A stretch of DNA of 64,000 nucleotides, taken from contig DRGL01000027.1 in NCBI GenBank assembly GCA_011050085.1, positions 62,001 to 126,000 of the forward strand, read 5' to 3'. The translations under genes were made by a program, and so were the position numbers. Numbering within the stretch: the stretch's first letter is position 1; the number at the start of each line of letters is the position of its first letter. The DNA comes from Pricia antarctica (GTDB lineage Bacteria; Bacteroidota; Bacteroidia; Flavobacteriales; Flavobacteriaceae). A model generated the notes under the pieces. It was not told the DNA's origin. It saw only the letters and a list, made by a program, of their open reading frames with translations, and did not search any database. Shown piece after piece: positions 1 to 64,000 of this stretch.

Positions 1-735
1 AAGGCCATTGCCGATAAGCTTGCTGAAGAAGGCGCCAATGTTGTATTGACTGATATTGTAGAGGACCGATTACTACAAGCAGTAGAAACTTTTGAAAAAG
101 ATACAGCTACCTATGCTGTTTGTGATGTTACTAAAAAAGATTCGATAGCAAAGGCTTATGAAAAGGCCTGCTTAGACTTTGGAGGTGTCGATATTGTGGT
201 GCACAGTGCAGGATTGGCCATTTCAAAACCACTTGAAGAGACCACCGAAAAAGATTGGGACCTTTTACAGGATGTACTGGTCAAAGGACAATTCGAGCTT
301 GCCAAACAGGCTGTCGCCATCATGCGCAAACAACATATGGGCGGTGATTTTATTAGTATTGCCAGTAAAAATGGTTTGGTATCTGGTCCGAACAATGTGG
401 CTTACGGAACATCCAAAGCTGCCCAACAACACATGGCGCGCCTTTTGGCTGCTGAATTGGGAGGTGATAAAATAAGAGTGAACACGGTTAATCCCGATGG
501 TGTTATCGTTGGCAGTAAAATTTGGGAAGGAGAATGGGCACAAGGAAGGGCCGAAGCTTATGGAATTACAGTTGATGAACTTCCAGCACATTACGCAAAA
601 CGGAACTTGTTAAACGAGATTATCTATCCTGAGGATATAGCTAAGGGTGTTTTTGCCTTGGTTGGCATTTTGGATAAATCAACAGGAAATATTATCAACG
701 TTGATGGTGGTATGGCGAACGCGTTTGTACGCTAA
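1..735 (+). CDS. C-terminal part of rhamnulose-1-phosphate aldolase / short-chain dehydrogenase fusion (partial)
   Basis: The reading frame is open from base 1, so the gene begins outside the window. What is visible is an SDR (Rossmann) domain: a strand ending in a TD pair near the start, a catalytic serine in ISIASK, the YxxxK motif in YGTSK, and a C-terminal VDGGMANAFVR. In Bacteroidota such domains commonly form the C-terminal half of a bifunctional protein. The N-terminal half cleaves rhamnulose-1-phosphate to DHAP and L-lactaldehyde, and the SDR half acts on the lactaldehyde. The gene lies 41 bp upstream of rhaI on the same strand, which supports this assignment. The aldolase half itself is not visible, so a stand-alone SDR cannot be excluded. 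Cytoplasmic, NAD(P)-dependent. Confidence 0.8.
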   Translation, partial: KAIADKLAEEGANVVLTDIVEDRLLQAVETFEKDTATYAVCDVTKKDSIAKAYEKACLDFGGVDIVVHSAGLAISKPLEETTEKDWDLLQDVLVKGQFELAKQAVAIMRKQHMGGDFISIASKNGLVSGPNNVAYGTSKAAQQHMARLLAAELGGDKIRVNTVNPDGVIVGSKIWEGEWAQGRAEAYGITVDELPAHYAKRNLLNEIIYPEDIAKGVFALVGILDKSTGNIINVDGGMANAFVR

Positions 736-776
736 AAAAGAAACGAAATTTCTAAAAAAGGCCAAATGCAATTTTC

Positions 777-2057
777 ATGAAAATAGATAGACAAAAGATA
801 GAAGAGGCAAATAAACGGTCCCTAGACAGCCACATCAATAGCTATAATTATTTAGCGGACTACTTGACCAAAAAAGATATCGAGGTCGACAAAGTCATCA
901 CTAAACTGGCAGAGTTTCAAGTTGCCATACCCAGTTGGGCCCTTGGGGCCGGAGGTACCCGATTCGGCCGATTCGGTTTTCAGGGCGAACCGGCCACGCT
1001 TGAACAAAAAATAGACGATGTTGGAGCGATACATGCTTTGACCCAAACTGCGGGTGCTATCTCGCTACATATTCCGTGGGATGTTCCCACGGATTACACC
1101 GCCATTATAGAGAGGGCGCAATCTCAAGACATACTATTTGATGCGGTCAATTCCAACACCTTTCAAGACCAAAAAGACCCGGCTGAAAGTTATCGTTTCG
1201 GATCTTTGAGCCATATTGACGAGGCCGTTCGAAAACAAGCGGTCGCCCACAATACAGAGGTCATCGAAATTGGGAACAGGCTAGGCTCTAAAAGTCTGAC
1301 AGTCTGGTTGGCAGATGGTGCCTCTTTCCCAGGCCAGACGAATTTTCAAACGGCATTGGAACAGACCCAAAAGAGTCTTGGCGAAATTTATGCCTCCTTA
1401 CCTGACGACTGGAAACTGTTTATCGAATATAAACCCTACGAACCTAATTTTTATAGTACGGTTATACAAGATTGGGGTACGTCGTTTATGTTGGCGAACG
1501 AATGTGGTGAAAAAGCCTACACCTTGGTTGACCTGGGCCACCACCTTCCCAATACCAATATCGAACAGATTGTATCGACTTTGATGCTAAAAGGCAAACT
1601 CGGCGGTTTCCATTTCAACGACAGTAAATACGGTGATGACGATTTGACCGTAGGCAGTGTAAAGCCCTATGCGCTATTCTTAATTTTCAACGCTCTGGTC
1701 TATGGCATGGAAAACAACCCGCAAAATCCGTATCCAGCTTGGATGATCGATGCCAGCCACAATATTAAGGATCCCCTTGAGGATATAATTCAATCACTAG
1801 AGGCCATTCAAGAAGCCTATGCAAAAGCATTATTGGTTGACCAAAAAGCACTAAACGAGGCACAACAAGCCCACGACGTGGTCAAGTGCCAAGAAATTCT
1901 TCAAGATGCCTATCGTACCGATGTAAGACCGCTTCTTGAAAAAGCGAGATTACAGAGGGGTGGCGCACTGCATCCATTAAACACCTACCGTTCGTTGAAA
2001 ATCCGAGAACAATTGGTTTCCGAGAGAGGTGCCGATTCAGTGGCAACCGGACTTTAA
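777..2057 (+). CDS. rhaI: L-rhamnose isomerase (Pseudomonas-type sugar isomerase)
   Basis: A 426-aa cytoplasmic TIM-barrel isomerase converting L-rhamnose to L-rhamnulose with a divalent metal. Visible signatures are an acidic metal-site strand FIEYKPYEP near residue 216, the strand GFHFNDSKYGDDD near residue 278, and a catalytic-loop region rich in His and Asp (VDLGHHLPN). The length fits the RhaI family of Pseudomonas and Bacteroidota rather than the E. coli RhaA type. The ATG at 777 follows the preceding gene by 41 bp. The rhamnulokinase gene follows after 21 bp, so the genes are very probably one transcript. Confidence 0.9.
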   Translation: MKIDRQKIEEANKRSLDSHINSYNYLADYLTKKDIEVDKVITKLAEFQVAIPSWALGAGGTRFGRFGFQGEPATLEQKIDDVGAIHALTQTAGAISLHIPWDVPTDYTAIIERAQSQDILFDAVNSNTFQDQKDPAESYRFGSLSHIDEAVRKQAVAHNTEVIEIGNRLGSKSLTVWLADGASFPGQTNFQTALEQTQKSLGEIYASLPDDWKLFIEYKPYEPNFYSTVIQDWGTSFMLANECGEKAYTLVDLGHHLPNTNIEQIVSTLMLKGKLGGFHFNDSKYGDDDLTVGSVKPYALFLIFNALVYGMENNPQNPYPAWMIDASHNIKDPLEDIIQSLEAIQEAYAKALLVDQKALNEAQQAHDVVKCQEILQDAYRTDVRPLLEKARLQRGGALHPLNTYRSLKIREQLVSERGADSVATGL

Positions 2058-2078
2058 AAGCAAAACAGCAACGCAACT

Positions 2079-3452
2079 ATGCTAGAGGTTACCGCTATAT
2101 TCGATATTGGAAAAACAAATAAGAAGTTTTTTTTATTTGATGGCGACTATAAAGAAGTGTATAGGGAATATATAAGTTTCGACCTGATAGAGGATGAAGA
2201 TGGCCATCCCGCAGAAGATTTGAAGTCGCTTGAAATTTGGTTAAAGGAAGTTTTCGAACGGATTTTAAGCGCAGAGCAGTTCAATATAACCGCCATCAAT
2301 TTTTCGACTTACGGCGCCAGCTTGGTACACATAGATCAACAGGGTAAGGTTCTTACTCCCTTGTACAACTACACGAAACCCTTAGATGATAAGCTAATAG
2401 CATCCTTTTATAAGGATTACGGCCCGGAATTGGCGTTTTCCGCAGAAACGGGTTCTTCCAATTCGGGTATGCTGAATTCAGGCATGCAGTTGTATTGGCT
2501 AAAATACGCCCGACCTGAGCTTTTTGAGAAAATTACCTTTTCGCTACATCTTCCTCAATATATTAGCTATCTGTTTACGGGTATTCCCATTAGTGAGTAT
2601 ACGAGTATCGGTTGCCATACCGCCTTATGGAATTACGATAAGAAAGACTATCACGGATGGGTGTATAAAGAGGGTGTCCAACGCATTTTACCGCCCATTG
2701 TGTCCACCGAGACTAGTATTAATATGAACTACAATGGAAAGCGTATTAAAATAGGTGTTGGTATTCACGACAGTTCAGCGGCACTTTTGCCTTACGTGCG
2801 CAGTGTAAAGGAAAAGTTTATTTTAGTATCGACCGGAACTTGGAGCATCGCGCTCAACCCGTTTACAGAAAAAGGACTTTCGGAAGACGACATGCAAAAT
2901 GATTGCATTAATTACATGCGGATCAATGGCAAAGCGGTAAAGGCAAACCGACTATTTCTCGGCAATGAATACAGCCTACAAGTAATTGAATTATCTAAAA
3001 AATACAACGTACCCTTAGATTTTCACAAGAGGGTGACTTTTGACGATGAGGTTTTTTACGAAATAATTAAAGATTTTGAATACGCCTTTCGATGGATGAG
3101 CATTGTTGATGAAAAGATGCCTTCTGCGACGCATTTTAAATACCACCGGTTCGAACACGCCTACCATCAATTGATGATAGAGCTGGTTTTACTTCAAGTG
3201 GAAAGTATACGGATTGTGGCCGGTGAAGATCACATTGAAAAATTGTTCATCGACGGGGGTTTCAGTGATAACGATGTGTATATAAAATTGGTATCCCACT
3301 ACTTAAGGAATATGGAATTGCGAACAACCGATTCCTCCTTAGGTTCGGCACTTGGTGCGGCCATTGCCATCTCCGATATCAAGTTGAATTCAAAATTTTT
3401 AAAGAAAAACTATTCCTTGAAAAAGCACGTCCCTATTATCCTCACAAACTGA
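2079..3452 (+). CDS. Rhamnulokinase-like FGGY carbohydrate kinase
   Basis: A 457-aa member of the FGGY sugar-kinase family, predicted to phosphorylate L-rhamnulose with ATP to rhamnulose-1-phosphate. The N-terminal phosphate-binding loop FDIGKTNKK is at residues 8-16. The adenosine-binding DGGFSDND is near residue 390, followed by the C-terminal LGSALGAAIA segment. It sits 21 bp after rhaI and is followed by the hydroxyacid oxidase gene, placing it in the rhamnose operon. The substrate is inferred from the neighbours, because FGGY kinases with other substrates (fuculose, xylulose) share these motifs. Confidence 0.85.
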   Translation: MLEVTAIFDIGKTNKKFFLFDGDYKEVYREYISFDLIEDEDGHPAEDLKSLEIWLKEVFERILSAEQFNITAINFSTYGASLVHIDQQGKVLTPLYNYTKPLDDKLIASFYKDYGPELAFSAETGSSNSGMLNSGMQLYWLKYARPELFEKITFSLHLPQYISYLFTGIPISEYTSIGCHTALWNYDKKDYHGWVYKEGVQRILPPIVSTETSINMNYNGKRIKIGVGIHDSSAALLPYVRSVKEKFILVSTGTWSIALNPFTEKGLSEDDMQNDCINYMRINGKAVKANRLFLGNEYSLQVIELSKKYNVPLDFHKRVTFDDEVFYEIIKDFEYAFRWMSIVDEKMPSATHFKYHRFEHAYHQLMIELVLLQVESIRIVAGEDHIEKLFIDGGFSDNDVYIKLVSHYLRNMELRTTDSSLGSALGAAIAISDIKLNSKFLKKNYSLKKHVPIILTN

Positions 3453-3567
3453 TTTTGGAAAGGTTTATGGATATTACAATTTAAATCGGCAACTTTGAAT
3501 TTCAAATTATACGTAGTACGAAAACAAAGAAATTACAAGGTTTTTACCTTTAACTAAAAATTAATAG

Positions 3568-4713
3568 ATGGAATGGAATTCCGATTATCCCTCCGTAGAC
3601 GATTTAAGAAACAAAGCTCAGAAACGCGTACCTAGGTTTGCTTTCGAGTATTTGGATGGCGGATGCAACGAAGATGTGAGTATCTCACGAAATACTTCGG
3701 AAATTCGAGAGGTAAAACTACAACCCAGATATCTTAGAAATCAAGGTGTTAGTTCAACAAAAACGAAGATTATGGGGATGGAATTTGATGCCCCTTTCGG
3801 AATTGCACCGGTTGGACTTCAAGGATTGATGTGGCCTAATTCCCCTGCTATTTTAGCGAAGGCCGCCCATAAGCATAATATCCCTTTTATCTTGAGTACG
3901 GTCACAACTATGGATATTGAAAAGGCCAGTGAACTTACAGAAGGCAATGCTTGGTTTCAATTATATAACCCTGTAGAAGATGTCGTTCGTAACGATATTA
4001 TCGATCGCGCAAGTGCTGCCGGTTGCCCGGTTCTGGTGCTCCTCTGTGATGTGCCGACTTTTGGGTACCGTCCAAGGGATTATAAAAATGGCTTGGCGCT
4101 TCCACCTAAAATGTCCGTTTCCAATATTCTACAGATATTGGGCAAACCGAATTGGGCTTTTAATACCTTAAAATATGGACAACCTACTTTCGAAACCTTA
4201 AAACCCTATACGCCCGAGGGTCTCAATCTAAAACAATTGGGTTCATTTATGGACAAAACCTTCTCAGGGCGTCTAAATGCTGAAAAGATAAAACCGATCC
4301 GCGATAGATGGAAGGGAAAGTTAGTGTTGAAAGGTGTGGCCTCGGAACAGGATACCCAAGACGCCATTACAATGGGTTTTGATGGCATAATCGTTTCCAA
4401 TCACGGCGGAAGACAGCTTGATGCAGCACAATCTACCATTCGTTCTATGGAGGAGATAGCCAAAAAATACAGCGACCAGATTGAAATTATGATGGATAGC
4501 GGACTACGTTCCGGTCCCGATATCGCGAGGGCTATAGCGTGCGGAGCCAAATTCACATTTATGGGCCGTTCCTTTATGTACGGCACAGGTGCTTTGGGAA
4601 GCAAAGGCGGAGACCATACCATATCCATTTTAAAAACTCAGTTTAAACAGGTCATGGACCAGCTTTGCTGTACAAGCGTAGAAGATTTGCCAAAGCATTT
4701 GATTGTTGACTAA
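3568..4713 (+). CDS. lldD: FMN-dependent alpha-hydroxy-acid oxidase/dehydrogenase (L-lactate dehydrogenase type)
   Basis: A 381-aa TIM-barrel flavoprotein of the LldD / glycolate oxidase family. The active-site motif SNHGGRQLD is around residues 277-285, with the catalytic His near 279. The FMN-phosphate loop DSGLRSGPDIARA and the closing GRSFMYG are both present. The family oxidises L-2-hydroxy acids to 2-oxo acids. In this cluster it would turn L-lactate made from rhamnose-derived lactaldehyde into pyruvate, passing electrons to the quinone pool or to oxygen. A 115-bp gap precedes it, so it may have its own promoter. The natural substrate (lactate versus another 2-hydroxy acid) is inferred from context. 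Confidence 0.85.
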   Translation: MEWNSDYPSVDDLRNKAQKRVPRFAFEYLDGGCNEDVSISRNTSEIREVKLQPRYLRNQGVSSTKTKIMGMEFDAPFGIAPVGLQGLMWPNSPAILAKAAHKHNIPFILSTVTTMDIEKASELTEGNAWFQLYNPVEDVVRNDIIDRASAAGCPVLVLLCDVPTFGYRPRDYKNGLALPPKMSVSNILQILGKPNWAFNTLKYGQPTFETLKPYTPEGLNLKQLGSFMDKTFSGRLNAEKIKPIRDRWKGKLVLKGVASEQDTQDAITMGFDGIIVSNHGGRQLDAAQSTIRSMEEIAKKYSDQIEIMMDSGLRSGPDIARAIACGAKFTFMGRSFMYGTGALGSKGGDHTISILKTQFKQVMDQLCCTSVEDLPKHLIVD

Positions 4714-4854
4714 ATCGTGTTTGAACGAAATCAAATGATGGGTCGGTCGTTAACTTGGCGAATTTTCAAGTATCGGTAGAAAGAGGTGGTATACGAATAG
4801 CGTGACTTTCATCAGAAGTTTTGTCTGAGGATTAAAATAAACAAACCAACTAGT

Positions 4855-6270
4855 ATGAGCCAAAACAAGCACGAAGAAGATCTGATTACAGAAATCGCCG
4901 GGGGCGAATTTGAGCGCGAACCTGTCCCCGCCTCTAAACTAAAAGGTTGGAAAAGCTTTTTGGGTATGTATGCCGGGGAGCACGCCGCAGGAACTGAGTT
5001 TGTAATTGGTCCACTTTTTCTAACCGCAGGGGTAAGCGCGTTCGATCTAATCATCGGACTGCTTATAGGAAATTTTTTGGCAGTTTTAAGTTGGCGTTTC
5101 CTGACCGCTGAAATTGCGGTAAAAAACAGACTCACACTCTATTATCAATTGGAGCGGATTTGCGGTAAAAAGTTGGTTATCATTTATAACCTGGCCAATG
5201 GTATTTTATTTTGCTTTCTCGCCGGCGCTATGATCACGGTGTCGGCAACTGCTATCGGTATTCCCTTCGATATGGAAATGCCAAAGTTAACGGACACGAT
5301 GCCCAACGGAGCAACTTGGGTGATTATCGTTCTTGCCATCGGGGCAGTAATCTCCTTAGTCGCTTCTAAAGGCTATGATACCGTTTCAAAAGCAGCCAAT
5401 TGGATGTCACCGGTTATTGTAGTCGCCTTTATTGCCTGCGGTGTAGTGGCACTATACCAATTAGAGGTAAAAAGTTTTGCGGATTTTTGGGCGATTTGGG
5501 GAGAAGGTTCAGAGCCCTTTCCCGGGCAAATCAAATACACGTTCTGGCACGTAGTCATCTGGTCGTGGTTTGCCAATGCTGCTATGCATATTGGAATGTC
5601 TGACCTTTCCGTTTTTAGGTTTGCAAAAAATGCAAATGCAGGTTGGACGTCGGCCGCGGGCATGTACGTTGGTCATTATATGGCATGGATTGCGGCAGCA
5701 CTGATTTATGCCGTATACGTAAAATCGCCAGAAGCACAGGCATTTTTGGCTAATGGGGAAGCACCTTCCGTAGCCCCTGGGCCCTTGGCGTATAACGCTA
5801 TCGGCGTTTTTGGAATAATCGCCGTAGTCTTGGCCGGATGGACGACCGCTAATCCGACAATCTACCGGGCGGGATTGGCTTTTCAAGCCATTATGCCCAA
5901 AACATCCACGTTCTGGGTAACCATTATTGCCGGTTCAGTGGCGACTATCGCTGGGCTCTTCCCAGCTTTCGCAATGAAGCTTCTCGAGTTTGTAGCGCTA
6001 TATGGTTTTATTCTCGCACCAATTGGGGCAATTATCGTTTTCGAGCATTTTTTCCATAAACAGGCTGGAATTGTCAAGAATTACGCTGAAGTGGCGAATA
6101 TCAAGTTTAACAAATCCGTATTGTTGGCTTGGGCTATTAGCTTTGGATTGTTTTACTTCATTTCCCTACAATTCGATATTTTTCTATCCTTTGTAACATT
6201 ACCGGCATGGTTGATGTGTGGAGGCCTCTTTTTAATTTTTAGTAAAATGCAGCAGAAATCTAAAATATGA
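4855..6270 (+). CDS. NCS1-like (cytosine/purine permease family) transporter
   Basis: A 471-aa polytopic inner-membrane protein with about 12 hydrophobic segments and a soluble acidic N-terminus of about 40 residues. The composition and the early stretch SFLGMYAGEHAAGTEFVIGP place it in the nucleobase:cation symporter-1 fold. Classical members carry cytosine, purines, allantoin or hydantoins. It closes the rhamnose cluster on the same strand, 141 bp after lldD, and no other sugar transporter is visible here. It may therefore import rhamnose or a pathway intermediate such as lactate. That role is inference; a nucleobase permease that is only a neighbour is the alternative. Confidence 0.7.
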   Translation: MSQNKHEEDLITEIAGGEFEREPVPASKLKGWKSFLGMYAGEHAAGTEFVIGPLFLTAGVSAFDLIIGLLIGNFLAVLSWRFLTAEIAVKNRLTLYYQLERICGKKLVIIYNLANGILFCFLAGAMITVSATAIGIPFDMEMPKLTDTMPNGATWVIIVLAIGAVISLVASKGYDTVSKAANWMSPVIVVAFIACGVVALYQLEVKSFADFWAIWGEGSEPFPGQIKYTFWHVVIWSWFANAAMHIGMSDLSVFRFAKNANAGWTSAAGMYVGHYMAWIAAALIYAVYVKSPEAQAFLANGEAPSVAPGPLAYNAIGVFGIIAVVLAGWTTANPTIYRAGLAFQAIMPKTSTFWVTIIAGSVATIAGLFPAFAMKLLEFVALYGFILAPIGAIIVFEHFFHKQAGIVKNYAEVANIKFNKSVLLAWAISFGLFYFISLQFDIFLSFVTLPAWLMCGGLFLIFSKMQQKSKI

Positions 6271-6431
6271 CAGAAGGCAATTGTACTAAATGTGCAAAAG
6301 GCTTATTTGGATTGGTTTGTTTTTCAAAAGTTGGAAGATACTTAAGCTAATTTAAAGGTAACACTGTTAGAAAAACTGGCATTCTAGATAAGTCCTTTCA
6401 AAAATATAGCTTAAATTTATCCCTTTGTAAT

Positions 6432-6502
6432 GGCATCGTGGCTGAACGGCTAGGCGAGACTCCGCAAGAGTCTATATAATGGTTCGAATCCATTCGATGC
6501 CT
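6432..6502 (+). tRNA. tRNA-Cys (anticodon GCA) with C at position 33
   Basis: A 71-nt cloverleaf can be folded by eye. The acceptor stem GGCATCG/CGATGCC is a perfect 7 bp, with a short 3-bp D stem. The anticodon stem is AGACT/AGTCT with loop CCGCAAG, giving anticodon GCA at 6464-6466. The variable loop is 4 nt, the T arm is AATGG/CCATT with loop TTCGAAT, and the discriminator is T. GCA and discriminator U are the cysteine identity elements. No CCA is encoded. The nearly universal U at position 33 is C here (6463), which is unusual and is discussed as a finding. Confidence 0.85.
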
Positions 6503-6586
6503 CTATTATCAATTTAGTATATCGTATTACCAGTTCACTTTAACTCTATTTCGGTACCAACCGACTTTCAACTAAATTCATTTGTC

Positions 6587-6748
6587 ATGGCTAAAATCGA
6601 AATCAAGGGGACTCCCGAAAAATTAGAAAGAATCGCTATTTTTTTAAAAGCGAACAGTATTGAACATGCCATAATCGACGATTACGGCAACCATTCTTTA
6701 GAAGACCTTGCCAAGTACAGGGATTTGATGTCAAAGCACAACGCATAG
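6587..6748 (+). CDS. 53-aa small conserved-looking protein
   Basis: The frame runs from ATG 6587 to TAG 6746-6748 and encodes 53 residues beginning MAKIEIKGTPEKLERIAIFL. It has an alternating strand/helix pattern, is rich in charged residues, and lacks a signal peptide or membrane segment. It lies between the tRNA-Cys gene and rpiA, 50 bp ahead of rpiA on the same strand, so the two may be cotranscribed. I do not recognise the family. Codon usage resembles its neighbours and it starts like a small alpha/beta domain, which is why I consider it real. Confidence 0.6.
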   Translation: MAKIEIKGTPEKLERIAIFLKANSIEHAIIDDYGNHSLEDLAKYRDLMSKHNA

Positions 6749-6798
6749 TTCAAATCTAGGAAAGGGCACTGACAGTCACTCTCGCAAAACCAACAACC

Positions 6799-7473
6799 AT
6801 GGATTCGGATTATCAAAAAAAGATGGCGGCGATTGCGTCAGTGGAATATATTAAGGATGGCATGCTTGTCGGATTAGGTTCAGGCTCTACGGCCGCTCAT
6901 ATGATTCGAGAATTGGGCAAAAAGGTTGCTGAAGGACTTTCGATTAAAGCCGTACCTTCATCCGATACGACCGCCCAGCTTGCCCGAAAAGTCGGAATCT
7001 CTCTCATATCTTTAGAGGAAGCAGGTAAATTGGACATCAACATAGACGGTGCCGATGAGTTTGACGGTAAGCTTCAATTGATTAAAGGTGGAGGGGGAGC
7101 CTTACTGCGAGAAAAAATCGTTGCTTATAATTCCAAATTCAACATAGTAATCTCAGATGCAAGCAAACAAGTAGAGCGTCTTGGAAAATTTAAACTCCCT
7201 TTAGAAACCATCCCTTTTGCTACAAAAAATATAATGACCCAGCTTGATGAAATGGGATTGCGTCCAGTACTGCGAAAAAATGGAAGCAGTGTTTACTTAA
7301 CCGACGAGAATAATTATATAGTGGATGTCGATATTTTTGAAAAGGACAATTTAGTGGCATTGAACCAAAACCTTATTAACATACCTGGAGTCGTTGAAAC
7401 TGGACTATTCTTGGATACTACCGACCTGATATTAATGGGTACAGCCGATGACACTGTAATTATTAAAAAGTAA
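6799..7473 (+). CDS. rpiA: Ribose-5-phosphate isomerase A
   Basis: A 224-aa cytoplasmic enzyme interconverting ribose-5-phosphate and ribulose-5-phosphate in the pentose phosphate pathway. Family motifs are complete: GLGSGSTAAH near residue 25, SSDTTAQLAR near 55, DGADEFDGKLQLIKGGGGALLREK at about residues 81-103 with the catalytic acid and lysine, and a C-terminal NIPGVVETGLF. The length is normal for RpiA. The ATG at 6799 follows the 53-aa gene by 50 bp. A 199-bp gap separates it from the convergent uronate locus. Confidence 0.95.
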   Translation: MDSDYQKKMAAIASVEYIKDGMLVGLGSGSTAAHMIRELGKKVAEGLSIKAVPSSDTTAQLARKVGISLISLEEAGKLDINIDGADEFDGKLQLIKGGGGALLREKIVAYNSKFNIVISDASKQVERLGKFKLPLETIPFATKNIMTQLDEMGLRPVLRKNGSSVYLTDENNYIVDVDIFEKDNLVALNQNLINIPGVVETGLFLDTTDLILMGTADDTVIIKK

Positions 7474-7672
7474 GATTTTTTGTAAATATCCTTGAAAACG
7501 CTCTTCTCTATCTTTTTAATAGAAATAAGTAAAAGGCATAAAAGTCACTGAATACGATATTCAATACATCTATACTTTCAGATAATTCACTCAATATTTT
7601 TGGCCTAAACATGAGTTTTAATTTATCAGGCTAATCTAGTACAAATTAGATCGAGAATAAAGTGACAGCAAA

Positions 7673-8872
7673 TCACCGCATTGCAACAACCAACGGATTT
7701 TTTAATCGCTCCGAAAATTCCTTAAGATACTTTTCCCAATCAGCCTTGGTACCAAACTGTCCACTTTTTTTCCAACCGAAACCGGCGTAGTAAACCGCTT
7801 TATCAGAATCGCTTAATGTAATATGAGCGTATATATTGCTCCGATCTTTTTCTTCGGTCTCATATTTGTCATGACCGATCATACCATCATCAGGTATCAC
7901 TATCCCAGTACCAATTTCTGAGTCGAAATGAGGTTCCCAATAACTGATCCATCCGTCTTCTTCATTAACATTTGTGGTACCTTTATTTTCGTGGAGAGTT
8001 AATCCGGCAGAAATGGTGTCGGTACCTTCTAGATTGATTTCAAATCTTGAAAGGTTGCTTCCATAATCCAAGGAAATATGTTTTTCTTCAGAAATCTGTT
8101 TGCCATCGGCGTCCCAATCTGCATAGGTCAATACAAAGCTGGTGCGAATCGGTCCGTTAAACAATCTTTTCCAAGAGGTGAAATTTCTGGAAATGTGATA
8201 GGTGTCACCTTTCTTCAATGCAATTCCCCCTACTCCTCTACTGCTGCCCACATGAAAGTTATCAAGACCCTCTCCTGTATCTTCATGATATGAACCATCG
8301 GTTTCTAATTCTTTTTCGTACCACTTATTAATGATAGGATAATCGACCCTTTTCAGCCAAGCATCGATACCACTTGATAAGGTACCGCCCTTCACATCGT
8401 CTTCCACCATTTTTTGAGCAACCGGCCCATAGGTTCGAAAAGCGACCCGATCATTTTCCCAAGCATAGTCGTCGGTACGTTCAGGTACAAAACGCGAATA
8501 GCATCTCGCAACGCTATCGTTGGCTGTTGTTGACATTGAATCGCTTCGTATGGCAGTATATATAATTTCGGATTTCGCCTTAATATTGGGTTGAAATAAA
8601 ACCGTATCATCGGTGCCGTCGCCGTCGGAATCAATGGTCTGACTAAGAATAGGTTTTTGGTTAGCGGCATCCATAATAATTATTCTTCCTTTTTTCGGGT
8701 CTTCCGCACCAAAATCCAATGAATCGATGGCTATCGAAACAGTCTCGAATTGCCTATCCACATTCATTGTATTACGTACCACAATTTTTTTCTGTACTGG
8801 GGCTTCTTTTTCAGCGCATCCTATAAAACATAATCCAGCAATACAGATAAAGGCGAGGTAATTTGGTTTCAT
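7673..8872 (-). CDS. DUF4861-family lipoprotein linked to uronate/pectin utilisation
   Basis: A 399-aa protein with an N-terminal hydrophobic stretch ending in a lipobox-like CFIGC around residues 15-19, so probably a lipoprotein. The body, with aromatic-rich strands and a signature DNFHVGSSRGVGGIALKKGD, resembles the DUF4861 family. That family recurs beside KduI and pectin or other uronate-polymer genes in Bacteroidota; its activity is not known to me. It is the second gene of a two-gene unit, starting 17 bp after the kduI stop. It should therefore share the kduI promoter and LacI-type control. Confidence 0.75.
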   Translation of the reverse strand: MKPNYLAFICIAGLCFIGCAEKEAPVQKKIVVRNTMNVDRQFETVSIAIDSLDFGAEDPKKGRIIIMDAANQKPILSQTIDSDGDGTDDTVLFQPNIKAKSEIIYTAIRSDSMSTTANDSVARCYSRFVPERTDDYAWENDRVAFRTYGPVAQKMVEDDVKGGTLSSGIDAWLKRVDYPIINKWYEKELETDGSYHEDTGEGLDNFHVGSSRGVGGIALKKGDTYHISRNFTSWKRLFNGPIRTSFVLTYADWDADGKQISEEKHISLDYGSNLSRFEINLEGTDTISAGLTLHENKGTTNVNEEDGWISYWEPHFDSEIGTGIVIPDDGMIGHDKYETEEKDRSNIYAHITLSDSDKAVYYAGFGWKKSGQFGTKADWEKYLKEFSERLKNPLVVAMR

Positions 8873-8889
8873 TCCTATAATTTAAAGTT

Positions 8890-9729
8890 TTAACGTAATT
8901 CGGTAATTTTTGCTACATCCATATCCCCATAATCCAGATTTTCTCCGGCCATACCCCAAATAAAAGTATAGTTCGAAGTACCCGAACCACAGTGAATGGA
9001 CCAGGGTGGTGAAATGACCGCTTCGTGATTCTGCATCCAAATATGCCGTGTCTCTTGGGGTTGGCCCATAAAATGGCAGACCGACTGGTTTTCAGGAACG
9101 TCAAGGTAAAAATAGATCTCCATACGACGATCGTGAACGTGGGCAGGCATGGTATTCCAAACACTACCAGTTTTGAGCTCGGTCATACCCATCTGTAATT
9201 GACAGGTGGTAACGATACCCCCAATAATCATTTGATTGACCGTTCGGTGATTTGCGGTCTCCAAAGAACCTAATTCCAATTTGTTAGCTTCTGCGACTCC
9301 CACTTTTTTGGTAGGGTAACTCGTGTGTGCCGGAGCGGAATTCATGTAAAACATTGCCGGTTTACTGACATCCGTACTTTTGAAAACTACGTCCTTTGCA
9401 CCTTGACCTATATATAATGCTTCTTTATGATCAAGATTATACGATGTACCATCAACCTCGACTGATCCGGAACCGCCTACATTGATAATGCCAAGTTCAC
9501 GACGTTCAAGAAAAAAATCGGCTTTTAGCGGATCGATAGTTTCCAATTTCAAGGGCTTGTCCGGTACTGCTCCACCTGCGATATACCGGTCGTAATGGGT
9601 GTAGGTGAAATTTATTTCGCCCTTTTGCATTAGATTTGAAATCAAAAACTCCTTTCGTAATCCTTTCGTATCCAGTTTTTTGGTGGCTTCAGGATTGGAA
9701 GCGTATCGTGTTTCGTAATTTGTTGCCAT
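8890..9729 (-). CDS. kduI: 5-dehydro-4-deoxy-D-glucuronate isomerase
   Basis: A 279-aa cupin-fold enzyme that isomerises 4-deoxy-5-threo-hexosulose-uronate (the product of unsaturated uronate cleavage) to 2,5-diketo-3-deoxygluconate. The metal-binding cupin motif HVHDRRMEIYFY lies near residues 197-208, followed by GQPQETRHIW and a late histidine in PPWSIHCG. The length matches KduI. It is first in a minus-strand pair with the DUF4861 gene and diverges from the LacI regulator. Its ATG (9727-9729) is 40 bp downstream of the palindromic operator. It indicates pectin, ulvan or related polyuronate breakdown. Confidence 0.93.
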   Translation of the reverse strand: MATNYETRYASNPEATKKLDTKGLRKEFLISNLMQKGEINFTYTHYDRYIAGGAVPDKPLKLETIDPLKADFFLERRELGIINVGGSGSVEVDGTSYNLDHKEALYIGQGAKDVVFKSTDVSKPAMFYMNSAPAHTSYPTKKVGVAEANKLELGSLETANHRTVNQMIIGGIVTTCQLQMGMTELKTGSVWNTMPAHVHDRRMEIYFYLDVPENQSVCHFMGQPQETRHIWMQNHEAVISPPWSIHCGSGTSNYTFIWGMAGENLDYGDMDVAKITELR

Positions 9730-9754
9730 GTTTTAGTGTATTTTCAGTGTTGTA

Positions 9755-9762
9755 CAAATATA
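9755..9762 (-). promoter_or_regulatory. Putative -7 element of the kduI promoter
   Basis: On the minus strand this reads TATATTTG, matching the Bacteroidota -7 consensus TAnnTTTG, 25 bp upstream of the kduI start codon. The region expected to carry the upstream element coincides with the 9770-9789 palindrome, so bound repressor would block the polymerase. Confidence 0.55.
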
Positions 9763-9769
9763 AAGAAAA

Positions 9770-9789
9770 TAATACAATCGATTGTATTA
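9770..9789. promoter_or_regulatory. LacI-type operator palindrome
   Basis: TAATACAATCGATTGTATTA is a perfect 20-bp inverted repeat with a central CG, the usual form of LacI/GalR-family operators. It lies between the divergent kduI and LacI genes and overlaps the upstream parts of both promoters. It is most likely the binding site of the adjacent regulator, giving both repression of the uronate genes and autoregulation. Confidence 0.75.
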
Positions 9790-9810
9790 CATATTAATTA
9801 CTTAATTTTG
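9782..9810 (+). promoter_or_regulatory. Putative promoter of the LacI regulator gene
   Basis: TTG at 9782-9784 and TAATTTTG at 9803-9810 are separated by 18 bp, matching the Bacteroidota -33/-7 promoter pattern. The -33 element lies inside the operator palindrome, consistent with autoregulation. Confidence 0.55.
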
Positions 9811-9862
9811 GAATTATATCCTCAATATTTTGATTGGACTGTCTCTAAACAGTTATAAATCG

Positions 9863-10921
9863 ATGAAAAAGACTACCATCCATGAAATTGCTAAGGCTTT
9901 GGGCATTGACAGTTCTACTGTTTCGAGGGCCCTCAACGATAGTGAACGGGTAAAGCCCAGGACGAAAAAGAGGGTTTTGGAGAAAGCGCAAGAACTTGGC
10001 TATACAAGAAATATGTTGGCCTCGAATTTGAGGCGCAACAAAAGCAATACGATTGGTGTAATCGTACCGCGGATTTCAAGGTATTTCTTTTCATCCACTA
10101 TTGCAGGCATTGAAGAAACCGCATATAAAGCAGGTTACAGCGTCATTATTTGCCAATCACGTGAAGATGTAAATAGAGAAAGAAAAATTATTAGCAATCT
10201 AATGGCAAACCGGGTTGATGGTATTTTAATGTCCGTAACAATGGAAACAAAAGACAGTTCGCATTTGACGGAATGTTTCGAAAAGGGTATGCCGTTGGTA
10301 TTTTTCGATCGCCATGTTGAAGGTATGAACCAGACGGGGAAAGTGGTCATCGATGATGTGAAAGGGGGCTTTGAGGCCACCGAACATTTAATTAAACAGG
10401 GATGCAGAAAAATTGCACATTTTACCGCTCCACTTGATGTAGAAATCTATAAAAACCGCCATAAGGGTTATTGCATGGCATTGGAGAAGTATAGTATACA
10501 TTATGATAAAAATCTAGTATACATATCCACACTGTTAAAGGAAGATGGCTATTTTTTAGCTGAAAAAATCGTAAATGAATGCGATGGTGTTGATGGAATT
10601 TTTTCCGCTAACGATTTTGCAGCTATTGGAGCGATGAATTTCTTAAAGAGTATCGGTAAAAAAATTCCTGAGGAAATTGCCATTGCGGGTTTTAGCAATG
10701 AACCCACATCGGCAGTAATCGAACCCTCGTTAACTACGGTAGATCAATCCGGAACGGAAATTGGCCGTTTGGCGTGTAACCTATTATTGGATTATTTTAA
10801 AAATGGAAATACTTTGGTGAATAATAAAACTATAATGATACAGCCAAAATTGATAGTGAGGGATTCTTCTCAAAAAAAATCAAATTTTAAAGAAATGCGC
10901 CTCAACATTGGTTTCAAATAA
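9863..10921 (+). CDS. LacI/GalR-family transcriptional regulator of the uronate genes
   Basis: About 352 aa from the ATG at 9863, chosen because the frame then begins directly with the helix-turn-helix (MKKTTIHEIAKALGIDSSTV, residues 1-20) as is standard for LacI proteins. An upstream TTG-initiated extension is unlikely. The LacI DNA-binding domain and hinge occupy about residues 1-60, followed by a periplasmic-binding-protein-like effector domain (TIGVIVPRISRYFFSSTIAG onward). It is divergent from kduI across a perfect palindrome. The effector is probably a uronate-degradation intermediate, by analogy with KdgR-like LacI regulators; this is inferred. Confidence 0.85.
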   Translation: MKKTTIHEIAKALGIDSSTVSRALNDSERVKPRTKKRVLEKAQELGYTRNMLASNLRRNKSNTIGVIVPRISRYFFSSTIAGIEETAYKAGYSVIICQSREDVNRERKIISNLMANRVDGILMSVTMETKDSSHLTECFEKGMPLVFFDRHVEGMNQTGKVVIDDVKGGFEATEHLIKQGCRKIAHFTAPLDVEIYKNRHKGYCMALEKYSIHYDKNLVYISTLLKEDGYFLAEKIVNECDGVDGIFSANDFAAIGAMNFLKSIGKKIPEEIAIAGFSNEPTSAVIEPSLTTVDQSGTEIGRLACNLLLDYFKNGNTLVNNKTIMIQPKLIVRDSSQKKSNFKEMRLNIGFK

Positions 10922-11430
10922 TATGAAATAGTGTCAGCAATTTATAGAATAGTATGTTTTACTTTTTTGATTGGCACAGAAATGGCAATCTTAATTATTA
11001 CCATTATCAAACCTACATTATATAGGGTTTAAATTTATAAGTTTTAGTAGTAATAGTCTAACGATATTCACTGTCTATTGAATATCGTTAGACTATAGCG
11101 TTTGAAACCGAAAGAGCATTTCATCTATGTAGAAATTACCACCATAATTATATGCCTAAAACAAAAAGTAAATTAGTCCGTATTCCTTTTATCTGACATA
11201 ATTGTTTGGCGAGTCTTTTACAGTTTCTAGAAAAGAACATTAGCACCAATAATCTAAAGACTGTTTCTTTGCCATCAGTCCTTTATAACTTTCCTGATTA
11301 AAATCAATAAATACTATCTTGCCCAGCTTAAATATTTGATAATCTAACTATTAAAAAATACAATCAAATGAATTGGTTATGAGATTCTTAGGCCGTTTAA
11401 TTGGAATACTATCTTGAATACAATGAATTT
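10922..11430. other. Gene-free interval of 509 bp
   Basis: No coding potential is visible on either strand between the LacI gene end and the convergent TIM-barrel gene. The AT-rich interval contains one striking long perfect hairpin (11053-11096) and otherwise nothing I can name. Confidence 0.6.
11053..11096. repeat. Perfect 18-bp inverted repeat (stem-loop)
   Basis: The left arm 11053-11070 (ATAGTCTAACGATATTCA) is perfectly complementary to the right arm 11079-11096, with an 8-nt loop CTGTCTAT. No run of T follows on either strand, so it is not a standard intrinsic terminator. Being between convergent genes it could still stop transcription in both directions. Confidence 0.85.
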
Positions 11431-12258
11431 CTAATCCAATGTATTGAGATTCTCGAGAAATAATAAACTTTCTGGCACTTGCTCAACAACCCTTGAAGAT
11501 TCATCCTCTATAAACATATATTCAATACCTAGCTTTTTAGCTTCGGCCACAGTACTCGCAAAATCGATTTGGCCTGTACCCAGTATTACATTGGTTTCAA
11601 CATCTTCATGACCGGTATTATTTCCCTCTACGCCTTTTTCCATATCCTTAAGATGCATCAAACTAAATTTATCGGGATATTTTTTCATAAGGGCCAAGGG
11701 GTCGGCTCCACCGTGTTGCGCCCAATATACATCAAGCTCAAAAGTAAAATTAGAAGCGTTTTGAGCCATGTAGTCGAACAATGTTCCGTTTTTGTAAGGT
11801 CTAAATTCATAGCCATGGGCATGGTATGCCAGGGTCAGACCATTTTCTTTGAGCAACTTCCCGGCAGCATTGAAGACATCTGTGGCATGTTTCGTCTCTT
11901 CTAAGTCCCACTTGTTATCATCATGGGGTACCCAAGCGCACATCACATACTTGGCACCGAAAGATTTGGCATTTTCAACAACCTTTTGGGGGTCATTTTC
12001 CAAATCCTCAAAATTGGCTCCAATGCTGACCATTTCAAGATTGTTTTTTTCTAGAAGCATTTCATACTCGGCCATAGGCAAATCATAGGTTCCGCCGCCC
12101 TCAATTTTCGTAATGCCCCAATCGTTAATCAGCTTTAATGTACCCGGAACATCCTCTTTGAACTGATCTCGCAAGCTATACAATTGCAGACCGACCTCTT
12201 GTCCAAAAATGGGTGTTGCTAATACAGCAATTCCAAATACTAAGAGCATTTTTTTCAT
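11431..12258 (-). CDS. Secreted sugar phosphate isomerase/epimerase-like TIM-barrel protein
   Basis: About 275 aa from the ATG at 12256-12258. That start gives a clean signal peptide MKKMLLVFGIAVLATPIFGQ; an upstream ATG adding three residues is also possible. The mature part is an AP endonuclease family 2 / xylose isomerase-like barrel. It begins VGLQLYSLRDQF and carries metal-ligand-like segments LAYHAHGYEF, FELDVYWAQHGGADP and FSLMHLKDMEKG. Such exported barrels are frequent in Bacteroidota carbohydrate loci, often with oxidoreductases. The exact reaction is not assignable from sequence alone. The neighbours (GMC oxidoreductase, GH92) suggest sugar or keto-sugar processing in the periplasm. 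Confidence 0.8.
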   Translation of the reverse strand: MKKMLLVFGIAVLATPIFGQEVGLQLYSLRDQFKEDVPGTLKLINDWGITKIEGGGTYDLPMAEYEMLLEKNNLEMVSIGANFEDLENDPQKVVENAKSFGAKYVMCAWVPHDDNKWDLEETKHATDVFNAAGKLLKENGLTLAYHAHGYEFRPYKNGTLFDYMAQNASNFTFELDVYWAQHGGADPLALMKKYPDKFSLMHLKDMEKGVEGNNTGHEDVETNVILGTGQIDFASTVAEAKKLGIEYMFIEDESSRVVEQVPESLLFLENLNTLD

Positions 12259-12435
12259 GTCTATCATTACTATTTCAAGTTATTACTTTCCCTAAATTTT
12301 AAATTCAAGCGAAATCTTAGTACTAATTCTTTCAGATGCTACAAACAAACCAAGAAGTTCTGATCTATTATTTTATTTTAATGTGCTTTCTGTAAAAATA
12401 TAAACAGTCAGCATGCTCCCAATGTTTGACCTAAG

Positions 12436-13155
12436 CTATGTCAACAGTTTGCCATTCTCATCCCACTCCGCGATTTCGTTACGCGTGCTTTGATCGATAC
12501 ATTTAGCGATCCATTCGGGGTCATACGCCACACCATGCTGGTCTAAAACATCTTGTGGCACACCATCCCATACATTGGGCATATTGCCTTTATATCCCAA
12601 ATCTGCTATGCCCACTTTAGAGGTGTAGTAGCCTGAAACCGTAAGGTTACGCATTAGTGCAAAAAATTGAATTTCCAAGGGCTGCCTATCTAAGGGTACT
12701 TCGGGATCATGAAAACAAATTTCGTCGCATATTTGTTTTTGTTGCTCTAGGGTTGCGGATTTAAATTCCGTTCCAAATTCCGTATTGCTTTTGTGATCCA
12801 TCCACATTAGTCCCCCTAATAGCGTATTCTGCATTTCGGGAATGTCTTTTCCCATGAACTCTATGAATTCAGGTACATTGGCTTCAATGGGGCCACCGTG
12901 AGGTTCTTTTGGAGGAAGGATTACTGTACTTAAAACCGAAATGGATTCCATCTCGTGCTCGTTGAACAACTGTTCGGCATTGAGTTTTTCGATACGGTCA
13001 AGTTCTTCGGGCGTTCGGCCAAAATACTTGGTGTCCTCTGTTGCCGGAATTTCTTCGTTCACGGTCTGTTCCCCGTCGGTCTTACAACCATGGAAGGCTA
13101 AAGCCGAAGCTCCGGCACCTAGAATTATCGTCTGTATACTCTTTCTTCTATCCAT
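12436..13155 (-). CDS. Gluconate 2-dehydrogenase subunit 3 family protein
   Basis: A 239-aa protein with an N-terminal basic DRRKS followed by a hydrophobic segment and a cysteine near residue 24 (FHGCKT), consistent with Tat-dependent or lipoprotein export. The body, with ESISVLSTVILPPKEPHGGP and LDRQPLEIQFFALMRNLTVSGYYTS, matches the small subunit of membrane-bound gluconate-type dehydrogenases. It accompanies a GMC flavoprotein as chaperone or structural partner. It starts 6 bp after the end of the GMC gene, a tight operon arrangement. It is expected to form a periplasmic complex with that flavoprotein. Confidence 0.85.
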   Translation of the reverse strand: MDRRKSIQTIILGAGASALAFHGCKTDGEQTVNEEIPATEDTKYFGRTPEELDRIEKLNAEQLFNEHEMESISVLSTVILPPKEPHGGPIEANVPEFIEFMGKDIPEMQNTLLGGLMWMDHKSNTEFGTEFKSATLEQQKQICDEICFHDPEVPLDRQPLEIQFFALMRNLTVSGYYTSKVGIADLGYKGNMPNVWDGVPQDVLDQHGVAYDPEWIAKCIDQSTRNEIAEWDENGKLLT

Positions 13156-13161
13156 GGTGTA

Positions 13162-14883
13162 TTATATATTTTGCTGTTTCAATTGTTCTATGATATAATC
13201 CGAAGCTCTCCAAGAAAGGGCCATTATCGTCCAAGTACAGTTTTTATCGGCCTGTGACACGAACGGACCGGCATCGACTATGAAAACGTTGTCGACATCG
13301 TGCAACTGGTTGAATTTGTTGGTTACCGAGGTTTTAGGATCATTGCCCATTCTAGTTGTGCCAACCTCATGAATAATTTCTCCCGGGGCATTAAGTCCGT
13401 AATCCCGGTCTTTACCTGGTTTTTCACCTAAAGGCTCACCACCCATATTATGAATAATTTCTTCGAAAGTATCCTGCATATGCTTGGCCTGCTTGACTTC
13501 AAGATCTGACCATTTATAGTTGAATTTAAGAACTGGAATTCCGTAGTCATCCAATGTCGTAGGGTCAATCTCACAATAGTTTTCCTTCCGGGCGATTCCT
13601 TCACCGCGACCACCGAAACCTACTACTGAACCGTAATATTTTTTAACATCCTCCCGAAGGCTCTCACCATAACCCCCGACTTTTAATCCGAAAAATTTAT
13701 TGAATTCATTGGTATTAAAACCAAAACCGTAATTGGGATTACTCATACCACCCCAGACTTCTATATGATAACCACGGGGGAAGTCAAGTTTCGAATTATC
13801 GCCCCACCACGGAGAGTAGACGTGCATACCACCAACACCGTCTTCATTATAGCTCGTTTTTCGGTTCATAAGGCCAGGAACGAAACCTGAAGCGCTACTT
13901 CCCGTTGAATCATGCAAATATTTACCAATCAGATCACTGCTGTTTCCTAATCCATTAGGATGGCTCTTACTTTTTGAATTTAAAAGTATGCGTGCGGAGC
14001 TACAGGCCGATGCGGCCAAAACCACTACTTTTGCTTTTAATTTGTATTCTTTTCTATCAATTTTATTGATAAACGAAACGCCTGTCGCTTTTCCTTCTTC
14101 GTTAGTAGTAACTTCACGTACCATTGAATCGCAATACAATTTAACTTGACCCCCATTCTTTTGAGCAGGAAATATCAAGCAACTCCCCGCAGAGAAATCG
14201 GCGTATATCGAACAAGATCGACCGCATTGACCACAATAAAAACAAACGCCCCTATCATTGTTTATGCGTTTTGTTAACATTGATAATCTACCCGGTATAA
14301 CGGGAACCCCTGATTTCTTGGCTCCATTGATGTAGAAAAGCTCGTGTAGTCTGGGTTTTGGCGGTGGAAGAAAGAATCCGTCCGGATCATTTTCACGACC
14401 TTCATTGGTGCCGAAAACCCCTATCAATTTATCTACCTTGTCGTAATATGGCTTGACGTCATCATACCCAATAGGCCAATCTTCGCCATGGCCATCACGT
14501 GTCTTTCCCTTAAAATCTTTTGGACCGAAACGCAGTGAAATACGGCCCCAGTGATTGGTTCTTCCACCTAGCATTCGGGAGCGCCACCAGCGAAATGTTG
14601 TTCCTTCGGCATGTGTATACGGTTCACCCTCGACTTCCCAATCGCCCCATGACATATCGGCCCCACCGAAAGCACGATCCGTTCCAGCAAACCGTCTTGG
14701 AGATTCATAGGCCCATTTCAATTGGGTCATCGTTTTTGGGTCCGCAGGGTCAAAAAAGGGCCCGGCTTCAACGACAGCCACCTTCAGACCGGCATCGGCC
14801 AATTGTTTGGTGGCCATACCACCACCGGCACCCGAACCTACGATGATTACATCATACTCTTCAGGGGTTTCCTTTATTTGCAT
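13162..14883 (-). CDS. GMC-family FAD-dependent oxidoreductase
   Basis: A 573-aa flavoenzyme. The FAD-binding dinucleotide fold YDVIIVGSGAGGGMATKQL is at residues 9-27 and VVEAGPFFD follows. A Cys-rich insertion CFYCGQCGRSC is near residue 220, and the C-terminal GMC region HEVGTTRMGNDP...VDAGPFVSQADKNCTWTIMA is intact. The family oxidises sugar alcohols, sugars or aldonates, and the version paired with a subunit-3 protein resembles gluconate/sorbose-type dehydrogenases. No signal peptide is visible, so export may depend on the partner's signal. It lies in an operon upstream of the subunit-3 gene and downstream of GH92. Confidence 0.88.
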   Translation of the reverse strand: MQIKETPEEYDVIIVGSGAGGGMATKQLADAGLKVAVVEAGPFFDPADPKTMTQLKWAYESPRRFAGTDRAFGGADMSWGDWEVEGEPYTHAEGTTFRWWRSRMLGGRTNHWGRISLRFGPKDFKGKTRDGHGEDWPIGYDDVKPYYDKVDKLIGVFGTNEGRENDPDGFFLPPPKPRLHELFYINGAKKSGVPVIPGRLSMLTKRINNDRGVCFYCGQCGRSCSIYADFSAGSCLIFPAQKNGGQVKLYCDSMVREVTTNEEGKATGVSFINKIDRKEYKLKAKVVVLAASACSSARILLNSKSKSHPNGLGNSSDLIGKYLHDSTGSSASGFVPGLMNRKTSYNEDGVGGMHVYSPWWGDNSKLDFPRGYHIEVWGGMSNPNYGFGFNTNEFNKFFGLKVGGYGESLREDVKKYYGSVVGFGGRGEGIARKENYCEIDPTTLDDYGIPVLKFNYKWSDLEVKQAKHMQDTFEEIIHNMGGEPLGEKPGKDRDYGLNAPGEIIHEVGTTRMGNDPKTSVTNKFNQLHDVDNVFIVDAGPFVSQADKNCTWTIMALSWRASDYIIEQLKQQNI

Positions 14884-14979
14884 ATCTTGGTTTTTTTTAT
14901 TTCCGGAGACAAGTTAAAAATTAATATTCTGAAACGCTAGAAAATCATTATGATTTGATTTCAGTCTGACAAAATACGA

Positions 14980-17286
14980 TTATTCCAAACGGCCCATCTC
15001 CAAGCGTAATTCACCACCATTGGTGATTTCGGAGTGTGGAATTCCGAAGCCTTTCAATTTTTTGCCATTTAAGAGGCTACTCTTAATTTGACTATGGTCA
15101 TCAGCATTCTTTATGGTTTTAATGATAAATGTTTTTCCGGGATAATAGTTTTTATCAAGATGGATGCTTACCATATCGAAAATCGGACTTCCTATTTCAT
15201 ATGCGGGATCAACTTCGGTGCCCCCGTTCATTTGAAATAGACCCATTTTCAATAGTACGGCGAGACTTCCCATGAGACCTTGATCTTCATCGCCATTATA
15301 TCCTGTAGCTGGTGAGATGCCACCGAAAACTTTGTCTGTTACTTTTCTGGACCAATATTGTGTCAAATCCGGTCTGCCCAAGTGATTAAAGACAAATGCG
15401 GTCTGCATCGAAGGTTGATTACCATAGTTAATCGGAATACGGCTGTATTCCGGATGCATTTCAACCGAATGGGAGTTACCTGATGTGAAACCAAGTTTCT
15501 CGGCGGTTTCAAATTGGATATTCAATTTTTCTACAGCTTTTTTAGCACCCCCCATCAATTTTGCAAGTCCTGTTATATCGTGTGGTACGAACCATGTGCC
15601 CTGAGCACCATTAGCTTCGATAAAACCGGATTCATACTGATACGGATCAAAATCTTTCCGCCACTTTCCATCGACATCTTTGGGGCGCATCCAGCCCTCT
15701 GTAGGGTCGAAAACATTTTTATAATTGTTGGACCGTTTTAAAAAATAATCGTAATCGTCTTGCAAGCCTAACTTTTTGGCCAGTTGGGCAAGTGTCCAAT
15801 CCTGGTAGGCATATTCTAAAGTTAAACTGGCACCATCTTGATGACCTCCAAATTTACCTTCCGGTATAGGATGTGGTACATAGTTATTCTCCATATAATG
15901 CTTCATTCCCCCACCTAAAGAGGTATTGTGTTCATACCCTGCCTTGGCCATGATTCCTTCGGCCATATGATTTTTCTTTAGTGCTTTATATATGCTTTGC
16001 AAATCCTCCGTCAATATGCCTTTTTGAATGGCACTAATAATAAACGGGGTAGACGAAGCACCGGTCATCACATAGGTATAGTTACCCCCGGAAGGACCGC
16101 GCGGAATCAATCCACCATCTTTGTGATATTGTAATAGGGATAAGGCAAAATCTTTCATGATATCGGGATAAACAAGCCCCCATAGCGTGTTCAGTGTCCA
16201 TTGCGCCCCCCAGAATGAATCGGAATTGTAATGGGCGTGCCTTGGATGACCCTTGTCATCAAGAGGAAGCTGTCCGACTCTAAATGTTTCACCGGTATTA
16301 TCGGGATACGCTCCATTGAAATCACTAATGGTTCTTCTGCCTTGCAGGGAATGCCAGAGATCGGTGTAAAACCTGCGCTGGTCAATTTCAGTGCCGCCTT
16401 CAATCTGTATTCGGCCCAAACGGTCGTTCCATTCTTTTCTGGAATCCGCTACCGTTTTTTGGAAATTCCAATCCTTGAGTTCTGAAGTCATATTCGCAGC
16501 GGCATTTTCAAAGGATGTGTATGAAATAGCTGCTTTCATCTGAACCTTTTTTTCTTCGGCATCGGTATAAACTAGAAAATTTCCTGTTTTCTGATCTTGA
16601 ACAACCGAATCGATTGACACGTCAAACGCAATCTGAAAATATAGTTTGAAGGGTTTAGGTCGTCGGTGGGTAGGTGTCATAATTAAGGAGCCGGAGAGGC
16701 TTCTAATCCCCGTCTGCTCTAATGTACCAGCTTCATTTGCGTTGGGCCCTAATATGGTGTTCAAATTGAAAAGAATTGCCGGAAGCCCTTTTTCGGTAAA
16801 GATATACTGATGCAAACCTACTCGTTTGGTACTCGTCAACTCAGCGGTTATACCATAGCGTTCAAGTTCTACTCGATGATAGCCAGGGGAAACATTTTCG
16901 GTTTCATGGGAAAATTTGGAATAAAAATCCGTAAAAATGGCTTCTTGATTTTCGTTGCCAACGACAACCGGCATAACCGATAAACCTGAAATCTGCCATC
17001 CATGAACATGGCTAAAGCCTTTAATTGTATCGGTCTTATATCGATAACCACTGCCCCACGCCCCATCGATTTCGGTATCGGGACTCAAATTGACCATTCC
17101 AAAGGGACGGCTGGCGGATGAAAAGAAGAACCAGCGGGAATTTTCAGTGTCCAATTGAGGATAGACCAAATCAACTGGATCAGCGCTGGAAAATACCTCT
17201 ATTTTTTGGGATTGGCCCATTGCGAAACACAAAAAAGCGATGCAAAAGGATGCAAAATTAGGATAGGATAGTTTGTTTGACTTCAT
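14980..17286 (-). CDS. GH92-family glycosyl hydrolase (predicted exo-alpha-mannosidase)
   Basis: A 768-aa secreted protein with a signal peptide (residues 1-27, ending GQSQ). The GH92 hallmarks are present: an N-terminal beta domain with FFFSSASRPFGMVNLSPDT and GYRYKTDTIKGFSHVHGWQ, and a catalytic (alpha/alpha)6 domain with HYNSDSFWGAQWTLNTLWGL, MTGASSTPFI, DWTLAQLAKKLG and GYNGDEDQGLMGS. The last contains the acidic residues typical of this calcium-dependent family. GH92 enzymes release terminal alpha-mannose from glycans, mostly alpha-1,2. The length is normal. The next gene in the same direction (GMC oxidase) could act on released sugars, which is an inference. Confidence 0.88.
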   Translation of the reverse strand: MKSNKLSYPNFASFCIAFLCFAMGQSQKIEVFSSADPVDLVYPQLDTENSRWFFFSSASRPFGMVNLSPDTEIDGAWGSGYRYKTDTIKGFSHVHGWQISGLSVMPVVVGNENQEAIFTDFYSKFSHETENVSPGYHRVELERYGITAELTSTKRVGLHQYIFTEKGLPAILFNLNTILGPNANEAGTLEQTGIRSLSGSLIMTPTHRRPKPFKLYFQIAFDVSIDSVVQDQKTGNFLVYTDAEEKKVQMKAAISYTSFENAAANMTSELKDWNFQKTVADSRKEWNDRLGRIQIEGGTEIDQRRFYTDLWHSLQGRRTISDFNGAYPDNTGETFRVGQLPLDDKGHPRHAHYNSDSFWGAQWTLNTLWGLVYPDIMKDFALSLLQYHKDGGLIPRGPSGGNYTYVMTGASSTPFIISAIQKGILTEDLQSIYKALKKNHMAEGIMAKAGYEHNTSLGGGMKHYMENNYVPHPIPEGKFGGHQDGASLTLEYAYQDWTLAQLAKKLGLQDDYDYFLKRSNNYKNVFDPTEGWMRPKDVDGKWRKDFDPYQYESGFIEANGAQGTWFVPHDITGLAKLMGGAKKAVEKLNIQFETAEKLGFTSGNSHSVEMHPEYSRIPINYGNQPSMQTAFVFNHLGRPDLTQYWSRKVTDKVFGGISPATGYNGDEDQGLMGSLAVLLKMGLFQMNGGTEVDPAYEIGSPIFDMVSIHLDKNYYPGKTFIIKTIKNADDHSQIKSSLLNGKKLKGFGIPHSEITNGGELRLEMGRLE

Positions 17287-17290
17287 TCAA

Positions 17291-17336
17291 TTACTTTACA
17301 AATACTACAGCATTTACTTTACAAATACTACAGCAT
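17291..17336. repeat. Perfect 23-bp tandem duplication upstream of GH92
   Basis: Two identical 23-bp units, 17291-17313 and 17314-17336, each starting TTACTTTACAAATACTACAG, lie immediately upstream of the GH92 start on the minus strand. A slippage duplication is the simple explanation; a duplicated regulatory site is possible. Confidence 0.9.
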
Positions 17337-17466
17337 TCTCTAACTTAAAACACATAATTAGTCCTTTCAAATTTTCCTGGTTTGAATTCTTTTTTCGGTT
17401 TTAAATTCTAGTGCATCCTATGAAAATACCGTATTTAGCACTCAGGTTAGGAATGTCAACAAAAAT

Positions 17467-18660
17467 CTATTCAAGATTTTTGATTACTTCTGCCATTTTC
17501 TCAGCTCTATTGCTGACCTCGTCCTCGGACCATCCAAGTTTTATTAGGCAAGAAATAGTGCGTCCAATCCAATGGTCGGATTTTGAAAAATCGGATTTCG
17601 AATAATCAGGTAGCTGGTCGTAGACTTCCTGGGGCAATTTTCCCAAAGCCGTCTTATTAATGAGATGGTCCCATTTCCTATAATAATGCCAATTGTTATC
17701 ATACCAATAAAAACAGGCATCAACGCCAGCTTTCCCCAAAGCGGTATGCGCTTTTTTAGCAGTTTCGACGTCGGGAAGGAAAAAATTTAAAAAGGCATAG
17801 CTCTCAACGCCACCTTCGGGAACTCTACGAAAAGTGACCTCGGGAATTGTCTTTAGGGCATTTCTAAGCACTGTGTAATTCTTCTTTTGGATGGCCAGAA
17901 ACTCGTCCAAACGTTTAATTTGGGCAAGTCCGACTGCGGCGTTCATCTCGGAAATCCGATAGTTGTACCCTAAAAAAGGATGGGTTTCCGCTCCCCTATC
18001 CTTACCGACATGGTCATGGCCATGATCGGAATAGTGGTCGGCATTTGATTTGTATCTTTCGTTGTTGGTTATTATTCCACCGCCTTCCCCGCAGGTGATG
18101 GTTTTTACATAATCGAAGGAAAAACAACCTAAATCGCCATAACTGCCAAGGGGTTTGTTCTCAAAAGTACCACCGATGGCTTGACAAGCATCTTCTAACA
18201 AAATCAAATTGTGTTTATCGCAAATAGACTTAAGGGCTTTTAAATCTGCCATCGATCCGCACATGTGCACGGGCATTACAGCTTTTGTATTGGACGTAAT
18301 AGCTTTCTCCACTGCTTCGGGTTGTAAGCAAAGGGTATCATCAACGTCTACAAGTATTGGAACTGCCCCTATCGCCAAAATGGATTCAAAGCTGGCAACG
18401 AAGGTGAACGTCGGCATAACTACCTCGTCTCCTGCACCAATACCTGCACTAATTAAAGCAACGGTCAAAGCAGAAGTGCCACTACTTACCAGTTGTGCAT
18501 AATCTACTTCCATGCGCTTCGCCAGTGCTTTTTCAAGTTCAACAGCTTTCCAATGTCCATTTCGCATAGTATCAAAGCCGTAGCGCATCAATACACCGGA
18601 ATCCATGACATCTTGCACCTGTGCTCTTTCTAAATCCCCAAAAAGTTCGAATCCTGGCAT
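17467..18660 (-). CDS. DegT/DnrJ/EryC1/StrS-family PLP-dependent aminotransferase
   Basis: A 397-aa fold-type I PLP enzyme. Visible features are the substrate/PLP segment SSGTSALTVALISAGIGAGDEV, the aspartate region LILLEDACQAIGGTF, and the PLP lysine in SFDYVKTITCGEGGGI, with GYNYRISEMNAAVGLAQ typical of the family. Members transaminate keto-sugars (nucleotide-linked or free), for example in amino-sugar or aminocyclitol synthesis. There is no signal peptide. It is a single gene on the minus strand, with 180 bp to GH92 and 259 bp to the nitroreductase. The substrate cannot be named from sequence. Confidence 0.88.
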   Translation of the reverse strand: MPGFELFGDLERAQVQDVMDSGVLMRYGFDTMRNGHWKAVELEKALAKRMEVDYAQLVSSGTSALTVALISAGIGAGDEVVMPTFTFVASFESILAIGAVPILVDVDDTLCLQPEAVEKAITSNTKAVMPVHMCGSMADLKALKSICDKHNLILLEDACQAIGGTFENKPLGSYGDLGCFSFDYVKTITCGEGGGIITNNERYKSNADHYSDHGHDHVGKDRGAETHPFLGYNYRISEMNAAVGLAQIKRLDEFLAIQKKNYTVLRNALKTIPEVTFRRVPEGGVESYAFLNFFLPDVETAKKAHTALGKAGVDACFYWYDNNWHYYRKWDHLINKTALGKLPQEVYDQLPDYSKSDFSKSDHWIGRTISCLIKLGWSEDEVSNRAEKMAEVIKNLE

Positions 18661-18919
18661 TGCTGATTTTTATAATTTTTGATTTATAATAAAAACTTGA
18701 GTGGGTTCGAATCTAAAGAATCTCCACAACTAAAATTCATTGTAAGTTTACTGTTTTCAAATTCAAAGCAAAAGTTTTATCCATTTTTATATGGTGAATA
18801 GCTACTGATTTCTATAAACCAAATCCTTAAAACTTCTGTTAAAAATACATTTTTGTTGAACCAATTAACGGTCACTTTATACAATAAACCCAATGTGCCA
18901 TAGTTAATTAATTACTACT

Positions 18920-19555
18920 CTAAATAACGTCAATAACACTATCCTTCAAGTCTTTTCGCACTTTTTTAAACGCTGAAAAGATATCATCATCGGCACGATA
19001 ACCGACGGGTAGTACCAAAACCGGCGCTAAACCTTTACTTTCCAATTGCAATACATCTACATAACCGGAAGGATTAAAACCTTCCATGGGACAGGAATCG
19101 ATTTTTTCAATGGCGCATACGGTCAGCAAATTACCCAATGCCAAATAAGCTTGATTCTTTGCCCAATGGCGTATTTCCTCTATATCCTTTTTTGAAAATT
19201 CATTTACCATGGCTTCCTTGAAGGGGTCTAAAATTGAATCGCTCGTGCCACGTACTTTCTTTATCTGCTTAAAGTATCCCGATATATAATCGCTATCAAT
19301 GATATCTTGAATACAAATAACCAAAATGTGTGAAGCTTGTGCTACCTGCAATTGGCCAAATGAATGTGTGACCAATTCGCTTTGGAGCACCTTATTCCGA
19401 AGTACCAATAAGGTGATGGGCTGAAGTCCATACGATGTAGCCGTTAAGTTGAACGCCTGCTTTAAAACGTCGATTTTTTCTTCCGAAAGGATGCTGTCGG
19501 AGGCGAATTTTTTAACGGCGTATCGCCATTCTAAATTTTTTATGGTATCGGTCAT
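18920..19555 (-). CDS. NAD(P)H-dependent oxidoreductase (nitroreductase family)
   Basis: About 211 aa from the ATG at 19553-19555, where the frame opens with the family's characteristic N-terminus (LEWRYAVKKFASDSILSEEK). The possible upstream extension of 33 residues has no such features. FMN-binding nitroreductase signatures follow: TATSYGLQPITLLVLRN, HWAKNQAYLALGNLLTVCAI and CPMEGFNPSGYVDVLQL. It resembles NfsB-like dihydropteridine/nitro reductases that use NAD(P)H. It stands alone on the minus strand. The cytoplasmic substrate is unknown. Confidence 0.85.
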   Translation of the reverse strand: MTDTIKNLEWRYAVKKFASDSILSEEKIDVLKQAFNLTATSYGLQPITLLVLRNKVLQSELVTHSFGQLQVAQASHILVICIQDIIDSDYISGYFKQIKKVRGTSDSILDPFKEAMVNEFSKKDIEEIRHWAKNQAYLALGNLLTVCAIEKIDSCPMEGFNPSGYVDVLQLESKGLAPVLVLPVGYRADDDIFSAFKKVRKDLKDSVIDVI

Positions 19556-19817
19556 GACTATTCTTGATTCCGTATTGGAATTGCAAAAATAGCATATTTC
19601 TAGGGGATGGCTGTAGGTATGTAAACCTAAAACTGTATTCGAATAAACGGACAAAGAAGCATTTTAAGTACTGAATTTCCAAGTTTTGTTAAAATGTTTT
19701 CTATCTAGAATTATGAAGTGCTGACACCTTACTCTTAAAGCCCTTTCCAAATTACGTAGTCATTTTCGGTAATTAAAATTTAAATGCATTATGCAATCGA
19801 ACCTATATATTACCAAT

Positions 19818-19850
19818 AAAAAAGAGGCCGCACTTTCGAACGGCCCCTTT
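19818..19850 (-). terminator. Intrinsic terminator after the LuxR-type response regulator
   Basis: On the minus strand the arms AAAGGGGCCG and CGGCCTCTTT form a 10-bp stem with one wobble and a 10-nt loop. The stem runs into a tail of six T. It lies about 100 bp beyond the regulator stop codon. Confidence 0.8.
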
Positions 19851-19948
19851 ACTGCGGAGGAAAAATTTTTATTATTGAGAATTTAAAGGCGAATTTTAAC
19901 TAGCGTGTCTCAGAATCAACTTCCCGAAACCGTTCAAACGCTCATCTA

Positions 19949-20590
19949 TTACGCTGCTTTATTTGCATAGTCCAACTCTTGCAACTTCACTAATGCCTCC
20001 GATTTAGAATTTACATCAAGCTTTAGATAGATGTTCTGTACATGAAAGTTGACCGCACTGGCAGTGACAAACAATTTTTCGGCGATGGACTTGTAGGTCG
20101 CACCCTGACAAAGTAAGTCTATGACTTGATTCTCGCGTTCTGAAAAGATTTCGCGTGATTTGCGTTGAAATGTGGCAACAAAGAGACTTATTATATCATT
20201 GCTCATGGCCGCACCTTCGTTTTTAATCGAATCCAAGGCATTGTATAGCTTACGCTCACTCACCGGTTTTGAAAGATAACCGTTCGCATTATTCTTAAAG
20301 GCTTTTTTTACCAGATCGAAATCGTTACGACCGCTCAACATAATAATTTTCACATTCGGGTCCTTTTTTCTAAAACTCTGAATGCAATCTATACCACATT
20401 CTTCGTCTAGTGACTCTTCGATAAATACAATATCGGGAGTGTGTGTATCAAAATGCAATAATGCTTCTTCTGCAGAAACGTATGTATCGCAAAGTGAATA
20501 TTCAAGGAACATGTCAAAATACTGACGATATGAAGTGTGAAGCGAACGGTCGCTATCGATAACGATACTTTTTAAGTTGTTGATAATCAT
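19949..20590 (-). CDS. Atypical NarL/LuxR-type response regulator with Glu at the phosphorylation site
   Basis: About 213 aa from the ATG at 20588-20590. The receiver domain (residues 1-125) keeps the acidic pocket DSD, the switch serine in IIMLSGRND and the lysine in YLSKPVSE. Where the phosphorylatable aspartate should be (PDIVFIEES) there is Glu at about residue 58. The C-terminal LuxR helix-turn-helix (SERENQVIDLLCQGATYKSI through FVTASAVNFHVQNIYLKL) is intact. The protein is therefore a DNA-binding regulator that may be constitutively in the active conformation or respond to something other than phosphorylation. No kinase gene is adjacent. An upstream ATG would add ten residues. Confidence 0.85.
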   Translation of the reverse strand: MIINNLKSIVIDSDRSLHTSYRQYFDMFLEYSLCDTYVSAEEALLHFDTHTPDIVFIEESLDEECGIDCIQSFRKKDPNVKIIMLSGRNDFDLVKKAFKNNANGYLSKPVSERKLYNALDSIKNEGAAMSNDIISLFVATFQRKSREIFSERENQVIDLLCQGATYKSIAEKLFVTASAVNFHVQNIYLKLDVNSKSEALVKLQELDYANKAA

Positions 20591-21447
20591 GGCTGTGGGA
20601 TTTTTTTTGACACCTTCCAAAATCCATTTAAGGTTCAGGAGGGATCGGTTAGACTTGGGGCAATCGGGTACTAACTATTCCATCGGAATTCGCGAAATCA
20701 CTATTGAAAAACTCATTAGGTATTACTATCAAATTGATCAGGTTAATCAACAGAAAGCTAAGTTTATGTAGTTAAAATTGTAACAAAATATCTGTAAAAT
20801 TGTAGATATTCCACAAAAATTGGGTTCAATTTTCAACCGGAAAACTATCCATATGAGCTTACATCAAAAATGATTTTACACAATGCAGGTTACATTGTCA
20901 AGCAACACGATTTCGATTTTCAATTTGGAATAGATAAAAAACATTCTCTTTGAAGTGAAGAGAATTTGAATTCAATTCTGAACTCTTTTTTTTTCGGTAA
21001 CGGGGCAGATGTAGGTAGTATTTCATGGTGTGGGATTTGGGTTTCTCCTAAAGTTAAATTTTATTATAAAGCGTGCTATTAGTTTTGAATTAGAATCCAA
21101 ACTTAGGAAAATATCAAGTCCACCTCTCGATTTGTGTTGTTTTTTCGTTCAAATACTGTTGTTTCCCAAAATTTTATGTCGTACATCCGGTTTTCTCATT
21201 CAGCAGATATCAGAAAAATCGACCAACGGCGACATGCGTTTTGAGGGATTTATAAAATTGGACTTTATTTTGAGTTCAAAAATCCATGTTATTTCAGGGT
21301 CATTTTATAACAGTAATTTACGAAAGGAAATCATTTTTCATTTAAGTATTAAACAAAAAAAAACAGCGGGACCTCTCCCGCTGTAATTTTACCTGATTTT
21401 TCTTTTTGAAAAACAAGGTCCCACTAACCATATTGTAATATCATATA
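20591..21447. other. Intergenic region of about 850 bp with one terminator
   Basis: No convincing gene is seen. Open frames on the plus strand here have poor codon usage and no recognisable features. The only clear element is the minus-strand terminator at 21355-21384. A short inverted repeat AATATCT/AGATATT lies at 20787-20810. Confidence 0.5.
21355..21384 (-). terminator. Intrinsic terminator downstream of the PorP gene
   Basis: ACAGCGGGA (21363-21371) pairs perfectly with TCCCGCTGT (21376-21384) around a CCTC loop. On the minus strand the stem is followed by nine T residues. It closes the PD40/PorP transcription unit. Confidence 0.9.
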
Positions 21448-23436
21448 TTATTCGTCTTCATATAAGTTATCTACTATAGATGAAGTATTGTCTACTTGCA
21501 TAATCCATTTATCGGCATTATACTTTCCGTTCATGTTTGAGACATATGCAGTCTTGGCGTCTGATTTATAATTGTAATCAGCCAAATAAACATAATGTAA
21601 ACCATTTTCCTTGTTGTAGAAATAACCCGCATCCAATCCTTTTTTCTTAAGGTCACCCATGAATGCATCTAAATATTTTCTGCTTTTGAAAACATTAGCG
21701 ATGACATAGTATCCAGAGGCAACACCCACCAAGTCAGATTTTTTCATTGTTTTGATCGGAAGTTTCACTCCGTCTTTCATATTTCCTGTATCCGCACTAA
21801 GTGTAACGGCGGGCTTGGTAATAATTTCACCTAGCACTTTGCTTACCGGTTCGAACTTTAGGGTTCTGGTGTAAGCTTGGTCGGTTGTGATATCCTCCGA
21901 TTTCGTAGTATTGGCCAAGTCATTTGCCATATCAACAGTAGAAATTATCTCAACAGGATTACTTTTGACTATAGGGTTGCTTTTGTTGACCTCACTGATG
22001 TTTTTGTTATTGATTGCATCAAATCGGGCATTATTCGCTGCTACAGCTGAACTGTAAGCAGCAGCATTATGTATCGGCATTTGCATACTGCGTTGCAATG
22101 AATCCTTTAAAACAGCAACCATAGATTGCAAACGCTTATCGAAATCGGCGGCACGTGCAGCGGCGATTGAATCTTGTCTTAAAATAAGCTCATCAAGAAT
22201 CAAGCGGTTTTCATAGGCCAAGTCTTTGGCATCGGCATCGTTCAAGCTCGCCATGGCATCCATCATATCACGGTCGATACCCTGTGGTAACGCATCAATA
22301 GTGTTGAATTCTTTAGTATTAGTATCCTTCTTTACTTCATTTTGCGCCAAGGCATCCCTTTTATTGATGGCGGCCTTATTTCTTGCGACTTCTTCTTTAA
22401 GCGCCAATATCTGTTCTTCGTAATTACGGACGATTCGGTCAACTTTTGCATCCTCAGAACCCTCCGCAAAAAGACCTTTTGCATTATGTTCCCTATCTAA
22501 GGTATAAGCTAATGTAACCTCATGGTTCCATCCTAAATCCGCTTCTTGATTCACTATATCACGCTCTAATAAATACCCTAAGCTCATTTTTTTACTTAGG
22601 TTAAAGCCTAGTCCTGCAGAAAGACCATATTCCATATCAAAATTAGTTTGAAACCATCCATAGTCAGGTAAATCAAGTAGCATAGACCCCACATAGTTCA
22701 TACTGCCATCTAAGTTTTGACCGACCTGAACCATAGGCATAAGGCGCGCATTAGCCATAAGACCCCTATTCTGCATAAATTCATACGTATACTGAACGGA
22801 TGCCTTTACCGTTTTGGCGCCCAGGTTCGTTGTAAATTCGTTCGTAGTTTGATTGTACTTAAATAGGTCGGTCGCATATACTCCAAAATCAAACTGGCCT
22901 AGAGATAGTGTAACACCTGGTTGAATGGCAATTTGACTTTCTTTTTTTGATTCCTCGATGCTATTGTCAGCATCTGCAGTAATGATTCTGTTTCTGTCGA
23001 TACCCTCGGTAAAATAAGTAAGGTTCGTACCGAATGTCAGTTTATTTTTATCGCTGAGGCGTATGGCTTTGGCGTAATTGGCATTAAAGCCAAATTCTTG
23101 AACAACACCCGACCATTGACTGTAGACACTTGCACCCAAGGCGGTACTTTCATTGATTCTATTGCTAAAACCCAAGAAATAATTTTGGTCGTTATCTTCA
23201 AAAGTAGCGTACTGGTTTCTGTGTAACAAGGTGATGTATGATTTGTTCTCACGGACCAATGAAAAAGTAGGATTGATCAAAAAACGGTTAAAGAACAATT
23301 GATTATGATAGGTGCTTTTGGTGCCCAAAGTCGGGGCCTGAGCCTGCTCTTGAGCAAGACTGCTTTGCGATCCTAGTACGGCGCAAAACAAAAGGAGCAT
23401 TCCTATTTGAATTTTTATGGTGTTTGAAGTTATCAT
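21448..23436 (-). CDS. PorP/SprF-family outer-membrane protein with C-terminal SPOR-like extension
   Basis: About 662 aa from the ATG at 23434-23436, which gives a proper signal peptide (MLLLFCAVLGSQSSLAQ). Residues about 30-320 form the PorP/SprF beta-barrel-like domain of the type IX secretion/gliding apparatus (HNQLFFNRFLINPTFSLVRE, with repeated YLL/ALGASVYSQW strands). Next comes a long charged helical region (EEQILALKEEVARNKAAINK and on). The C-terminal 90 residues resemble a SPOR-type peptidoglycan-binding fold (SGYYVIANVFKSRKYLDAFM). The extension makes it about twice the usual PorP length. The PD40 protein gene precedes it by about 180 bp. It probably anchors a secreted surface protein to the envelope; the partner is not identified. 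Confidence 0.82.
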   Translation of the reverse strand: MITSNTIKIQIGMLLLFCAVLGSQSSLAQEQAQAPTLGTKSTYHNQLFFNRFLINPTFSLVRENKSYITLLHRNQYATFEDNDQNYFLGFSNRINESTALGASVYSQWSGVVQEFGFNANYAKAIRLSDKNKLTFGTNLTYFTEGIDRNRIITADADNSIEESKKESQIAIQPGVTLSLGQFDFGVYATDLFKYNQTTNEFTTNLGAKTVKASVQYTYEFMQNRGLMANARLMPMVQVGQNLDGSMNYVGSMLLDLPDYGWFQTNFDMEYGLSAGLGFNLSKKMSLGYLLERDIVNQEADLGWNHEVTLAYTLDREHNAKGLFAEGSEDAKVDRIVRNYEEQILALKEEVARNKAAINKRDALAQNEVKKDTNTKEFNTIDALPQGIDRDMMDAMASLNDADAKDLAYENRLILDELILRQDSIAAARAADFDKRLQSMVAVLKDSLQRSMQMPIHNAAAYSSAVAANNARFDAINNKNISEVNKSNPIVKSNPVEIISTVDMANDLANTTKSEDITTDQAYTRTLKFEPVSKVLGEIITKPAVTLSADTGNMKDGVKLPIKTMKKSDLVGVASGYYVIANVFKSRKYLDAFMGDLKKKGLDAGYFYNKENGLHYVYLADYNYKSDAKTAYVSNMNGKYNADKWIMQVDNTSSIVDNLYEDE

Positions 23437-23616
23437 AACAATGCGATTATGGTTAATCTGTGGGGGTACTATGTGGTTTTTACTGTAGGGATGATGGGTC
23501 GACTTTGAGAAACTTTGTTCAAATTTTTCGTTGGGACGACCCAATGCATCCGCTGCACAGTTTTATAGAGACCGGGCCTTAAGGTATCAGCGATCGGTCA
23601 ATAAGGTCATTATCTT

Positions 23617-24861
23617 TTACTCGTCTTCAAAAAGTGAGCTTGTGTAATCGATTTGTGAATTGTTCATGGCTTCCATAATATCATAATCATCTCTACCATT
23701 GCCGTTATCATTGTAAGAGAAAGCTACTTTTTGAACGTTCGTCTTACTATTTCCACGATTAGACATTACGTAGCCCGTTCCGCCCTTGGAGGCCAGGGAT
23801 ACCGCAAATTCATCGCCATCACTATTTATATCACTACCAAGGTTGATGGCCAAACTTACATTGGCACGACCGACTTGAGACATATAGACATCCAATCCGC
23901 CTCGTCCTCTGTGTCCCTCGGATGCAAAAGAAAGTGTGTTGCCTTCGATGATTTGTGGATAAAGGTCATTTTTATTTGTATTGACCTTCCTTCCCAGATT
24001 TTTGGCGACACCCAAACTTCCATCCGCATTCACGGTAGAAACATAGATATCATATTCACCGAAAGTCCCAGGCATATTCGAGGCAAAAAACAACCGCTTA
24101 CCATCTTCAGACATGGCCGGGTGCATTACAGATGCATGCTTAGGAGCCACAGCAACTTCTCGTGCTTTTTTCCACTGTCCGTTTTTCTTCTCAGACCTAT
24201 ATATCTTGTGTACCAATTCCTTTTTAGAAAAAACACCGTATTCAGGCTTCATATATTCCGGTTTACTGAAATAGGCAACATTTCCATCGGGAGTCAAGGC
24301 AATTGGTGCCTTATATCGATTCTGTACTTCAGATCGGTCTTCTTTCGTTAGCTCAAAATCGGCATCCGATAGTAATTGGTCTTCTACGAACTGTATATCG
24401 TAAACACGGTTGAAATCAAGATTCCGGTATTTACTGGTATTTGCCGAAGCACTGGCAGTCGCGTTCCCCTTTACATTATAATCCGATTGGATCATTGCTA
24501 ACCATTCTTTATTGTCAGCATCACTAGACGAATTATCGGCAAGCATTTGTTTCTTAGCGTGTAGGTATCTTTTTTTATAACTAGCACTTAAGGTATTGCG
24601 CTCGTTATTGTTTTGTAGTTTCTCGTACCAGAACAAGGCTGTTTCGTAATCTTCACTTAGAAAATTGGCGTTACCAAGGTCTTCGTAAATTGCTTTATCA
24701 TCGTAACCCATATTTTTAAGGGTACGGTAGTTGTTCATTCTTTTTTCGGTTCTATCGTTTGCATCCTCATCGCTAAAACCATTCATATCCTGTGCGGATA
24801 CGGAATAACTTAAGCAGGTTAAAACAGAGCCGAAAATCACTGAGGTCAGGGGGTATTTCAT
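23617..24861 (-). CDS. PD40 (WD40-like) repeat exported protein, T9SS-associated
   Basis: A 414-aa protein with a signal peptide (cleavage after VSAQ, residue 24). A TPR-like part follows (YDDKAIYEDLGNANFLSEDY, ETALFWYEKLQNN), then beta-propeller PD40 units: IALTPDGNVAYFSKPEY, MSEDGKRLFFASNMPGTFGEYD and IIEGNTLSFASEGHRGRGGLDVY. Related proteins (PorE and relatives) end in an OmpA peptidoglycan-binding domain. Here it is absent, and the SPOR-like domain of the adjacent PorP protein could supply that function. Both proteins end in Glu-Asp-Glu. The pair is likely one operon, terminated at 21355-21384. Confidence 0.8.
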   Translation of the reverse strand: MKYPLTSVIFGSVLTCLSYSVSAQDMNGFSDEDANDRTEKRMNNYRTLKNMGYDDKAIYEDLGNANFLSEDYETALFWYEKLQNNNERNTLSASYKKRYLHAKKQMLADNSSSDADNKEWLAMIQSDYNVKGNATASASANTSKYRNLDFNRVYDIQFVEDQLLSDADFELTKEDRSEVQNRYKAPIALTPDGNVAYFSKPEYMKPEYGVFSKKELVHKIYRSEKKNGQWKKAREVAVAPKHASVMHPAMSEDGKRLFFASNMPGTFGEYDIYVSTVNADGSLGVAKNLGRKVNTNKNDLYPQIIEGNTLSFASEGHRGRGGLDVYMSQVGRANVSLAINLGSDINSDGDEFAVSLASKGGTGYVMSNRGNSKTNVQKVAFSYNDNGNGRDDYDIMEAMNNSQIDYTSSLFEDE

Positions 24862-25137
24862 GATTTATTCGATTAAGGGATTAATAACTTCGACAAAGTT
24901 CATGAAACATTCCCGTTGTGTTCTTAGCAATAATTCACAGGTTTTTATTTTTTAGGGATTAAATTTGTTAAAAAAGGATGGATTTTTGACAACCATATTC
25001 ATTAAAAAAACGCTACAAACCCCTACTCACATTGATATTTTAATACTTGGAGAAGGTTTTAGGATTGCTTTTAAGGAAAAAATTGGATAATTCTAAGATA
25101 TTCGACGAAATACTGGTTTTATTTAGTTGAAGTGTAT
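24862..25137. other. Intergenic spacer upstream of the PD40 gene
   Basis: AT-rich DNA carrying the unmapped promoter for the PD40/PorP unit. No gene or repeat is recognised here. Confidence 0.4.
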
Positions 25138-25173
25138 AAAAAAACCTGATAGCTAATATGGCTATCAGGTTTT
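25138..25173 (-). terminator. Intrinsic terminator of katG
   Basis: AAAACCTGATAGC (25141-25153) pairs perfectly with GCTATCAGGTTTT (25161-25173) around a 7-nt loop. On the minus strand the tail is seven T. It lies 22 bp beyond the katG stop. Confidence 0.9.
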
Positions 25174-25194
25174 CAATAAAATAAGTATCAAGTA

Positions 25195-27492
25195 CTACTC
25201 GTCCTTTACATCGTAGCGATCAAGCATCATTACCTTGTCCCATGCTGCGATGAAGTCCTGTACAAATCGTTGCTGTCCATCGTCTGCTCCATATACTTCA
25301 GCGATATTGCGTAATTGTGCGTTAGACCCGAAAATCAAATCACAGCGTGTAGCGGTATATTCAGTGACACCGCTTTCTCTATGCTTGATATCAAAAAGCA
25401 TATCGTTCCCAACCTGTGGCACCCATTCGTAATCCATGCTCATCAAAACACTAAAGAAATCGTTTGTCAATTGACCTGGTCGTTGAGTAAACACCCCGTG
25501 CTTTGAGTAATCAAAATTCTGATCAAGCACTCGAAGTCCACCGACCAAGACTGTCCACTCCGGAGCCGATAGGTTAAGTAGCTGGGCACGGTCAAGAAAT
25601 ATGCGTTCCGGTGCAACCGCATAACCAACTTCTTCATTGTGATAATTTTTAAAACCATCGGAAACCGGTTTGAGCCAATCGAAACTTTCAACATCGGTCA
25701 TTTCAAGAGTAGTATCATTACGACCAGGCGTAAAGGGTACTTCAATGGAATAACCGGCATCGGATGCCGCCTTTTCAATAGCGGCACAACCTCCAAGAAC
25801 AATCAAATCGGCTAAAGACACATTCTTATAGTCAGACTGGTACTCATTGAAATTCCTTTGTATCTCTTTCAAAACATCAAGAACTTTATTCAGCTCTTGA
25901 GGTCGGTTCAACTCCCAATTGTTTTGGGGTTCCAGCGCTATTCGCGCACCGTTCGCACCGCCGCGTCTGTCGGAATGGCGGTAGACCGAGGCTGCAGACC
26001 ATGCTGCAGAAACTAGAGCGGAGACTGTGAGTTCACTACTTATAATGTGTTGTTTCAAGCTTACTATATCATCAACCCCTATTGATTCATTAGTCCTTGA
26101 AGGTACAGGGTCTTGCCAAATCATATCCTGTTCTGGTACTTCCGGACCGAGATATCTATCTTTTGGCCCCATGTCGCGATGCGTCAATTTATACCACGCT
26201 TTCGAGAAGGCATCGGTAAAATAGTCAAAGTCGTTCAAGAATTTCTCACATACCTTTCGATAATCCGGATCTACTTTAAGCGCGACATCTGAGGTCATCA
26301 TCATCAAGTCGTTCATCTGGTTTTCGATATGGGCATCGGGCGTTTTTGGCGCATTTGGGTCTATGGGCGTCCATTGGACTGCTCCGGCGGGACTTTCAAC
26401 TCTTTTCCAATCAAATTTGAATAGGTTCGTCAGATAGGTATTGTCCCATTGCGTAGGTTGGGGCGTCCAAGAGCCTTCGATGCCATTGGTCATGGTATTG
26501 ACACCATTTCCCGAACCTACAGGGTTATGCCAACCGAAACCTTGTGCGTGAATCGGTGCCCCTTCCGGCGCGGCACCAATTTTTTCTGCAGGCACCATAC
26601 CGTGACTTTTTCCAAAGGCATGGCCACCGGCAATCAGAGCAACAGTTTCTTCGTCATCCATAGCCATCCGCTTAAAAGATTCACGAATATTTCTAGCGGA
26701 ATCCTGAGGATCGCCGTTACCTCCGGGACCTTCGGGATTCACGTATATCAAGTTTGAATGCGTAGCGGCCAGAGGGTTTTCTAGATCATGAATATCGTCT
26801 TTAGGCCCACCTACCCATCGTAGGTCTTTATTAACCATCTCATCAGGATGCCCTTTATAATCTCCATTTGCCTGAGAATCCTTAAAGGCTTTCCCGTTCC
26901 AAAATTCAGGTCCCCAATAGGTACTACGGTCGGGTTCCCACGCATCGCGACGACCACCGCCGTAACCAAAGGTCGGAAATCCCATAATCTCCAAAGAACA
27001 ATTTCCGGTTAAGATAATTAAGTCGGCCCATGAAAGAGCGGAGCCGTATTTTTTCTTGATGGGCCATAATAACCGGCGTGACTTATCGGTATTGCCATTG
27101 TCCCACCAGGAGTTTATCGGAGCGAAGCGTTGCATGGCCTGTGCCGCACCTCCCCTGCCGTCGGCAATTCGATACGTTCCTGCTGAATGCCAGGCCATAC
27201 GAATCATCTGTGGTCCATAATTATTGTAATCTGCTGGCCACCATTCTTTCGAATCGACCAACACCTCTTTAATATCTGTCTTGAGCTGCTCAAAATCAAT
27301 GGCCTCGAATTTTTCCCTATAATTTTCATTGCTCAGAGGATTGGCGACAGGTTGTTCTTGGTGAAGCAAATCTACTTGCAATCTGTTCGGCCACCAATCG
27401 TCGGTTAGCGGCGGAGTACCGATGGCCCCTCCTATTCTAGTTCCCCTAAATGGGCATTTGGCAAGGTTTTCCGGATTACTTGAACTATCCAT
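25195..27492 (-). CDS. katG: Catalase-peroxidase HPI
   Basis: A 765-aa bifunctional heme enzyme that removes hydrogen peroxide. The N-terminal domain carries the distal site [18 protein letters not shown] (Trp, Arg and His), the adduct tyrosine region [17 protein letters not shown], and the proximal heme ligand [10 protein letters not shown]. The C-terminal, heme-free duplicate domain starts around residue 440 and retains [20 protein letters not shown]. The length is standard for KatG, and no signal peptide is seen, so it is cytoplasmic. It is monocistronic, with its own terminator and a 328-bp upstream spacer. Confidence 0.97.
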
Positions 27493-27820
27493 AGATGATA
27501 AAATTTTTATAATTAATAATTGAGGGTTAAGATACGGACGCGATCAATCCGGTTGAGTTCTCAATTCGTAAAATAATTATCTTAAAAAATCAATCAAGAA
27601 GGAATCATTTTGGGATGAATGAAGATATTGGGTCGAAAAATGTAATAGTAATAGTCTGTATTTTTTTTGTCTATTAAAGATATGCATCGATTCAATATTT
27701 AAAGTCACAACCTATACCTTCATTGCAAATCCAATATAGAGTTAAGAGTTATCTCGAAATGATTAAGACATTGGCTGCCGAATATTGATATTTAAAAATA
27801 ATTTAAAAAAGAAATTGACT
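27493..27820. other. Divergent promoter region between katG and an SDR gene
   Basis: A 328-bp AT-rich spacer with no coding potential. It must hold the divergent promoters, but I cannot mark a convincing TAnnTTTG element or a peroxide-regulator site. Confidence 0.4.
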
Positions 27821-28564
27821 ATGGATATCAAGAATAAGACAGTTATCATTACCGGTGCATCGAGTGGCATCGGTGAAGCAACAGCTTTAAAATTATCTGA
27901 AGCTGGTGCTCATGTCGTATTGACCGCAAGAAGGGAAGATAGACTTAATGAACTGAAAGAAAAAATCACAAAAAAAGGTGGCAAGGCACTTGTTGTTACA
28001 GGTGACGTTACCAATACATCTGATTGGGAAAAATTAGTTGAAAAAACCTTAGCGGAGTTCGATTCAATCGATGCATTAATTAATAATGCAGGATTGATGC
28101 CACTCTCATATGTTGAAAAATTCAAGACCGATGAATGGATGAAGATGATAGATGTAAATATTAAGGGCGTACTTAATGGGGTTGCTGCCGTATTGCCGAC
28201 TATGATCGAGAATAAAAGGGGTCACATCATTAATATTTCTTCGAGTGCTGCACATAATTACTTTCCTGGCGGTGCGGTGTATTGTGCCACGAAGTCAGCT
28301 GTTAAAATGTTTTCTGAGGGTTTACGTCAAGAACTCGCACCTGAGTATGGTATCAATGTAACTTCCATAGAACCTGGAGCGGTTTCTACCGAACTGATGG
28401 ACACTATAACGGATGAGGACATCAAGGAAGAAATGAAACAGATGCAGAAAATGATATTCTTGGAAGCTGAGGATATTGCCGAAGCCATTCATTATTCACT
28501 CTCACAGCCTGCTAGAGCCAATATCAATGATGTATTCATAATGCCAACGGATCAACAACGATAA
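27821..28564 (+). CDS. SDR-family oxidoreductase (clavaldehyde dehydrogenase/YdfG-like)
   Basis: 247 aa from the ATG at 27821, preferred because the classical SDR N-terminus starts there (MDIKNKTVIITGASSGIG); an upstream extension of 12 lysine-rich residues is less likely. It has the NAD(P)-binding TGASSGIG, the NNAG motif at INNAGLMPLS, the catalytic Ser in INISSSAAHN and the YCATKSAVK Tyr-Lys pair. ARREDR after the second strand suggests NADPH preference. It acts in the cytoplasm on an unidentified alcohol or carbonyl substrate. It is followed after 19 bp by a small membrane protein gene. Confidence 0.9.
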   Translation: MDIKNKTVIITGASSGIGEATALKLSEAGAHVVLTARREDRLNELKEKITKKGGKALVVTGDVTNTSDWEKLVEKTLAEFDSIDALINNAGLMPLSYVEKFKTDEWMKMIDVNIKGVLNGVAAVLPTMIENKRGHIINISSSAAHNYFPGGAVYCATKSAVKMFSEGLRQELAPEYGINVTSIEPGAVSTELMDTITDEDIKEEMKQMQKMIFLEAEDIAEAIHYSLSQPARANINDVFIMPTDQQR

Positions 28565-28583
28565 CGTAAAATACTCTATCTAT

Positions 28584-28760
28584 ATGGAAAAGGATTCAGA
28601 TTGGAAGGCTAGTGAAAGTTCTGCTGTTGACACTAAACAGAAAGACGGTATAGGCGTTCATAATCAAACTACAAACTCTTCCAAGCCAAGAGTACCGCTT
28701 GTTACAATCATAGTAATTGCTGTTTTGCTTATTATCGTAAGTTTTTTTCTACTTCTATAA
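28584..28760 (+). CDS. 58-aa single-span membrane protein
   Basis: The frame from ATG 28584 to TAA 28758-28760 encodes 58 residues. The first 38 are hydrophilic (Ser, Asp, Lys rich) and the last 20 form one hydrophobic helix (PLVTIIVIAVLLIIVSFFLL), so it is a tail-anchored or C-in single-pass peptide. It is 19 bp after the SDR gene and probably cotranscribed. I do not recognise a family. Confidence 0.65.
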   Translation: MEKDSDWKASESSAVDTKQKDGIGVHNQTTNSSKPRVPLVTIIVIAVLLIIVSFFLLL

Positions 28761-28813
28761 TAAAGATATAGAGCATGCTTTTGATTATAGTAAAAATTAA
28801 ACGGTTTTGAATA

Positions 28814-28850
28814 ATTAGGCAGTAAGGACAAACCGAACTTACTGCCTAAT
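28814..28850 (+). terminator. Stem-loop after the SDR/small-protein unit, probable terminator
   Basis: ATTAGGCAGTAAG (28814-28826) pairs perfectly with CTTACTGCCTAAT (28838-28850) around an 11-nt loop. No long T run follows, only ATAATT, so termination is likely but not certain. Confidence 0.6.
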
Positions 28851-28890
28851 ATAATTCGACTTTATATTAAATTAGTAAACGTATAGGACA

Positions 28891-29928
28891 ATGGGAAATG
28901 AAGAGAAAGTCGAAATTTCCATAAATCAGGCCCTGAAAGTCCTGTTGTTACTTTCAGGGATTTGGGCAGCATGCTACTATGGTGCTACCCTGATACTGCC
29001 ACTATTGGTTTCTGTAGTTATTGCCACACTGCTGAACAGACCGACCGAAAAGTTTAAAAAATGGGGATTCCCGAACTGGCTGGCTATAACGGTTTCTTTG
29101 ATACTGATGACTATCGTTATTTTGCTTTTGTTCTGGCTCATAACTTCACAAATTGGAAACATGGCCGAGGATTGGCCTACCATTAAGGAAAAAGCAACTG
29201 AAAAATACACCATATTAAACGATAGCATTCAGCAAACTCTGGGTATAGATGTTGAGAATGTAGTTGGCAACCAATTAAATTTTAAGGAAAAATTGACAAG
29301 CTTATCCAAAGCTTTAGCTACATCACTTTCCAATTTATTATCACAGTCTTTCTTGATTTTGGTATATGTTGTATTATTTCTGATGCAAAAGCGTATGTTC
29401 ATGCAATTTTTTAAAAAATTGTTTACAAACAAAAACGCAGCAACCCGAATTCTTACCGGTTCATCGAAAATTATCAACGATTATATGTTCGGAAAGGCGA
29501 AAATTATGATTTTCCTTTTCATTATATATTATTTGGGCTTTCTTGCCGGCCAAGTACCCTTTGCGCTTTTCTTAGCCTTGTTTGCCGCACTTTTTTCCAT
29601 TATTCCATACGTTGGTAATCTTATAGGTGGTGGCGTTGCCATAATTTTGGCTTATCTCTATTCGGGAGGTACACCTGCCCTTATTGTAATCGGTGTAATC
29701 TCAGTGGCCCAATTAATTGAAAACTATGTGCTAACACCTTGGATAATTGGTGATGAAATAGATCTTAATCCATTTATGACCGTCTTCGGCGTAATTTTAC
29801 TCTCAACGCTATGGGGTGTCGTCGGGGCTATAATCGCACTTCCCATTTTGGGCATCCTAAAAGTACTCTTCGAACACACCAAAGGCATGGAGGCATACGT
29901 ATATTTATTCAAACAACACGATACGTAG
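28891..29928 (+). CDS. AI-2E family transporter
   Basis: A 345-aa inner-membrane protein with the AI-2E/PerM pattern. Two N-terminal helices (VLLLLSGIWAACYYGATLIL...) are followed by a helix starting about residue 65 and a large soluble loop (AEDWPTIKEKATEKYTILND). A cluster of C-terminal helices follows, with GYVNLIGG-like FSIIPYVGNLIGGGVAIILA and PWIIGDEIDLNPFMTVFGVI, the most conserved part of the family. Members export small solutes or ions; the name does not prove autoinducer-2 transport. It is a lone gene with a 130-bp upstream gap containing a hairpin. Confidence 0.9.
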   Translation: MGNEEKVEISINQALKVLLLLSGIWAACYYGATLILPLLVSVVIATLLNRPTEKFKKWGFPNWLAITVSLILMTIVILLLFWLITSQIGNMAEDWPTIKEKATEKYTILNDSIQQTLGIDVENVVGNQLNFKEKLTSLSKALATSLSNLLSQSFLILVYVVLFLMQKRMFMQFFKKLFTNKNAATRILTGSSKIINDYMFGKAKIMIFLFIIYYLGFLAGQVPFALFLALFAALFSIIPYVGNLIGGGVAIILAYLYSGGTPALIVIGVISVAQLIENYVLTPWIIGDEIDLNPFMTVFGVILLSTLWGVVGAIIALPILGILKVLFEHTKGMEAYVYLFKQHDT

Positions 29929-30096
29929 TGCTTTACATACTTGAACTTCCAAGGGAATGGTTATTATCTATGATATTATCGAGCATTTAGAAAATAAGCC
30001 CTGAAAAAATTGATTGCTATCAACTACTTCCAAATTAATTTTTTCAAATAAAAACAGATTATATTTATGGTGATATGGAAGAATGGAATCATTCAG

Positions 30097-30378
30097 CTAT
30101 TCCTTCCTCTCCATTTCCCATCCCTCGTAAGGAACGCTCCAAAATCCTAAGACTGGCATTATTAAAAAAACTACACGAGAAGGATAACGATAAAATAAAT
30201 TGAGATGTATGCCTTCGGTATCCATCTCATATTCAAAATAAAAACCTTGTAGGGTTATAGGTTTAGAACTATAAAGACCGGCATCCTTCAATGCACATTC
30301 ATACCGTTCCTTACCTACTTCTTTGAGCAAGTTGCGAACCGCCTTTTTGGAATAATTCCTAAATACTATTTTGGACAT
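30097..30378 (-). CDS. 93-aa hypothetical protein
   Basis: Starts MSKIVFRNYSKKAVRNLLKE and continues with strands and helices of mixed charge (KERYECALKDAG, LQGFYFEYEMD). A hydrophobic patch YPSRVVFLIMPVLGFWSVPY lies near the end, so possibly a peripheral protein or one with a single membrane-inserting segment. Codon usage is normal for the window. Family not recognised. It is 91 bp from the divergent SRAP gene. Confidence 0.6.
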   Translation of the reverse strand: MSKIVFRNYSKKAVRNLLKEVGKERYECALKDAGLYSSKPITLQGFYFEYEMDTEGIHLNLFYRYPSRVVFLIMPVLGFWSVPYEGWEMERKE

Positions 30379-30469
30379 ATTCCAAATTTCAGGAATTATT
30401 CCTATTCTTTATAATTGATATGGGGATTTAACACAAAATATTTATTTTAGATATAATCAATAATAAGAT

Positions 30470-31219
30470 ATGTGCTATAACACAAAGGTTTCAAGAAAAA
30501 AAGACGAGTTGGAAGCCAGGTACCGTATTAAGGCATTGATAGGAGAAATGAAGGAGAGCGATGAACTGATTTATAATAGCGCTAACGGTTTTGCCCATCC
30601 AAATATGTGGATTATTCCCCAAGAAAAACCAAAGAACATGATACCGGTTATGTGGGGCCTTATACCCCACTACAAAAAAGGGGTCGACCCCAAAGAATAC
30701 TACAAAGAAACTATTCGTTGGGGTTCCGGCCTGAACGCTAAGTCCGAAAAGCTTTTTGATTCAAATAATTACAAGGCGAGTGCCCTTACACGTCGGTGTA
30801 TTGTTCCCGTAGACGGCTTTTACGAACCCCATAGGATAGAACACATCAAGAAACCCTATTCCATTCCTTTTTATTTCGAACGTAAAGATGGTCTCCCTAT
30901 TAATTTGGCCGGTATCTATGCCGTAGCTGGAAATTTGGTAACGTTTTCAATTTTAACCAAGGCTGCCACACCCATGTTCGCCGAAATTCACAACAAGAAG
31001 AATCGTAGACCGGTACTATTGCAAGATGACGATATAGAGGTTTGGCTTGATAACGGATTGAAGGAGTCGGATGTAAACAAGGTTATAGAGGATGACCTTC
31101 CGGATTCGCAAATCAATACTTGGCCAATTAGTAAAGACCTATACAAAAGAAACGGGGAAGCCGATCGAGCCGATATAACAGATAGAGTCGATTATCCAGA
31201 TCTTCAAATTAAGTATTAA
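30470..31219 (+). CDS. SOS response-associated peptidase (SRAP / HMCES family)
   Basis: A 249-aa protein of the YedK/HMCES family, which crosslinks to abasic sites in single-stranded DNA through its N-terminal cysteine. The initiator Met is followed directly by Cys2 (MCYNTKVSR). The conserved MWGLIPHY, NAKSEKLFDSNNYK, RCIVPVDGFYEPH and the catalytic histidine segment EIHNKKNRRPVLL are present. The length is usual for the family. The gene lies at the edge of the ancestral chromosome just before the integration footprint at 31.6 kb. Confidence 0.92.
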   Translation: MCYNTKVSRKKDELEARYRIKALIGEMKESDELIYNSANGFAHPNMWIIPQEKPKNMIPVMWGLIPHYKKGVDPKEYYKETIRWGSGLNAKSEKLFDSNNYKASALTRRCIVPVDGFYEPHRIEHIKKPYSIPFYFERKDGLPINLAGIYAVAGNLVTFSILTKAATPMFAEIHNKKNRRPVLLQDDDIEVWLDNGLKESDVNKVIEDDLPDSQINTWPISKDLYKRNGEADRADITDRVDYPDLQIKY

Positions 31220-31548
31220 AAAAAGGATAAGTACATTTTTGGACCAACTTCCTTTTCCAAATAAGGAAAGCTTATTCTGAGGGATTGTGACAAAATCAAC
31301 AGCTAGTATACCACTGTAATCAAAGACAAATTTTCAATATTGACTTTTATATACCGGATGTACACTTCCAAAGTACATCCAAATTCAAATCAATGCCATT
31401 ACAATTAGTTATGGAAAAGCCTAAATAAAAGGAAGCAATGAATTAAGAAACATATTAAGTCAGACAAAATATCCTTTAGAACGGGAAAGAGAAGAATGGA
31501 CTATTTGAAAATAGGCAGACTACGTGTGTAATACGTAAAAAACTTTAT
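31220..31548. other. Gene-free spacer before the integration footprint
   Basis: About 330 bp between the SRAP stop and the tRNA-Ser-type terminator. AT-rich with a weak TTTTCC/GGAAA hairpin near 31255-31275. No gene is recognised. Confidence 0.5.
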
Positions 31549-31588
31549 AAAAAACAAAACCCAATACATTCGTACTGAATGTATTGGG
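31549..31588 (-). terminator. Intrinsic terminator belonging to a minus-strand tRNA-Ser
   Basis: CCCAATACATTC (31560-31571) and GAATGTATTGGG (31577-31588) pair perfectly around a 5-nt loop. On the minus strand the stem is followed by TTTTGTTTTTT. It sits 10 bp beyond a tRNA 3' fragment of the same orientation. Confidence 0.85.
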
Positions 31589-31598
31589 AATTAATCTT

Positions 31599-31620
31599 GC
31601 GGAGAAAGAGGGATTCGAAC
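31599..31620 (-). other. tRNA-Ser 3'-end fragment: probable att site of an integrated island
   Basis: Read on the minus strand these 22 bp give the T-loop and acceptor 3' half of a tRNA-Ser (GTTCGAATCCC, then CTCTTTCTCCGC). The rest of the tRNA is missing: the sequence diverges right after GTTC of the T arm, where the chromosome should continue into a GGG arm. The terminator lies on its downstream side. This is the signature left when an element integrates into a tRNA 3' end. The element should lie at higher coordinates, with the intact tRNA-Ser at its far end, which is not found in this window. Confidence 0.75.
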
Positions 31621-32332
31621 TTTAAACTTAATCAATTGACAATCAATTCTTTAATCAAATCAATTTCTTATTACTCACCGATTTACTCACCTCCTACAAT
31701 TACAATTGATAAATGCTTATATATCAAATAATTATGAAAAATTAGCCTCCAAGATTCATTTTATATGCTGGGTTTTCCGTAATTTTTTACACATAGCAAT
31801 AAAGTATAAGAAACTTGGATCTTAGAAAGGTAACATAATCTTCTTCTAACTATTTTAAGTATTATCGTTACCTAAAGCTCGGATCTTCAAAATATCAATA
31901 CTGGCCCTTCCCCAACCGAAATGCATTTTTTCTAATAGTTCATTATTGATTTGCTTAAAATTACATCTATTAGCGACTGTTTTATTTGCGATTATAGCTA
32001 ATAAAATTTTGATGAATTTATTCCAATTTAGAATTATCTCTGAAATCTTTACAAAAGCGGCGGTTTATGAAGAGTATAGTTTATTAAAATTAAGGTGCGA
32101 GATTATAGAGACCCAAGAAATATCATTTCCACCCATTAAAGAATAGACCTTTTTCTAGGTACTAGGCATCATATGAGGCATTCGTATTTTGACAATTCTT
32201 AACTATACGAATGAAGATTTTTACGGTACACATAATATTGATGCGATTTGACGTTTTTTTTGGTCAAAGCATTCAAAGCCAAGTACTTTCAGCTTCCGAA
32301 ATAGGATTAAATATTAATTAATTAAATTGATT
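31621..32332. other. Gene-poor start of the island
   Basis: About 700 bp with no convincing gene and no intact integrase. A direct repeat of ACTCACCGA/ACTCACC at 31673-31691 and AT-rich DNA are the only notable features. A short frame at 31946-32146 has no family features or credible start signal, so I do not call it. Confidence 0.5.
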
Positions 32333-32542
32333 ATGCAAATTGGAAAAAATGGCTTAAAATTCATACGTCCAAAATTTTGGGTCCTAATAAATAGCGGGGT
32401 ATTGATGCTATCACTTTACGGAGCACTTACTGAATTACCGAAGCTCCTAGGAATTGTTTCATTCGTTGTGTTCACGTTATCGGTAGCTGTTTGGGCCTAC
32501 ATTTTACTTACATCCATTAAATTTGAAAATTCACGAAAGTGA
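32333..32542 (+). CDS. 69-aa small membrane protein
   Basis: From ATG 32333 (MQIGKNGLKFIRPKFWVLIN) it encodes two hydrophobic helices (FWVLINSGVLMLSLYGAL and LLGIVSFVVFTLSVAVWAYILL) joined by a short loop, with a charged C-terminus. An alternative start lies two codons upstream (TTG). Family not recognised. It is a lone gene within the island. Confidence 0.5.
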   Translation: MQIGKNGLKFIRPKFWVLINSGVLMLSLYGALTELPKLLGIVSFVVFTLSVAVWAYILLTSIKFENSRK

Positions 32543-33019
32543 ATCCAATTCACTTTAATGGGTATTATTGAAACGTACCATCAAAGTCCCTGTCATCCGC
32601 CCGGTAATATTAGCAAAATGATATATCATGGGTAGGGATTATTATAGTGTTGTATCCAAAGCGAAAAAGCTAATCTGCACCATATCCGTTCATTTAAATT
32701 GGAATGACCATCTGCTCGAATCAATTCTTCATTTCACATAGCTTCAACTCGATCAGCATAACTTCCTTGGAGCAACTATCTTACTATTCAGCTTACATTG
32801 ATTGCCGAAAGTAGATTTTTTGACAAAGGTTCAACCGTTTGAAGGTAGAATTTGGTAATAGGCCAATTTTCAAGGAAATGTGGATTTAGGCAAACTGCAT
32901 CTTTTTGCGATTAGCTGTAGGCAAAGCGCAAATCATCGATAATTTATTTGTCGAAGACGAATATTATTTGGGTAATCCATTTGATGATTGAATTTTGTAG
33001 CCAACCTTACATCTTGCTT
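32543..33019. other. Gene-free stretch
   Basis: About 480 bp without a supported gene, repeat or terminator. Short frames are broken and unlike known proteins. Confidence 0.4.
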
Positions 33020-33190
33020 ATGAAAACAGTTTTAGTCTTAAAAGAAATTTATGCCCAAGGGTTTCGTGATCTGGGAAATAAAATAGTCAAGAACTACTTT
33101 AAAATTTTTACTTGGTTCAGTATCGCAATGTTCGCAATCGTACTTTACGCATTTCTCTTCAGAATTTTTACCGGCTTCGCTTTCGACTGA
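33020..33190 (+). CDS. 56-aa single-span membrane protein upstream of a response regulator
   Basis: Starts MKTVLVLKEIYAQGFRDLGN at ATG 33020 and carries one strong transmembrane helix (FTWFSIAMFAIVLYAFLFRI). An upstream TTG-type start is possible but adds 24 residues with no features. It is 38 bp before a single-domain response regulator on the same strand, so the two may be a unit. Family not recognised. Confidence 0.5.
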   Translation: MKTVLVLKEIYAQGFRDLGNKIVKNYFKIFTWFSIAMFAIVLYAFLFRIFTGFAFD

Positions 33191-33228
33191 TTGATATTTC
33201 AGGATTTACTATAAAGAACTAATTTAAG

Positions 33229-33630
33229 ATGGATTCAATTTTCAACCTATCGAATATGCGTACGATATGGGTAATCGATGACGATATGGTCACATTATTC
33301 TCGACTTCATATAAGATTCACCAATACCGACCCAACTATAATGTAGTAAGTTTCCACTCCATAGAAAATGCAATTGCCGCATATGAAAGATGCCTGTCAA
33401 ATAACGAGCAGGTACCAAATGTCCTGTTGCTCGATCTTCAGTTTCCGACCCTTGGGGGATGGTATTTTCTAAAAAAGTTGGAAGAATATAATATATCAGA
33501 CAATGAAATAGATATCTATATCCTGTCGGCTTTTTCAAAGCCTGAAAGTACTTTGCGAGCATTGAAACATCCATTGGTAAAAGGGTATTTTTATAAACCG
33601 GTAACATTGGCGGAACTCAATGTTCTGTAA
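33229..33630 (+). CDS. Single-domain response regulator (CheY-like)
   Basis: A 133-aa receiver without an output domain. The acidic cluster IDDDMVTLF is near residue 16, the phospho-acceptor Asp is in VLLLDLQFPTLGGW near residue 69, the switch Ser is in YILSAFSKPE, and the conserved Lys-Pro is in YFYKPVTLAEL. Such proteins relay phosphate between hybrid kinases and output proteins in Bacteroidota. An ATG at codon 10 (MRTIWVIDDD) is an equally good start. The partner may be the PAS protein or the multidomain kinase further along the island. Confidence 0.85.
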   Translation: MDSIFNLSNMRTIWVIDDDMVTLFSTSYKIHQYRPNYNVVSFHSIENAIAAYERCLSNNEQVPNVLLLDLQFPTLGGWYFLKKLEEYNISDNEIDIYILSAFSKPESTLRALKHPLVKGYFYKPVTLAELNVL

Positions 33631-33669
33631 AAAGTCCAGTTTAGAGTTATAAATTTAACGGATCAAAAG

Positions 33670-33697
33670 GTAAATGTGAACAGCCGTTCACATTTAC
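33670..33697. terminator. Perfect 12-bp hairpin after the response regulator
   Basis: GTAAATGTGAAC (33670-33681) is perfectly complementary to GTTCACATTTAC (33686-33697) with a 4-nt loop. There is no T tail on the plus strand and only a weak one (CTTTT) on the minus strand. It lies 40 bp after the response-regulator stop. It may terminate either direction. Confidence 0.6.
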
Positions 33698-33929
33698 GGA
33701 ATAAAGCCGCTGATAACCCATTATATATAAGATAGCAGCTCATATGAATCTAAGACTTTTTCTTTATACTTCCTTCAATTAATTTTTCCTGTTTAATAGG
33801 TTGAATTGATTGAATTATAGCATTGTCTGCAAGTCGTTACAATAGTGAAGTCCGGAGCGATATAGGTCTAGTAATAGAAGTTTGTCGGTGAATCTCATAC
33901 ATCTCTACTTACAATTGTGATTTATCCAT

Positions 33930-34829
33930 TCAATTTGTAAGCTTGCTTAATGTCAATGTTACGCCTGACCCAGTCCTGTTCACCTCAAGGTTGAAAGTAA
34001 TAGGTCCTTCTTCCAACGAAGGTAGCTCTACCTTAAGTAAATGCTGCCGGCGCGATTTATCGCACACCGAAATAATTTCAAAGATATCTCTGTCCATTAG
34101 GAACGGAAATGCTTCGGATAGGTTCCTTCCCACAATCTGTCCTCGGTCGAACTCGGACAATAGCCCCGCAGCGTCGCTTGCAAAGATAATTTCAAAATCC
34201 ACCGTTTTGCCCCTTCGGTCAACAACAGGCTCAAGGTAGGCTATTACGCCAGGTGTGTTCTTCAGAACATCGTTCAGGAACGAAACCGTATCCGAAAGTT
34301 CCTGGTTACGCTCCTTGAGGCTTTCATTCATAGAATTAAGGTTCTGCTCCGAACTTATTTCTGGAGTGGTATTTCTTGAGGTTACGCAGATGCCTTTCGG
34401 GAGTGGCCTGACTACCGACTTGAACCACATCTTTTCACCTTTTACGTTAATTTGATTCTGTAGCACCACTTTCTGACCGTTGACAAAACTTTCAACAAGC
34501 CCCTCGAATTCCCCATTGAGAAAAAGATAGGGAAATACCTCGGAAATCGGCCTCCCAATAATCTCCTTAGGTTTTAGACCCAGATATTCACGGTTGCATT
34601 CGTTGGCGTATTTGATTTGAAAGTCGAATATCTTTCCGGAGCTGTCATATATGGGCTCATAGTAATTCACTATGTTATCAACGCTCTGAAGAACGCTTGC
34701 TAAAAAGGTCTCAGCGTCGATATCCTCGAGTTTTCGTCGCTTGGATTTTATCAAATAGAATACTACTGCCACTATGGTACAGAGCGGCACAATAATGATC
34801 AGGAAAACTGAAATAGGTCGTAAGTCCAC
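33930..34829 (-). CDS. Membrane-anchored tandem PAS-domain protein without kinase
   Basis: A 299-aa protein with one N-terminal transmembrane helix (ISVFLIIIVPLCTIVAVVFYLI). A PAS domain follows at about 40-160 (DNIVNYYEPIYDSSGKIFDF, with GRPISEVFP), then a short coiled coil (NSMNESLKERNQELSDTVSF) and a second PAS at about 190-295 (GRNLSEAFPFL). No histidine kinase, GGDEF or other output domain follows; the gene ends with a normal stop. It may be a sensor lacking its output, or a truncated remnant of a PAS-kinase. It sits convergent to the response regulator at 33.2 kb. Confidence 0.8.
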   Translation of the reverse strand: MDLRPISVFLIIIVPLCTIVAVVFYLIKSKRRKLEDIDAETFLASVLQSVDNIVNYYEPIYDSSGKIFDFQIKYANECNREYLGLKPKEIIGRPISEVFPYLFLNGEFEGLVESFVNGQKVVLQNQINVKGEKMWFKSVVRPLPKGICVTSRNTTPEISSEQNLNSMNESLKERNQELSDTVSFLNDVLKNTPGVIAYLEPVVDRRGKTVDFEIIFASDAAGLLSEFDRGQIVGRNLSEAFPFLMDRDIFEIISVCDKSRRQHLLKVELPSLEEGPITFNLEVNRTGSGVTLTLSKLTN

Positions 34830-35146
34830 CTTATCTTAATAGTTTATGAGAAGAAAATGTATAGAAAATAGGCTACAATCAAATCTACGAGGAAAACATG
34901 GGCTATAAAAATTGACGTCAATTCTGATTCAGCACAATACTATGTTATTTAATCATTAAATTGAGTTTTTGGTTCATTGAAAGAGTAAAAGATTTATTGC
35001 CTAGAGAAATGGATGGCTCCTTAATGTTTAGAATATAATTTAAAAATTTGCTTATAAGGGACTCCACCTCTAATGAGTATGAAAGATCCAATAATCTAAT
35101 TCTAGCTTCTTCCTCAGAGAAGTTGATAGCAACATTATTTTTTATA
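34830..35146. other. Gene-free spacer before the cassette region
   Basis: About 320 bp, AT-rich, with no supported gene. The first recombination-type box of the array begins at 35147. Confidence 0.4.
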
Positions 35147-35216
35147 GTTTATCTTAACTATTCTGCTGGATGCCACTACCCCGAATAGATATTCTTGAGC
35201 CATTATTTGCTTGAAC
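35147..35216. repeat. Bipartite 70-bp box element, copy A
   Basis: Box starts at 35147 (GTTTATCTTAAC) and 35205 (ATTTGCTTGAAC) are exactly 58 bp apart. The spacer contains TACCCCGAATAGATATTCTT, shared with the other copies at 35828, 42813 and 44047. The element ends 2 bp from the stop of the ParE-like gene. Confidence 0.8.
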
Positions 35217-35217
35217 T

Positions 35218-35514
35218 TTATTCTAAAAACCTAATTAGATCCCGTCCGCCATATAGGATTCGTACAATTCTGATTTTATCCGAAAGTTTACGGTAGAATA
35301 TTATATGAGAGATATATGGTAAGCTTAAGAGACCAACTTTGATTTCATTTCTTTCTCTACCAATATCTGGGTTATTAGCCAATTTTTCAAAATGCCCTTC
35401 CAGACCTATCAGGTATTTGATTGCTTGTGCAATCCCAAACTTATATTCCCCAAATTTAAAGATATCATCAATGTCTGACGTGGCTTCCTCAGATAGTACA
35501 TAACTATTGATCAT
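35218..35514 (-). CDS. RelE/ParE-family toxin
   Basis: A 98-aa protein with the RelE/ParE fold pattern: LSEEATSDIDDIFKFGEYKFGIAQAIKYLIGLEGHFEKLANNP helices, then RNEIKVGLLSLPYISHIIFYRKLSDKIRIVRILYGGRDL strands. ParE toxins inhibit DNA gyrase, whereas RelE toxins cut mRNA; the partner antitoxin here is ParD-like, so gyrase is the more likely target. It overlaps the antitoxin gene by 11 bp, the usual operon order antitoxin then toxin. Its stop codon is next to a box, so the pair forms one cassette. Confidence 0.9.
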   Translation of the reverse strand: MINSYVLSEEATSDIDDIFKFGEYKFGIAQAIKYLIGLEGHFEKLANNPDIGRERNEIKVGLLSLPYISHIIFYRKLSDKIRIVRILYGGRDLIRFLE

Positions 35515-35734
35515 ACGTTCTTTTCGAGGCTATAATTTCACTCATTGAAAGTTGGCTATCGGGACCGTTCCAACCTCTTTCTATTTCTTTCCGAAGGTCT
35601 TTTATCACTTTCTCCCTGTAAATATTATGTAACCGTAGGGCGTCCCTAATTACTTCGCTGTTATTCTGATACTCTCCAGAAGCTACCTGTTCGTTTATAT
35701 ATTCCTCTTGTTTCTTGGTGAAACTAATATTCAT
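35504..35734 (-). CDS. ParD-family antitoxin
   Basis: About 76 aa from the ATG at 35732-35734 (MNISFTKKQEEYINEQVASG); three further upstream residues are possible. It has the ribbon-helix-helix N-terminus, including NNSEVIRDALRLHNIYREK, followed by a charged tail that wraps the toxin. It would neutralise the ParE-like toxin encoded downstream and repress its own promoter. The nearest box (35828) is about 94 bp upstream of the start. Confidence 0.88.
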   Translation of the reverse strand: MNISFTKKQEEYINEQVASGEYQNNSEVIRDALRLHNIYREKVIKDLRKEIERGWNGPDSQLSMSEIIASKRTYDQ

Positions 35735-35827
35735 GATTTCCATAATTTATTACTAAGATAATAAAAATGTCCAAATAAGCTATATTTGGACATGTTATAG
35801 TACCGGTCCGTACTTTTTTCAGTAATA

Positions 35828-35897
35828 CTTTATTTGAACTTTTCTGCAGGATTCCACTACCCCGAATTGGTTTTCTTCAACCATCGTTTATCTGAAC
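35828..35897. repeat. Bipartite 70-bp box element, copy B
   Basis: Boxes at 35828 (CTTTATTTGAAC) and 35886 (GTTTATCTGAAC) are 58 bp apart. The spacer is closely related to copies A and D (GGATTCCACTACCCCGAAT). Confidence 0.85.
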
Positions 35898-36376
35898 TGT
35901 AAGGGAACCGCTCCTATCGATGCTTCCCCTTATGGACTGATCAACAATGTGTCGTCCGTCCCTAGTTATTTTCAGCGGATTTTGATAGTGCCGAAAAAAA
36001 ATTCAACATACTTTTTTGACGTGTTGCTTCCTAAGTAGGTTTTGGAACATTGCAACGATTCCTTCCTGATAGCCCTCGGGTATGCGCCCCGCCTTGATCC
36101 ATTCCTTCTTGACCAATTTCCTGTCTTGAAGTCCGTACTCGTTTTTCAGGCACGCCAGTGCCTCCTCTTTGGTGTCATGGTCCATCGATTTGAACAACCT
36201 TCTAATGTTCTCGGTCATGGTCGGCTTTGCTTAGTCCCAAATTTATTCTTAATTGTGAACGGAACAATCATGGATCGTTCAATGGGGGTATTTTTGGGTT
36301 TAATACTTACTTATACCTTGGCCAAAGGCTTTCGGTAGATTTTAAGATCATTTTAGAAACAATCGTGTATTTGAAC
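35886..36376. repeat. Duplicated box-bounded cassette, copy 1 (491 bp)
   Basis: This segment and 42871-43362 are near-identical along their length and both begin and end in a box (GTTTATCTGAAC at the left, G/CTKTATTTGAAC at the right). Sequence similarity stops at the boxes. Each copy contains one 71-codon gene and an internal box-like TTAATTGTGAAC (36249 and 43235). Confidence 0.88.
36003..36218 (-). CDS. 71-aa cassette protein, copy 1
   Basis: A small basic protein (MTENIRRLFKSMDHDTKEEA through LLRKQHVKKVC) predicted to be mostly helical, with no signal peptide. It is 63/71 identical to the protein at 42989-43204; the eight differences are spread along the chain. Conservation at protein level across two copies argues that it is a real gene. 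The family is not recognised. It is the only gene in its box-bounded segment. Confidence 0.7.
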   Translation of the reverse strand: MTENIRRLFKSMDHDTKEEALACLKNEYGLQDRKLVKKEWIKAGRIPEGYQEGIVAMFQNLLRKQHVKKVC

Positions 36377-36422
36377 TTCTGCCCATTCACTTGGGGGGAT
36401 AGATTCATACTTTGTCAATGAA

Positions 36423-36836
36423 TCAACCGAAATTTAGAAATTTTTCATATTCATCCTTGCTAACAATAGTTTCAAGTATTTCAATGAGCGTTTTAAGTTC
36501 AAATGGCTTTGTTACAAAACCTGCCGCACCGAATTCTATTGCTAATCCCTTATCTCGGTCTGAGGAAGATGTAGAATATATTAGAACAGTTATATTCCTG
36601 TATTCAGGAGAAATCTTCAATTTTTGAAGACATTGAAACCCATTTACTATAGTCATATTTATGTCCAAAAAAATTAAATCAGGAAGATAATCGGCGTTCA
36701 ATGCTAAATGTTTGAACAAATATGCACAGCTTTCAAGGTGCAAGAAATTAATTGGTTGACCAACGAAGCTGACCGCATGTCCGAAAAAATCAGCGTCATC
36801 AAAGTCGTCATCTACCAATAGAATTCTTTTGATCAT
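36423..36836 (-). CDS. Response regulator following the CheB/CheR/kinase hybrid
   Basis: 137 aa from the ATG at 36834-36836 (MIKRILLVDDDFDDADFFGH), which overlaps the kinase stop in an ATGA arrangement. It is a receiver domain with LVDDD, phospho-acceptor Asp in LIFLDINMT, Ser/Thr switch in LIYSTSSSD and Lys in FVTKPFELKT. There is no output domain. It is translationally coupled to the 1100-aa kinase, so it is almost certainly its phosphorylation partner. It resembles single-domain Rcp1-type regulators. Confidence 0.9.
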   Translation of the reverse strand: MIKRILLVDDDFDDADFFGHAVSFVGQPINFLHLESCAYLFKHLALNADYLPDLIFLDINMTIVNGFQCLQKLKISPEYRNITVLIYSTSSSDRDKGLAIEFGAAGFVTKPFELKTLIEILETIVSKDEYEKFLNFG

Positions 36837-39800
36837 GATCGCGTTTGTTTTATTGGAAGGGTAATAGTGAAAATAGCGCCCTCCTCTTTTTTTGCGGTTG
36901 CTTCTATGTTTCCGCCATGCCGTTCTGCGATTTTCCGGCAAATCGCAAGACCTAGCCCTGTGCCCTCGTATGTACTTTTGGAGTGCAACCTGGTAAAAGT
37001 TTCGAATATGGCCGCCTCATGTTCTTGTTCAAAGCCGATACCGTTATCAATGACCGCGATTTTTATAAATTTCCTGTTGGATCCCGATGTCGTTACTTCT
37101 TTTACCTCGATCATTGCCGGAATGCCCTTTCTCGTAAACTTAAGGGAATTCTTAATAAGATTATTGAACAATTGGGTCAACAAGAATTGACTCCCTTCAA
37201 CGATATGGAGGTCATCTACATGTACTGTTGCTGCCTGTTCCTCGATTAAAAAATCGAGATCGGATAAAATATTCTTCATTACTTCGTTGAGATCCACTGT
37301 ATCGTCCAATACCCTGAACGAATCCAGCTTTGCGTAATCAAGGATGCCCCCTATCATAAAATACATCCGTTCTGTCGACTTATTTATTTTATCCAGGAAT
37401 ACTTTTGATTTTCCCGGAAAACTATCCCGTAGTTCATGCTCCAGCATTCCGGAAAATGTTCTGATCTTTCGGACAGGTTCAGTAAGATCATGGCTTGCTA
37501 CATGGGCAAATCGCTGTAGGTCGCTATTCGACTGATTTAGGTCTATGTTCAAGTTCGCCAGCTCTTCGGTACGTTCCAGTACAAGTTTATCCAGCATTGC
37601 TTCTTGGTCTTTTTGTTCGGTAATATCGGTATTGGTGCCAAACCATTGCAAGACCTTTCCTTCCCTGTCTTTCAACGGGGTTATCCTTGTAAGGAACGGA
37701 TGGAAGGTGCCATCTTGTTTTTTCAAAGGAAATGTCATTTCAAAGGCATTTCCTTTTGCAATGGAACCTTGCCATCTTTCAATTACCTCGGGCAGAATTT
37801 TCGGGTCGTGTACTGACTGCCATCCCCAGCCTTCCATTTGTTCAGGAGTAGCGCCCGTGTACTCATACCAGCGCATATTGTACCAGTAGATATAACCGTC
37901 CGCATCCGCCATCCAGCAGAGTGTCGGAATATTGTTCGCCATTAACCTGAACTGTTCTTCACTTTTCCTTAATGCGGCCTCTTTTTCAAGGATCTGCTTG
38001 TTTAAAAACCGGAGTTCGGTATTTGCGGTGTGAAGCTCTTCGTTAGAGGACTGTAATTCCTCATTGCTGGTTTCCAGTTCTTCATTGGAGGTTTTGAGTT
38101 CTTCGTTCGCGGACTGTAGCTCTTCGTTGGTCGACCGTATTTCTTCATTGTTCAGTTCGAGCTCTTCCGAGAATGTTTGCAGCTGAAAGCGAAGGGATTC
38201 CAGTTCTAGCTCCAATTCCCGTATCCGCAAATTTTCAAAATCGTCTTTGGAAAGCTTTTTGGCGTATTTTAAGTACCCGGTGCTTTCCAGGTTTATATTC
38301 TCAAACGAAAGAATGTACATTCGCGAACCGTCTGAAGGGTACGCAAGCGGCATCATGTCCATCCGTACATGGTTCACCTGCTCGTACAATATGAATTCTA
38401 TGACAGTTCCTGACTGGGCCTTCGAAGTTTTTTTCACCTTTCCCAGTAGGATCCTTATCTCCATCACCAGTTCCTTGTTCGCCATTTTGAAGATATTGGC
38501 GTCCATACTGCCCGGGCTAAGCTCGATATATTTGCGCAAACTTCCCTGCGACTCCTTGATTTCACCGGTCTCGCTGATGATGACGAACGGATTTTTTGCA
38601 GAATAATAAAGTGCTTCCTTGGCCACATCCACCAGTGACATAAAGCTGTTTTGCCCCACATCGGTTTCATCTTCTTCAAGCTTCGGTCTATAACGGGAAA
38701 AACTTAAATTCAACCGTGTACCGGATTGTACCCTTCTGAATATTTTGGTCCCTTCGATTTTACTGAAAAGCTGCGGGGCGACACTTACACTTTCGGATTT
38801 ACCAAGGAAAAGAATGCCATTAGGTCTCAACGCATAATTGAAAACACGTAAGGCGTCCTTCTGTAGGTCGTTATTGAAGTAGATCAGCAAGTTGCGGCAT
38901 ACAACTAGATCAAGTTTCACAAAGGGAGGGTCGTTGGTAATGTCGTGGCGGGAAAATAAAATATGCTGCTTGGTCGTTTTTTTGACCTCATAGCCATCGT
39001 CCGTTCTGTCAAAATATTTTTCGAGCATTACAGGTGTAAGCGATGCTACGGCCTCGGCACTGAAAACTCCTTTCCGTGCAATCGCCAATGCCCGTTCATC
39101 AATGTCGGACGCGAATATTTGCAACTGGAAATTCATGGTTTCATGTTCCAGCAGCTCCTGAAAAACTATGGCTATGGAATAGGCCTCCTGCCCGGTAGAA
39201 CATCCTACGCTCCAAACACGAATCGGATCGTTATCATGTTTTTGGCCGAGGATATTTGTGATCTGTTCGCTCAGGGCGGTAAAGGCTACCTTGTCCCTGA
39301 AAAATTCCGTGACACCTATCAGTACCGTTTCGAACAGCCTATCGAGCTCGACGGGGTTCTGTTTTATGAACTGGTAATATTCGTTCAGGTCGGGAAGGCG
39401 CAGTGCTTCCATACGCTTGTCGACACGCCTTAAAATGGTGCTTTGTTTATATTGCGAGAAATCGGTGCCCGATTGCTTGGAGAGCAGTTCGAATATAAGA
39501 TCGATGCCCTTTTTTGTTGGAACGATATGTTTTATGATTCTATGGTTCTTGATATAATATGAGATCTCATCGAATATTTTGGAGGGATGGCTCACCACGT
39601 CAACCATGCCGGTACGTATGGCCGCCAACGGCATATCATCGAATTGGGCGGATTTCGGTGCTTGTGCGATAGTAAAACCACCATATTCCTTGATTGTCTT
39701 TATCCCCTTCGACCCATCTTTTGCGGTGCCTGAGAGCACTACTCCAATGGCATGTGATCTTTCGTTCTCGGCGATGGAAATGAAGAGATCATCGATATTT

Positions 39801-40135
39801 GGGGAGTAGGTGTGTTTTTCCCCGAGCTCCTCTAATTTCAATGTCTTATTTGTATAGATTACTTTCTTGTTTTCCGGCGTTACATATATTCTTTTGGCCT
39901 CTACCCGCATAGCTTCCTCCACGGTGACAACGGGCCAGCTACATTGCCTTGAAAGTATGGAGGCAAGTTCGCTTTTATGGGCCGGGCTGAGATGCTGCGC
40001 TATGATTACGGCAATATTCAAAGTGTCCCCGTTGAAGCTGTTCAGCATTTTCGTAAGGGCGTCGATTCCACCTGCGGATGTGCCGACACCAATAATATAT
40101 AGTTCGCTTTCGCTTTTTGATGTTCTTTTTACCAT
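36833..40135 (-). CDS. CheB-CheR-PAS hybrid sensor histidine kinase (1100 aa)
   Basis: Domains in order: CheB methylesterase (about 10-190; VGTSAGGIDAL, DDLFISIAENERSHAIGVVLSGTAKDG); CheR methyltransferase (about 205-470; SVGCSTGQEAYSIAIVFQEL and RNLLIYF). A PAS-like part follows, then a striking coiled coil built from repeats of SNEEL (about 645-715) and a PAS/PAC sensor (about 725-850). Last come the HisKA helix with phospho-acceptor His in FAHVASHDLTEP and the HATPase (NNLIKNSLKF, DNGIGF, GTGLGLAI). No membrane helix is seen. It combines receptor-type methylation chemistry with kinase output, as in known Bacteroidota and cyanobacterial proteins. It is followed by a coupled response regulator and preceded by a broken CheB gene. 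Confidence 0.93.
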   Translation of the reverse strand: MVKRTSKSESELYIIGVGTSAGGIDALTKMLNSFNGDTLNIAVIIAQHLSPAHKSELASILSRQCSWPVVTVEEAMRVEAKRIYVTPENKKVIYTNKTLKLEELGEKHTYSPNIDDLFISIAENERSHAIGVVLSGTAKDGSKGIKTIKEYGGFTIAQAPKSAQFDDMPLAAIRTGMVDVVSHPSKIFDEISYYIKNHRIIKHIVPTKKGIDLIFELLSKQSGTDFSQYKQSTILRRVDKRMEALRLPDLNEYYQFIKQNPVELDRLFETVLIGVTEFFRDKVAFTALSEQITNILGQKHDNDPIRVWSVGCSTGQEAYSIAIVFQELLEHETMNFQLQIFASDIDERALAIARKGVFSAEAVASLTPVMLEKYFDRTDDGYEVKKTTKQHILFSRHDITNDPPFVKLDLVVCRNLLIYFNNDLQKDALRVFNYALRPNGILFLGKSESVSVAPQLFSKIEGTKIFRRVQSGTRLNLSFSRYRPKLEEDETDVGQNSFMSLVDVAKEALYYSAKNPFVIISETGEIKESQGSLRKYIELSPGSMDANIFKMANKELVMEIRILLGKVKKTSKAQSGTVIEFILYEQVNHVRMDMMPLAYPSDGSRMYILSFENINLESTGYLKYAKKLSKDDFENLRIRELELELESLRFQLQTFSEELELNNEEIRSTNEELQSANEELKTSNEELETSNEELQSSNEELHTANTELRFLNKQILEKEAALRKSEEQFRLMANNIPTLCWMADADGYIYWYNMRWYEYTGATPEQMEGWGWQSVHDPKILPEVIERWQGSIAKGNAFEMTFPLKKQDGTFHPFLTRITPLKDREGKVLQWFGTNTDITEQKDQEAMLDKLVLERTEELANLNIDLNQSNSDLQRFAHVASHDLTEPVRKIRTFSGMLEHELRDSFPGKSKVFLDKINKSTERMYFMIGGILDYAKLDSFRVLDDTVDLNEVMKNILSDLDFLIEEQAATVHVDDLHIVEGSQFLLTQLFNNLIKNSLKFTRKGIPAMIEVKEVTTSGSNRKFIKIAVIDNGIGFEQEHEAAIFETFTRLHSKSTYEGTGLGLAICRKIAERHGGNIEATAKKEEGAIFTITLPIKQTRS

Positions 40136-40202
40136 CAGTCGTTCAATTGTATAAGTTCGCTAGACGGGTAATTTGCGCGGTTACCTCTCTTTCCTTGTCC
40201 TT

Positions 40203-41116
40203 CTAGGAAGATGCTATAAATTTATATCCTTTTGTGGCAAGTTCCTCGACCATGCGCCTCAAAAACATTTTCTTCTCCTCCAAAGTCCTCAACGATACCC
40301 AAAGTGTCTCTTCCAGTTTGTCGTTTTGCGTTTGGAGCAAAGCTTTCTGGGTAAATGAATGACCAACATGGCAGCGATATCTTTTGATACCTTTCTCTTT
40401 CATTTCCCATACCGGCCCCCCGCAACTTGCATAACTTAGAGCGACCTGTTCACCCAAGCTTTGCTCCGTTCGGACCTTGCTTTTTACTTTAATGGCAATA
40501 TTGGCGTCACTCATAATGGATTCGGGTACCGATAATTCCGCAGGTAGGTCCTGCTACCAGATTTCCTTGATCGCGGTACTTGTTTTTTTAAGCTTCAAAA
40601 CATAGTCTATTTCTACAAAATCTTGGGCTGAAGAGGAAATATCCTGAAAATCTGCTGTCTCAGGATTCTGAATTATCGCCAGTCCGCCCCATTTTTTGAT
40701 CGCTTCCAGTCCTGAAGTACCATCGTTCAACCTTTCTGTAAGCAATACCCCTACACACATGCTGTTGAAACTCGCGACGGCACTCCTGTACAGGACATCT
40801 ATGGAAGGCATGAAAAAATTTCTCTTGGCCCCATAGACCTCGTGATGGTAGAACCCCTTATAAAAAGATGGTTATTGGGCCGACTAAGATAAATTTTAAA
40901 GCCTTCGATTAAAATTTCCGTTTTAGCAGGCTCAACTATTAGCTTCGTCCTTTTTTGCAGGAAGTGCCCTAAATCGGTAAGGGAATCGATGGCGCCATAA
41001 AACACAACGGCAAATGCAGCACTGATATCGGGGTCTAAATTTTTCAGGGCCTTCAAGACAGCGGTATGTCCTCCAGCTGATGCACCGATACAAAAAAGCC
41101 TAAAATTGGAAACCAT
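40203..41116 (-). pseudogene. Broken CheB-type methylesterase gene
   Basis: Three pieces of one gene of about 305 codons are recognisable in order on the minus strand. The first is the N-terminal CIGASAGGHTAVLKAL part (40799-41116). The second is the middle PSIDVLYRSAVASF / GVLLTERLNDGTSGLEAIKK part (40554-40811). The third is a C-terminal CheB-associated zinc-like domain (RYRCHVGHSF and LEETLWVSLRTLEEK, 40203-40514). Pieces one and two are in different frames (frameshift near 40800). Pieces two and three share a frame but are separated by an in-frame TAG at 40554-40556. It would once have paired with the adjacent CheB/CheR/kinase hybrid. Confidence 0.88.
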
Positions 41117-41224
41117 TCAAATCAATTTTAGTTTCAAAGATAAAATTTAATTTACATAAGAAATTGCGTGTTAAATATTTATACCTCTTAATAAATAACT
41201 GACTTTTATTTCTTGAATTCTATC

Positions 41225-41419
41225 GTTTTTATGAACTTTTGCTGTTCTGAAAGGGGTCGTATTATTTATCGAATTTCTAACCAACCTGTCGGGCAAGGGG
41301 AATATCTAACATAGGTTACCATTTTTCGAACCCTAAAAAGTAAAAGCTCCTTCCCGGCCTTGCGGCTCCCCTGGAAAGAAACGTGTCTGTTCTATGGCTA
41401 TTTCATTGTTTTATTGAAC
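41225..41419. repeat. ORF-less box-bounded repeat, copy 1 (195 bp)
   Basis: Starts with the box GTTTTTATGAAC (41225) and ends with GTTTTATTGAAC (41408-41419). It is nearly identical to 41975-42168, which also begins and ends in boxes. It contains TGCTGTTCTGAAAGGGGTCG and ACCAACCTGTCGGGCAAGGG in both copies. No coding frame is conserved. Confidence 0.85.
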
Positions 41420-41537
41420 TTTCACAATACAATTTAATAACAATTTCGATAACTAAATTTCTATCCTGTCCGATTTGAACAAAATAACTTCGCAGTGCCA
41501 TTCGTGGATACGTTCTTAAGTTTGAGTTAGCTAGTGT

Positions 41538-41570
41538 AAGCCGGTAAAAGTTATCGGCTTTTTTATTTTA
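41538..41570 (+). terminator. Plus-strand intrinsic terminator without an obvious gene
   Basis: AAGCCGGTAA and TTATCGGCTT form a 10-bp stem (one wobble) around AAG, followed by TTTTATTTTAT. No plus-strand gene ends here. Confidence 0.75.
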
Positions 41571-41613
41571 TCTATTCGGGAAGGAATTAATCGTTTAATT
41601 ATACTTTAAAAAT

Positions 41614-41973
41614 TCATATACTTATGCAATAATCAATAAAAAGAGCGATTATCTGAAGTCCGAATCCTGTAACTAAAAGAACAAATCCACATTTAGAATT
41701 CTTATAATTACTTGCTCCATTATGATATAAATACAAATGTTCTGATTCTGTCAATTCAATTGGTTTTCCAGCTAACATGTCAGACACTCTATTTCTTTGT
41801 GGTGCAGATAAATCGATTTGATTATCCTTATTAGTAACGAAGGGATTGTCTTTTAAATATTCGATTTTATGTGATGTAATCTCAATACCGACAAGAATAA
41901 TTACACCCAAAATATCAAATACTAAACCAGTTCCGGTAACCAATTTGCCAATATCTAAACAGTAATTTTCCAT
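41614..41973 (-). CDS. 119-aa membrane protein of unknown function
   Basis: From the ATG at 41971-41973 (MENYCLDIGKLVTGTGLVFD), two transmembrane helices (near residues 8-30 and 95-117) flank a soluble loop with DLSAPQRNRVSDMLAGKP. The ATG lies directly at the end of the 41975 box (the minus strand reads ACGATG), as in a compact gene cassette. An upstream extension into the repeat is possible but crosses box DNA and is less likely. Family not recognised. Confidence 0.65.
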   Translation of the reverse strand: MENYCLDIGKLVTGTGLVFDILGVIILVGIEITSHKIEYLKDNPFVTNKDNQIDLSAPQRNRVSDMLAGKPIELTESEHLYLYHNGASNYKNSKCGFVLLVTGFGLQIIALFIDYCISI

Positions 41974-41974
41974 C

Positions 41975-42168
41975 GTTTTTATGAACTTTTGCTGTTCTGA
42001 AAGGGGTCGTATTATTTCTCGAATTTCTAACCAACCTGTCGGGCAAGGGGAATATCTAACATAGGTTACCATTTTTCGAACCCTAAAAAGTAAAATCTCG
42101 CCCCCGGCCTTGCGGCTCTCCTGAAAGAAACGTGTCCGTTCTATGGCTATTTCATCCTTTATTTGAAC
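41975..42168. repeat. ORF-less box-bounded repeat, copy 2 (194 bp)
   Basis: Begins with GTTTTTATGAAC (41975) and ends with CTTTATTTGAAC (42157-42168). It is nearly identical to 41225-41419, with differences concentrated in its last third. It immediately follows the start of the 119-aa gene. Confidence 0.85.
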
Positions 42169-42180
42169 CTTGCTAAGGTT

Positions 42181-42250
42181 TAGGCAATGTGCAGTGCCGC
42201 TCTCTATACGCTCGGGTCTTTGGATTGAGCACTTACTCCCACATTGCCTA
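42181..42250. repeat. Long imperfect hairpin with attC-like geometry
   Basis: TAGGCAATGTG at 42181-42191 pairs with its complement at 42240-42250 (11 bp). After an asymmetric internal gap, AGTGC (42193-42197) pairs with GCACT (42229-42233). The central loop is about 30 nt. It lies between a box (42157) and the stop of the following gene (42277). Confidence 0.65.
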
Positions 42251-42276
42251 TGGAAATCATTATTAGGTTTTCGTAC

Positions 42277-42729
42277 TTATTCCTTGATGAAATATTCAAT
42301 AAGTGTGGTATCTGGCCTTCCAGAATTATCCTTATAATGTCTATTATGAGTCATTTCTAGTTTCCCATCAATGATTTCATAGGTTATAGCGCTTTCTGCA
42401 AATTCTTGATCCCAATAAAGTTCAAATTTATTAGTTCCCTTCTCCAATTCATTAGCAACATTTTCTCCCCAATCACAATCTTGTGGAAGGCAAGCGCCCC
42501 ACATTCGGACGACGAAACCGTTGCCTTTATAAGAAATTTTGCACTTGGTAATCGATCTTGTCCGGTCGCCTTGCTCGTTAACCCATAACCCAATGATGTC
42601 ATTATTCAAATTCTTTTGCAATTCCTTATCAGTAGTTTGGTATAAACTATTTATATTATAATTGGGAGATTCTACATTAGTACCTAAAAATGAAAGAAGA
42701 AGGGAAATGGTAGTGATGAATATTTTCAT
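42277..42729 (-). CDS. 150-aa exported protein of unknown function
   Basis: A signal peptide (MKIFITTISLLLSFLGTNVE) is followed by a compact beta-rich domain (DIIGLWVNEQGDRTRSITKC, MWGACLPQDCDWGE, FELYWDQEFAESAITYEIID). The GxW start is reminiscent of small lipocalin-like domains, but no firm family can be named. It is a single gene between boxes 42157 and 42813, in the common orientation of the array. Confidence 0.65.
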   Translation of the reverse strand: MKIFITTISLLLSFLGTNVESPNYNINSLYQTTDKELQKNLNNDIIGLWVNEQGDRTRSITKCKISYKGNGFVVRMWGACLPQDCDWGENVANELEKGTNKFELYWDQEFAESAITYEIIDGKLEMTHNRHYKDNSGRPDTTLIEYFIKE

Positions 42730-42812
42730 GCTTTTTAAATTTTACTGTATTAAAGCTAACAATTAAATATCATCTTTGATGATGTCACACTTATATCTCG
42801 AAATTAATAATC

Positions 42813-42882
42813 GTTTAATTGAAGTTTTGAGTTGCGGGATTCCTCCCCCTCTACCGGTTTCAGAACTATCGTTTATCTGAAC
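42813..42882. repeat. Bipartite 70-bp box element, copy C
   Basis: Boxes at 42813 (GTTTAATTGAAG) and 42871 (GTTTATCTGAAC) are 58 bp apart. The spacer is more diverged than in the other three copies but keeps the GGGATTCC core and the final CTATC. Confidence 0.75.
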
Positions 42883-43362
42883 TATAGGGACACCGCTCCT
42901 ATCGACGCTTCCCCTAATGGACTAATCAACAATGTATCGTCCGTCCCTAGTTATTTTCAGCGGATTTTGCTGGTGTCGAAAAAAAAACTCAACATGCTTT
43001 TTTTACGTGTTGCTTCCTAAGTAGGTTTTGGAACATTTCAACAATCCTTTCCTGATAGGCCTCGGGTATGCGCCCCCCCTTTATCCATTCCTTCTTGACC
43101 AATTTCCTGTTTTGAAGGCCGTACTCGTCTTTCAGGCACGCCAATGCCTCCTCCTTGGTGTCATGGTCCATCGATTTGAACAACCTTCTAATGTTCTCGA
43201 TCATGGTCGGCTTTGCTTAGTCCCAAATTTATTCTTAATTGTGAACGGAACAATCATGGATCGTTCAAAGAGGATATTTTTGGGTTTAATGCTTACTTAT
43301 ACCTTGGCCAAAGGCTATCGGTAGATTTTCAGATTATTTTAGAAACAATCCTTTATTTGAAC
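42871..43362. repeat. Duplicated box-bounded cassette, copy 2 (492 bp)
   Basis: Copy of 35886-36376, bounded by GTTTATCTGAAC (42871) and CTTTATTTGAAC (43351-43362). It is inserted between the unknown exported-protein cassette and a toxin-antitoxin cassette. Confidence 0.88.
42989..43204 (-). CDS. 71-aa cassette protein, copy 2
   Basis: Paralogue of 36003-36218 (MIENIRRLFKSMDHDTKEEA ... HVKKAC). It is helical and basic, with many Lys/Glu and no signal peptide. Substitutions such as Asn/Asp and Gly/Ala are conservative, and the frame is intact. I do not recognise the family. Confidence 0.7.
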   Translation of the reverse strand: MIENIRRLFKSMDHDTKEEALACLKDEYGLQNRKLVKKEWIKGGRIPEAYQERIVEMFQNLLRKQHVKKAC

Positions 43363-43658
43363 TTTAGCAATTCGTTTATTTTCTCCGGATCATCGAAATT
43401 TCCCCAGAAATATTCAATTTCAATTGTATTATCCAAAATTCTATAGAACATTGTGGTATGCTTTGTAATGAATGCTTCACGACTGATATTATCATATTCA
43501 GAAATCTTAAACATTTCTGGATTCTTGGCAATCAGTTTAATAGTATGATCAACAGTATTGACGAAACTAGTCGCTATTTCGATGTTCCAAATGTCCAGCA
43601 GGTAGTCTACAATTCCGTTGAATGAATTTTCAGCTTTTCTAGTCCAAACAACCTTCAT
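43353..43658 (-). CDS. RelE/ParE-family toxin, second toxin-antitoxin pair
   Basis: A 101-aa protein with the RelE-type helix-strand pattern (VVWTRKAENSFNGIVDYLLD..., LIAKNPEMFKISEYDNISRE, TTMFYRILDNTIEIEYFWGN). It overlaps its antitoxin gene by 4 bp. Its last codons, encoding LKFK and the stop, are made by the box CTTTATTTGAAC (43351-43362): the box encodes the protein's C-terminus. It is unrelated in sequence to the ParE at 35218. Confidence 0.85.
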   Translation of the reverse strand: MKVVWTRKAENSFNGIVDYLLDIWNIEIATSFVNTVDHTIKLIAKNPEMFKISEYDNISREAFITKHTTMFYRILDNTIEIEYFWGNFDDPEKINELLKFK

Positions 43659-43966
43659 GCACGCAATTTTTTACGTACATGTCCCATAATGTCTTTATGA
43701 TTCCTTATTCTTCCATTCTTACTGTCTTCCCTGCTTGCCCTTAGAGCTTCCTTAATTTCAAAAGCCTTAGCTTCTTCAGGAAAAAGAAGATTACTAAGGA
43801 TGACCATTTCGTCAATAGTGAAATTCTTCTTCTTGACTTTGTTGTAAAATGTAGCACGAGAAACGCCAAGTTGTTCAATCAAATAATCCTTTTTAAATTT
43901 ACTATCATCAATATAAATATCTATATTTTCAAGTAAACCTTGATATTTGTATACTATGTCTAACAT
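43655..43966 (-). CDS. Antitoxin-like helix-turn-helix protein
   Basis: A 103-aa protein containing an HTH segment KKDYLIEQLGVSRATFYNKV near residue 25 and a C-terminal charged region. It is positioned upstream of, and overlapping by 4 bp, the RelE/ParE-like toxin gene. By position it is the antitoxin and likely autorepressor. The HTH type is not the ParD ribbon-helix-helix, so the pair is a different TA class from the one at 35.2 kb. Confidence 0.75.
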   Translation of the reverse strand: MLDIVYKYQGLLENIDIYIDDSKFKKDYLIEQLGVSRATFYNKVKKKNFTIDEMVILSNLLFPEEAKAFEIKEALRASREDSKNGRIRNHKDIMGHVRKKLRA

Positions 43967-44333
43967 CTTGATATAATTTATGTTGTATTCTTAGACTAAT
44001 ATACTTAAAATATTGGAATATTATCTAATTAAAATTGAATACTATCGTTTATTTGAACTTTTCTACGGGATTCCATTACCCCAAATAGGTATTCTTCAGC
44101 TATCGTTTATTTGAACTTTAAAGCCGGTATAATCTCTTGCATTGTTATCATGTTTCGCCGTGAAGCTGAAAACTTCGCAGAGTAAATTAAAACTATGGGG
44201 CTATACTAAAAGCAAGATAAAAATAAAAGCATATACTAATCCTACCATCCGTAGGACTGATTGAATATCTGTAATCATTCCGTCTAATAGCAAGCCTATA
44301 AGTATTCTTACTTACTAATATAATAGTTATACA
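43967..44333. other. Intergenic region holding box element copy D
   Basis: 367 bp with no gene. The 70-bp bipartite element lies at 44047-44116. A small hairpin TCCTAC/GTAGGA is at 44240-44256. Confidence 0.5.
44047..44116. repeat. Bipartite 70-bp box element, copy D (best match to consensus)
   Basis: Both boxes are GTTTATTTGAAC (44047 and 44105), 58 bp apart. The spacer contains GGGATTCCATTACCCC and AGGTATTCTTCAGCTATC. Either box is a quasi-palindrome (GTTTA-TT-TGAAC), so the two can pair with themselves or each other. Confidence 0.9.
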
Positions 44334-45206
44334 TTATTCTATCTCAGTCAATTTACTATCGGGAGCCAGTTCGATTAATTTTACAATTCTGGATTTTTCA
44401 GAATTAGTAATTAGCGAAACTTCTTCCTTATAAGAATCAAACATGTACAAGTCATTTATTTTAAACCATTTTGCTCCATCAATTGTAGAGTACCTTCCAA
44501 TTAGAAGAAAATAAATAGATTTCGCTGTTTTCGAATTGTCGAACTTAAACCCGGATATCCAACTAGATTGCCTATAAAGTCTGAGATTTTTGGGAAAGAA
44601 ATTAATGCGGGCCACACTAAGAGACTCATCCTCAAAATTTAAGAGTACCAAGCAATTAATGTTAAAATTGGTTGAACCGGCATCGTAACTATTAAATCGA
44701 ATTTTATAATTATTTAAAAGCTCATGATTTTCTTCCTTGAATACTCCATTTTCGTCTATTATTAAAACTGGGTCCGCTTCATTATAATAATTCACCGTGT
44801 TTTTAACAGAATCTTTTAATACTATGATATTATTCTTCAAAGTATCAAGGGAAAGTTCTTGTTGAGCAAACGCCTTAGATAAAGCTTCAAATAAATCTTT
44901 ACTCGTGGATTCAACCCCCTTTTTAATACCAGCGGTGATTGTATAATCTCTTTCAAGACGCTCTTTTTTTAATAATAAATCTTTTTGATTAGACAATGCT
45001 TTTGTATTCAGCTCTTGTCCAATCAATATTAGTAAAAATGATAAAAGCGTAAAGAAAACATATTTGCCTCTGATAGTTAATCTTTTCCATACACCTTTAA
45101 ATTTATTATTAGTAAGTCCGCCTTTTGTTGTCAAAAAGGTCAAATATGCTGTGGATATTCCTATCAGGATAACAAATATTATGTTTGGCAGAATTATAAA
45201 TATCAA
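44334..45206 (-). CDS. 290-aa membrane-anchored protein of unknown function
   Basis: Two N-terminal transmembrane helices (IFIILPNIIFVILIGISTAY and YVFFTLLSFLLILIGQELNT). A coiled-coil region (about 75-130, KKERLERDYTITAGIKKGVE...) follows, then a beta-rich C-terminal domain beginning near residue 150 (DPVLIIDENGVFKEENHELL). The C-terminal domain is predicted to be on one side of the membrane only. The family is not recognised. It is a single gene between boxes 44105 and 45242. Confidence 0.65.
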   Translation of the reverse strand: MIFIILPNIIFVILIGISTAYLTFLTTKGGLTNNKFKGVWKRLTIRGKYVFFTLLSFLLILIGQELNTKALSNQKDLLLKKERLERDYTITAGIKKGVESTSKDLFEALSKAFAQQELSLDTLKNNIIVLKDSVKNTVNYYNEADPVLIIDENGVFKEENHELLNNYKIRFNSYDAGSTNFNINCLVLLNFEDESLSVARINFFPKNLRLYRQSSWISGFKFDNSKTAKSIYFLLIGRYSTIDGAKWFKINDLYMFDSYKEEVSLITNSEKSRIVKLIELAPDSKLTEIE

Positions 45207-45241
45207 CTATTATTCTTTTTTTTCAAAATTATAAACATCTT

Positions 45242-45285
45242 GTTTATGAACTCTTTTACTATAAGAATTATTCTTTTATTTAAAC
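45242..45285. repeat. Close pair of boxes around the end of the Sel1 gene
   Basis: GTTTATGAAC (45242-45251, a shortened box) and TTTTATTTAAAC (45274-45285) are 32 bp apart. The second encodes the last codons of the Sel1 protein. Confidence 0.6.
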
Positions 45286-46760
45286 TTTAGAGCACTGGAT
45301 TTAGGATTTACTGCCAATAAACTATCTATTATAGCTTTAGCCTTATCATTACCTCCACTATGTGCCTTGTGCAACAATTCTAACCCAATGTCTACATTGC
45401 TATTTACGCCAAATCCGTCTACATACATCATTGCTAAGTTGAATTGTCCATTTGCATTTCCCTGATGGGCGGCCTTTGAATACCAATCAAATGCAGATTT
45501 TAAATCTTGTTCAACACCTAATCCTTTAGAGTAAAGAATACCTAAATTAGATTGTGATCTAGTATTCCCCAATTCAGAAGCCTTTGAGAACCAATTAAAG
45601 GCTTTTTTAAAATTATGGGGAACCCTTTTATCTAGCATATAAATTACACCCAAGTTGTGTTGTGCCTCGCAATGGCCATTTTTAGCTGCTTTTAAATACC
45701 ATTTTATAGCGTAATCAACGTTTTCCTTAATTTCTCCTAAACCCTGTGAATATATTACCCCTAAATCAAATTGTGCAAGCGGCATGTCATTTTTCGCAGC
45801 TTTCTGCAACAATTCAAAACCAATAGCAAAATTCTGTTCGACTCCTAAGCCTTCGATATATAGTTTTCCTAAAAAATATTCAGCATTTATGTTACCTAAT
45901 TTAGCAGATTTCGAAAACCACGTAAACGCATCAATATAATCTTGTTTGACTCCTACACCTTCAATATACCGCATTGCCAAATTGTATTGCGCATTTAAAT
46001 TACCATTAAGAGCTGCTTTTTGAAACCATTCCACGGCAAGCTTAGAGTCTTTTCTGACACCAAACCCATCCAAATAGAAAATACCCAAATTAGATTGTGC
46101 CAGAGGATTCCCGTTTTCCGCAGCTTTTAAAGTCCATTTAAAAGCTGTTTCGTAATCTTGTTTAACTTCGATACCTTCATAATAAATAACACCTAAATTA
46201 TGTTGTGCAAAACTATCGCCCCTGTCAGCTGAATTTCGAAGCCACCTTAAGGCGGTATCTATATCTTTTTTGACGCCCAATCCTTCAAGATACATCACTC
46301 CTAAATTGTAATATGCATCTACATTACCTTGATTCGCAGCTATTTTGAAATATTTGAAAGCTTCTTTGTAATTGCCTAAAAGAACCTCTGCGGAACCTAG
46401 TGAAAATGGATTGTTCGAGAATATTATTACTGCCTTTGAAGCCTTACTAGTATCATTGACAATAGAGGGATTGCATTCTGCAACATTCGCATTTAGACTT
46501 GTTAAATGCTTTTCCAGCTCTTTACACCTTAGCTTTAACCGTGCTTCCGAGACAACCTTTTCTTCATATTTTTGTAATAATTGCTTATTGATTTCCGCCC
46601 CATCAGAGGGATAAAAGAGGGTTAGAGCACCTATTAAAAAACTTAACGCAGTTAAAATAAAAGCGATAAAACCCAACTTACTCAACATTGACCAATTGTT
46701 AAATTGCGTCCGAGTTGGAATAAGCATAAATCGACTTTTGGTTTTACTCATATTAACCAA
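45276..46760 (-). CDS. Sel1-like repeat protein with N-terminal membrane anchor
   Basis: A 494-aa protein with a basic N-terminus and one transmembrane helix (LGFIAFILTALSFLIGALTL), then a coiled segment. From about residue 125 it has roughly nine Sel1 (SLR) repeats of the type AxxNLGVMYLEGLGVKKD. Sel1 repeats form helical solenoids for protein interaction, often in signalling or secretion. Its last residues LKFK and the stop are encoded by the box at 45274-45285. It is the single gene between boxes 45274 and 46783. Confidence 0.88.
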   Translation of the reverse strand: MVNMSKTKSRFMLIPTRTQFNNWSMLSKLGFIAFILTALSFLIGALTLFYPSDGAEINKQLLQKYEEKVVSEARLKLRCKELEKHLTSLNANVAECNPSIVNDTSKASKAVIIFSNNPFSLGSAEVLLGNYKEAFKYFKIAANQGNVDAYYNLGVMYLEGLGVKKDIDTALRWLRNSADRGDSFAQHNLGVIYYEGIEVKQDYETAFKWTLKAAENGNPLAQSNLGIFYLDGFGVRKDSKLAVEWFQKAALNGNLNAQYNLAMRYIEGVGVKQDYIDAFTWFSKSAKLGNINAEYFLGKLYIEGLGVEQNFAIGFELLQKAAKNDMPLAQFDLGVIYSQGLGEIKENVDYAIKWYLKAAKNGHCEAQHNLGVIYMLDKRVPHNFKKAFNWFSKASELGNTRSQSNLGILYSKGLGVEQDLKSAFDWYSKAAHQGNANGQFNLAMMYVDGFGVNSNVDIGLELLHKAHSGGNDKAKAIIDSLLAVNPKSSALKFK

Positions 46761-46782
46761 AATTACAAACTATTAAATCTTC

Positions 46783-46880
46783 CTTTATTTAAACTTTCGC
46801 AACGGTCTCGGCTAAAATTAGTGCGGTGTGAAATTAGCAAATCCGCAAGTATTGATTTTGGCCTCTTTTGGCTAAAGTTC
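46783..46880. repeat. Box followed by inverted-repeat-rich intergenic DNA
   Basis: CTTTATTTAAAC at 46783-46794. The following 85 bp contain TTTTGGCCTC/TTTTGGCTAA and AAATTAGCAAATCCGC. I have the impression that similar GTGCGGTGTGAAATTAGC-type intergenic sequences occur in other flavobacteria, but this cannot be verified here. Confidence 0.45.
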
Positions 46881-47843
46881 TTATTGGTATTTGAATATAT
46901 CATAGTTACTTTTAAAAAATCGATTTAATCGACCTCCATAGTGTGTGCAAAAATTCTTTTCCTCCAACAATCTTTGTTTATCTGTTGTGCTGAATTTGTC
47001 CCATAACTTAGGCGAGAAAAAAGTATTTTCTGTACAAAAAAGGATAAGAGATGAAATAGCATGCGTAAACTGCTCATTCGATAATTCCTTGAATTCATCG
47101 AAAAATACTTTACCCAGTTCGTCCTTTTTAAATTGGGAAATTAGAATTACGGTTCTTTTACCGTCAGGAATTACGTTTAAGATAATATTGGCATAATTCT
47201 CTCCGTCGTATATGTATTTGTTTTTGTAGGTATATTTTGTTCTCAAAATTGAAGACGCGGCTATAGGGACAAATGGCTCTACAACCCTATAATGATAATT
47301 TATCGAAGAATAATTTTGAGACTCCATTAAATTGTCCAATATCATTTTGTACTTAGAGAGTTTGACAATTGCCCATTCTGTATATCTAGTATGGGCTTCT
47401 AAGTAGTCCGGCGGGAATTCTTTAATGAACTCAGCATCGCTCAAATAATAATTATAAATCTCTGAAATTTGATGAAAGCTGTGAGCAAAAGACCTGTAGG
47501 TTATCAAGAAATTTTGTTCTTCGGTAAAAACAATATCTTCATTCTCTATTGGTGAAAAGAGTTTAGAATCATGATAATCACAAAACCCATTGAATATAGA
47601 AGCCTTCTTTTTTCCGATTGGAACAAGGTCCATCGTCTGGAAATTTGCATCCGATTTAACCGAGTCGAATGAATAAAGAACTTGATTTTTGTTTATAGTC
47701 GATGTTATTTGTGAAAGAATTTTTTCCTTTTGGATACTGTGCGCGTTTTTGATTTTCGAACTACATAGGGTCTTATCACTATGAAAGCAAAATTTTAGTT
47801 TGCTGTTCTTTTTGTAATCTGTAACAATTTCTTTGTAATTCAT
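46881..47843 (-). CDS. 320-aa protein of unknown function
   Basis: A cytoplasmic-looking protein (no signal peptide or membrane helix) starting MNYKEIVTDYKKNSKLKFCF. It contains aromatic-rich segments (LITYRSFAHSFHQISEIYNY, HTRYTEWAIVKLSKYKMILD), FVPIAASSILRTKYTYKNKY, and a C-terminal LSNEQFTHAISSLILFCTEN. I recognise no motif. It is the first gene after box 46783 in the array, in the common orientation. Confidence 0.6.
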   Translation of the reverse strand: MNYKEIVTDYKKNSKLKFCFHSDKTLCSSKIKNAHSIQKEKILSQITSTINKNQVLYSFDSVKSDANFQTMDLVPIGKKKASIFNGFCDYHDSKLFSPIENEDIVFTEEQNFLITYRSFAHSFHQISEIYNYYLSDAEFIKEFPPDYLEAHTRYTEWAIVKLSKYKMILDNLMESQNYSSINYHYRVVEPFVPIAASSILRTKYTYKNKYIYDGENYANIILNVIPDGKRTVILISQFKKDELGKVFFDEFKELSNEQFTHAISSLILFCTENTFFSPKLWDKFSTTDKQRLLEEKNFCTHYGGRLNRFFKSNYDIFKYQ

Positions 47844-48007
47844 TCTTGGAATTGTAACTAATAACTGAATAAACCAAGTATTTGGTTTTATGCGTAAGAT
47901 TACAGATAAATGTATCTGTTTTATTTGTCCTACAAATTATTCCTTTAATCAGACTTCTACTTAGATTTTTTCAGGTAGGACTATAATTAAACTTATTCGT
48001 TCACAGA

Positions 48008-48730
48008 CTAAATAATCGAGAAATCCCGTTGTTTGACTAAGTTTTTAAGCAGGACAAATGCTTTCTCATAAACCTGCTTTAACTCTCCCATACCATGAAT
48101 CCCCTCTTTTTCACCGGTTAGGTATTCATGCGTTATATTTGATTTGCTTCTTTTTTCAACAGTCCTAATCTCTAAACAAAGCTGACTTATTTCATTGATA
48201 ACACCTGTTTCGAGTGTGTTGTGGTGAAGACCCGTTATTTCCTCAAGAGATTCGCGTAATTCTTTAATTCTTTTCAATTCGCTATTCATAAGTTCATATC
48301 GATCAATGCTTTCACTTTCACCAGAAAACTTCAATAAATTAAGTACGAGATTTTCAATTGCGCCCATTTTAAATAAATCAGGTTTGAGAATTGCAACGAA
48401 ATCTTCAGCCTGCGGGTAATTTAAGTTTTTTACTTTAATGGTGCATGTTTCTGAATTAACTCTAAATTCAACAGGCATCTGATTGAAAAAATCGCATATG
48501 GATGTTATAGAATATGCAATTTTACTGCGTAGAAATTTATGATTCTTGTGTTTAAGCAACCGAACTGTAAACAACGGTATCAGCCAAATCGAAAATACTA
48601 TTCCCAAAAAGAAGTAAATAAACCCCGCGTAAATGTTAATCAAAAACGAATCCCAGTCCATATCCCAAGTGATTGCTCTTGTGGCTATAAGTAAAGATGT
48701 AGACATCGTTGTATTGAACATACTTACCAC
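48008..48730 (-). CDS. 240-aa membrane protein of unknown function
   Basis: Begins MVSMFNTTMSTSLLIATRAI with one or two hydrophobic segments (about 28-55, FLINIYAGFIYFFLGIVFSI). A cytoplasmic helical/beta domain follows with ITSICDFFNQMPVEFRVNSE and a C-terminal KQVYEKAFVLLKNLVKQRDF. Alternative starts at Met4 and Met9 exist. Unknown family. An 11-bp palindrome (48807-48831) lies 76 bp upstream and could be its operator. Confidence 0.6.
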   Translation of the reverse strand: MVSMFNTTMSTSLLIATRAITWDMDWDSFLINIYAGFIYFFLGIVFSIWLIPLFTVRLLKHKNHKFLRSKIAYSITSICDFFNQMPVEFRVNSETCTIKVKNLNYPQAEDFVAILKPDLFKMGAIENLVLNLLKFSGESESIDRYELMNSELKRIKELRESLEEITGLHHNTLETGVINEISQLCLEIRTVEKRSKSNITHEYLTGEKEGIHGMGELKQVYEKAFVLLKNLVKQRDFSII

Positions 48731-48806
48731 TTTTTAAACTCAAAAGTTCTTTTTTTTGGATTTTCATTTCAGCTACATAACTGTCGATTTTATGCATCTT
48801 ATAATA

Positions 48807-48831
48807 ATTCTCGTGACAGTGTCACGAGAAT
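48807..48831. promoter_or_regulatory. Perfect inverted repeat upstream of the 240-aa gene
   Basis: ATTCTCGTGAC (48807-48817) and GTCACGAGAAT (48821-48831) are perfect complements around AGT. There is no T run beside it, so an operator for a dimeric regulator is more likely than a terminator. Confidence 0.6.
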
Positions 48832-48877
48832 CCGCTCATTATCGTTCTCGTTAAATTTTTAGTTATCTGTAAGCTTG

Positions 48878-48889
48878 GTTTATTTGAAC
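48878..48889. repeat. Single box GTTTATTTGAAC
   Basis: An exact consensus box between the 240-aa gene and the 241-aa secreted-protein gene, in the array orientation. No 58-bp partner is visible. Confidence 0.75.
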
Positions 48890-49009
48890 TTCTGGCGAAG
48901 TAATTACAGAAAACACGTCACAAAAAAATCTTGCAATCATTAATAATTTGATTCTAAAGATTAAGATTAATAAAATCTAATTGTTTTAGTAATTACTCCA
49001 GTACATTTT

Positions 49010-49735
49010 CTATTCATCAAAAAAGAATTCATGAATATTGATTAAATCACCTCGCCCAATTTGGATCAAGTTCATAGTTTCGTTTAGGTAAATGCCTAAG
49101 GAGCGTTCGTTATATATAAATTTCATTTCGGGGGAGTATTCCGTAACTAAATACATATCTCCACCTATTTTATAAAAATCAATGTCGTCACCTTTTTTCG
49201 CTTTGATTCCACGGTTTACAACCTTACCAGATTCTAGTGTTTTTTTGATCAGTTCGGTATTTTCTTCACCGGAGGCCACTTTGGAATATTCAATCATCAT
49301 GTTCATCCATTCATCACTATCTATCAGAAACCACTCTACCTTTTCGAAATCAATTCCATACTCATTAATCCACCCAAAACTTGTAAAGCCAAATAAGACC
49401 ATTTTTTTGCCTAATTCAGGCTCATTATCTTTTATATCGAATTCCCTGATGGTAAAAGTTATTACCGATGTCGAGGACATGTCTTTTAGTTTTTTCCCGT
49501 CAAAGGCTAGAGTTTTAAGTGAAAACCTACTATACTCCGGATGATTGGTAAGAAACCATTCTGTTGCAGTTAATTCCGCCTGTTCTTTCATTTGTTCTAC
49601 AGCTGCAATTCCGGCTCCTATCGCAACTAAGCCCCCAGCAACAGCAGCAATTGCCGCACCTTCGTTTTGCCCCTTTATATTGTTAGGGAACAAGTAAATA
49701 ATTAGACATAAAATTAATAGTGTTTTTTTAATCAT
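49010..49735 (-). CDS. 241-aa exported protein of unknown function
   Basis: An N-terminal signal peptide (MIKKTLLILCLIIYLFPNNIKG) is followed by a Gly/Ala-rich segment AIAAVAGGLVAIGAGIAAVE, which could form a membrane-inserted or flexible hairpin. A larger mixed domain follows (TEWFLTNHPEYSRFSLKTLA, VITFTIREFDIKDNEPELGK, GWINEYGIDFEKVEWFLIDS). It is in the periplasm or envelope. Family not recognised. It is the single gene between box 48878 and the recombinase gene. Confidence 0.62.
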   Translation of the reverse strand: MIKKTLLILCLIIYLFPNNIKGQNEGAAIAAVAGGLVAIGAGIAAVEQMKEQAELTATEWFLTNHPEYSRFSLKTLAFDGKKLKDMSSTSVITFTIREFDIKDNEPELGKKMVLFGFTSFGWINEYGIDFEKVEWFLIDSDEWMNMMIEYSKVASGEENTELIKKTLESGKVVNRGIKAKKGDDIDFYKIGGDMYLVTEYSPEMKFIYNERSLGIYLNETMNLIQIGRGDLINIHEFFFDE

Positions 49736-50057
49736 AATATTTTTCTGGTTGGTATTGATTAATTGGTTTGCAGCTTTAGTATTTATAGGCCAAAATAAAT
49801 TGCTATAAGATAATTTTTCACAAACCTCTGTATTTAAATTATTTAATATTTAATTTAAATCGTAATTGACACCTTTAATTTAATGGGAATATGACTACTA
49901 ATTATTCAGAATTATCAACGAATCGACTAACGGTTAGATTTAATCGATGAGAGTCGCTTCCTAACTTTCGAAATGGTCGATACCTGAAGATTAAGAACCT
50001 AAAATTACTTCGATAATTAGCTCACGACTGTGAAAGAGAAGAAAGTTGGATTCAGAT
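49736..50057. other. Gene-free spacer before the recombinase
   Basis: About 320 bp, AT-rich, with no gene or clear repeat. Confidence 0.4.
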
Positions 50058-50672
50058 TTACTTCTTAGCTTTATACGGCCTTAATTTACCTGAGAGACCA
50101 CGCACCCTAAGGTATTTGTAGTATGTGGCCCTTGAGATTTCCAACCGATCTCATATTTCGCTGACGGTCATTCGTCCCTCTTTGAAATACTCCTCGCAAA
50201 GTACCGCTTTTTGTTTGTTTTTTTTGCTCAGGCCCTTCGGGGCTCCCAATACCCTTCCCCTGAGACGTGCGGACTCCAGCCCGGCCTTGGTACGTTCAAT
50301 GATAATGTCCCGTTCCAATTGGGCCAGGGCGGCGAACATGTTGATCAAAAATTTTGTTTGCGAAGATTCCTTTGTAGTATCGATGAAGGGTTCGGTGATA
50401 CTTTTGAACTTCACGCCCTTTTCCTCGAGTTCGTTCATAAGCTTTGTAAAATGGATAAGGCTCCTTGCCAACCGGTCGAGCTTCCATACTACGATAGTGT
50501 CGCCTTCCCTGACGAAGTCCCAGAGTTTGGCAAGGCTTTTTCTCTCCATGGCCATACTCGAGATTTTGTCCGTATAGATATCCTTCAGATCGATGCCCTC
50601 CTGAAGAAGTGCATCGATCTGGAGGTCCAAGTTCTGGTCCGAGGTGCTTACCCTTGCATATCCGAAAATCAT
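50058..50672 (-). pseudogene. Serine recombinase (resolvase/invertase) interrupted by an in-frame TGA
   Basis: The catalytic resolvase domain runs from MIFGYARVSTSDQNLDLQID (catalytic Ser at residue 9) through VVWKLDRLARSL and the LERDIIIERTKAGLESARLRG helix. At codon 174 a TGA stops the frame just after VSEI. Reading through in the same frame gives DRLEISRATYYKYLRVRGLS and ends at TAA 50058-50060. This completes the normal DNA-binding helix-turn-helix. So one substitution (probably TGC, TGT or TGG to TGA) truncates the protein. Unless TGA is read through, only the catalytic domain is made. An inverted box lies 10 bp upstream of the start. Confidence 0.85.
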
Positions 50673-50681
50673 AGTACTAAA

Positions 50682-50795
50682 GTTTAAATAAACGTAAAAA
50701 TAACAACTATTAGTTTAGTACGGTAATTTAAACTTTTTGAGATTAAGAAATACTAAAAGTGCCAATAGTTCAGAAAAACGGCCGTTTAAATGAAC
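50682..50795. repeat. Inverted and divergent boxes around the recombinase promoter
   Basis: GTTTAAATAAAC at 50682-50693 is the reverse complement of GTTTATTTAAAC, so this box is inverted relative to the array. Further box-like sequences are GGTAATTTAAAC (50722-50733) and GTTTAAATGAAC (50784-50795). They sit directly upstream of the recombinase gene, the usual place for its own recombination or regulatory sites. Confidence 0.65.
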
Positions 50796-51433
50796 TTGAA
50801 GTGTGCAATAAAATGTGCTATACCGGAACTAGAAATAACGACAAGTGTAACTAGTAAACAATAATTTATTCCCAATAAATGTCGCGACCCTTAATAACCG
50901 CCATTTTGCAGTACGAAGTGCTTCCAACGTGAACATAAGGGGGCCAGTGAGCTTAAGAGGGATAATCGCTTCTTCTAAAAAACGTCTGCAACCGGTCATT
51001 ACGGAAATCTTTGTTTGAAGGGATATAAGAACAATCGAATATACAAATGTTGGCACCAAGCTGAGAAATGATTTTATCCCGGAGAAATATAAACTAACAT
51101 TGAATAAAGCAACTGATTACAGAGCGGACGCTAGTGGAACCAAAAAAACCAAGAACGGTCGAAAAGGTCACAAAACAAAGGGAATTTATACCCACTGGGC
51201 GACAATACTTTTGACACGATCAAAAATCCATAAGATTAGTGGTGCGGACAAAAGAGAAATATGCGTACCGAAACGCATATACAAATGTTAGCGAACACTT
51301 TTGACCTGTATTGGTAATTGAACAATATTACTGGCAAAAAAAAGTTATGGGATAATAGATTGTAGCCGAAAAAAATTAGAGAGTGTTCAACATTGATTAA
51401 ATAGTTTCTAATAATGTTAAAGAGTTAATATCA
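50796..51433. other. Gene-free stretch with short repeats
   Basis: About 640 bp. A plus-strand frame at 51100-51291 looks unlike protein and is not called. The motif ATACAAATGTT occurs twice (51041-51051 and 51278-51288), each followed by a GGC/AGC. Confidence 0.45.
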
Positions 51434-51910
51434 ATGAAATCAAAAAAAATGAAGTTTAGCATAACTCTACTATTATTGATGATTACTCTAGGGGCTTGTG
51501 AAAAAAATAGCGATAATGACTCATTCGACCCGTGCCAGATAGAACCGTTTCCAACTGATCCTAATATAGTAGAATCTGGAATTTCTGTTAGGCCCATAAA
51601 TGAATCCGACAGAAAAGGATATTTGATAACAGGAACATTCTCCAACAACAGCGACGAAAATATCAGAGGAACACCAAATTTTGTGTTAAACTTGAATGGA
51701 GAAATTAAGACTTATGGCAACAACACATCAAACAAATCAGCTTGTACCACTATTGACGCTAAATCTTCATGTGACTTTGAAACTTTTTATAGAGTAACTG
51801 AAGATGACGTAAAAATTGATTTAAATGTCAATCTACGATGTTTTTATTATCTACCTCAATTTTATTTAGGACCAAATGCAAATTCCATCAAAATAGGTTT
51901 GAATTATTAA
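51434..51910 (+). CDS. 158-aa lipoprotein of unknown function
   Basis: A lipoprotein signal MKSKKMKFSITLLLLMITLG ends at A-Cys22 (GACEKN), so probably outer-membrane anchored. The mature part is beta-rich (YLITGTFSNNSDENIRGTPN, FVLNLNGEIKTYGN), with Cys residues in SACTTIDAKSSCDF and NLRCFYY. It is on the plus strand, opposite to the cassette array. Family not recognised. Confidence 0.65.
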   Translation: MKSKKMKFSITLLLLMITLGACEKNSDNDSFDPCQIEPFPTDPNIVESGISVRPINESDRKGYLITGTFSNNSDENIRGTPNFVLNLNGEIKTYGNNTSNKSACTTIDAKSSCDFETFYRVTEDDVKIDLNVNLRCFYYLPQFYLGPNANSIKIGLNY

Positions 51911-52358
51911 TTGTGTACCATTTATTGGTGAAGGTCAATAAAGACAAAAAAAGTCGGATTTTATTCTCGCCCTCTAAAAAGATCATTATTCTTCTATCTC
52001 ATTTGCTGCATATAGAGAAAATTGACTACAAATTCAAGATGGACATTTTAAGAAGACTATTCAAAATGAAAAGGGAGCTTTCAACAGTTTAAAAAAATGG
52101 AAATCTAAGGAGAACGTTCGCTAGCAAAGGCTATACTCAATGCGGGCGTAAGCGCTTAAGCCAAAGTTCTAGACGTGCCCATCAGCACCGAAAAATATTT
52201 TGGATTTTGCTTTTAAGCGGGACAAGATGAAACCTAAATAAAAATATTTTGGCTATTTCTTGGGGAAAAGTACTATCGTGCAGCCCCGCACTGGGCATAG
52301 CCTAGCCGGTTACAAAAGTTTAAATCAACACATTTTCCAATGAATTGGACCAGTACAT
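51911..52358. other. End of the island with a residual inverted box
   Basis: About 450 bp without a gene. GTTTAAATCAAC at 52318-52329 is a degenerate inverted box, and AAAAATATTTTGG occurs twice near 52186-52198 and 52240-52252. This probably marks the right side of the cassette region. Confidence 0.5.
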
Positions 52359-53868
52359 TTATTCCCAGGATTCAATGGTATGCTTCTCTGCGGGTTCCTG
52401 CACACCCTTTTTGATTACTTTAACTCCAATGGAGACCCCCTCGGTATCGCAGCTAATCTCCACTACCGCTTCCTTTTCCATTATTTACGGCTTGGCGGTA
52501 AACGGGGGCGTGTCCTTCCCGCTACACCATTTGTCGACGACCATTTCCCTTTCGGGAATCGAGGACATATCTCCCACTTCTTTTAACTAGTTCTGGAACA
52601 CCTTTCTCAGTTCTTTAAGTTTGGATGCATATCTGGGGTCGTTAGCCAGATTTTGAACTTCATCGGGGTCATTTTCAACATGGTAAAGTTCTTCTGTCGG
52701 CTTGGGCGTTTTAAACCAATCTGCCAAGTATGGATTGGTGATGTTGTTATTTTCCTCCATTTGGAGGATTTCCTTCATCGAAGGGATTCCCTTGCGATAC
52801 GTCAAATCTTGATAGAGGGGCTTTTCGGTCATATAATTTCAAATATAACGAAATCGGTCATTGCGGACCGCACGGACCCTATCGTACTTTTCATCGATAC
52901 GAGCGAGAGCGGCAAAAACGTATTTCTTTTCGTAATAGAGGCATATTTTCCTAGAAACGCCCGCCCCTGAAGGTATTCCGGAGGTTCGATACCGGCCAAC
53001 GACAATACCATAGGCGCAAAATCAAATGAGCTTACCAGATTGTCGACTACCTCGTCGGCATATTACCCTTTGGGATATTTGACCACAAAAGGTATATGGG
53101 TGCCCCTTTCTAATATTTCACGTTTCGTCAGGACAGATTGCACCCATGGTCGCTATAAAAGAAAATATAGTATTGTCGTATAATCCATTATTCTTCAGTT
53201 CCTGGACTATTTTCCCTACATCCGCATCCATCATTGCTATGCGCCTGAACAGATTGGCAAAATCCTTCCTTACGGTTTCCGTGTCCTGATAGAATGCCGG
53301 AAGTTCTATTTCAGAAGGCTCGATTACAGGGCTATCGGGCATTACCATAATCTGGGATTCATGGGTTATAAAAAGGTGGAAGATGCTGAAGAAAGGGGCC
53401 TGAGGTGCGCCAAGGCCCCTATTTGCCGAAAATGGAGGTTGTATAGCTTATCTACCACAAGTTGTCTGCCAGGGTAAGGATGCTGTCCGTAGGGCGCTGT
53501 CCCTCGAGCGCAGAATCAATTTCTACTGAGAGCTGATTTTGTACGTCACCCCGGCTTGCCAATACTTCGTTGCTTCATATAAAAGCATTGCCAGCATGTT
53601 TGCCAGTCAACAATATATATTGGGCAGCGGAGCAAACGGGAGCACTGCTATAATGTTGGATAAAAAGTATGCCGTTTGCGGACAGGGCATCGATATTGGG
53701 GGTTTCAATTTTTTCATGTCCGTAAGCTCCCACTTGCGCGTAACCCAGGTCATCTACCAAAAAATTGATGAAATTGGGCTTTACGACATCGGTAAATACT
53801 ACTGCAGTCTTTGAATTTGTCTCCTTTCGCTTACATGAAAGCGACAAAAGGACAAGAATAAGAAGCAA
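52359..53868 (-). pseudogene. Decayed sulfatase gene
   Basis: Pieces of one sulfatase lie in order on the minus strand. The first is an N-terminal lipoprotein part with NFLVDDLGYAQVGAYGHEKI (53575-53868). The second is a middle part containing DADVGKIVQELKNNGLYDNT (53118-53348). Next comes a region with EYLQGRAFLGKYASIT, and finally a C-terminal part with EELYHVENDPDEVQNLANDP. In-frame stops include TGA after GNAFI and TAG/TAA in the C-terminal part, with frameshifts between pieces. The sulfatase active-site Cys-x-x-x-Arg is mutated (VCSAAQY), so it cannot mature. It is the distal gene of the PUL. Confidence 0.88.
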
Positions 53869-53912
53869 AAGTGCGCAAAAATGGCATTTATTTTTAATAT
53901 AATCTATTCATT

Positions 53913-55475
53913 TCATTTGAGTTCCATTTCCTCTACCACTTCCGCTCCTTCTCCACGGATTTTTTTATAAGCTGCTATCATTTCCTCAAGCTTCTCCATA
54001 TTCGATTGCGCCAAGTTCTTTTGCTGACCGATGTCCTCCTTTAGGTTATACAACTGGTATTCTTTATCATTGCCCAGTTCGATATTTACGTATTTGTTAA
54101 CGGAAGGGCCGCCGTAAGGCGGAATCATGGCCCAATCTCCTTGACGAAAAGCAGTTCGACTGGTAGCCTCAAGAACGATTTGGTCGCGACCTTTTTCACT
54201 TTTTCCCAAGAATACATCCAAGAGATCATCACTATCTCTTCCTTTCTCATCGCTGCCTACGAGCTCGGCAAGCGAGCTGAGCAGATCCAATTGGGAAACC
54301 ATGGCGTCGGATATGCCAGGTTCGATATTACCTTTCCAATAGGTGATGAAGGGCACGCGCGTACCGGCTTCGAAAAGACTGTACTTCCCTCCCCTCAAAG
54401 GTCCTGCAGGCCTATGGTCACCGAGCTTCTCAACGGCATCGTCATAATATCCATCGTTCAAAACGGGACCGTTATCGCTGGAAAATATAATTAGCGTGTT
54501 ATCCAAAAGCCCTTCCGATTCCAAGGTATTTATGAGTTCTCCCACGCACCAATCGGCCTCTAGGATCACATCTCCCCTAGGGCCCATGCCCGATGACCCA
54601 ACAAAACGCGGGCTCGGGGTTCGCGGGACGTGCGGCTGCTGTAGGGCATAGTAAAGGAAAAAAGGTTCACTTCTGTTCGCCTTAACATAGTCTTGGGCCT
54701 TTTTCAAAAAGGTGTCCGCCATTTCCTCGTCAATCCATTTGGCTGCCTTACCACCCTTCATAAAGCCGATCCGGGGAATGCCGTTCACGATGCTGTTGTT
54801 GTGCCCATGGTGCCATTTCATTTTCAGTAGTTCGGGATTGTCTTTGCCCGTGGGCTCCCCCTCAAAGTTCTCTTCGTAATCTACCTGTATCTGGTCGTCC
54901 TGATCTAGATTGACCACCTTGCCGTTTTCGATGTATACCGTGGGTACCCGGTCCTGCGTGGCCGCCATGATATAGCTCTGTTCGAAACCAACCTCGTTGG
55001 GGCCGGGAGCAATGGGTTGGTTCCAGTCCACATCACCGTTTCCCAGTCCCAGATGCCACTTTCCGACAATTCCCGTTTTATAACCTTGTTCCCTGAGCAT
55101 TTTAGGAATCGTCACCTGAGCCGTATCGATAATCAGGGGCGCGGTGCCCGGAAGTATCTTGGCATTTTTATTACGCCATGGATAGGTACCGGTCAGCAGG
55201 GCATACCGGCTGGGTGTACATGTCGCAGAGGAGGCATATCCATTGGTAAACCGCCTGCCGCCGTTTGCGAGCTTGTCAAGATTGGGGGTTTCAAGTTCCG
55301 TGGCACCGTAAGCTCCCAGTTCACCGTATCCAAGGTCGTCGGCATATATAATAACAATATTCGGGCGTTGGAAGGTGTCTTCCTTAGCAGATTTTTTTTC
55401 CGCTTTTTGCTGGCATGATAGAGGTACTATAAATAAAATAGTACTGTACAATCCAAACTTTTTTAAAATTTTCAT
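53913..55475 (-). CDS. S1-family arylsulfatase lipoprotein
   Basis: About 520 aa from the ATG at 55473-55475 (MKILKKFGLYSTILFIVPLS then CQQ), a lipoprotein signal. The sulfatase signature CTPSRYALLTG has the Cys at about residue 86, which is converted to formylglycine. The calcium-site DDLGYGELGAYG, GIVGKWHLG, and FSSDNGPVL are present. It hydrolyses sulfate esters, here probably on an algal polysaccharide fragment. It is in the operon after the PhoD-like gene (gap about 50 bp). It requires an anaerobic or aerobic sulfatase-maturase, not seen in this window. Confidence 0.93.
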   Translation of the reverse strand: MKILKKFGLYSTILFIVPLSCQQKAEKKSAKEDTFQRPNIVIIYADDLGYGELGAYGATELETPNLDKLANGGRRFTNGYASSATCTPSRYALLTGTYPWRNKNAKILPGTAPLIIDTAQVTIPKMLREQGYKTGIVGKWHLGLGNGDVDWNQPIAPGPNEVGFEQSYIMAATQDRVPTVYIENGKVVNLDQDDQIQVDYEENFEGEPTGKDNPELLKMKWHHGHNNSIVNGIPRIGFMKGGKAAKWIDEEMADTFLKKAQDYVKANRSEPFFLYYALQQPHVPRTPSPRFVGSSGMGPRGDVILEADWCVGELINTLESEGLLDNTLIIFSSDNGPVLNDGYYDDAVEKLGDHRPAGPLRGGKYSLFEAGTRVPFITYWKGNIEPGISDAMVSQLDLLSSLAELVGSDEKGRDSDDLLDVFLGKSEKGRDQIVLEATSRTAFRQGDWAMIPPYGGPSVNKYVNIELGNDKEYQLYNLKEDIGQQKNLAQSNMEKLEEMIAAYKKIRGEGAEVVEEMELK

Positions 55476-55526
55476 AGACGTATGCAATAAATTTTGTTAG
55501 GAATAAAAGATGGCTGTTCTTCGGAA

Positions 55527-58049
55527 CTAGACTGTAATGACCGAATTAGGGTCGGAACTTATTTCGATACCCGTCATCGTTTTTTCATGTTCCGCTTCTC
55601 CGATAATCAAGGTATATTTTGCCAAATCGAATATGGCAGGTATAAAGCTGTTGCCTTTAATCCGCATTGAAAGGACCAATTCTTCCGTATCCTCGTTTAT
55701 GATTTTTAATATTTGGTCGGATCGTTTTAGCTGCAACCTCGGCAAATAGCCGAAAGGCCTTCTGCCATCGTTATCCATTTGATTTATGGTTAAGGGCCAG
55801 CCCGGAAAACGGTTCTCTTCGGAATCGCGATCAATATCCGCAAGAAAGCGAAATGCTTCCATCTTGATGGTACGTTCCGTTTGGTCGAACGTTACCATGC
55901 CAAAACCGGATGATTTTTTCTGGCATTTAACATATCTGTTTTTCTCCCCTTCAAAGTCATCAACGGGATTGCCGACGGCATAGATATAGTTGTCGTTTCC
56001 AAAAATATCCTTGTAACATCCCGTGTTCGGAAGATTGTGATCGGGCCTGTCAAAAAACGGCTTATTGACAAGATCGGGTTGCCCCCATCTGGGATAGCCC
56101 GTGGAAATCGCCGGCGTACAGAAAGTCCAACCGCCGTCCCTAGGATTATCCACGCTATATTGTACCATAAATGGCAAGTGTTGGTCGCCGTTGATATGAA
56201 AGGCGCAGGCCTGTCGCATAATCTTTAACACTTCGTCCCTTTGCGATTTGGGCCATCCTCCGGAATCCATATCCCCGAACAAAAATTGTTTCTCAGGGCC
56301 GTGATGGGTGCCCACGTTCGCGAACAGGGTTTGGCTTAGCAGTACCTTCATATCGGCTCCGTTCCAATCGGTCGCCCAGTCCCTTAAAAAATCCAGTTGG
56401 CGCTCTCCCAAAAATATCAGCTCATCGGATTCCAGCTCCCCGGGTTCTGGCCGCTCGGTAATATGATCGATCCGTCCCTCACCGTTTCTAACCATTTCCG
56501 GCCCGGATTTAAAGGCACGGTCACTGACTATGGCAAAGCTTATTCTTCCGTACACCAAATGGGAATACCATGTTGTCATGCCCGACGGTAGTGTCGCACT
56601 GTTAACGATATCCGGTAGATGTCCGCATTGCGTCCGATTCACTACATTGACCATTTTCGGTGTCTGTACAAAACCGCCCTTGGCATCGGCCGCCCTTTCC
56701 CATTGCTCCAAAGATATGGGTTTCCCGCCTTCGCCCCATAGGTTGCCCTGATACACATCATGGTCGTCGGGGGTGCAGATGGTCGGTCGGTCACGCATGA
56801 TATTTCCGAACGCCCAGCCGAACATGTACCATTTTCCCAAATAGTTAAGGATTGCGCTATCCTCAGGTTGTCTTTTTATGGGATAGCCGCCGTTGCCCTC
56901 ATATAGCTGATCCCCTGAAAAATACAACACGTCGGGATTCGATTTTTCAAGGTTCTCGACCAGGGGCCGATACGGGTAGCCCTGCCAATGCTGACAGGTC
57001 AGTCCCCCGAATCGTAATGGTCTATCGGAAGGTTCTCTACGGACAGTGCCATCGTAGTTATGTGATTTGCCGTCGACGGAATAGACCAAACGATAGGGGA
57101 TGTCGGAACTTGAATCCCATTCGGGGAAATTAAAAATAGCGGTAAACGAAACGGGGTCGATCCCACTGATAGCCTCCTTTTTCCATTTCCCCTCCTTTAG
57201 GAACTGGAGTTCCACTTCTTGGGAATCCTTGGGCCCGACGGGCGGCAATTGGGCAGTAAGTTTCAAGGTGTGCCTTGAGATTGTGTACATGGCCCATAGG
57301 ACCGGGCCAAAACTATTTTCGGGCATGTGCTTTACCTTACTTCCTTCCAGGGCGATCGAGTTCCACCAGAACGTGTTTCCCCCCTTTTGATACACGTTGT
57401 TCTCGACGGCAATAAGGCCTTCGAGCTCCCCAGTGTATCTATATGTCATTCCCGTTTTTTGACCATTTTGATCCAAGGCCGATAACCGGAATTCGTTTTT
57501 GGTCCTTTCCGACGAAACCTCCAATTGCAATTCGAATTTTTGGTAGTCGAACGCCGGAGGCAGTTGGACCTCCTTTTCGGCGATGAACATGGTCCCTTGC
57601 GTCGAGATTCCCACAGAAACTCCTTGTCCATAATAACAGGCCGCCTTTATGCTCTCAGGATCCGTTTCGTCCTTTATACCTACCGTGAAGCCAACAGAAC
57701 CGTTATCACCATTTTGTGTCAATAGGCCCGATTCGCCTTTCAGGATAAAGTTTCCCTCCCCTTTAAGTACATGGGTCAACAGGTGCAAACGGGCCTTTCT
57801 CATGGTACCCGAAAATTCAAGACGGTCGTTCTTTATCCCCCAGTCCTCCATGGGTACGCTCCAAAAGGATTTTCCAATCCATATCCTGTCGTAAGCTTTC
57901 CCGAAATGATGCTTGAACGATACATCCGAATCTTTTTTGGATGCATGTTTGCCCAATTTATAATTGGCCAGTATGGTGTTGAAAGGACTGACGAGCATCG
58001 GCACGACCAGTCCGATATTTCTAAGGAACCTTCTTCTTTTTAAAACCAT
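55527..58049 (-). CDS. Tat-exported PhoD-like metallophosphatase with LamG-like N-terminus
   Basis: An 840-aa protein with a Tat signal (RRRFLRNIGLVVPMLV). A beta-rich LamG-type region occupies about 40-230 (GEGNFILKGESGLL..., NVYQKGGNTFWWNS). A PhoD-type metallophosphatase domain follows from about 350: SGDQLYEGNGGY, PDDHDVYQGNLWGEGG, and a late HINGDQHLPFM giving metal-site Asp and His residues. PhoD enzymes cleave phosphodiesters or phosphomonoesters outside the cytoplasm with Fe/Ca. The length is well above standard PhoD because of the N-terminal module. It sits between SusD and the sulfatase, suggesting that the target glycan carries phosphate as well as sulfate. Confidence 0.85.
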   Translation of the reverse strand: MVLKRRRFLRNIGLVVPMLVSPFNTILANYKLGKHASKKDSDVSFKHHFGKAYDRIWIGKSFWSVPMEDWGIKNDRLEFSGTMRKARLHLLTHVLKGEGNFILKGESGLLTQNGDNGSVGFTVGIKDETDPESIKAACYYGQGVSVGISTQGTMFIAEKEVQLPPAFDYQKFELQLEVSSERTKNEFRLSALDQNGQKTGMTYRYTGELEGLIAVENNVYQKGGNTFWWNSIALEGSKVKHMPENSFGPVLWAMYTISRHTLKLTAQLPPVGPKDSQEVELQFLKEGKWKKEAISGIDPVSFTAIFNFPEWDSSSDIPYRLVYSVDGKSHNYDGTVRREPSDRPLRFGGLTCQHWQGYPYRPLVENLEKSNPDVLYFSGDQLYEGNGGYPIKRQPEDSAILNYLGKWYMFGWAFGNIMRDRPTICTPDDHDVYQGNLWGEGGKPISLEQWERAADAKGGFVQTPKMVNVVNRTQCGHLPDIVNSATLPSGMTTWYSHLVYGRISFAIVSDRAFKSGPEMVRNGEGRIDHITERPEPGELESDELIFLGERQLDFLRDWATDWNGADMKVLLSQTLFANVGTHHGPEKQFLFGDMDSGGWPKSQRDEVLKIMRQACAFHINGDQHLPFMVQYSVDNPRDGGWTFCTPAISTGYPRWGQPDLVNKPFFDRPDHNLPNTGCYKDIFGNDNYIYAVGNPVDDFEGEKNRYVKCQKKSSGFGMVTFDQTERTIKMEAFRFLADIDRDSEENRFPGWPLTINQMDNDGRRPFGYLPRLQLKRSDQILKIINEDTEELVLSMRIKGNSFIPAIFDLAKYTLIIGEAEHEKTMTGIEISSDPNSVITV

Positions 58050-58060
58050 TTCATGTAAGT

Positions 58061-59728
58061 TTAGTTGGCCAATTTGGGGTTCACGTTCACTTCGGACTCC
58101 GGTACAGGCCAGACATCGTCAACACCTACCCTGAAGTTCTTCGATGTTATATACCATCGAGACTGCGGGTCGATTTTCTTGGATGTTATAGGGTATAGGG
58201 TCGAATTCGGGAAGGGAGCTCCCCAAAAATCGCCTGTCAGGACTTCATCTCCGATACCCCATCGGAAGATATCCCACAATCGCTGGCCCTCGAGAGCCAG
58301 TTCGATTCTCCTTTCATTTCTTAAAATAGGCCGCAGTGTGCCGGGGTCGGTCTCCATGATGGGGGGAAGTCCAACCGAGGGACGCCCCCTAACCGCATTG
58401 ATAGTCTGATCCAGTAGTCCCTGCGTTATCGGGTTGCCGGCTTCCAATTCGGCTTCCAAGTAACTCAGGAGTACCTCGGCATAACGTATTATCGGCACAT
58501 TACCGCCGTAATCGGAAATTAATTGGCCGCTAAAGGATTCGTCAAAAAACTTGCGAAGACCATAGCCCGTTCTGGTCGCCTGCTTTGAATAGGTCAACTG
58601 ATCGACAGATGCCGTCGAATCGGGATGGCAGACATAGGTTCTTCCCGCAAACGTGCTACCGTCCCAAATAAAGTTATATCTGAACCTCGGATCACGGTTG
58701 GAGCCCATATCATCATAGTCAAACCGTGGGTCATCGTACGATAGTGGGCTCCCATCATCAAAGCCATAGGCATCGGCAAGGCTACCCGTTGGGTTTACAA
58801 TGTGCCACCCGGTCGCGATGGCAGGATAGGCATGTTGCGTCAACGAATTGCCTGCCTGACCACCCACATATTGTGTACTGAAAATATTCTCGCTACTATT
58901 TTCATTGGCCGGGGTAAAGAGCGAGGCATAATCTGGGTCTATGATATTCTCGCCCATATCGATGATTTCTTTGTAAACTGCTGCCGCCTGGGTAAAATTC
59001 TTTTCGCCAAGGTATATTCGTCCCAAAAAAGCCAAGGCCGCTTGCTTGCTTGCACGACCGGCCTCATCGGGAGTCAGTGCGCCAAAGGAAGGCAGTACTT
59101 CGGCAGCGGCCAATAGTTCAGCAATGGTGAACTGGATCAATTCAGCTTTGGAGGCCTTATCCACATTATTCGCTTCGTCAGGAGTTAGTGTGCTAGTTAT
59201 CAAGGGAGCACTTCCCCAAAATTGGGAAAGGTAGAAATATTGAGTAGCCCTCAGAAAAGAAACTTCCGCTTTCATTCTATCTATTTGAGATCGATCGATA
59301 TCTACGTTGTCGATATTTTCCAAAAAGTCGTTGCAGATGGTAATACGCTTGTATGATCCTTCCCAATAGCTATTGATGACACTATTATTCGGCAACAAAG
59401 TACCATCTGTCAACCGGTTTTGCGACGAATTATCGCCCCTTCTATCATAGGCATTGTCTGTGGCAAATTCCATAAAAACGATACCACAATAAGTCCACCA
59501 ATCAGTTGGGTTGACTTGGGTCCCATACTCTATGGCGCCCCTGTATACTCCCACCAGTGCAATGTTCGCATTGGCCTCCGATGTCCAGAAATTGTCCTTT
59601 GCAAATGCATTGCTCGGAAATTGTTCCAGTTCCTTGTCGCAGGCTAAAATGAATATCATTAGGGTAATGATTACCAGTGGATATTTAGAAAAAAGAGCAC
59701 GATCTATATATTTTTTACGGTGTATCAT
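58061..59728 (-). CDS. SusD/RagB-family nutrient-binding outer-membrane lipoprotein
   Basis: A 555-aa protein with a lipoprotein signal (YPLVIITLMIFILAC near residues 18-32). SusD-type TPR helices and family segments (QFPSNAFAKDNFWTSEANAN, FLRATQYFYLSQFWGSAPLI, and C-terminal NERRIELALEGQRLWDIFRW) are present. It forms the lid on the SusC transporter and binds glycan at the cell surface. It is 4 bp downstream of susC (same strand), the standard tandem pair. The substrate is unknown; neighbouring sulfatases indicate a sulfated polysaccharide. Confidence 0.95.
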   Translation of the reverse strand: MIHRKKYIDRALFSKYPLVIITLMIFILACDKELEQFPSNAFAKDNFWTSEANANIALVGVYRGAIEYGTQVNPTDWWTYCGIVFMEFATDNAYDRRGDNSSQNRLTDGTLLPNNSVINSYWEGSYKRITICNDFLENIDNVDIDRSQIDRMKAEVSFLRATQYFYLSQFWGSAPLITSTLTPDEANNVDKASKAELIQFTIAELLAAAEVLPSFGALTPDEAGRASKQAALAFLGRIYLGEKNFTQAAAVYKEIIDMGENIIDPDYASLFTPANENSSENIFSTQYVGGQAGNSLTQHAYPAIATGWHIVNPTGSLADAYGFDDGSPLSYDDPRFDYDDMGSNRDPRFRYNFIWDGSTFAGRTYVCHPDSTASVDQLTYSKQATRTGYGLRKFFDESFSGQLISDYGGNVPIIRYAEVLLSYLEAELEAGNPITQGLLDQTINAVRGRPSVGLPPIMETDPGTLRPILRNERRIELALEGQRLWDIFRWGIGDEVLTGDFWGAPFPNSTLYPITSKKIDPQSRWYITSKNFRVGVDDVWPVPESEVNVNPKLAN

Positions 59729-59732
59729 GTAA

Positions 59733-62700
59733 TTAAAATTTTAAATTGAGACCAAATGTGTATGTGGTAAGGATAGGATAGTATGACCCTCCTGAATTAA
59801 TTTCGGGATCCCAACCCTGCCTATATGAGTTAAACGAAAGTAGGTTTTCTGCCCCCAGATAGCACCTCAGATTGTCAATGCCTATGCTGTCGGTCACAGA
59901 TACTGGGAATTTATAGCCGAGCTGTACGTTCTTGACCCTTAGATAACCGGAATCGATGACCCAAAAATCGGAGGTGACGGTATTTGCAGTGCCGCTGTTG
60001 GTGATCACTTCCAACCTTGGATAATCAGGATTGCGAACAGGATTATTTGGATCGAATCGACCTTCCATCTGCCAACGCTGGATATTACCAAGATTGAAAA
60101 AAGCATAACCTGCATAGCCGGTCAATTGGCCCTTTACCTCTGCTACGCCCTGCATAAATACCGATAAATCCCAATTACTGTAAGTTAGGTTAAAATTCGC
60201 TCCATAAGTATACTTAGGAATTCGGCTTCCTAAATAGGTGCGGTCGTATGTAGGATCGACTAGTCCGTCAGGAACCCCGTCGGGACCACTTATGTCTTGG
60301 TACCGGATGTCTCCAGCTTGAGCTGTCGGGTTTACCGCAGACATATCCGGCCAATTACCTACTTCACCATTGTTTAAGAATACACCGTCAGACTTATAGC
60401 CATAATACATTTGTAAAGGGTAACCAATAAAGAGATCCGAACCGTTGCCCACGAATCCGTTGGGTTGCTCGACGTTGCCCAAACCTAACGTAACGACCTC
60501 ATTTTGAATGATGGAAAAGTTACCGTTAAAGCCATATCCAAAATTACCAGTAGTTTCCCGATAGCCCAGATTAAATTCCCATCCTGTATTGTTTAATGCC
60601 CCAGTGTTGGTTTCGCTTATCGCTACACCGAGAACATCGGAAACACTTGATGTAGGTTGAAAAAGAACATCGGTAGTTTTACGATTGAAGTAAGTAGCGT
60701 CGAAGGTCAAGCGATTCTCAAAAAATCCTGTTTCTATACCAATATCCGTTGTCTCTGTTGATTCCCATTTAATGTTCGGATCTCTATAGGTTTCGTATGC
60801 GGCCCCTGTGGCCAAACCCCCGCCAATACCGTAGTTTCTGCCCGACGCCAACACAGTCTGATAGGGATAGTTCCCTATATTCTGGTTTCCCAGTATACCC
60901 CATGAGGCCTTCAATTTCATATTTGATAACCATGTTATATCTTGCATAAAACCTTCTTGGGAAATCCGCCAACCAAGTGCAGCAGATGGGAAAATGGCGT
61001 ATTTGTTATTCTCGGGAAACCTTGAAGAGCCATCGTACCTCACTGTAGCCTCGACAAGGTAGCGCTCCATAAAACTATATTTCAGTCTTGAAAAAAAAGA
61101 TTGAAGTGCCCATTCGGCGTCGTAGCCACCGGCCTGTTGGTTCTCTGCACTCCCAAGGTCTAAAACCGTGTAGTCATTACTTGCAAAATCCTGGCGATAG
61201 CCATTGAAAAAAGAGAATTCTTGGTTTTCAAATGAATAGCCTGCCAAAATACTAAAGTCGTGGAGTTCGAAATCTTTTGAATATTCGCCTGTAAACTGCA
61301 ATGTCTTGAATATTTCCTTATTGCTGAATTGGTTCAACAGTGATTGGGGTAGGTTCACTTGCTCGTTCAATCTTTGGGAAGCCAAATAGTTTCGCTCTTC
61401 AAAGAGTGAGAAATTATAGCCCCCGATAGCAGAAAATGTCAAATCTTTATTCGGTGCGTAATCTAACTTCACGTTGACACTCATCTTGGTTCTGGGATTG
61501 GTCAAATAAGAAGCTGAATTTATCCAGGAGACGGGAGTACCACCACTTTCGGGTCCAATGCCATAGTCGCCATTGGAAGCCTGGCCTAAAAAAACGGCCG
61601 GATATCGTACGGCATTTTGAATAAGCTGATCTTGAAAACTTCCTGCATCACTAGTGGCGCTTCCCTTATTTGCAGTCGCCTGAGGTTCTTCCCTTTTTTC
61701 CAACGAACCGAACATTCTTGAGCTCAGTGTGAATTTATCTCCCAGTTTGTTTACAAGGTTTATCCGAAAGGTATTTCTACTAAAACTATTTTTGGTAACT
61801 ATGCCATCTTGTTGGAGATTTCCCGCGGAAACATAATAACTATTCTTTTCATTACCGCCGTTTACCGTTATGGTATGCGAGGTTTGAAGTCCCTGCTTTG
61901 AGAAAAGCATGTCTAAAAATTTGGTGTTAGGAAAATTGTCAAGATCGCTTTGTGTCTTATAATTTTCGATATCCTCTGAGGAATAGCTAGTACTGCCAGA
62001 TGCAATATTGTACAATTCGGCATATTCCCAAGAATCGACGAACTCCGGTAGTTCGGTGGCCTTGTTGAAGCCTACGTAGGTATTGTAGTTTATTGAAAAT
62101 TTACCATCCTTACCGCTTTTGGTGGTAACCAAGATTACCCCATTGGCAGATCTGGCCCCATAAATTGCTGCCGAGGAGGCATCCTTTAGTACAGATATGG
62201 TCTGGATATCATCGGGATTAATATCGTTTAGGGTTCCAGGGATACCGTCAATTAAAACCAATGCATCTGGCGTTGCACCGAAAGAACCCACCCCCCTAAC
62301 ACTGATATTACCGCCACTTTGACCCGGTCTGCCCGATCTCTGAACAACTGTAACCCCTGGCATTTGGCCAGTAATGGCCTGCGAAACTTGGGTAACCGGC
62401 CTGTTCTCTATGTTTTCAGAAGATACCTGTGATATAGACCCGATAACATTTACCTTTTTCTGGGTACCGTAGCCCACCACTACAACTTCGTCCAGGCCTT
62501 GGGCAGCCTCCTCCAGCTCTGCGTTAATCGTAGCCTGTCCGTCAACTACCACCTCCTTGGAGGCAAACCCGATATAGGAAAATACTAAAGTCGCATTTGC
62601 ATCAGCAATCCCTATAGAATAAGCTCCATCAAAATCAGTCTGTACCCCGTTGGTAGTCCCTTTTTCAAGAACACTGGCTCCAGGAAGCGGTACGCCATCT

Positions 62701-63137
62701 CCATCGGTAACGGTACCGGACACTTGAAACTGGAGGTTGATCTCGTTCTTTACGTCCCCTTCCGAATTTTTGGAAGCATCCATTTTATCGGATATCTTCC
62801 GTAAAACAATCTGCTTCTTCATGACGTCATAGACCACATCGGTACCTCTGAACAGCTCCGATAGGACATTTGCGATTTTTTGGTTCTCCACTTTTATCGA
62901 AACCTTACGATTCACATCAACATCCCTTCTGTTCAGCAAAAACTTGAAATCGGAACTAGTTTCAATCTCTTGAATAACCTCGGCCACAGTGGCATTCGGC
63001 ATATCTAAGGTGATTTTTTTGTTCTGGGAAAAGGTATTCGCCTGAATTTGGAACATGGAAACTATAGTTAGAAATACCGTAAGTTTCATTTTTAGGGAGT
63101 GCGGATTACCGCCCTCAAGATAAAAGAGTTTTTTCAT
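59733..63137 (-). CDS. SusC/RagA TonB-dependent transporter with STN domain
   Basis: An 1134-aa outer-membrane transporter. The signal region is near 18-38. An STN (secretin/TonB) domain at about 42-110 (PNATVAEVIQEIETSSDFKF) follows. A carboxypeptidase-like CarbD fold is at about 130-215 (VSGTVTDGDGVPLPGASVLE), then the plug (GYGTQKKVNVIGSISQVSSE, AIYGARSANGVILVTTKSG) and the beta barrel ending TYTFGLNLKF. The STN domain links this protein to the FecR/sigma-factor switch encoded upstream. It takes up oligosaccharides by TonB energy. The length is normal for SusC. Confidence 0.96.
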   Translation of the reverse strand: MKKLFYLEGGNPHSLKMKLTVFLTIVSMFQIQANTFSQNKKITLDMPNATVAEVIQEIETSSDFKFLLNRRDVDVNRKVSIKVENQKIANVLSELFRGTDVVYDVMKKQIVLRKISDKMDASKNSEGDVKNEINLQFQVSGTVTDGDGVPLPGASVLEKGTTNGVQTDFDGAYSIGIADANATLVFSYIGFASKEVVVDGQATINAELEEAAQGLDEVVVVGYGTQKKVNVIGSISQVSSENIENRPVTQVSQAITGQMPGVTVVQRSGRPGQSGGNISVRGVGSFGATPDALVLIDGIPGTLNDINPDDIQTISVLKDASSAAIYGARSANGVILVTTKSGKDGKFSINYNTYVGFNKATELPEFVDSWEYAELYNIASGSTSYSSEDIENYKTQSDLDNFPNTKFLDMLFSKQGLQTSHTITVNGGNEKNSYYVSAGNLQQDGIVTKNSFSRNTFRINLVNKLGDKFTLSSRMFGSLEKREEPQATANKGSATSDAGSFQDQLIQNAVRYPAVFLGQASNGDYGIGPESGGTPVSWINSASYLTNPRTKMSVNVKLDYAPNKDLTFSAIGGYNFSLFEERNYLASQRLNEQVNLPQSLLNQFSNKEIFKTLQFTGEYSKDFELHDFSILAGYSFENQEFSFFNGYRQDFASNDYTVLDLGSAENQQAGGYDAEWALQSFFSRLKYSFMERYLVEATVRYDGSSRFPENNKYAIFPSAALGWRISQEGFMQDITWLSNMKLKASWGILGNQNIGNYPYQTVLASGRNYGIGGGLATGAAYETYRDPNIKWESTETTDIGIETGFFENRLTFDATYFNRKTTDVLFQPTSSVSDVLGVAISETNTGALNNTGWEFNLGYRETTGNFGYGFNGNFSIIQNEVVTLGLGNVEQPNGFVGNGSDLFIGYPLQMYYGYKSDGVFLNNGEVGNWPDMSAVNPTAQAGDIRYQDISGPDGVPDGLVDPTYDRTYLGSRIPKYTYGANFNLTYSNWDLSVFMQGVAEVKGQLTGYAGYAFFNLGNIQRWQMEGRFDPNNPVRNPDYPRLEVITNSGTANTVTSDFWVIDSGYLRVKNVQLGYKFPVSVTDSIGIDNLRCYLGAENLLSFNSYRQGWDPEINSGGSYYPILTTYTFGLNLKF

Positions 63138-63234
63138 AATCTGGCGTTCTTAAATTGGTTTTAGTAGTTATAGCTAGTTAGTATTTATTAAAGGCTTTTA
63201 ACATTTTCTTATTTCCATATATCCTGGTTTTTGA

Positions 63235-64000
63235 TTAATTAATAATTACTTCATTATCCTTTATACTATAATCAATCGCGTAGCTTTTGCTAATCGACTC
63301 CAACACCTCTTCAATGGTCTCGATGTCGAAGGTGGCATCGAACAATTGCACGTCAAGGTCCTTGTTCATGTTTGTTATGTTTACATTGTATTTTCGTTCC
63401 AAAGCTTGTCGTATCTTTCGGAAAGGTGTGTTGCGGAAAATAAGTTGGTCCTGTAACCAAGCGGTGTACATTTCGGTGTCCACCTTTTCTATCGAGATAG
63501 TTTTCCCTGTTTTCCCCCATTCGGCTTTAAAGCCGGGTTTTAGTATGGTTCCCCCGGCGCTTTTCTCATTCTTTCTCTTTTTATGGAGTTCTACGGACCC
63601 CTCGACTAAAACGGTAGAACTATATTTGTCTTCAGGGTAATGAGATACGTTGAACTTGGTTCCCAACACTTCAATTTCCAGTTCGTCGGCATTTACCGTA
63701 AAGGGATGTCCCTTATCTTTCGCCACGTCAAAATAGGCTTCACCGGTCAAGAATACGGTGCGGTCCGATTCTTTTAAAAACTGAACCGGATACCGCAACG
63801 ATGTTCCCGAGTTCAAAAAAACATGGGTCCCATCGGACAGTATCACATCGAAGCGTTTGCCGTAGGGCACTTTCAAAGTATTGTAAACTAAGTTCTTTGA
63901 ATTGTTTCCTTCGGAAGAAGGGGCATCGGATTCCCGATAGGTCAACTTCGACCTTTCTTGGTTCCCGATTATATTTCCATGGGAATCTTTTAACTTTCGG
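63235..64000 (-). CDS. FecR-family anti-sigma regulator (N-terminus outside window)
   Basis: The frame continues to the window end (RKLKDSHGNIIGNQERSKLT upstream), so the start lies further on. A FecR domain (VPYGKRFDVILSDGTHVFLN, FLTGEAYFDVAKDKGHPFTV, VLGTKFNVSHYPED) and a DUF4974-type C-terminal domain (TPFRKIRQALERKYNVNITN, IEEVLESISKSYAIDYSIKD) are visible. FecR proteins span the inner membrane and hold an ECF sigma factor until the SusC STN domain signals substrate. The gene lies 97 bp upstream of susC in the same direction, so it controls this locus. Confidence 0.93.
   Translation of the reverse strand, partial: RKLKDSHGNIIGNQERSKLTYRESDAPSSEGNNSKNLVYNTLKVPYGKRFDVILSDGTHVFLNSGTSLRYPVQFLKESDRTVFLTGEAYFDVAKDKGHPFTVNADELEIEVLGTKFNVSHYPEDKYSSTVLVEGSVELHKKRKNEKSAGGTILKPGFKAEWGKTGKTISIEKVDTEMYTAWLQDQLIFRNTPFRKIRQALERKYNVNITNMNKDLDVQLFDATFDIETIEEVLESISKSYAIDYSIKDNEVIIN

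Follow-up and report, generated by a model that had tools for sequence, protein, structure and literature searches.

What links a broken serine recombinase gene to the array of short repeated boxes beside it? The question arises in a 64,000-nucleotide stretch of contig DRGL01000027.1 of Pricia antarctica (assembly GCA_011050085.1, positions 62,001 to 126,000), called the window here. The original prediction held that a serine invertase could have shuffled the boxes, or alternatively that the boxes were unrelated to it. We favor a third reading, at a probability of about three in four: judging from comparisons of sequences, the array may be an integron-like gene-cassette platform that uses a small serine recombinase instead of IntI.

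An array of boxes behind an interrupted recombinase

The box is 18 bp long and consists of a 16-bp half-site followed by AT. Its consensus, AAAGTTYAAATAAASGAT, matches the window 17 times at up to three mismatches, compared to 0.99 expected, and none of 100 shuffles reached 17. Sixteen of them, all on the minus strand, span 35825 to 48892; the seventeenth is the inverted one at the recombinase. Between the boxes are short genes of the same direction, including two ParE-type toxin-antitoxin pairs, a Sel1 protein and others with no assigned function. Two units are each present twice in the window, box to box, with 92 to 93% identity, and a third is common to contig C14 at 93%. Genome-wide, a slightly shortened version of the box matches 53 times and the reversed pattern 7 times; the clusters lie on contigs C14, C27 (the window), C58 and C9. 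The features are as follows, from the outer edge of the recombinase module to the far end of the array.

50765-50798 (no strand): palindromic site I, centre GC, outer edge of the recombinase module (half-site matches; homology ends here)
50721-50736 (-): second half-site of the recombinase promoter region, also present in the C9 copy
50679-50696 (+): inverted half-site adjoining the start codon, AAAGTTTAAATAAACG-TA (box match; other loci also have a half-site peak near -24)
50151-50672 (-): small serine recombinase, catalytic domain (PF00239, E 1.6e-40), with TGA codon 174 at its end
50058-50150 (-): helix-turn-helix tail remnant, in frame, 30 codons and TAA (reading-frame continuation)
49010-49735 (-): first gene after the recombinase, function not assigned (no Pfam match over its cut-off)
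48875-48892 (-): box, 3 mismatches
46881-48730 (-): box-to-box unit, two ORFs of 240 and 320 aa (ORF list, Pfam scan)
46780-46797 (-): box, 1 mismatch
45276-46760 (-): cassette gene, Sel1-repeat protein (Pfam scan)
45271-45288 (-): box, 2 mismatches
44334-45206 (-): cassette gene, 290 aa, function not assigned (ORF list, domain scan)
44102-44119 (-): box, exact
44044-44061 (-): box, exact, bounding a 58-bp unit together with the box at 44102
43353-43966 (-): toxin-antitoxin cassette, ParE toxin and upstream HTH-like protein, the latter below the Pfam cut-off (Pfam scan)
43348-43365 (-): box, exact
42864-43364 (-): cassette unit with a 71-aa ORF, repeated at 35879-36378, 92% identical, box to box (alignment)
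42868-42885 (-): box, 2 mismatches
42810-42827 (-): box, 2 mismatches
42277-42729 (-): cassette gene, 150 aa, function not assigned (ORF list, domain scan)
42154-42171 (-): box, 1 mismatch
41968-42171 (-): apparently gene-less unit, a copy of 41218-41422 (93%; alignment)
41972-41989 (-): box, 2 mismatches; its AT plus G is the in-frame ATG of the gene ending at 41614 (box match, ORF list)
41590-41607 (-): box, 2 mismatches
41405-41608 (-): apparently gene-less unit, 93% identical to a unit of the C14 array (L037 11325-11528; alignment)
41405-41422 (-): box, 3 mismatches
41222-41239 (-): box, 2 mismatches
36362-36379 (-): box, 2 mismatches
35883-35900 (-): box, 2 mismatches
35825-35842 (-): box, 1 mismatch
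35218-35743 (-): ParD/ParE toxin-antitoxin cassette (domain scan)
35144-35219 (-): 58-bp unit in degenerate form, its two boxes decayed (4 mismatches each), at the far end of the array (alignment)

The large interval from 36362 to 41222 holds, by eye, a CheB/CheR-like sensor gene with a response regulator, and also separate CheB pieces, one of them identified by Pfam (PF01339), all within 36423-41116. A gene-less 58-bp box-to-box unit occurs at 44044-44119, 35825-35900 and 35144-35219 of the window, and also at 606-691 of L044 and 11512-11569 of L059. Beside the array, at 52587-53868, lies a decayed gene that is sulfatase-like by eye and is broken into pieces in several short frames.

At the head of the array, a minus-strand ORF of 173 residues contains a complete resolvase catalytic domain. 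Codon 174 is a TGA (50151-50153), and beyond it the same frame stays open for 30 codons, with the tail DRLEISRATYYKYLRVRGLSGKLRPYKAKK, before a TAA that ends at 50058. The predicted intact catalytic domain, TGA and in-frame tail were thus all borne out. In an alignment with 35 other sequences of at least 62% identity, a set that includes the C9 copy and some other broken copies, the residue at codon 174 is cysteine in 34 (TGT in 22, TGC in 12); the remaining one, L110 from a longer subgroup, has methionine. The simplest reading of the TGA is a nonsense mutation that deletes the DNA-binding domain, and from its sequence this copy looks like a pseudogene missing its helix-turn-helix, with an assembly error also possible. 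We rejected selenocysteine or other recoding because no tRNA-Sec in the genome exceeds the Rfam cut-off (six weak matches, the best at 39.7 against 47 bits), which leaves the suggested readthrough unsupported as selenocysteine insertion.

The architecture of a small serine recombinase, PF00239 plus a C-terminal helix-turn-helix, is present in an intact homologue, L140 of Muricauda sp. CAU 1633 (PF00239, 1.4e-40; HTH_7, 3.1e-05, residues 165-189), and it is the helix-turn-helix that the window copy loses at the TGA. The L059 recombinase matches PF00239 only. The nearest solved sequences are the DNA invertase 4m6f and gamma-delta resolvase. In the longer recombinases (L059 15184-15852, L070-L111), the protein finishes with a CxxC...CxxH motif that may be a zinc finger and is missing from the window's subgroup.

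Five genes in the genome match PF00239: the one in the window, one each on C9 and C50, and two on C12. The C9 copy is 84% identical to that of the window over 746 bp, promoter sites included, and it is frameshifted upstream of the helix-turn-helix domain. The C50 gene has 43% identity and no repeated promoter site that a weak test could find. Because both box-type recombinases found in the genome are broken, one by the TGA and the other by the frameshift, the arrays, that of the window included, are likely to be frozen if no enzyme is provided in trans. This supports the earlier suggestion that inactivation of the recombinase would freeze the array. Stops or frameshifts are found in 13 of 82 recombinase loci (the window, L036 and L070-L149); in two of these (L083, L131) the break lies close to the gene's end. 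With L099 and L100 taken as a single event, seven of the ten other breaks fall between codons 141 and 174, so that the catalytic domain is retained and the helix-turn-helix is lost.

Boxes and half-sites around recombinase relatives

Scanning contigs with a five-sequence alignment yielded 355 coding relatives of the recombinase. We kept the best 80 of the 355, which come from Maribacter, Arenibacter, Aquimarina, Flagellimonas, Muricauda, Euzebyella and others and cover 624 kb upstream and 686 kb downstream of the genes. Picked by their recombinase, these loci are a biased sample of arrays, and both the loci and the pairs drawn from them are phylogenetically dependent. With up to two mismatches allowed, 306 boxes lie downstream in the direction of the recombinase, compared to two downstream antisense, three upstream sense and none upstream antisense; the reversed pattern gives six matches. 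The zone around the start codon (-300 to +600) holds another 34 boxes, 33 of them inverted. The recombinase and the boxes therefore belong together, and the alternative that they are unrelated is contradicted by the 306 co-oriented downstream copies against five elsewhere outside that zone.

This uniform orientation also bears on the invertase. The recombinase does have relatives among DNA invertases and resolvases, and one inverted box lies at its promoter. A DNA invertase acts between sites in both orientations, however, and downstream we found them at 306 to 2, with genes of at least 100 aa running 293 to 14, nearly all in one direction. The inverted promoter site also recurs in other loci. 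Because of this uniformity, shuffling of the boxes by a serine invertase is unsupported, and it is the least probable of the readings that we weighed.

At least one downstream box is present in 61 of the 80 loci, and in 48 of the 61 loci that have at least 9 kb of downstream DNA. The 19 loci without one divide into six that cover less than 2 kb downstream and 13 that cover at least 9 kb. Homologues without boxes, which had been named as the observation that would count against a link, are thus a minority at this threshold (13 of 61 well-covered loci), and five of these 13 have a box at three mismatches; the rest of the well-covered loci all have boxes. Among plasmid records, 4014 contain a recombinase relative, all below 60% identity.

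A profile of 366 sites revealed no conservation outside the 18 positions in the 24 bp before and 28 bp after them. Its sites were chosen by a 17-base pattern, AAGTTYAAATAAASGAT, so conservation within the pattern is partly by construction; the A that precedes it lies outside the pattern and is conserved at 87%. In three Flagellimonas loci (L088, L091, L098), a common recombinase 3' end is followed by a box 65 bp past the stop codon and then by three different first cassettes. These are three of the 15 loci shown of that subgroup, and the 12 others have no box directly after the recombinase.

In front of the recombinase, the half-site is arranged differently. The inverted box of the window, AAAGTTTAAATAAACGTA, is indeed present and inverted as predicted, but it lies at 50679-50696 on the plus strand, 6 bp from the ATG, rather than at 50682 and 10 bp away. 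Three further half-site matches fall within 50721-50798. Upstream sequence of more than 170 bp is available for 74 of the 80 loci. Before the recombinase genes of these loci, the 16-bp half-site occurs 148 times at up to four mismatches, and 71 of the 74 have at least one copy. The density is 2.0 per upstream window versus 0.11 in control windows, with peaks near -107 (inverted), -64 (direct) and -24 (inverted). A de novo search for repeated sites upstream of 12 further recombinases (L039, L061-L065, L067-L069, L112, L143 and L149) found none above random windows, but this is a weak test, as the L140 positive control likewise did not exceed them (8 versus a maximum of 13).

The dinucleotide that follows the half-site separates these copies from those of the arrays. 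It is AT in 193 of 199 array boxes whose half-site has at most one mismatch, compared to 3 of 147 upstream half-sites, where GT is the most common (67). Since the central two base pairs of serine recombinase sites must be identical between recombining partners, AT can be read as the dinucleotide at which cassettes cross over, and the half-sites before the recombinase as putative control, synapsis or module-edge sites.

Edges of the recombinase module are visible in pairwise comparisons. Homology between the window and C9 copies ends at 50797, and in 82 of 174 recombinase pairs, which are not independent of one another, the 5' end of homology falls at -116 to -103, the centre of the outermost site. 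On the 3' side, 51 of the 174 pairs lose homology at +60 to +92 and 54 at -20 to +10, positions that, like the box behind the three Flagellimonas recombinases, bear on a possible attI-like insertion site. The clustering of left edges at site I would suit a transposon-like element with inverted ends, site I on the left and the box on the right, whose insertions left the units behind so that arrays grow by insertion and decay. Two loci of genome G002 also have a common module, a recombinase with DUF1016, whose left edge is site I. Against such an element, the shared units run from box to box in a single orientation, those listed lie downstream of recombinase genes, and the boxes differ from the upstream sites in their dinucleotides. 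We regard this origin as rather improbable.

We also counted boxes, at up to one mismatch on both strands, in 299 genomes of the family to which the genome of the window belongs. Eleven genomes contain at least five boxes, and eight of these encode a recombinase relative of at least 50% identity (G000, G002, G213, G230, G253, G256, G268 and G299). A ninth, G001, offers only relatives of 45 to 49% identity, and the other two, G161 and G258, have none at E 1e-40, with one weak resolvase in G258. G161 is 99% complete and carries 37 boxes in long arrays with no PF00239 match. Conversely, of the 15 genomes with a recombinase match, six contain at most four boxes, and seven further stretches of one to four boxes each showed no tblastn match to the serine recombinase in the sequence covered. 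Arrays of the G161 type resemble the recombinase-less CALIN of integrons, but they would also fit another enzyme.

The boxes could be the cassette sites of a different enzyme, with the serine recombinase a frequent passenger. One candidate is a small tyrosine recombinase of 195 aa that heads the C20 array of G001 and is also found on contig C83 of the window's genome, the two being 91% identical; the large arrays of G161, with no serine recombinase, would fit as well. Upstream of the tyrosine recombinase, however, is by eye a different palindrome and no box half-site. The enzyme occurs in only two places, plus a 41% relative in L069, among the loci examined, and half-sites precede the serine recombinase in 71 of 74 loci. 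We therefore consider a different enzyme unlikely and retain the serine recombinase as the preferred one.

Several observations concern these and other recombinases. The tyrosine recombinase is of the catalytic-only type and lies near boxes at 1986-2573 of L044 (C83) and 5176-5763 of L150; the palindrome common to both places is TTTACACTATTGGCAATAGTGTAA, by eye unrelated to the box. A second subfamily of serine recombinases (L064, L065) has a different site, GTCCCGTAAAACG, at its own promoter. Its full sites, GTCCCGTAAAACG-WW-CGTTTTACGGGAC, number 19 in G001 on both strands, five in the window's genome and three in G053, with none in six other genomes and none in the control. In L064 (230-10084), L063 and contig C15 of G001, palindromes of the GTCCCGTAAAACG-TT-CGTTTTACGGGAC type lie between neighbouring genes, and a GC-centred copy lies at the subfamily's own promoter. 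This subfamily is suggestive of matched enzyme-site pairs. Outside the studied arrays, there are boxes with TGGGA in place of AT (L042 10094; L043 7998 and 14878; L063 4897), perhaps the sites of another element.

Exchange of box-to-box units and their cargo

Across 89 array regions, we identified 365 box-to-box intervals of up to 3 kb, with length quartiles of 332, 533 and 864 bp. They contain 1.1 ORF each, 30 of them have none, and their ORFs are co-oriented in 375 cases versus 32 opposed; for ORFs of at least 100 aa in the arrays, the ratio is 293 to 14. This is the integron-type arrangement of tandem, co-oriented cassettes, mostly of one ORF and each with a site.

Aligning 91 array regions all against all produced 122 alignments of at least 120 bp. 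Of 217 usable alignment ends, 93 lie within 8 bp of a box, whereas rotated boxes give a mean of 9.6 (maximum 21) and random intergenic positions a mean of 28.8 (maximum 41). Ends at a box in both partners number 72, against a control mean of 1.9 and maximum of 8. The starts of alignments peak at the first base of the box and their ends at the last base. The majority of the ends, 124 of 217, lie away from a box, and 29 of the 122 alignments run fully from box to box. One such unit, of about 454-460 bp, is found in Flagellimonas oceanensis, Muricauda lutisoli, Allomuricauda aurea and Muricauda NBRC 101325. Comparison of sequences shows whole units, from box to box, exchanged among the arrays of different species in the manner of integron cassettes, and recombination at the boxes is the likely source of this exchange.

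Promoter, operator or translation-start elements that come to lie between genes by chance would also produce boxes in such positions. Copies do lie at the recombinase promoter, and 85 of 455 boxes supply the ATG of a frame that stays open for 41 codons or more. Elements of this kind do not account for box-to-box exchange between genomes or for the 30 of 365 intervals with no ORF, and we judge this reading very improbable.

Under the favored reading of a cassette platform, the recombinase would bind the half-site and cleave at the AT dinucleotide, and circular cassettes would be inserted and excised at the boxes, while the sites upstream of the recombinase would serve control or synapsis. Several findings weigh against it: the arrays of G161 with no PF00239 match, the other box-rich genomes without a close relative, the recombinase-bearing loci and genomes with few or no boxes, the tyrosine recombinase heading the C20 array of G001, and a box right behind the recombinase in no more than three of 15 loci. 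In addition, only half of a normal serine recombinase site is conserved, and the AT of the boxes is unlike the dinucleotides of the upstream sites.

The cargo was sampled by drawing at random 120 of the 320 intervals with a co-oriented ORF and scanning the longest protein of each. This sample matched 61 Pfam families at 1e-5, with no family listed having more than two members, and 38 PADLOC families; the cargo families include ParE, Abi_2, glyoxalase and the beta-lactamase fold. For the gene immediately following the recombinase, taken from 63 loci, the median length is 320 aa. Among the first 25 families listed for these 63 genes are GajA models (5) and Old (6), which probably overlap, HsdM_N (3) and MmeI (2); non-defence proteins of the TPR and thioredoxin-like types also appear. 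At a good share of loci the first slot thus holds a gene of an established anti-phage type (GajA-like, OLD-like, HsdM or MmeI), unlike the deeper cargo, which is small and mixed, a difference given as raw counts.

Comparison with known recombination systems

Several known families move genes with serine recombinases or short sites. Like Tn3/gamma-delta resolvases and DNA invertases, the recombinase belongs to a protein family with a catalytic domain plus helix-turn-helix; Tn3/gamma-delta resolvases act at res sub-sites, and likewise several half-sites lie directly upstream of the present gene. Unlike them, there is no invertible segment to be seen, and the site is spread through gene arrays and only half conserved. 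SCC CcrA/B/C and IS607 are also serine recombinases that move cargo, but the Ccr models span 442 to 558 positions, and all scores, IS607 included, are far below the NCBIfam cut-offs; for the CcrA/B/C models, the L140 recombinase scores 38 to 55 bits against cut-offs of 700 to 900. The pdif (dif/Xer) modules of Acinetobacter plasmids are likewise gene modules bounded by short recombination sites; they use XerCD and dif-like sites, whereas here the arrays have one orientation and a serine recombinase at their head. Among the matches listed in a search of the open-access literature, with preprints and most subscription journals outside its scope, there was no description of serine-recombinase cassette arrays.

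We also considered a canonical integron and rejected it. The head gene of the window array is a PF00239 gene, and the IntI model (TIGR02249) exceeded its 265-bit cut-off in none of eight box-bearing genomes, where the best piece reached 135 bits, or 225 together with a second piece of the same gene. A limited test found no attC-like inverted site: no position in the flanks of the box is conserved, and inverted copies of the box are rare downstream (11 of 380 at up to three mismatches). The box presumably does not fit the integron simple-site consensus.

The closest parallel is nonetheless the integron. Integrons are the best-known platform for gathering single genes in arrays, and their tyrosine recombinase acts on folded single strands (PMC8618304, PMC9024848). 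They feature tandem, mostly single-gene cassettes, toxin-antitoxin and gene-less cassettes, and recombinase-less arrays (PMC8618304), the last defined as CALIN (PMC8618304, PMC9024848). The arrays described here share with integrons a recombinase at the head, tandem and mostly single-gene cassettes that each carry a recombination site, toxin-antitoxin and gene-less cassettes, and arrays without a recombinase. They differ in that the enzyme, at about 200 aa, is a serine and not a tyrosine recombinase, and in that the site is an asymmetric 18-bp box with no visible inverted partner. Moreover, the present recombinase reads toward the array, whereas integron intI usually reads away from it.

On balance, we lean toward an undescribed serine-recombinase counterpart of integrons, of independent origin, that is spread across marine Flavobacteriaceae and gathers toxin-antitoxin, anti-phage and other cassettes tagged with the 18-bp site, often with a defence gene beside the recombinase. 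If this is true, the stockpiling of cassettes has more than one evolutionary origin; the platform would also account for some of the accessory genes of marine Bacteroidota, anti-phage genes among them, and could yield a tool for serine recombination whose site is very short. We regard the proposed mechanism, with its putative enzyme activity, as an independent analogue of integrons.
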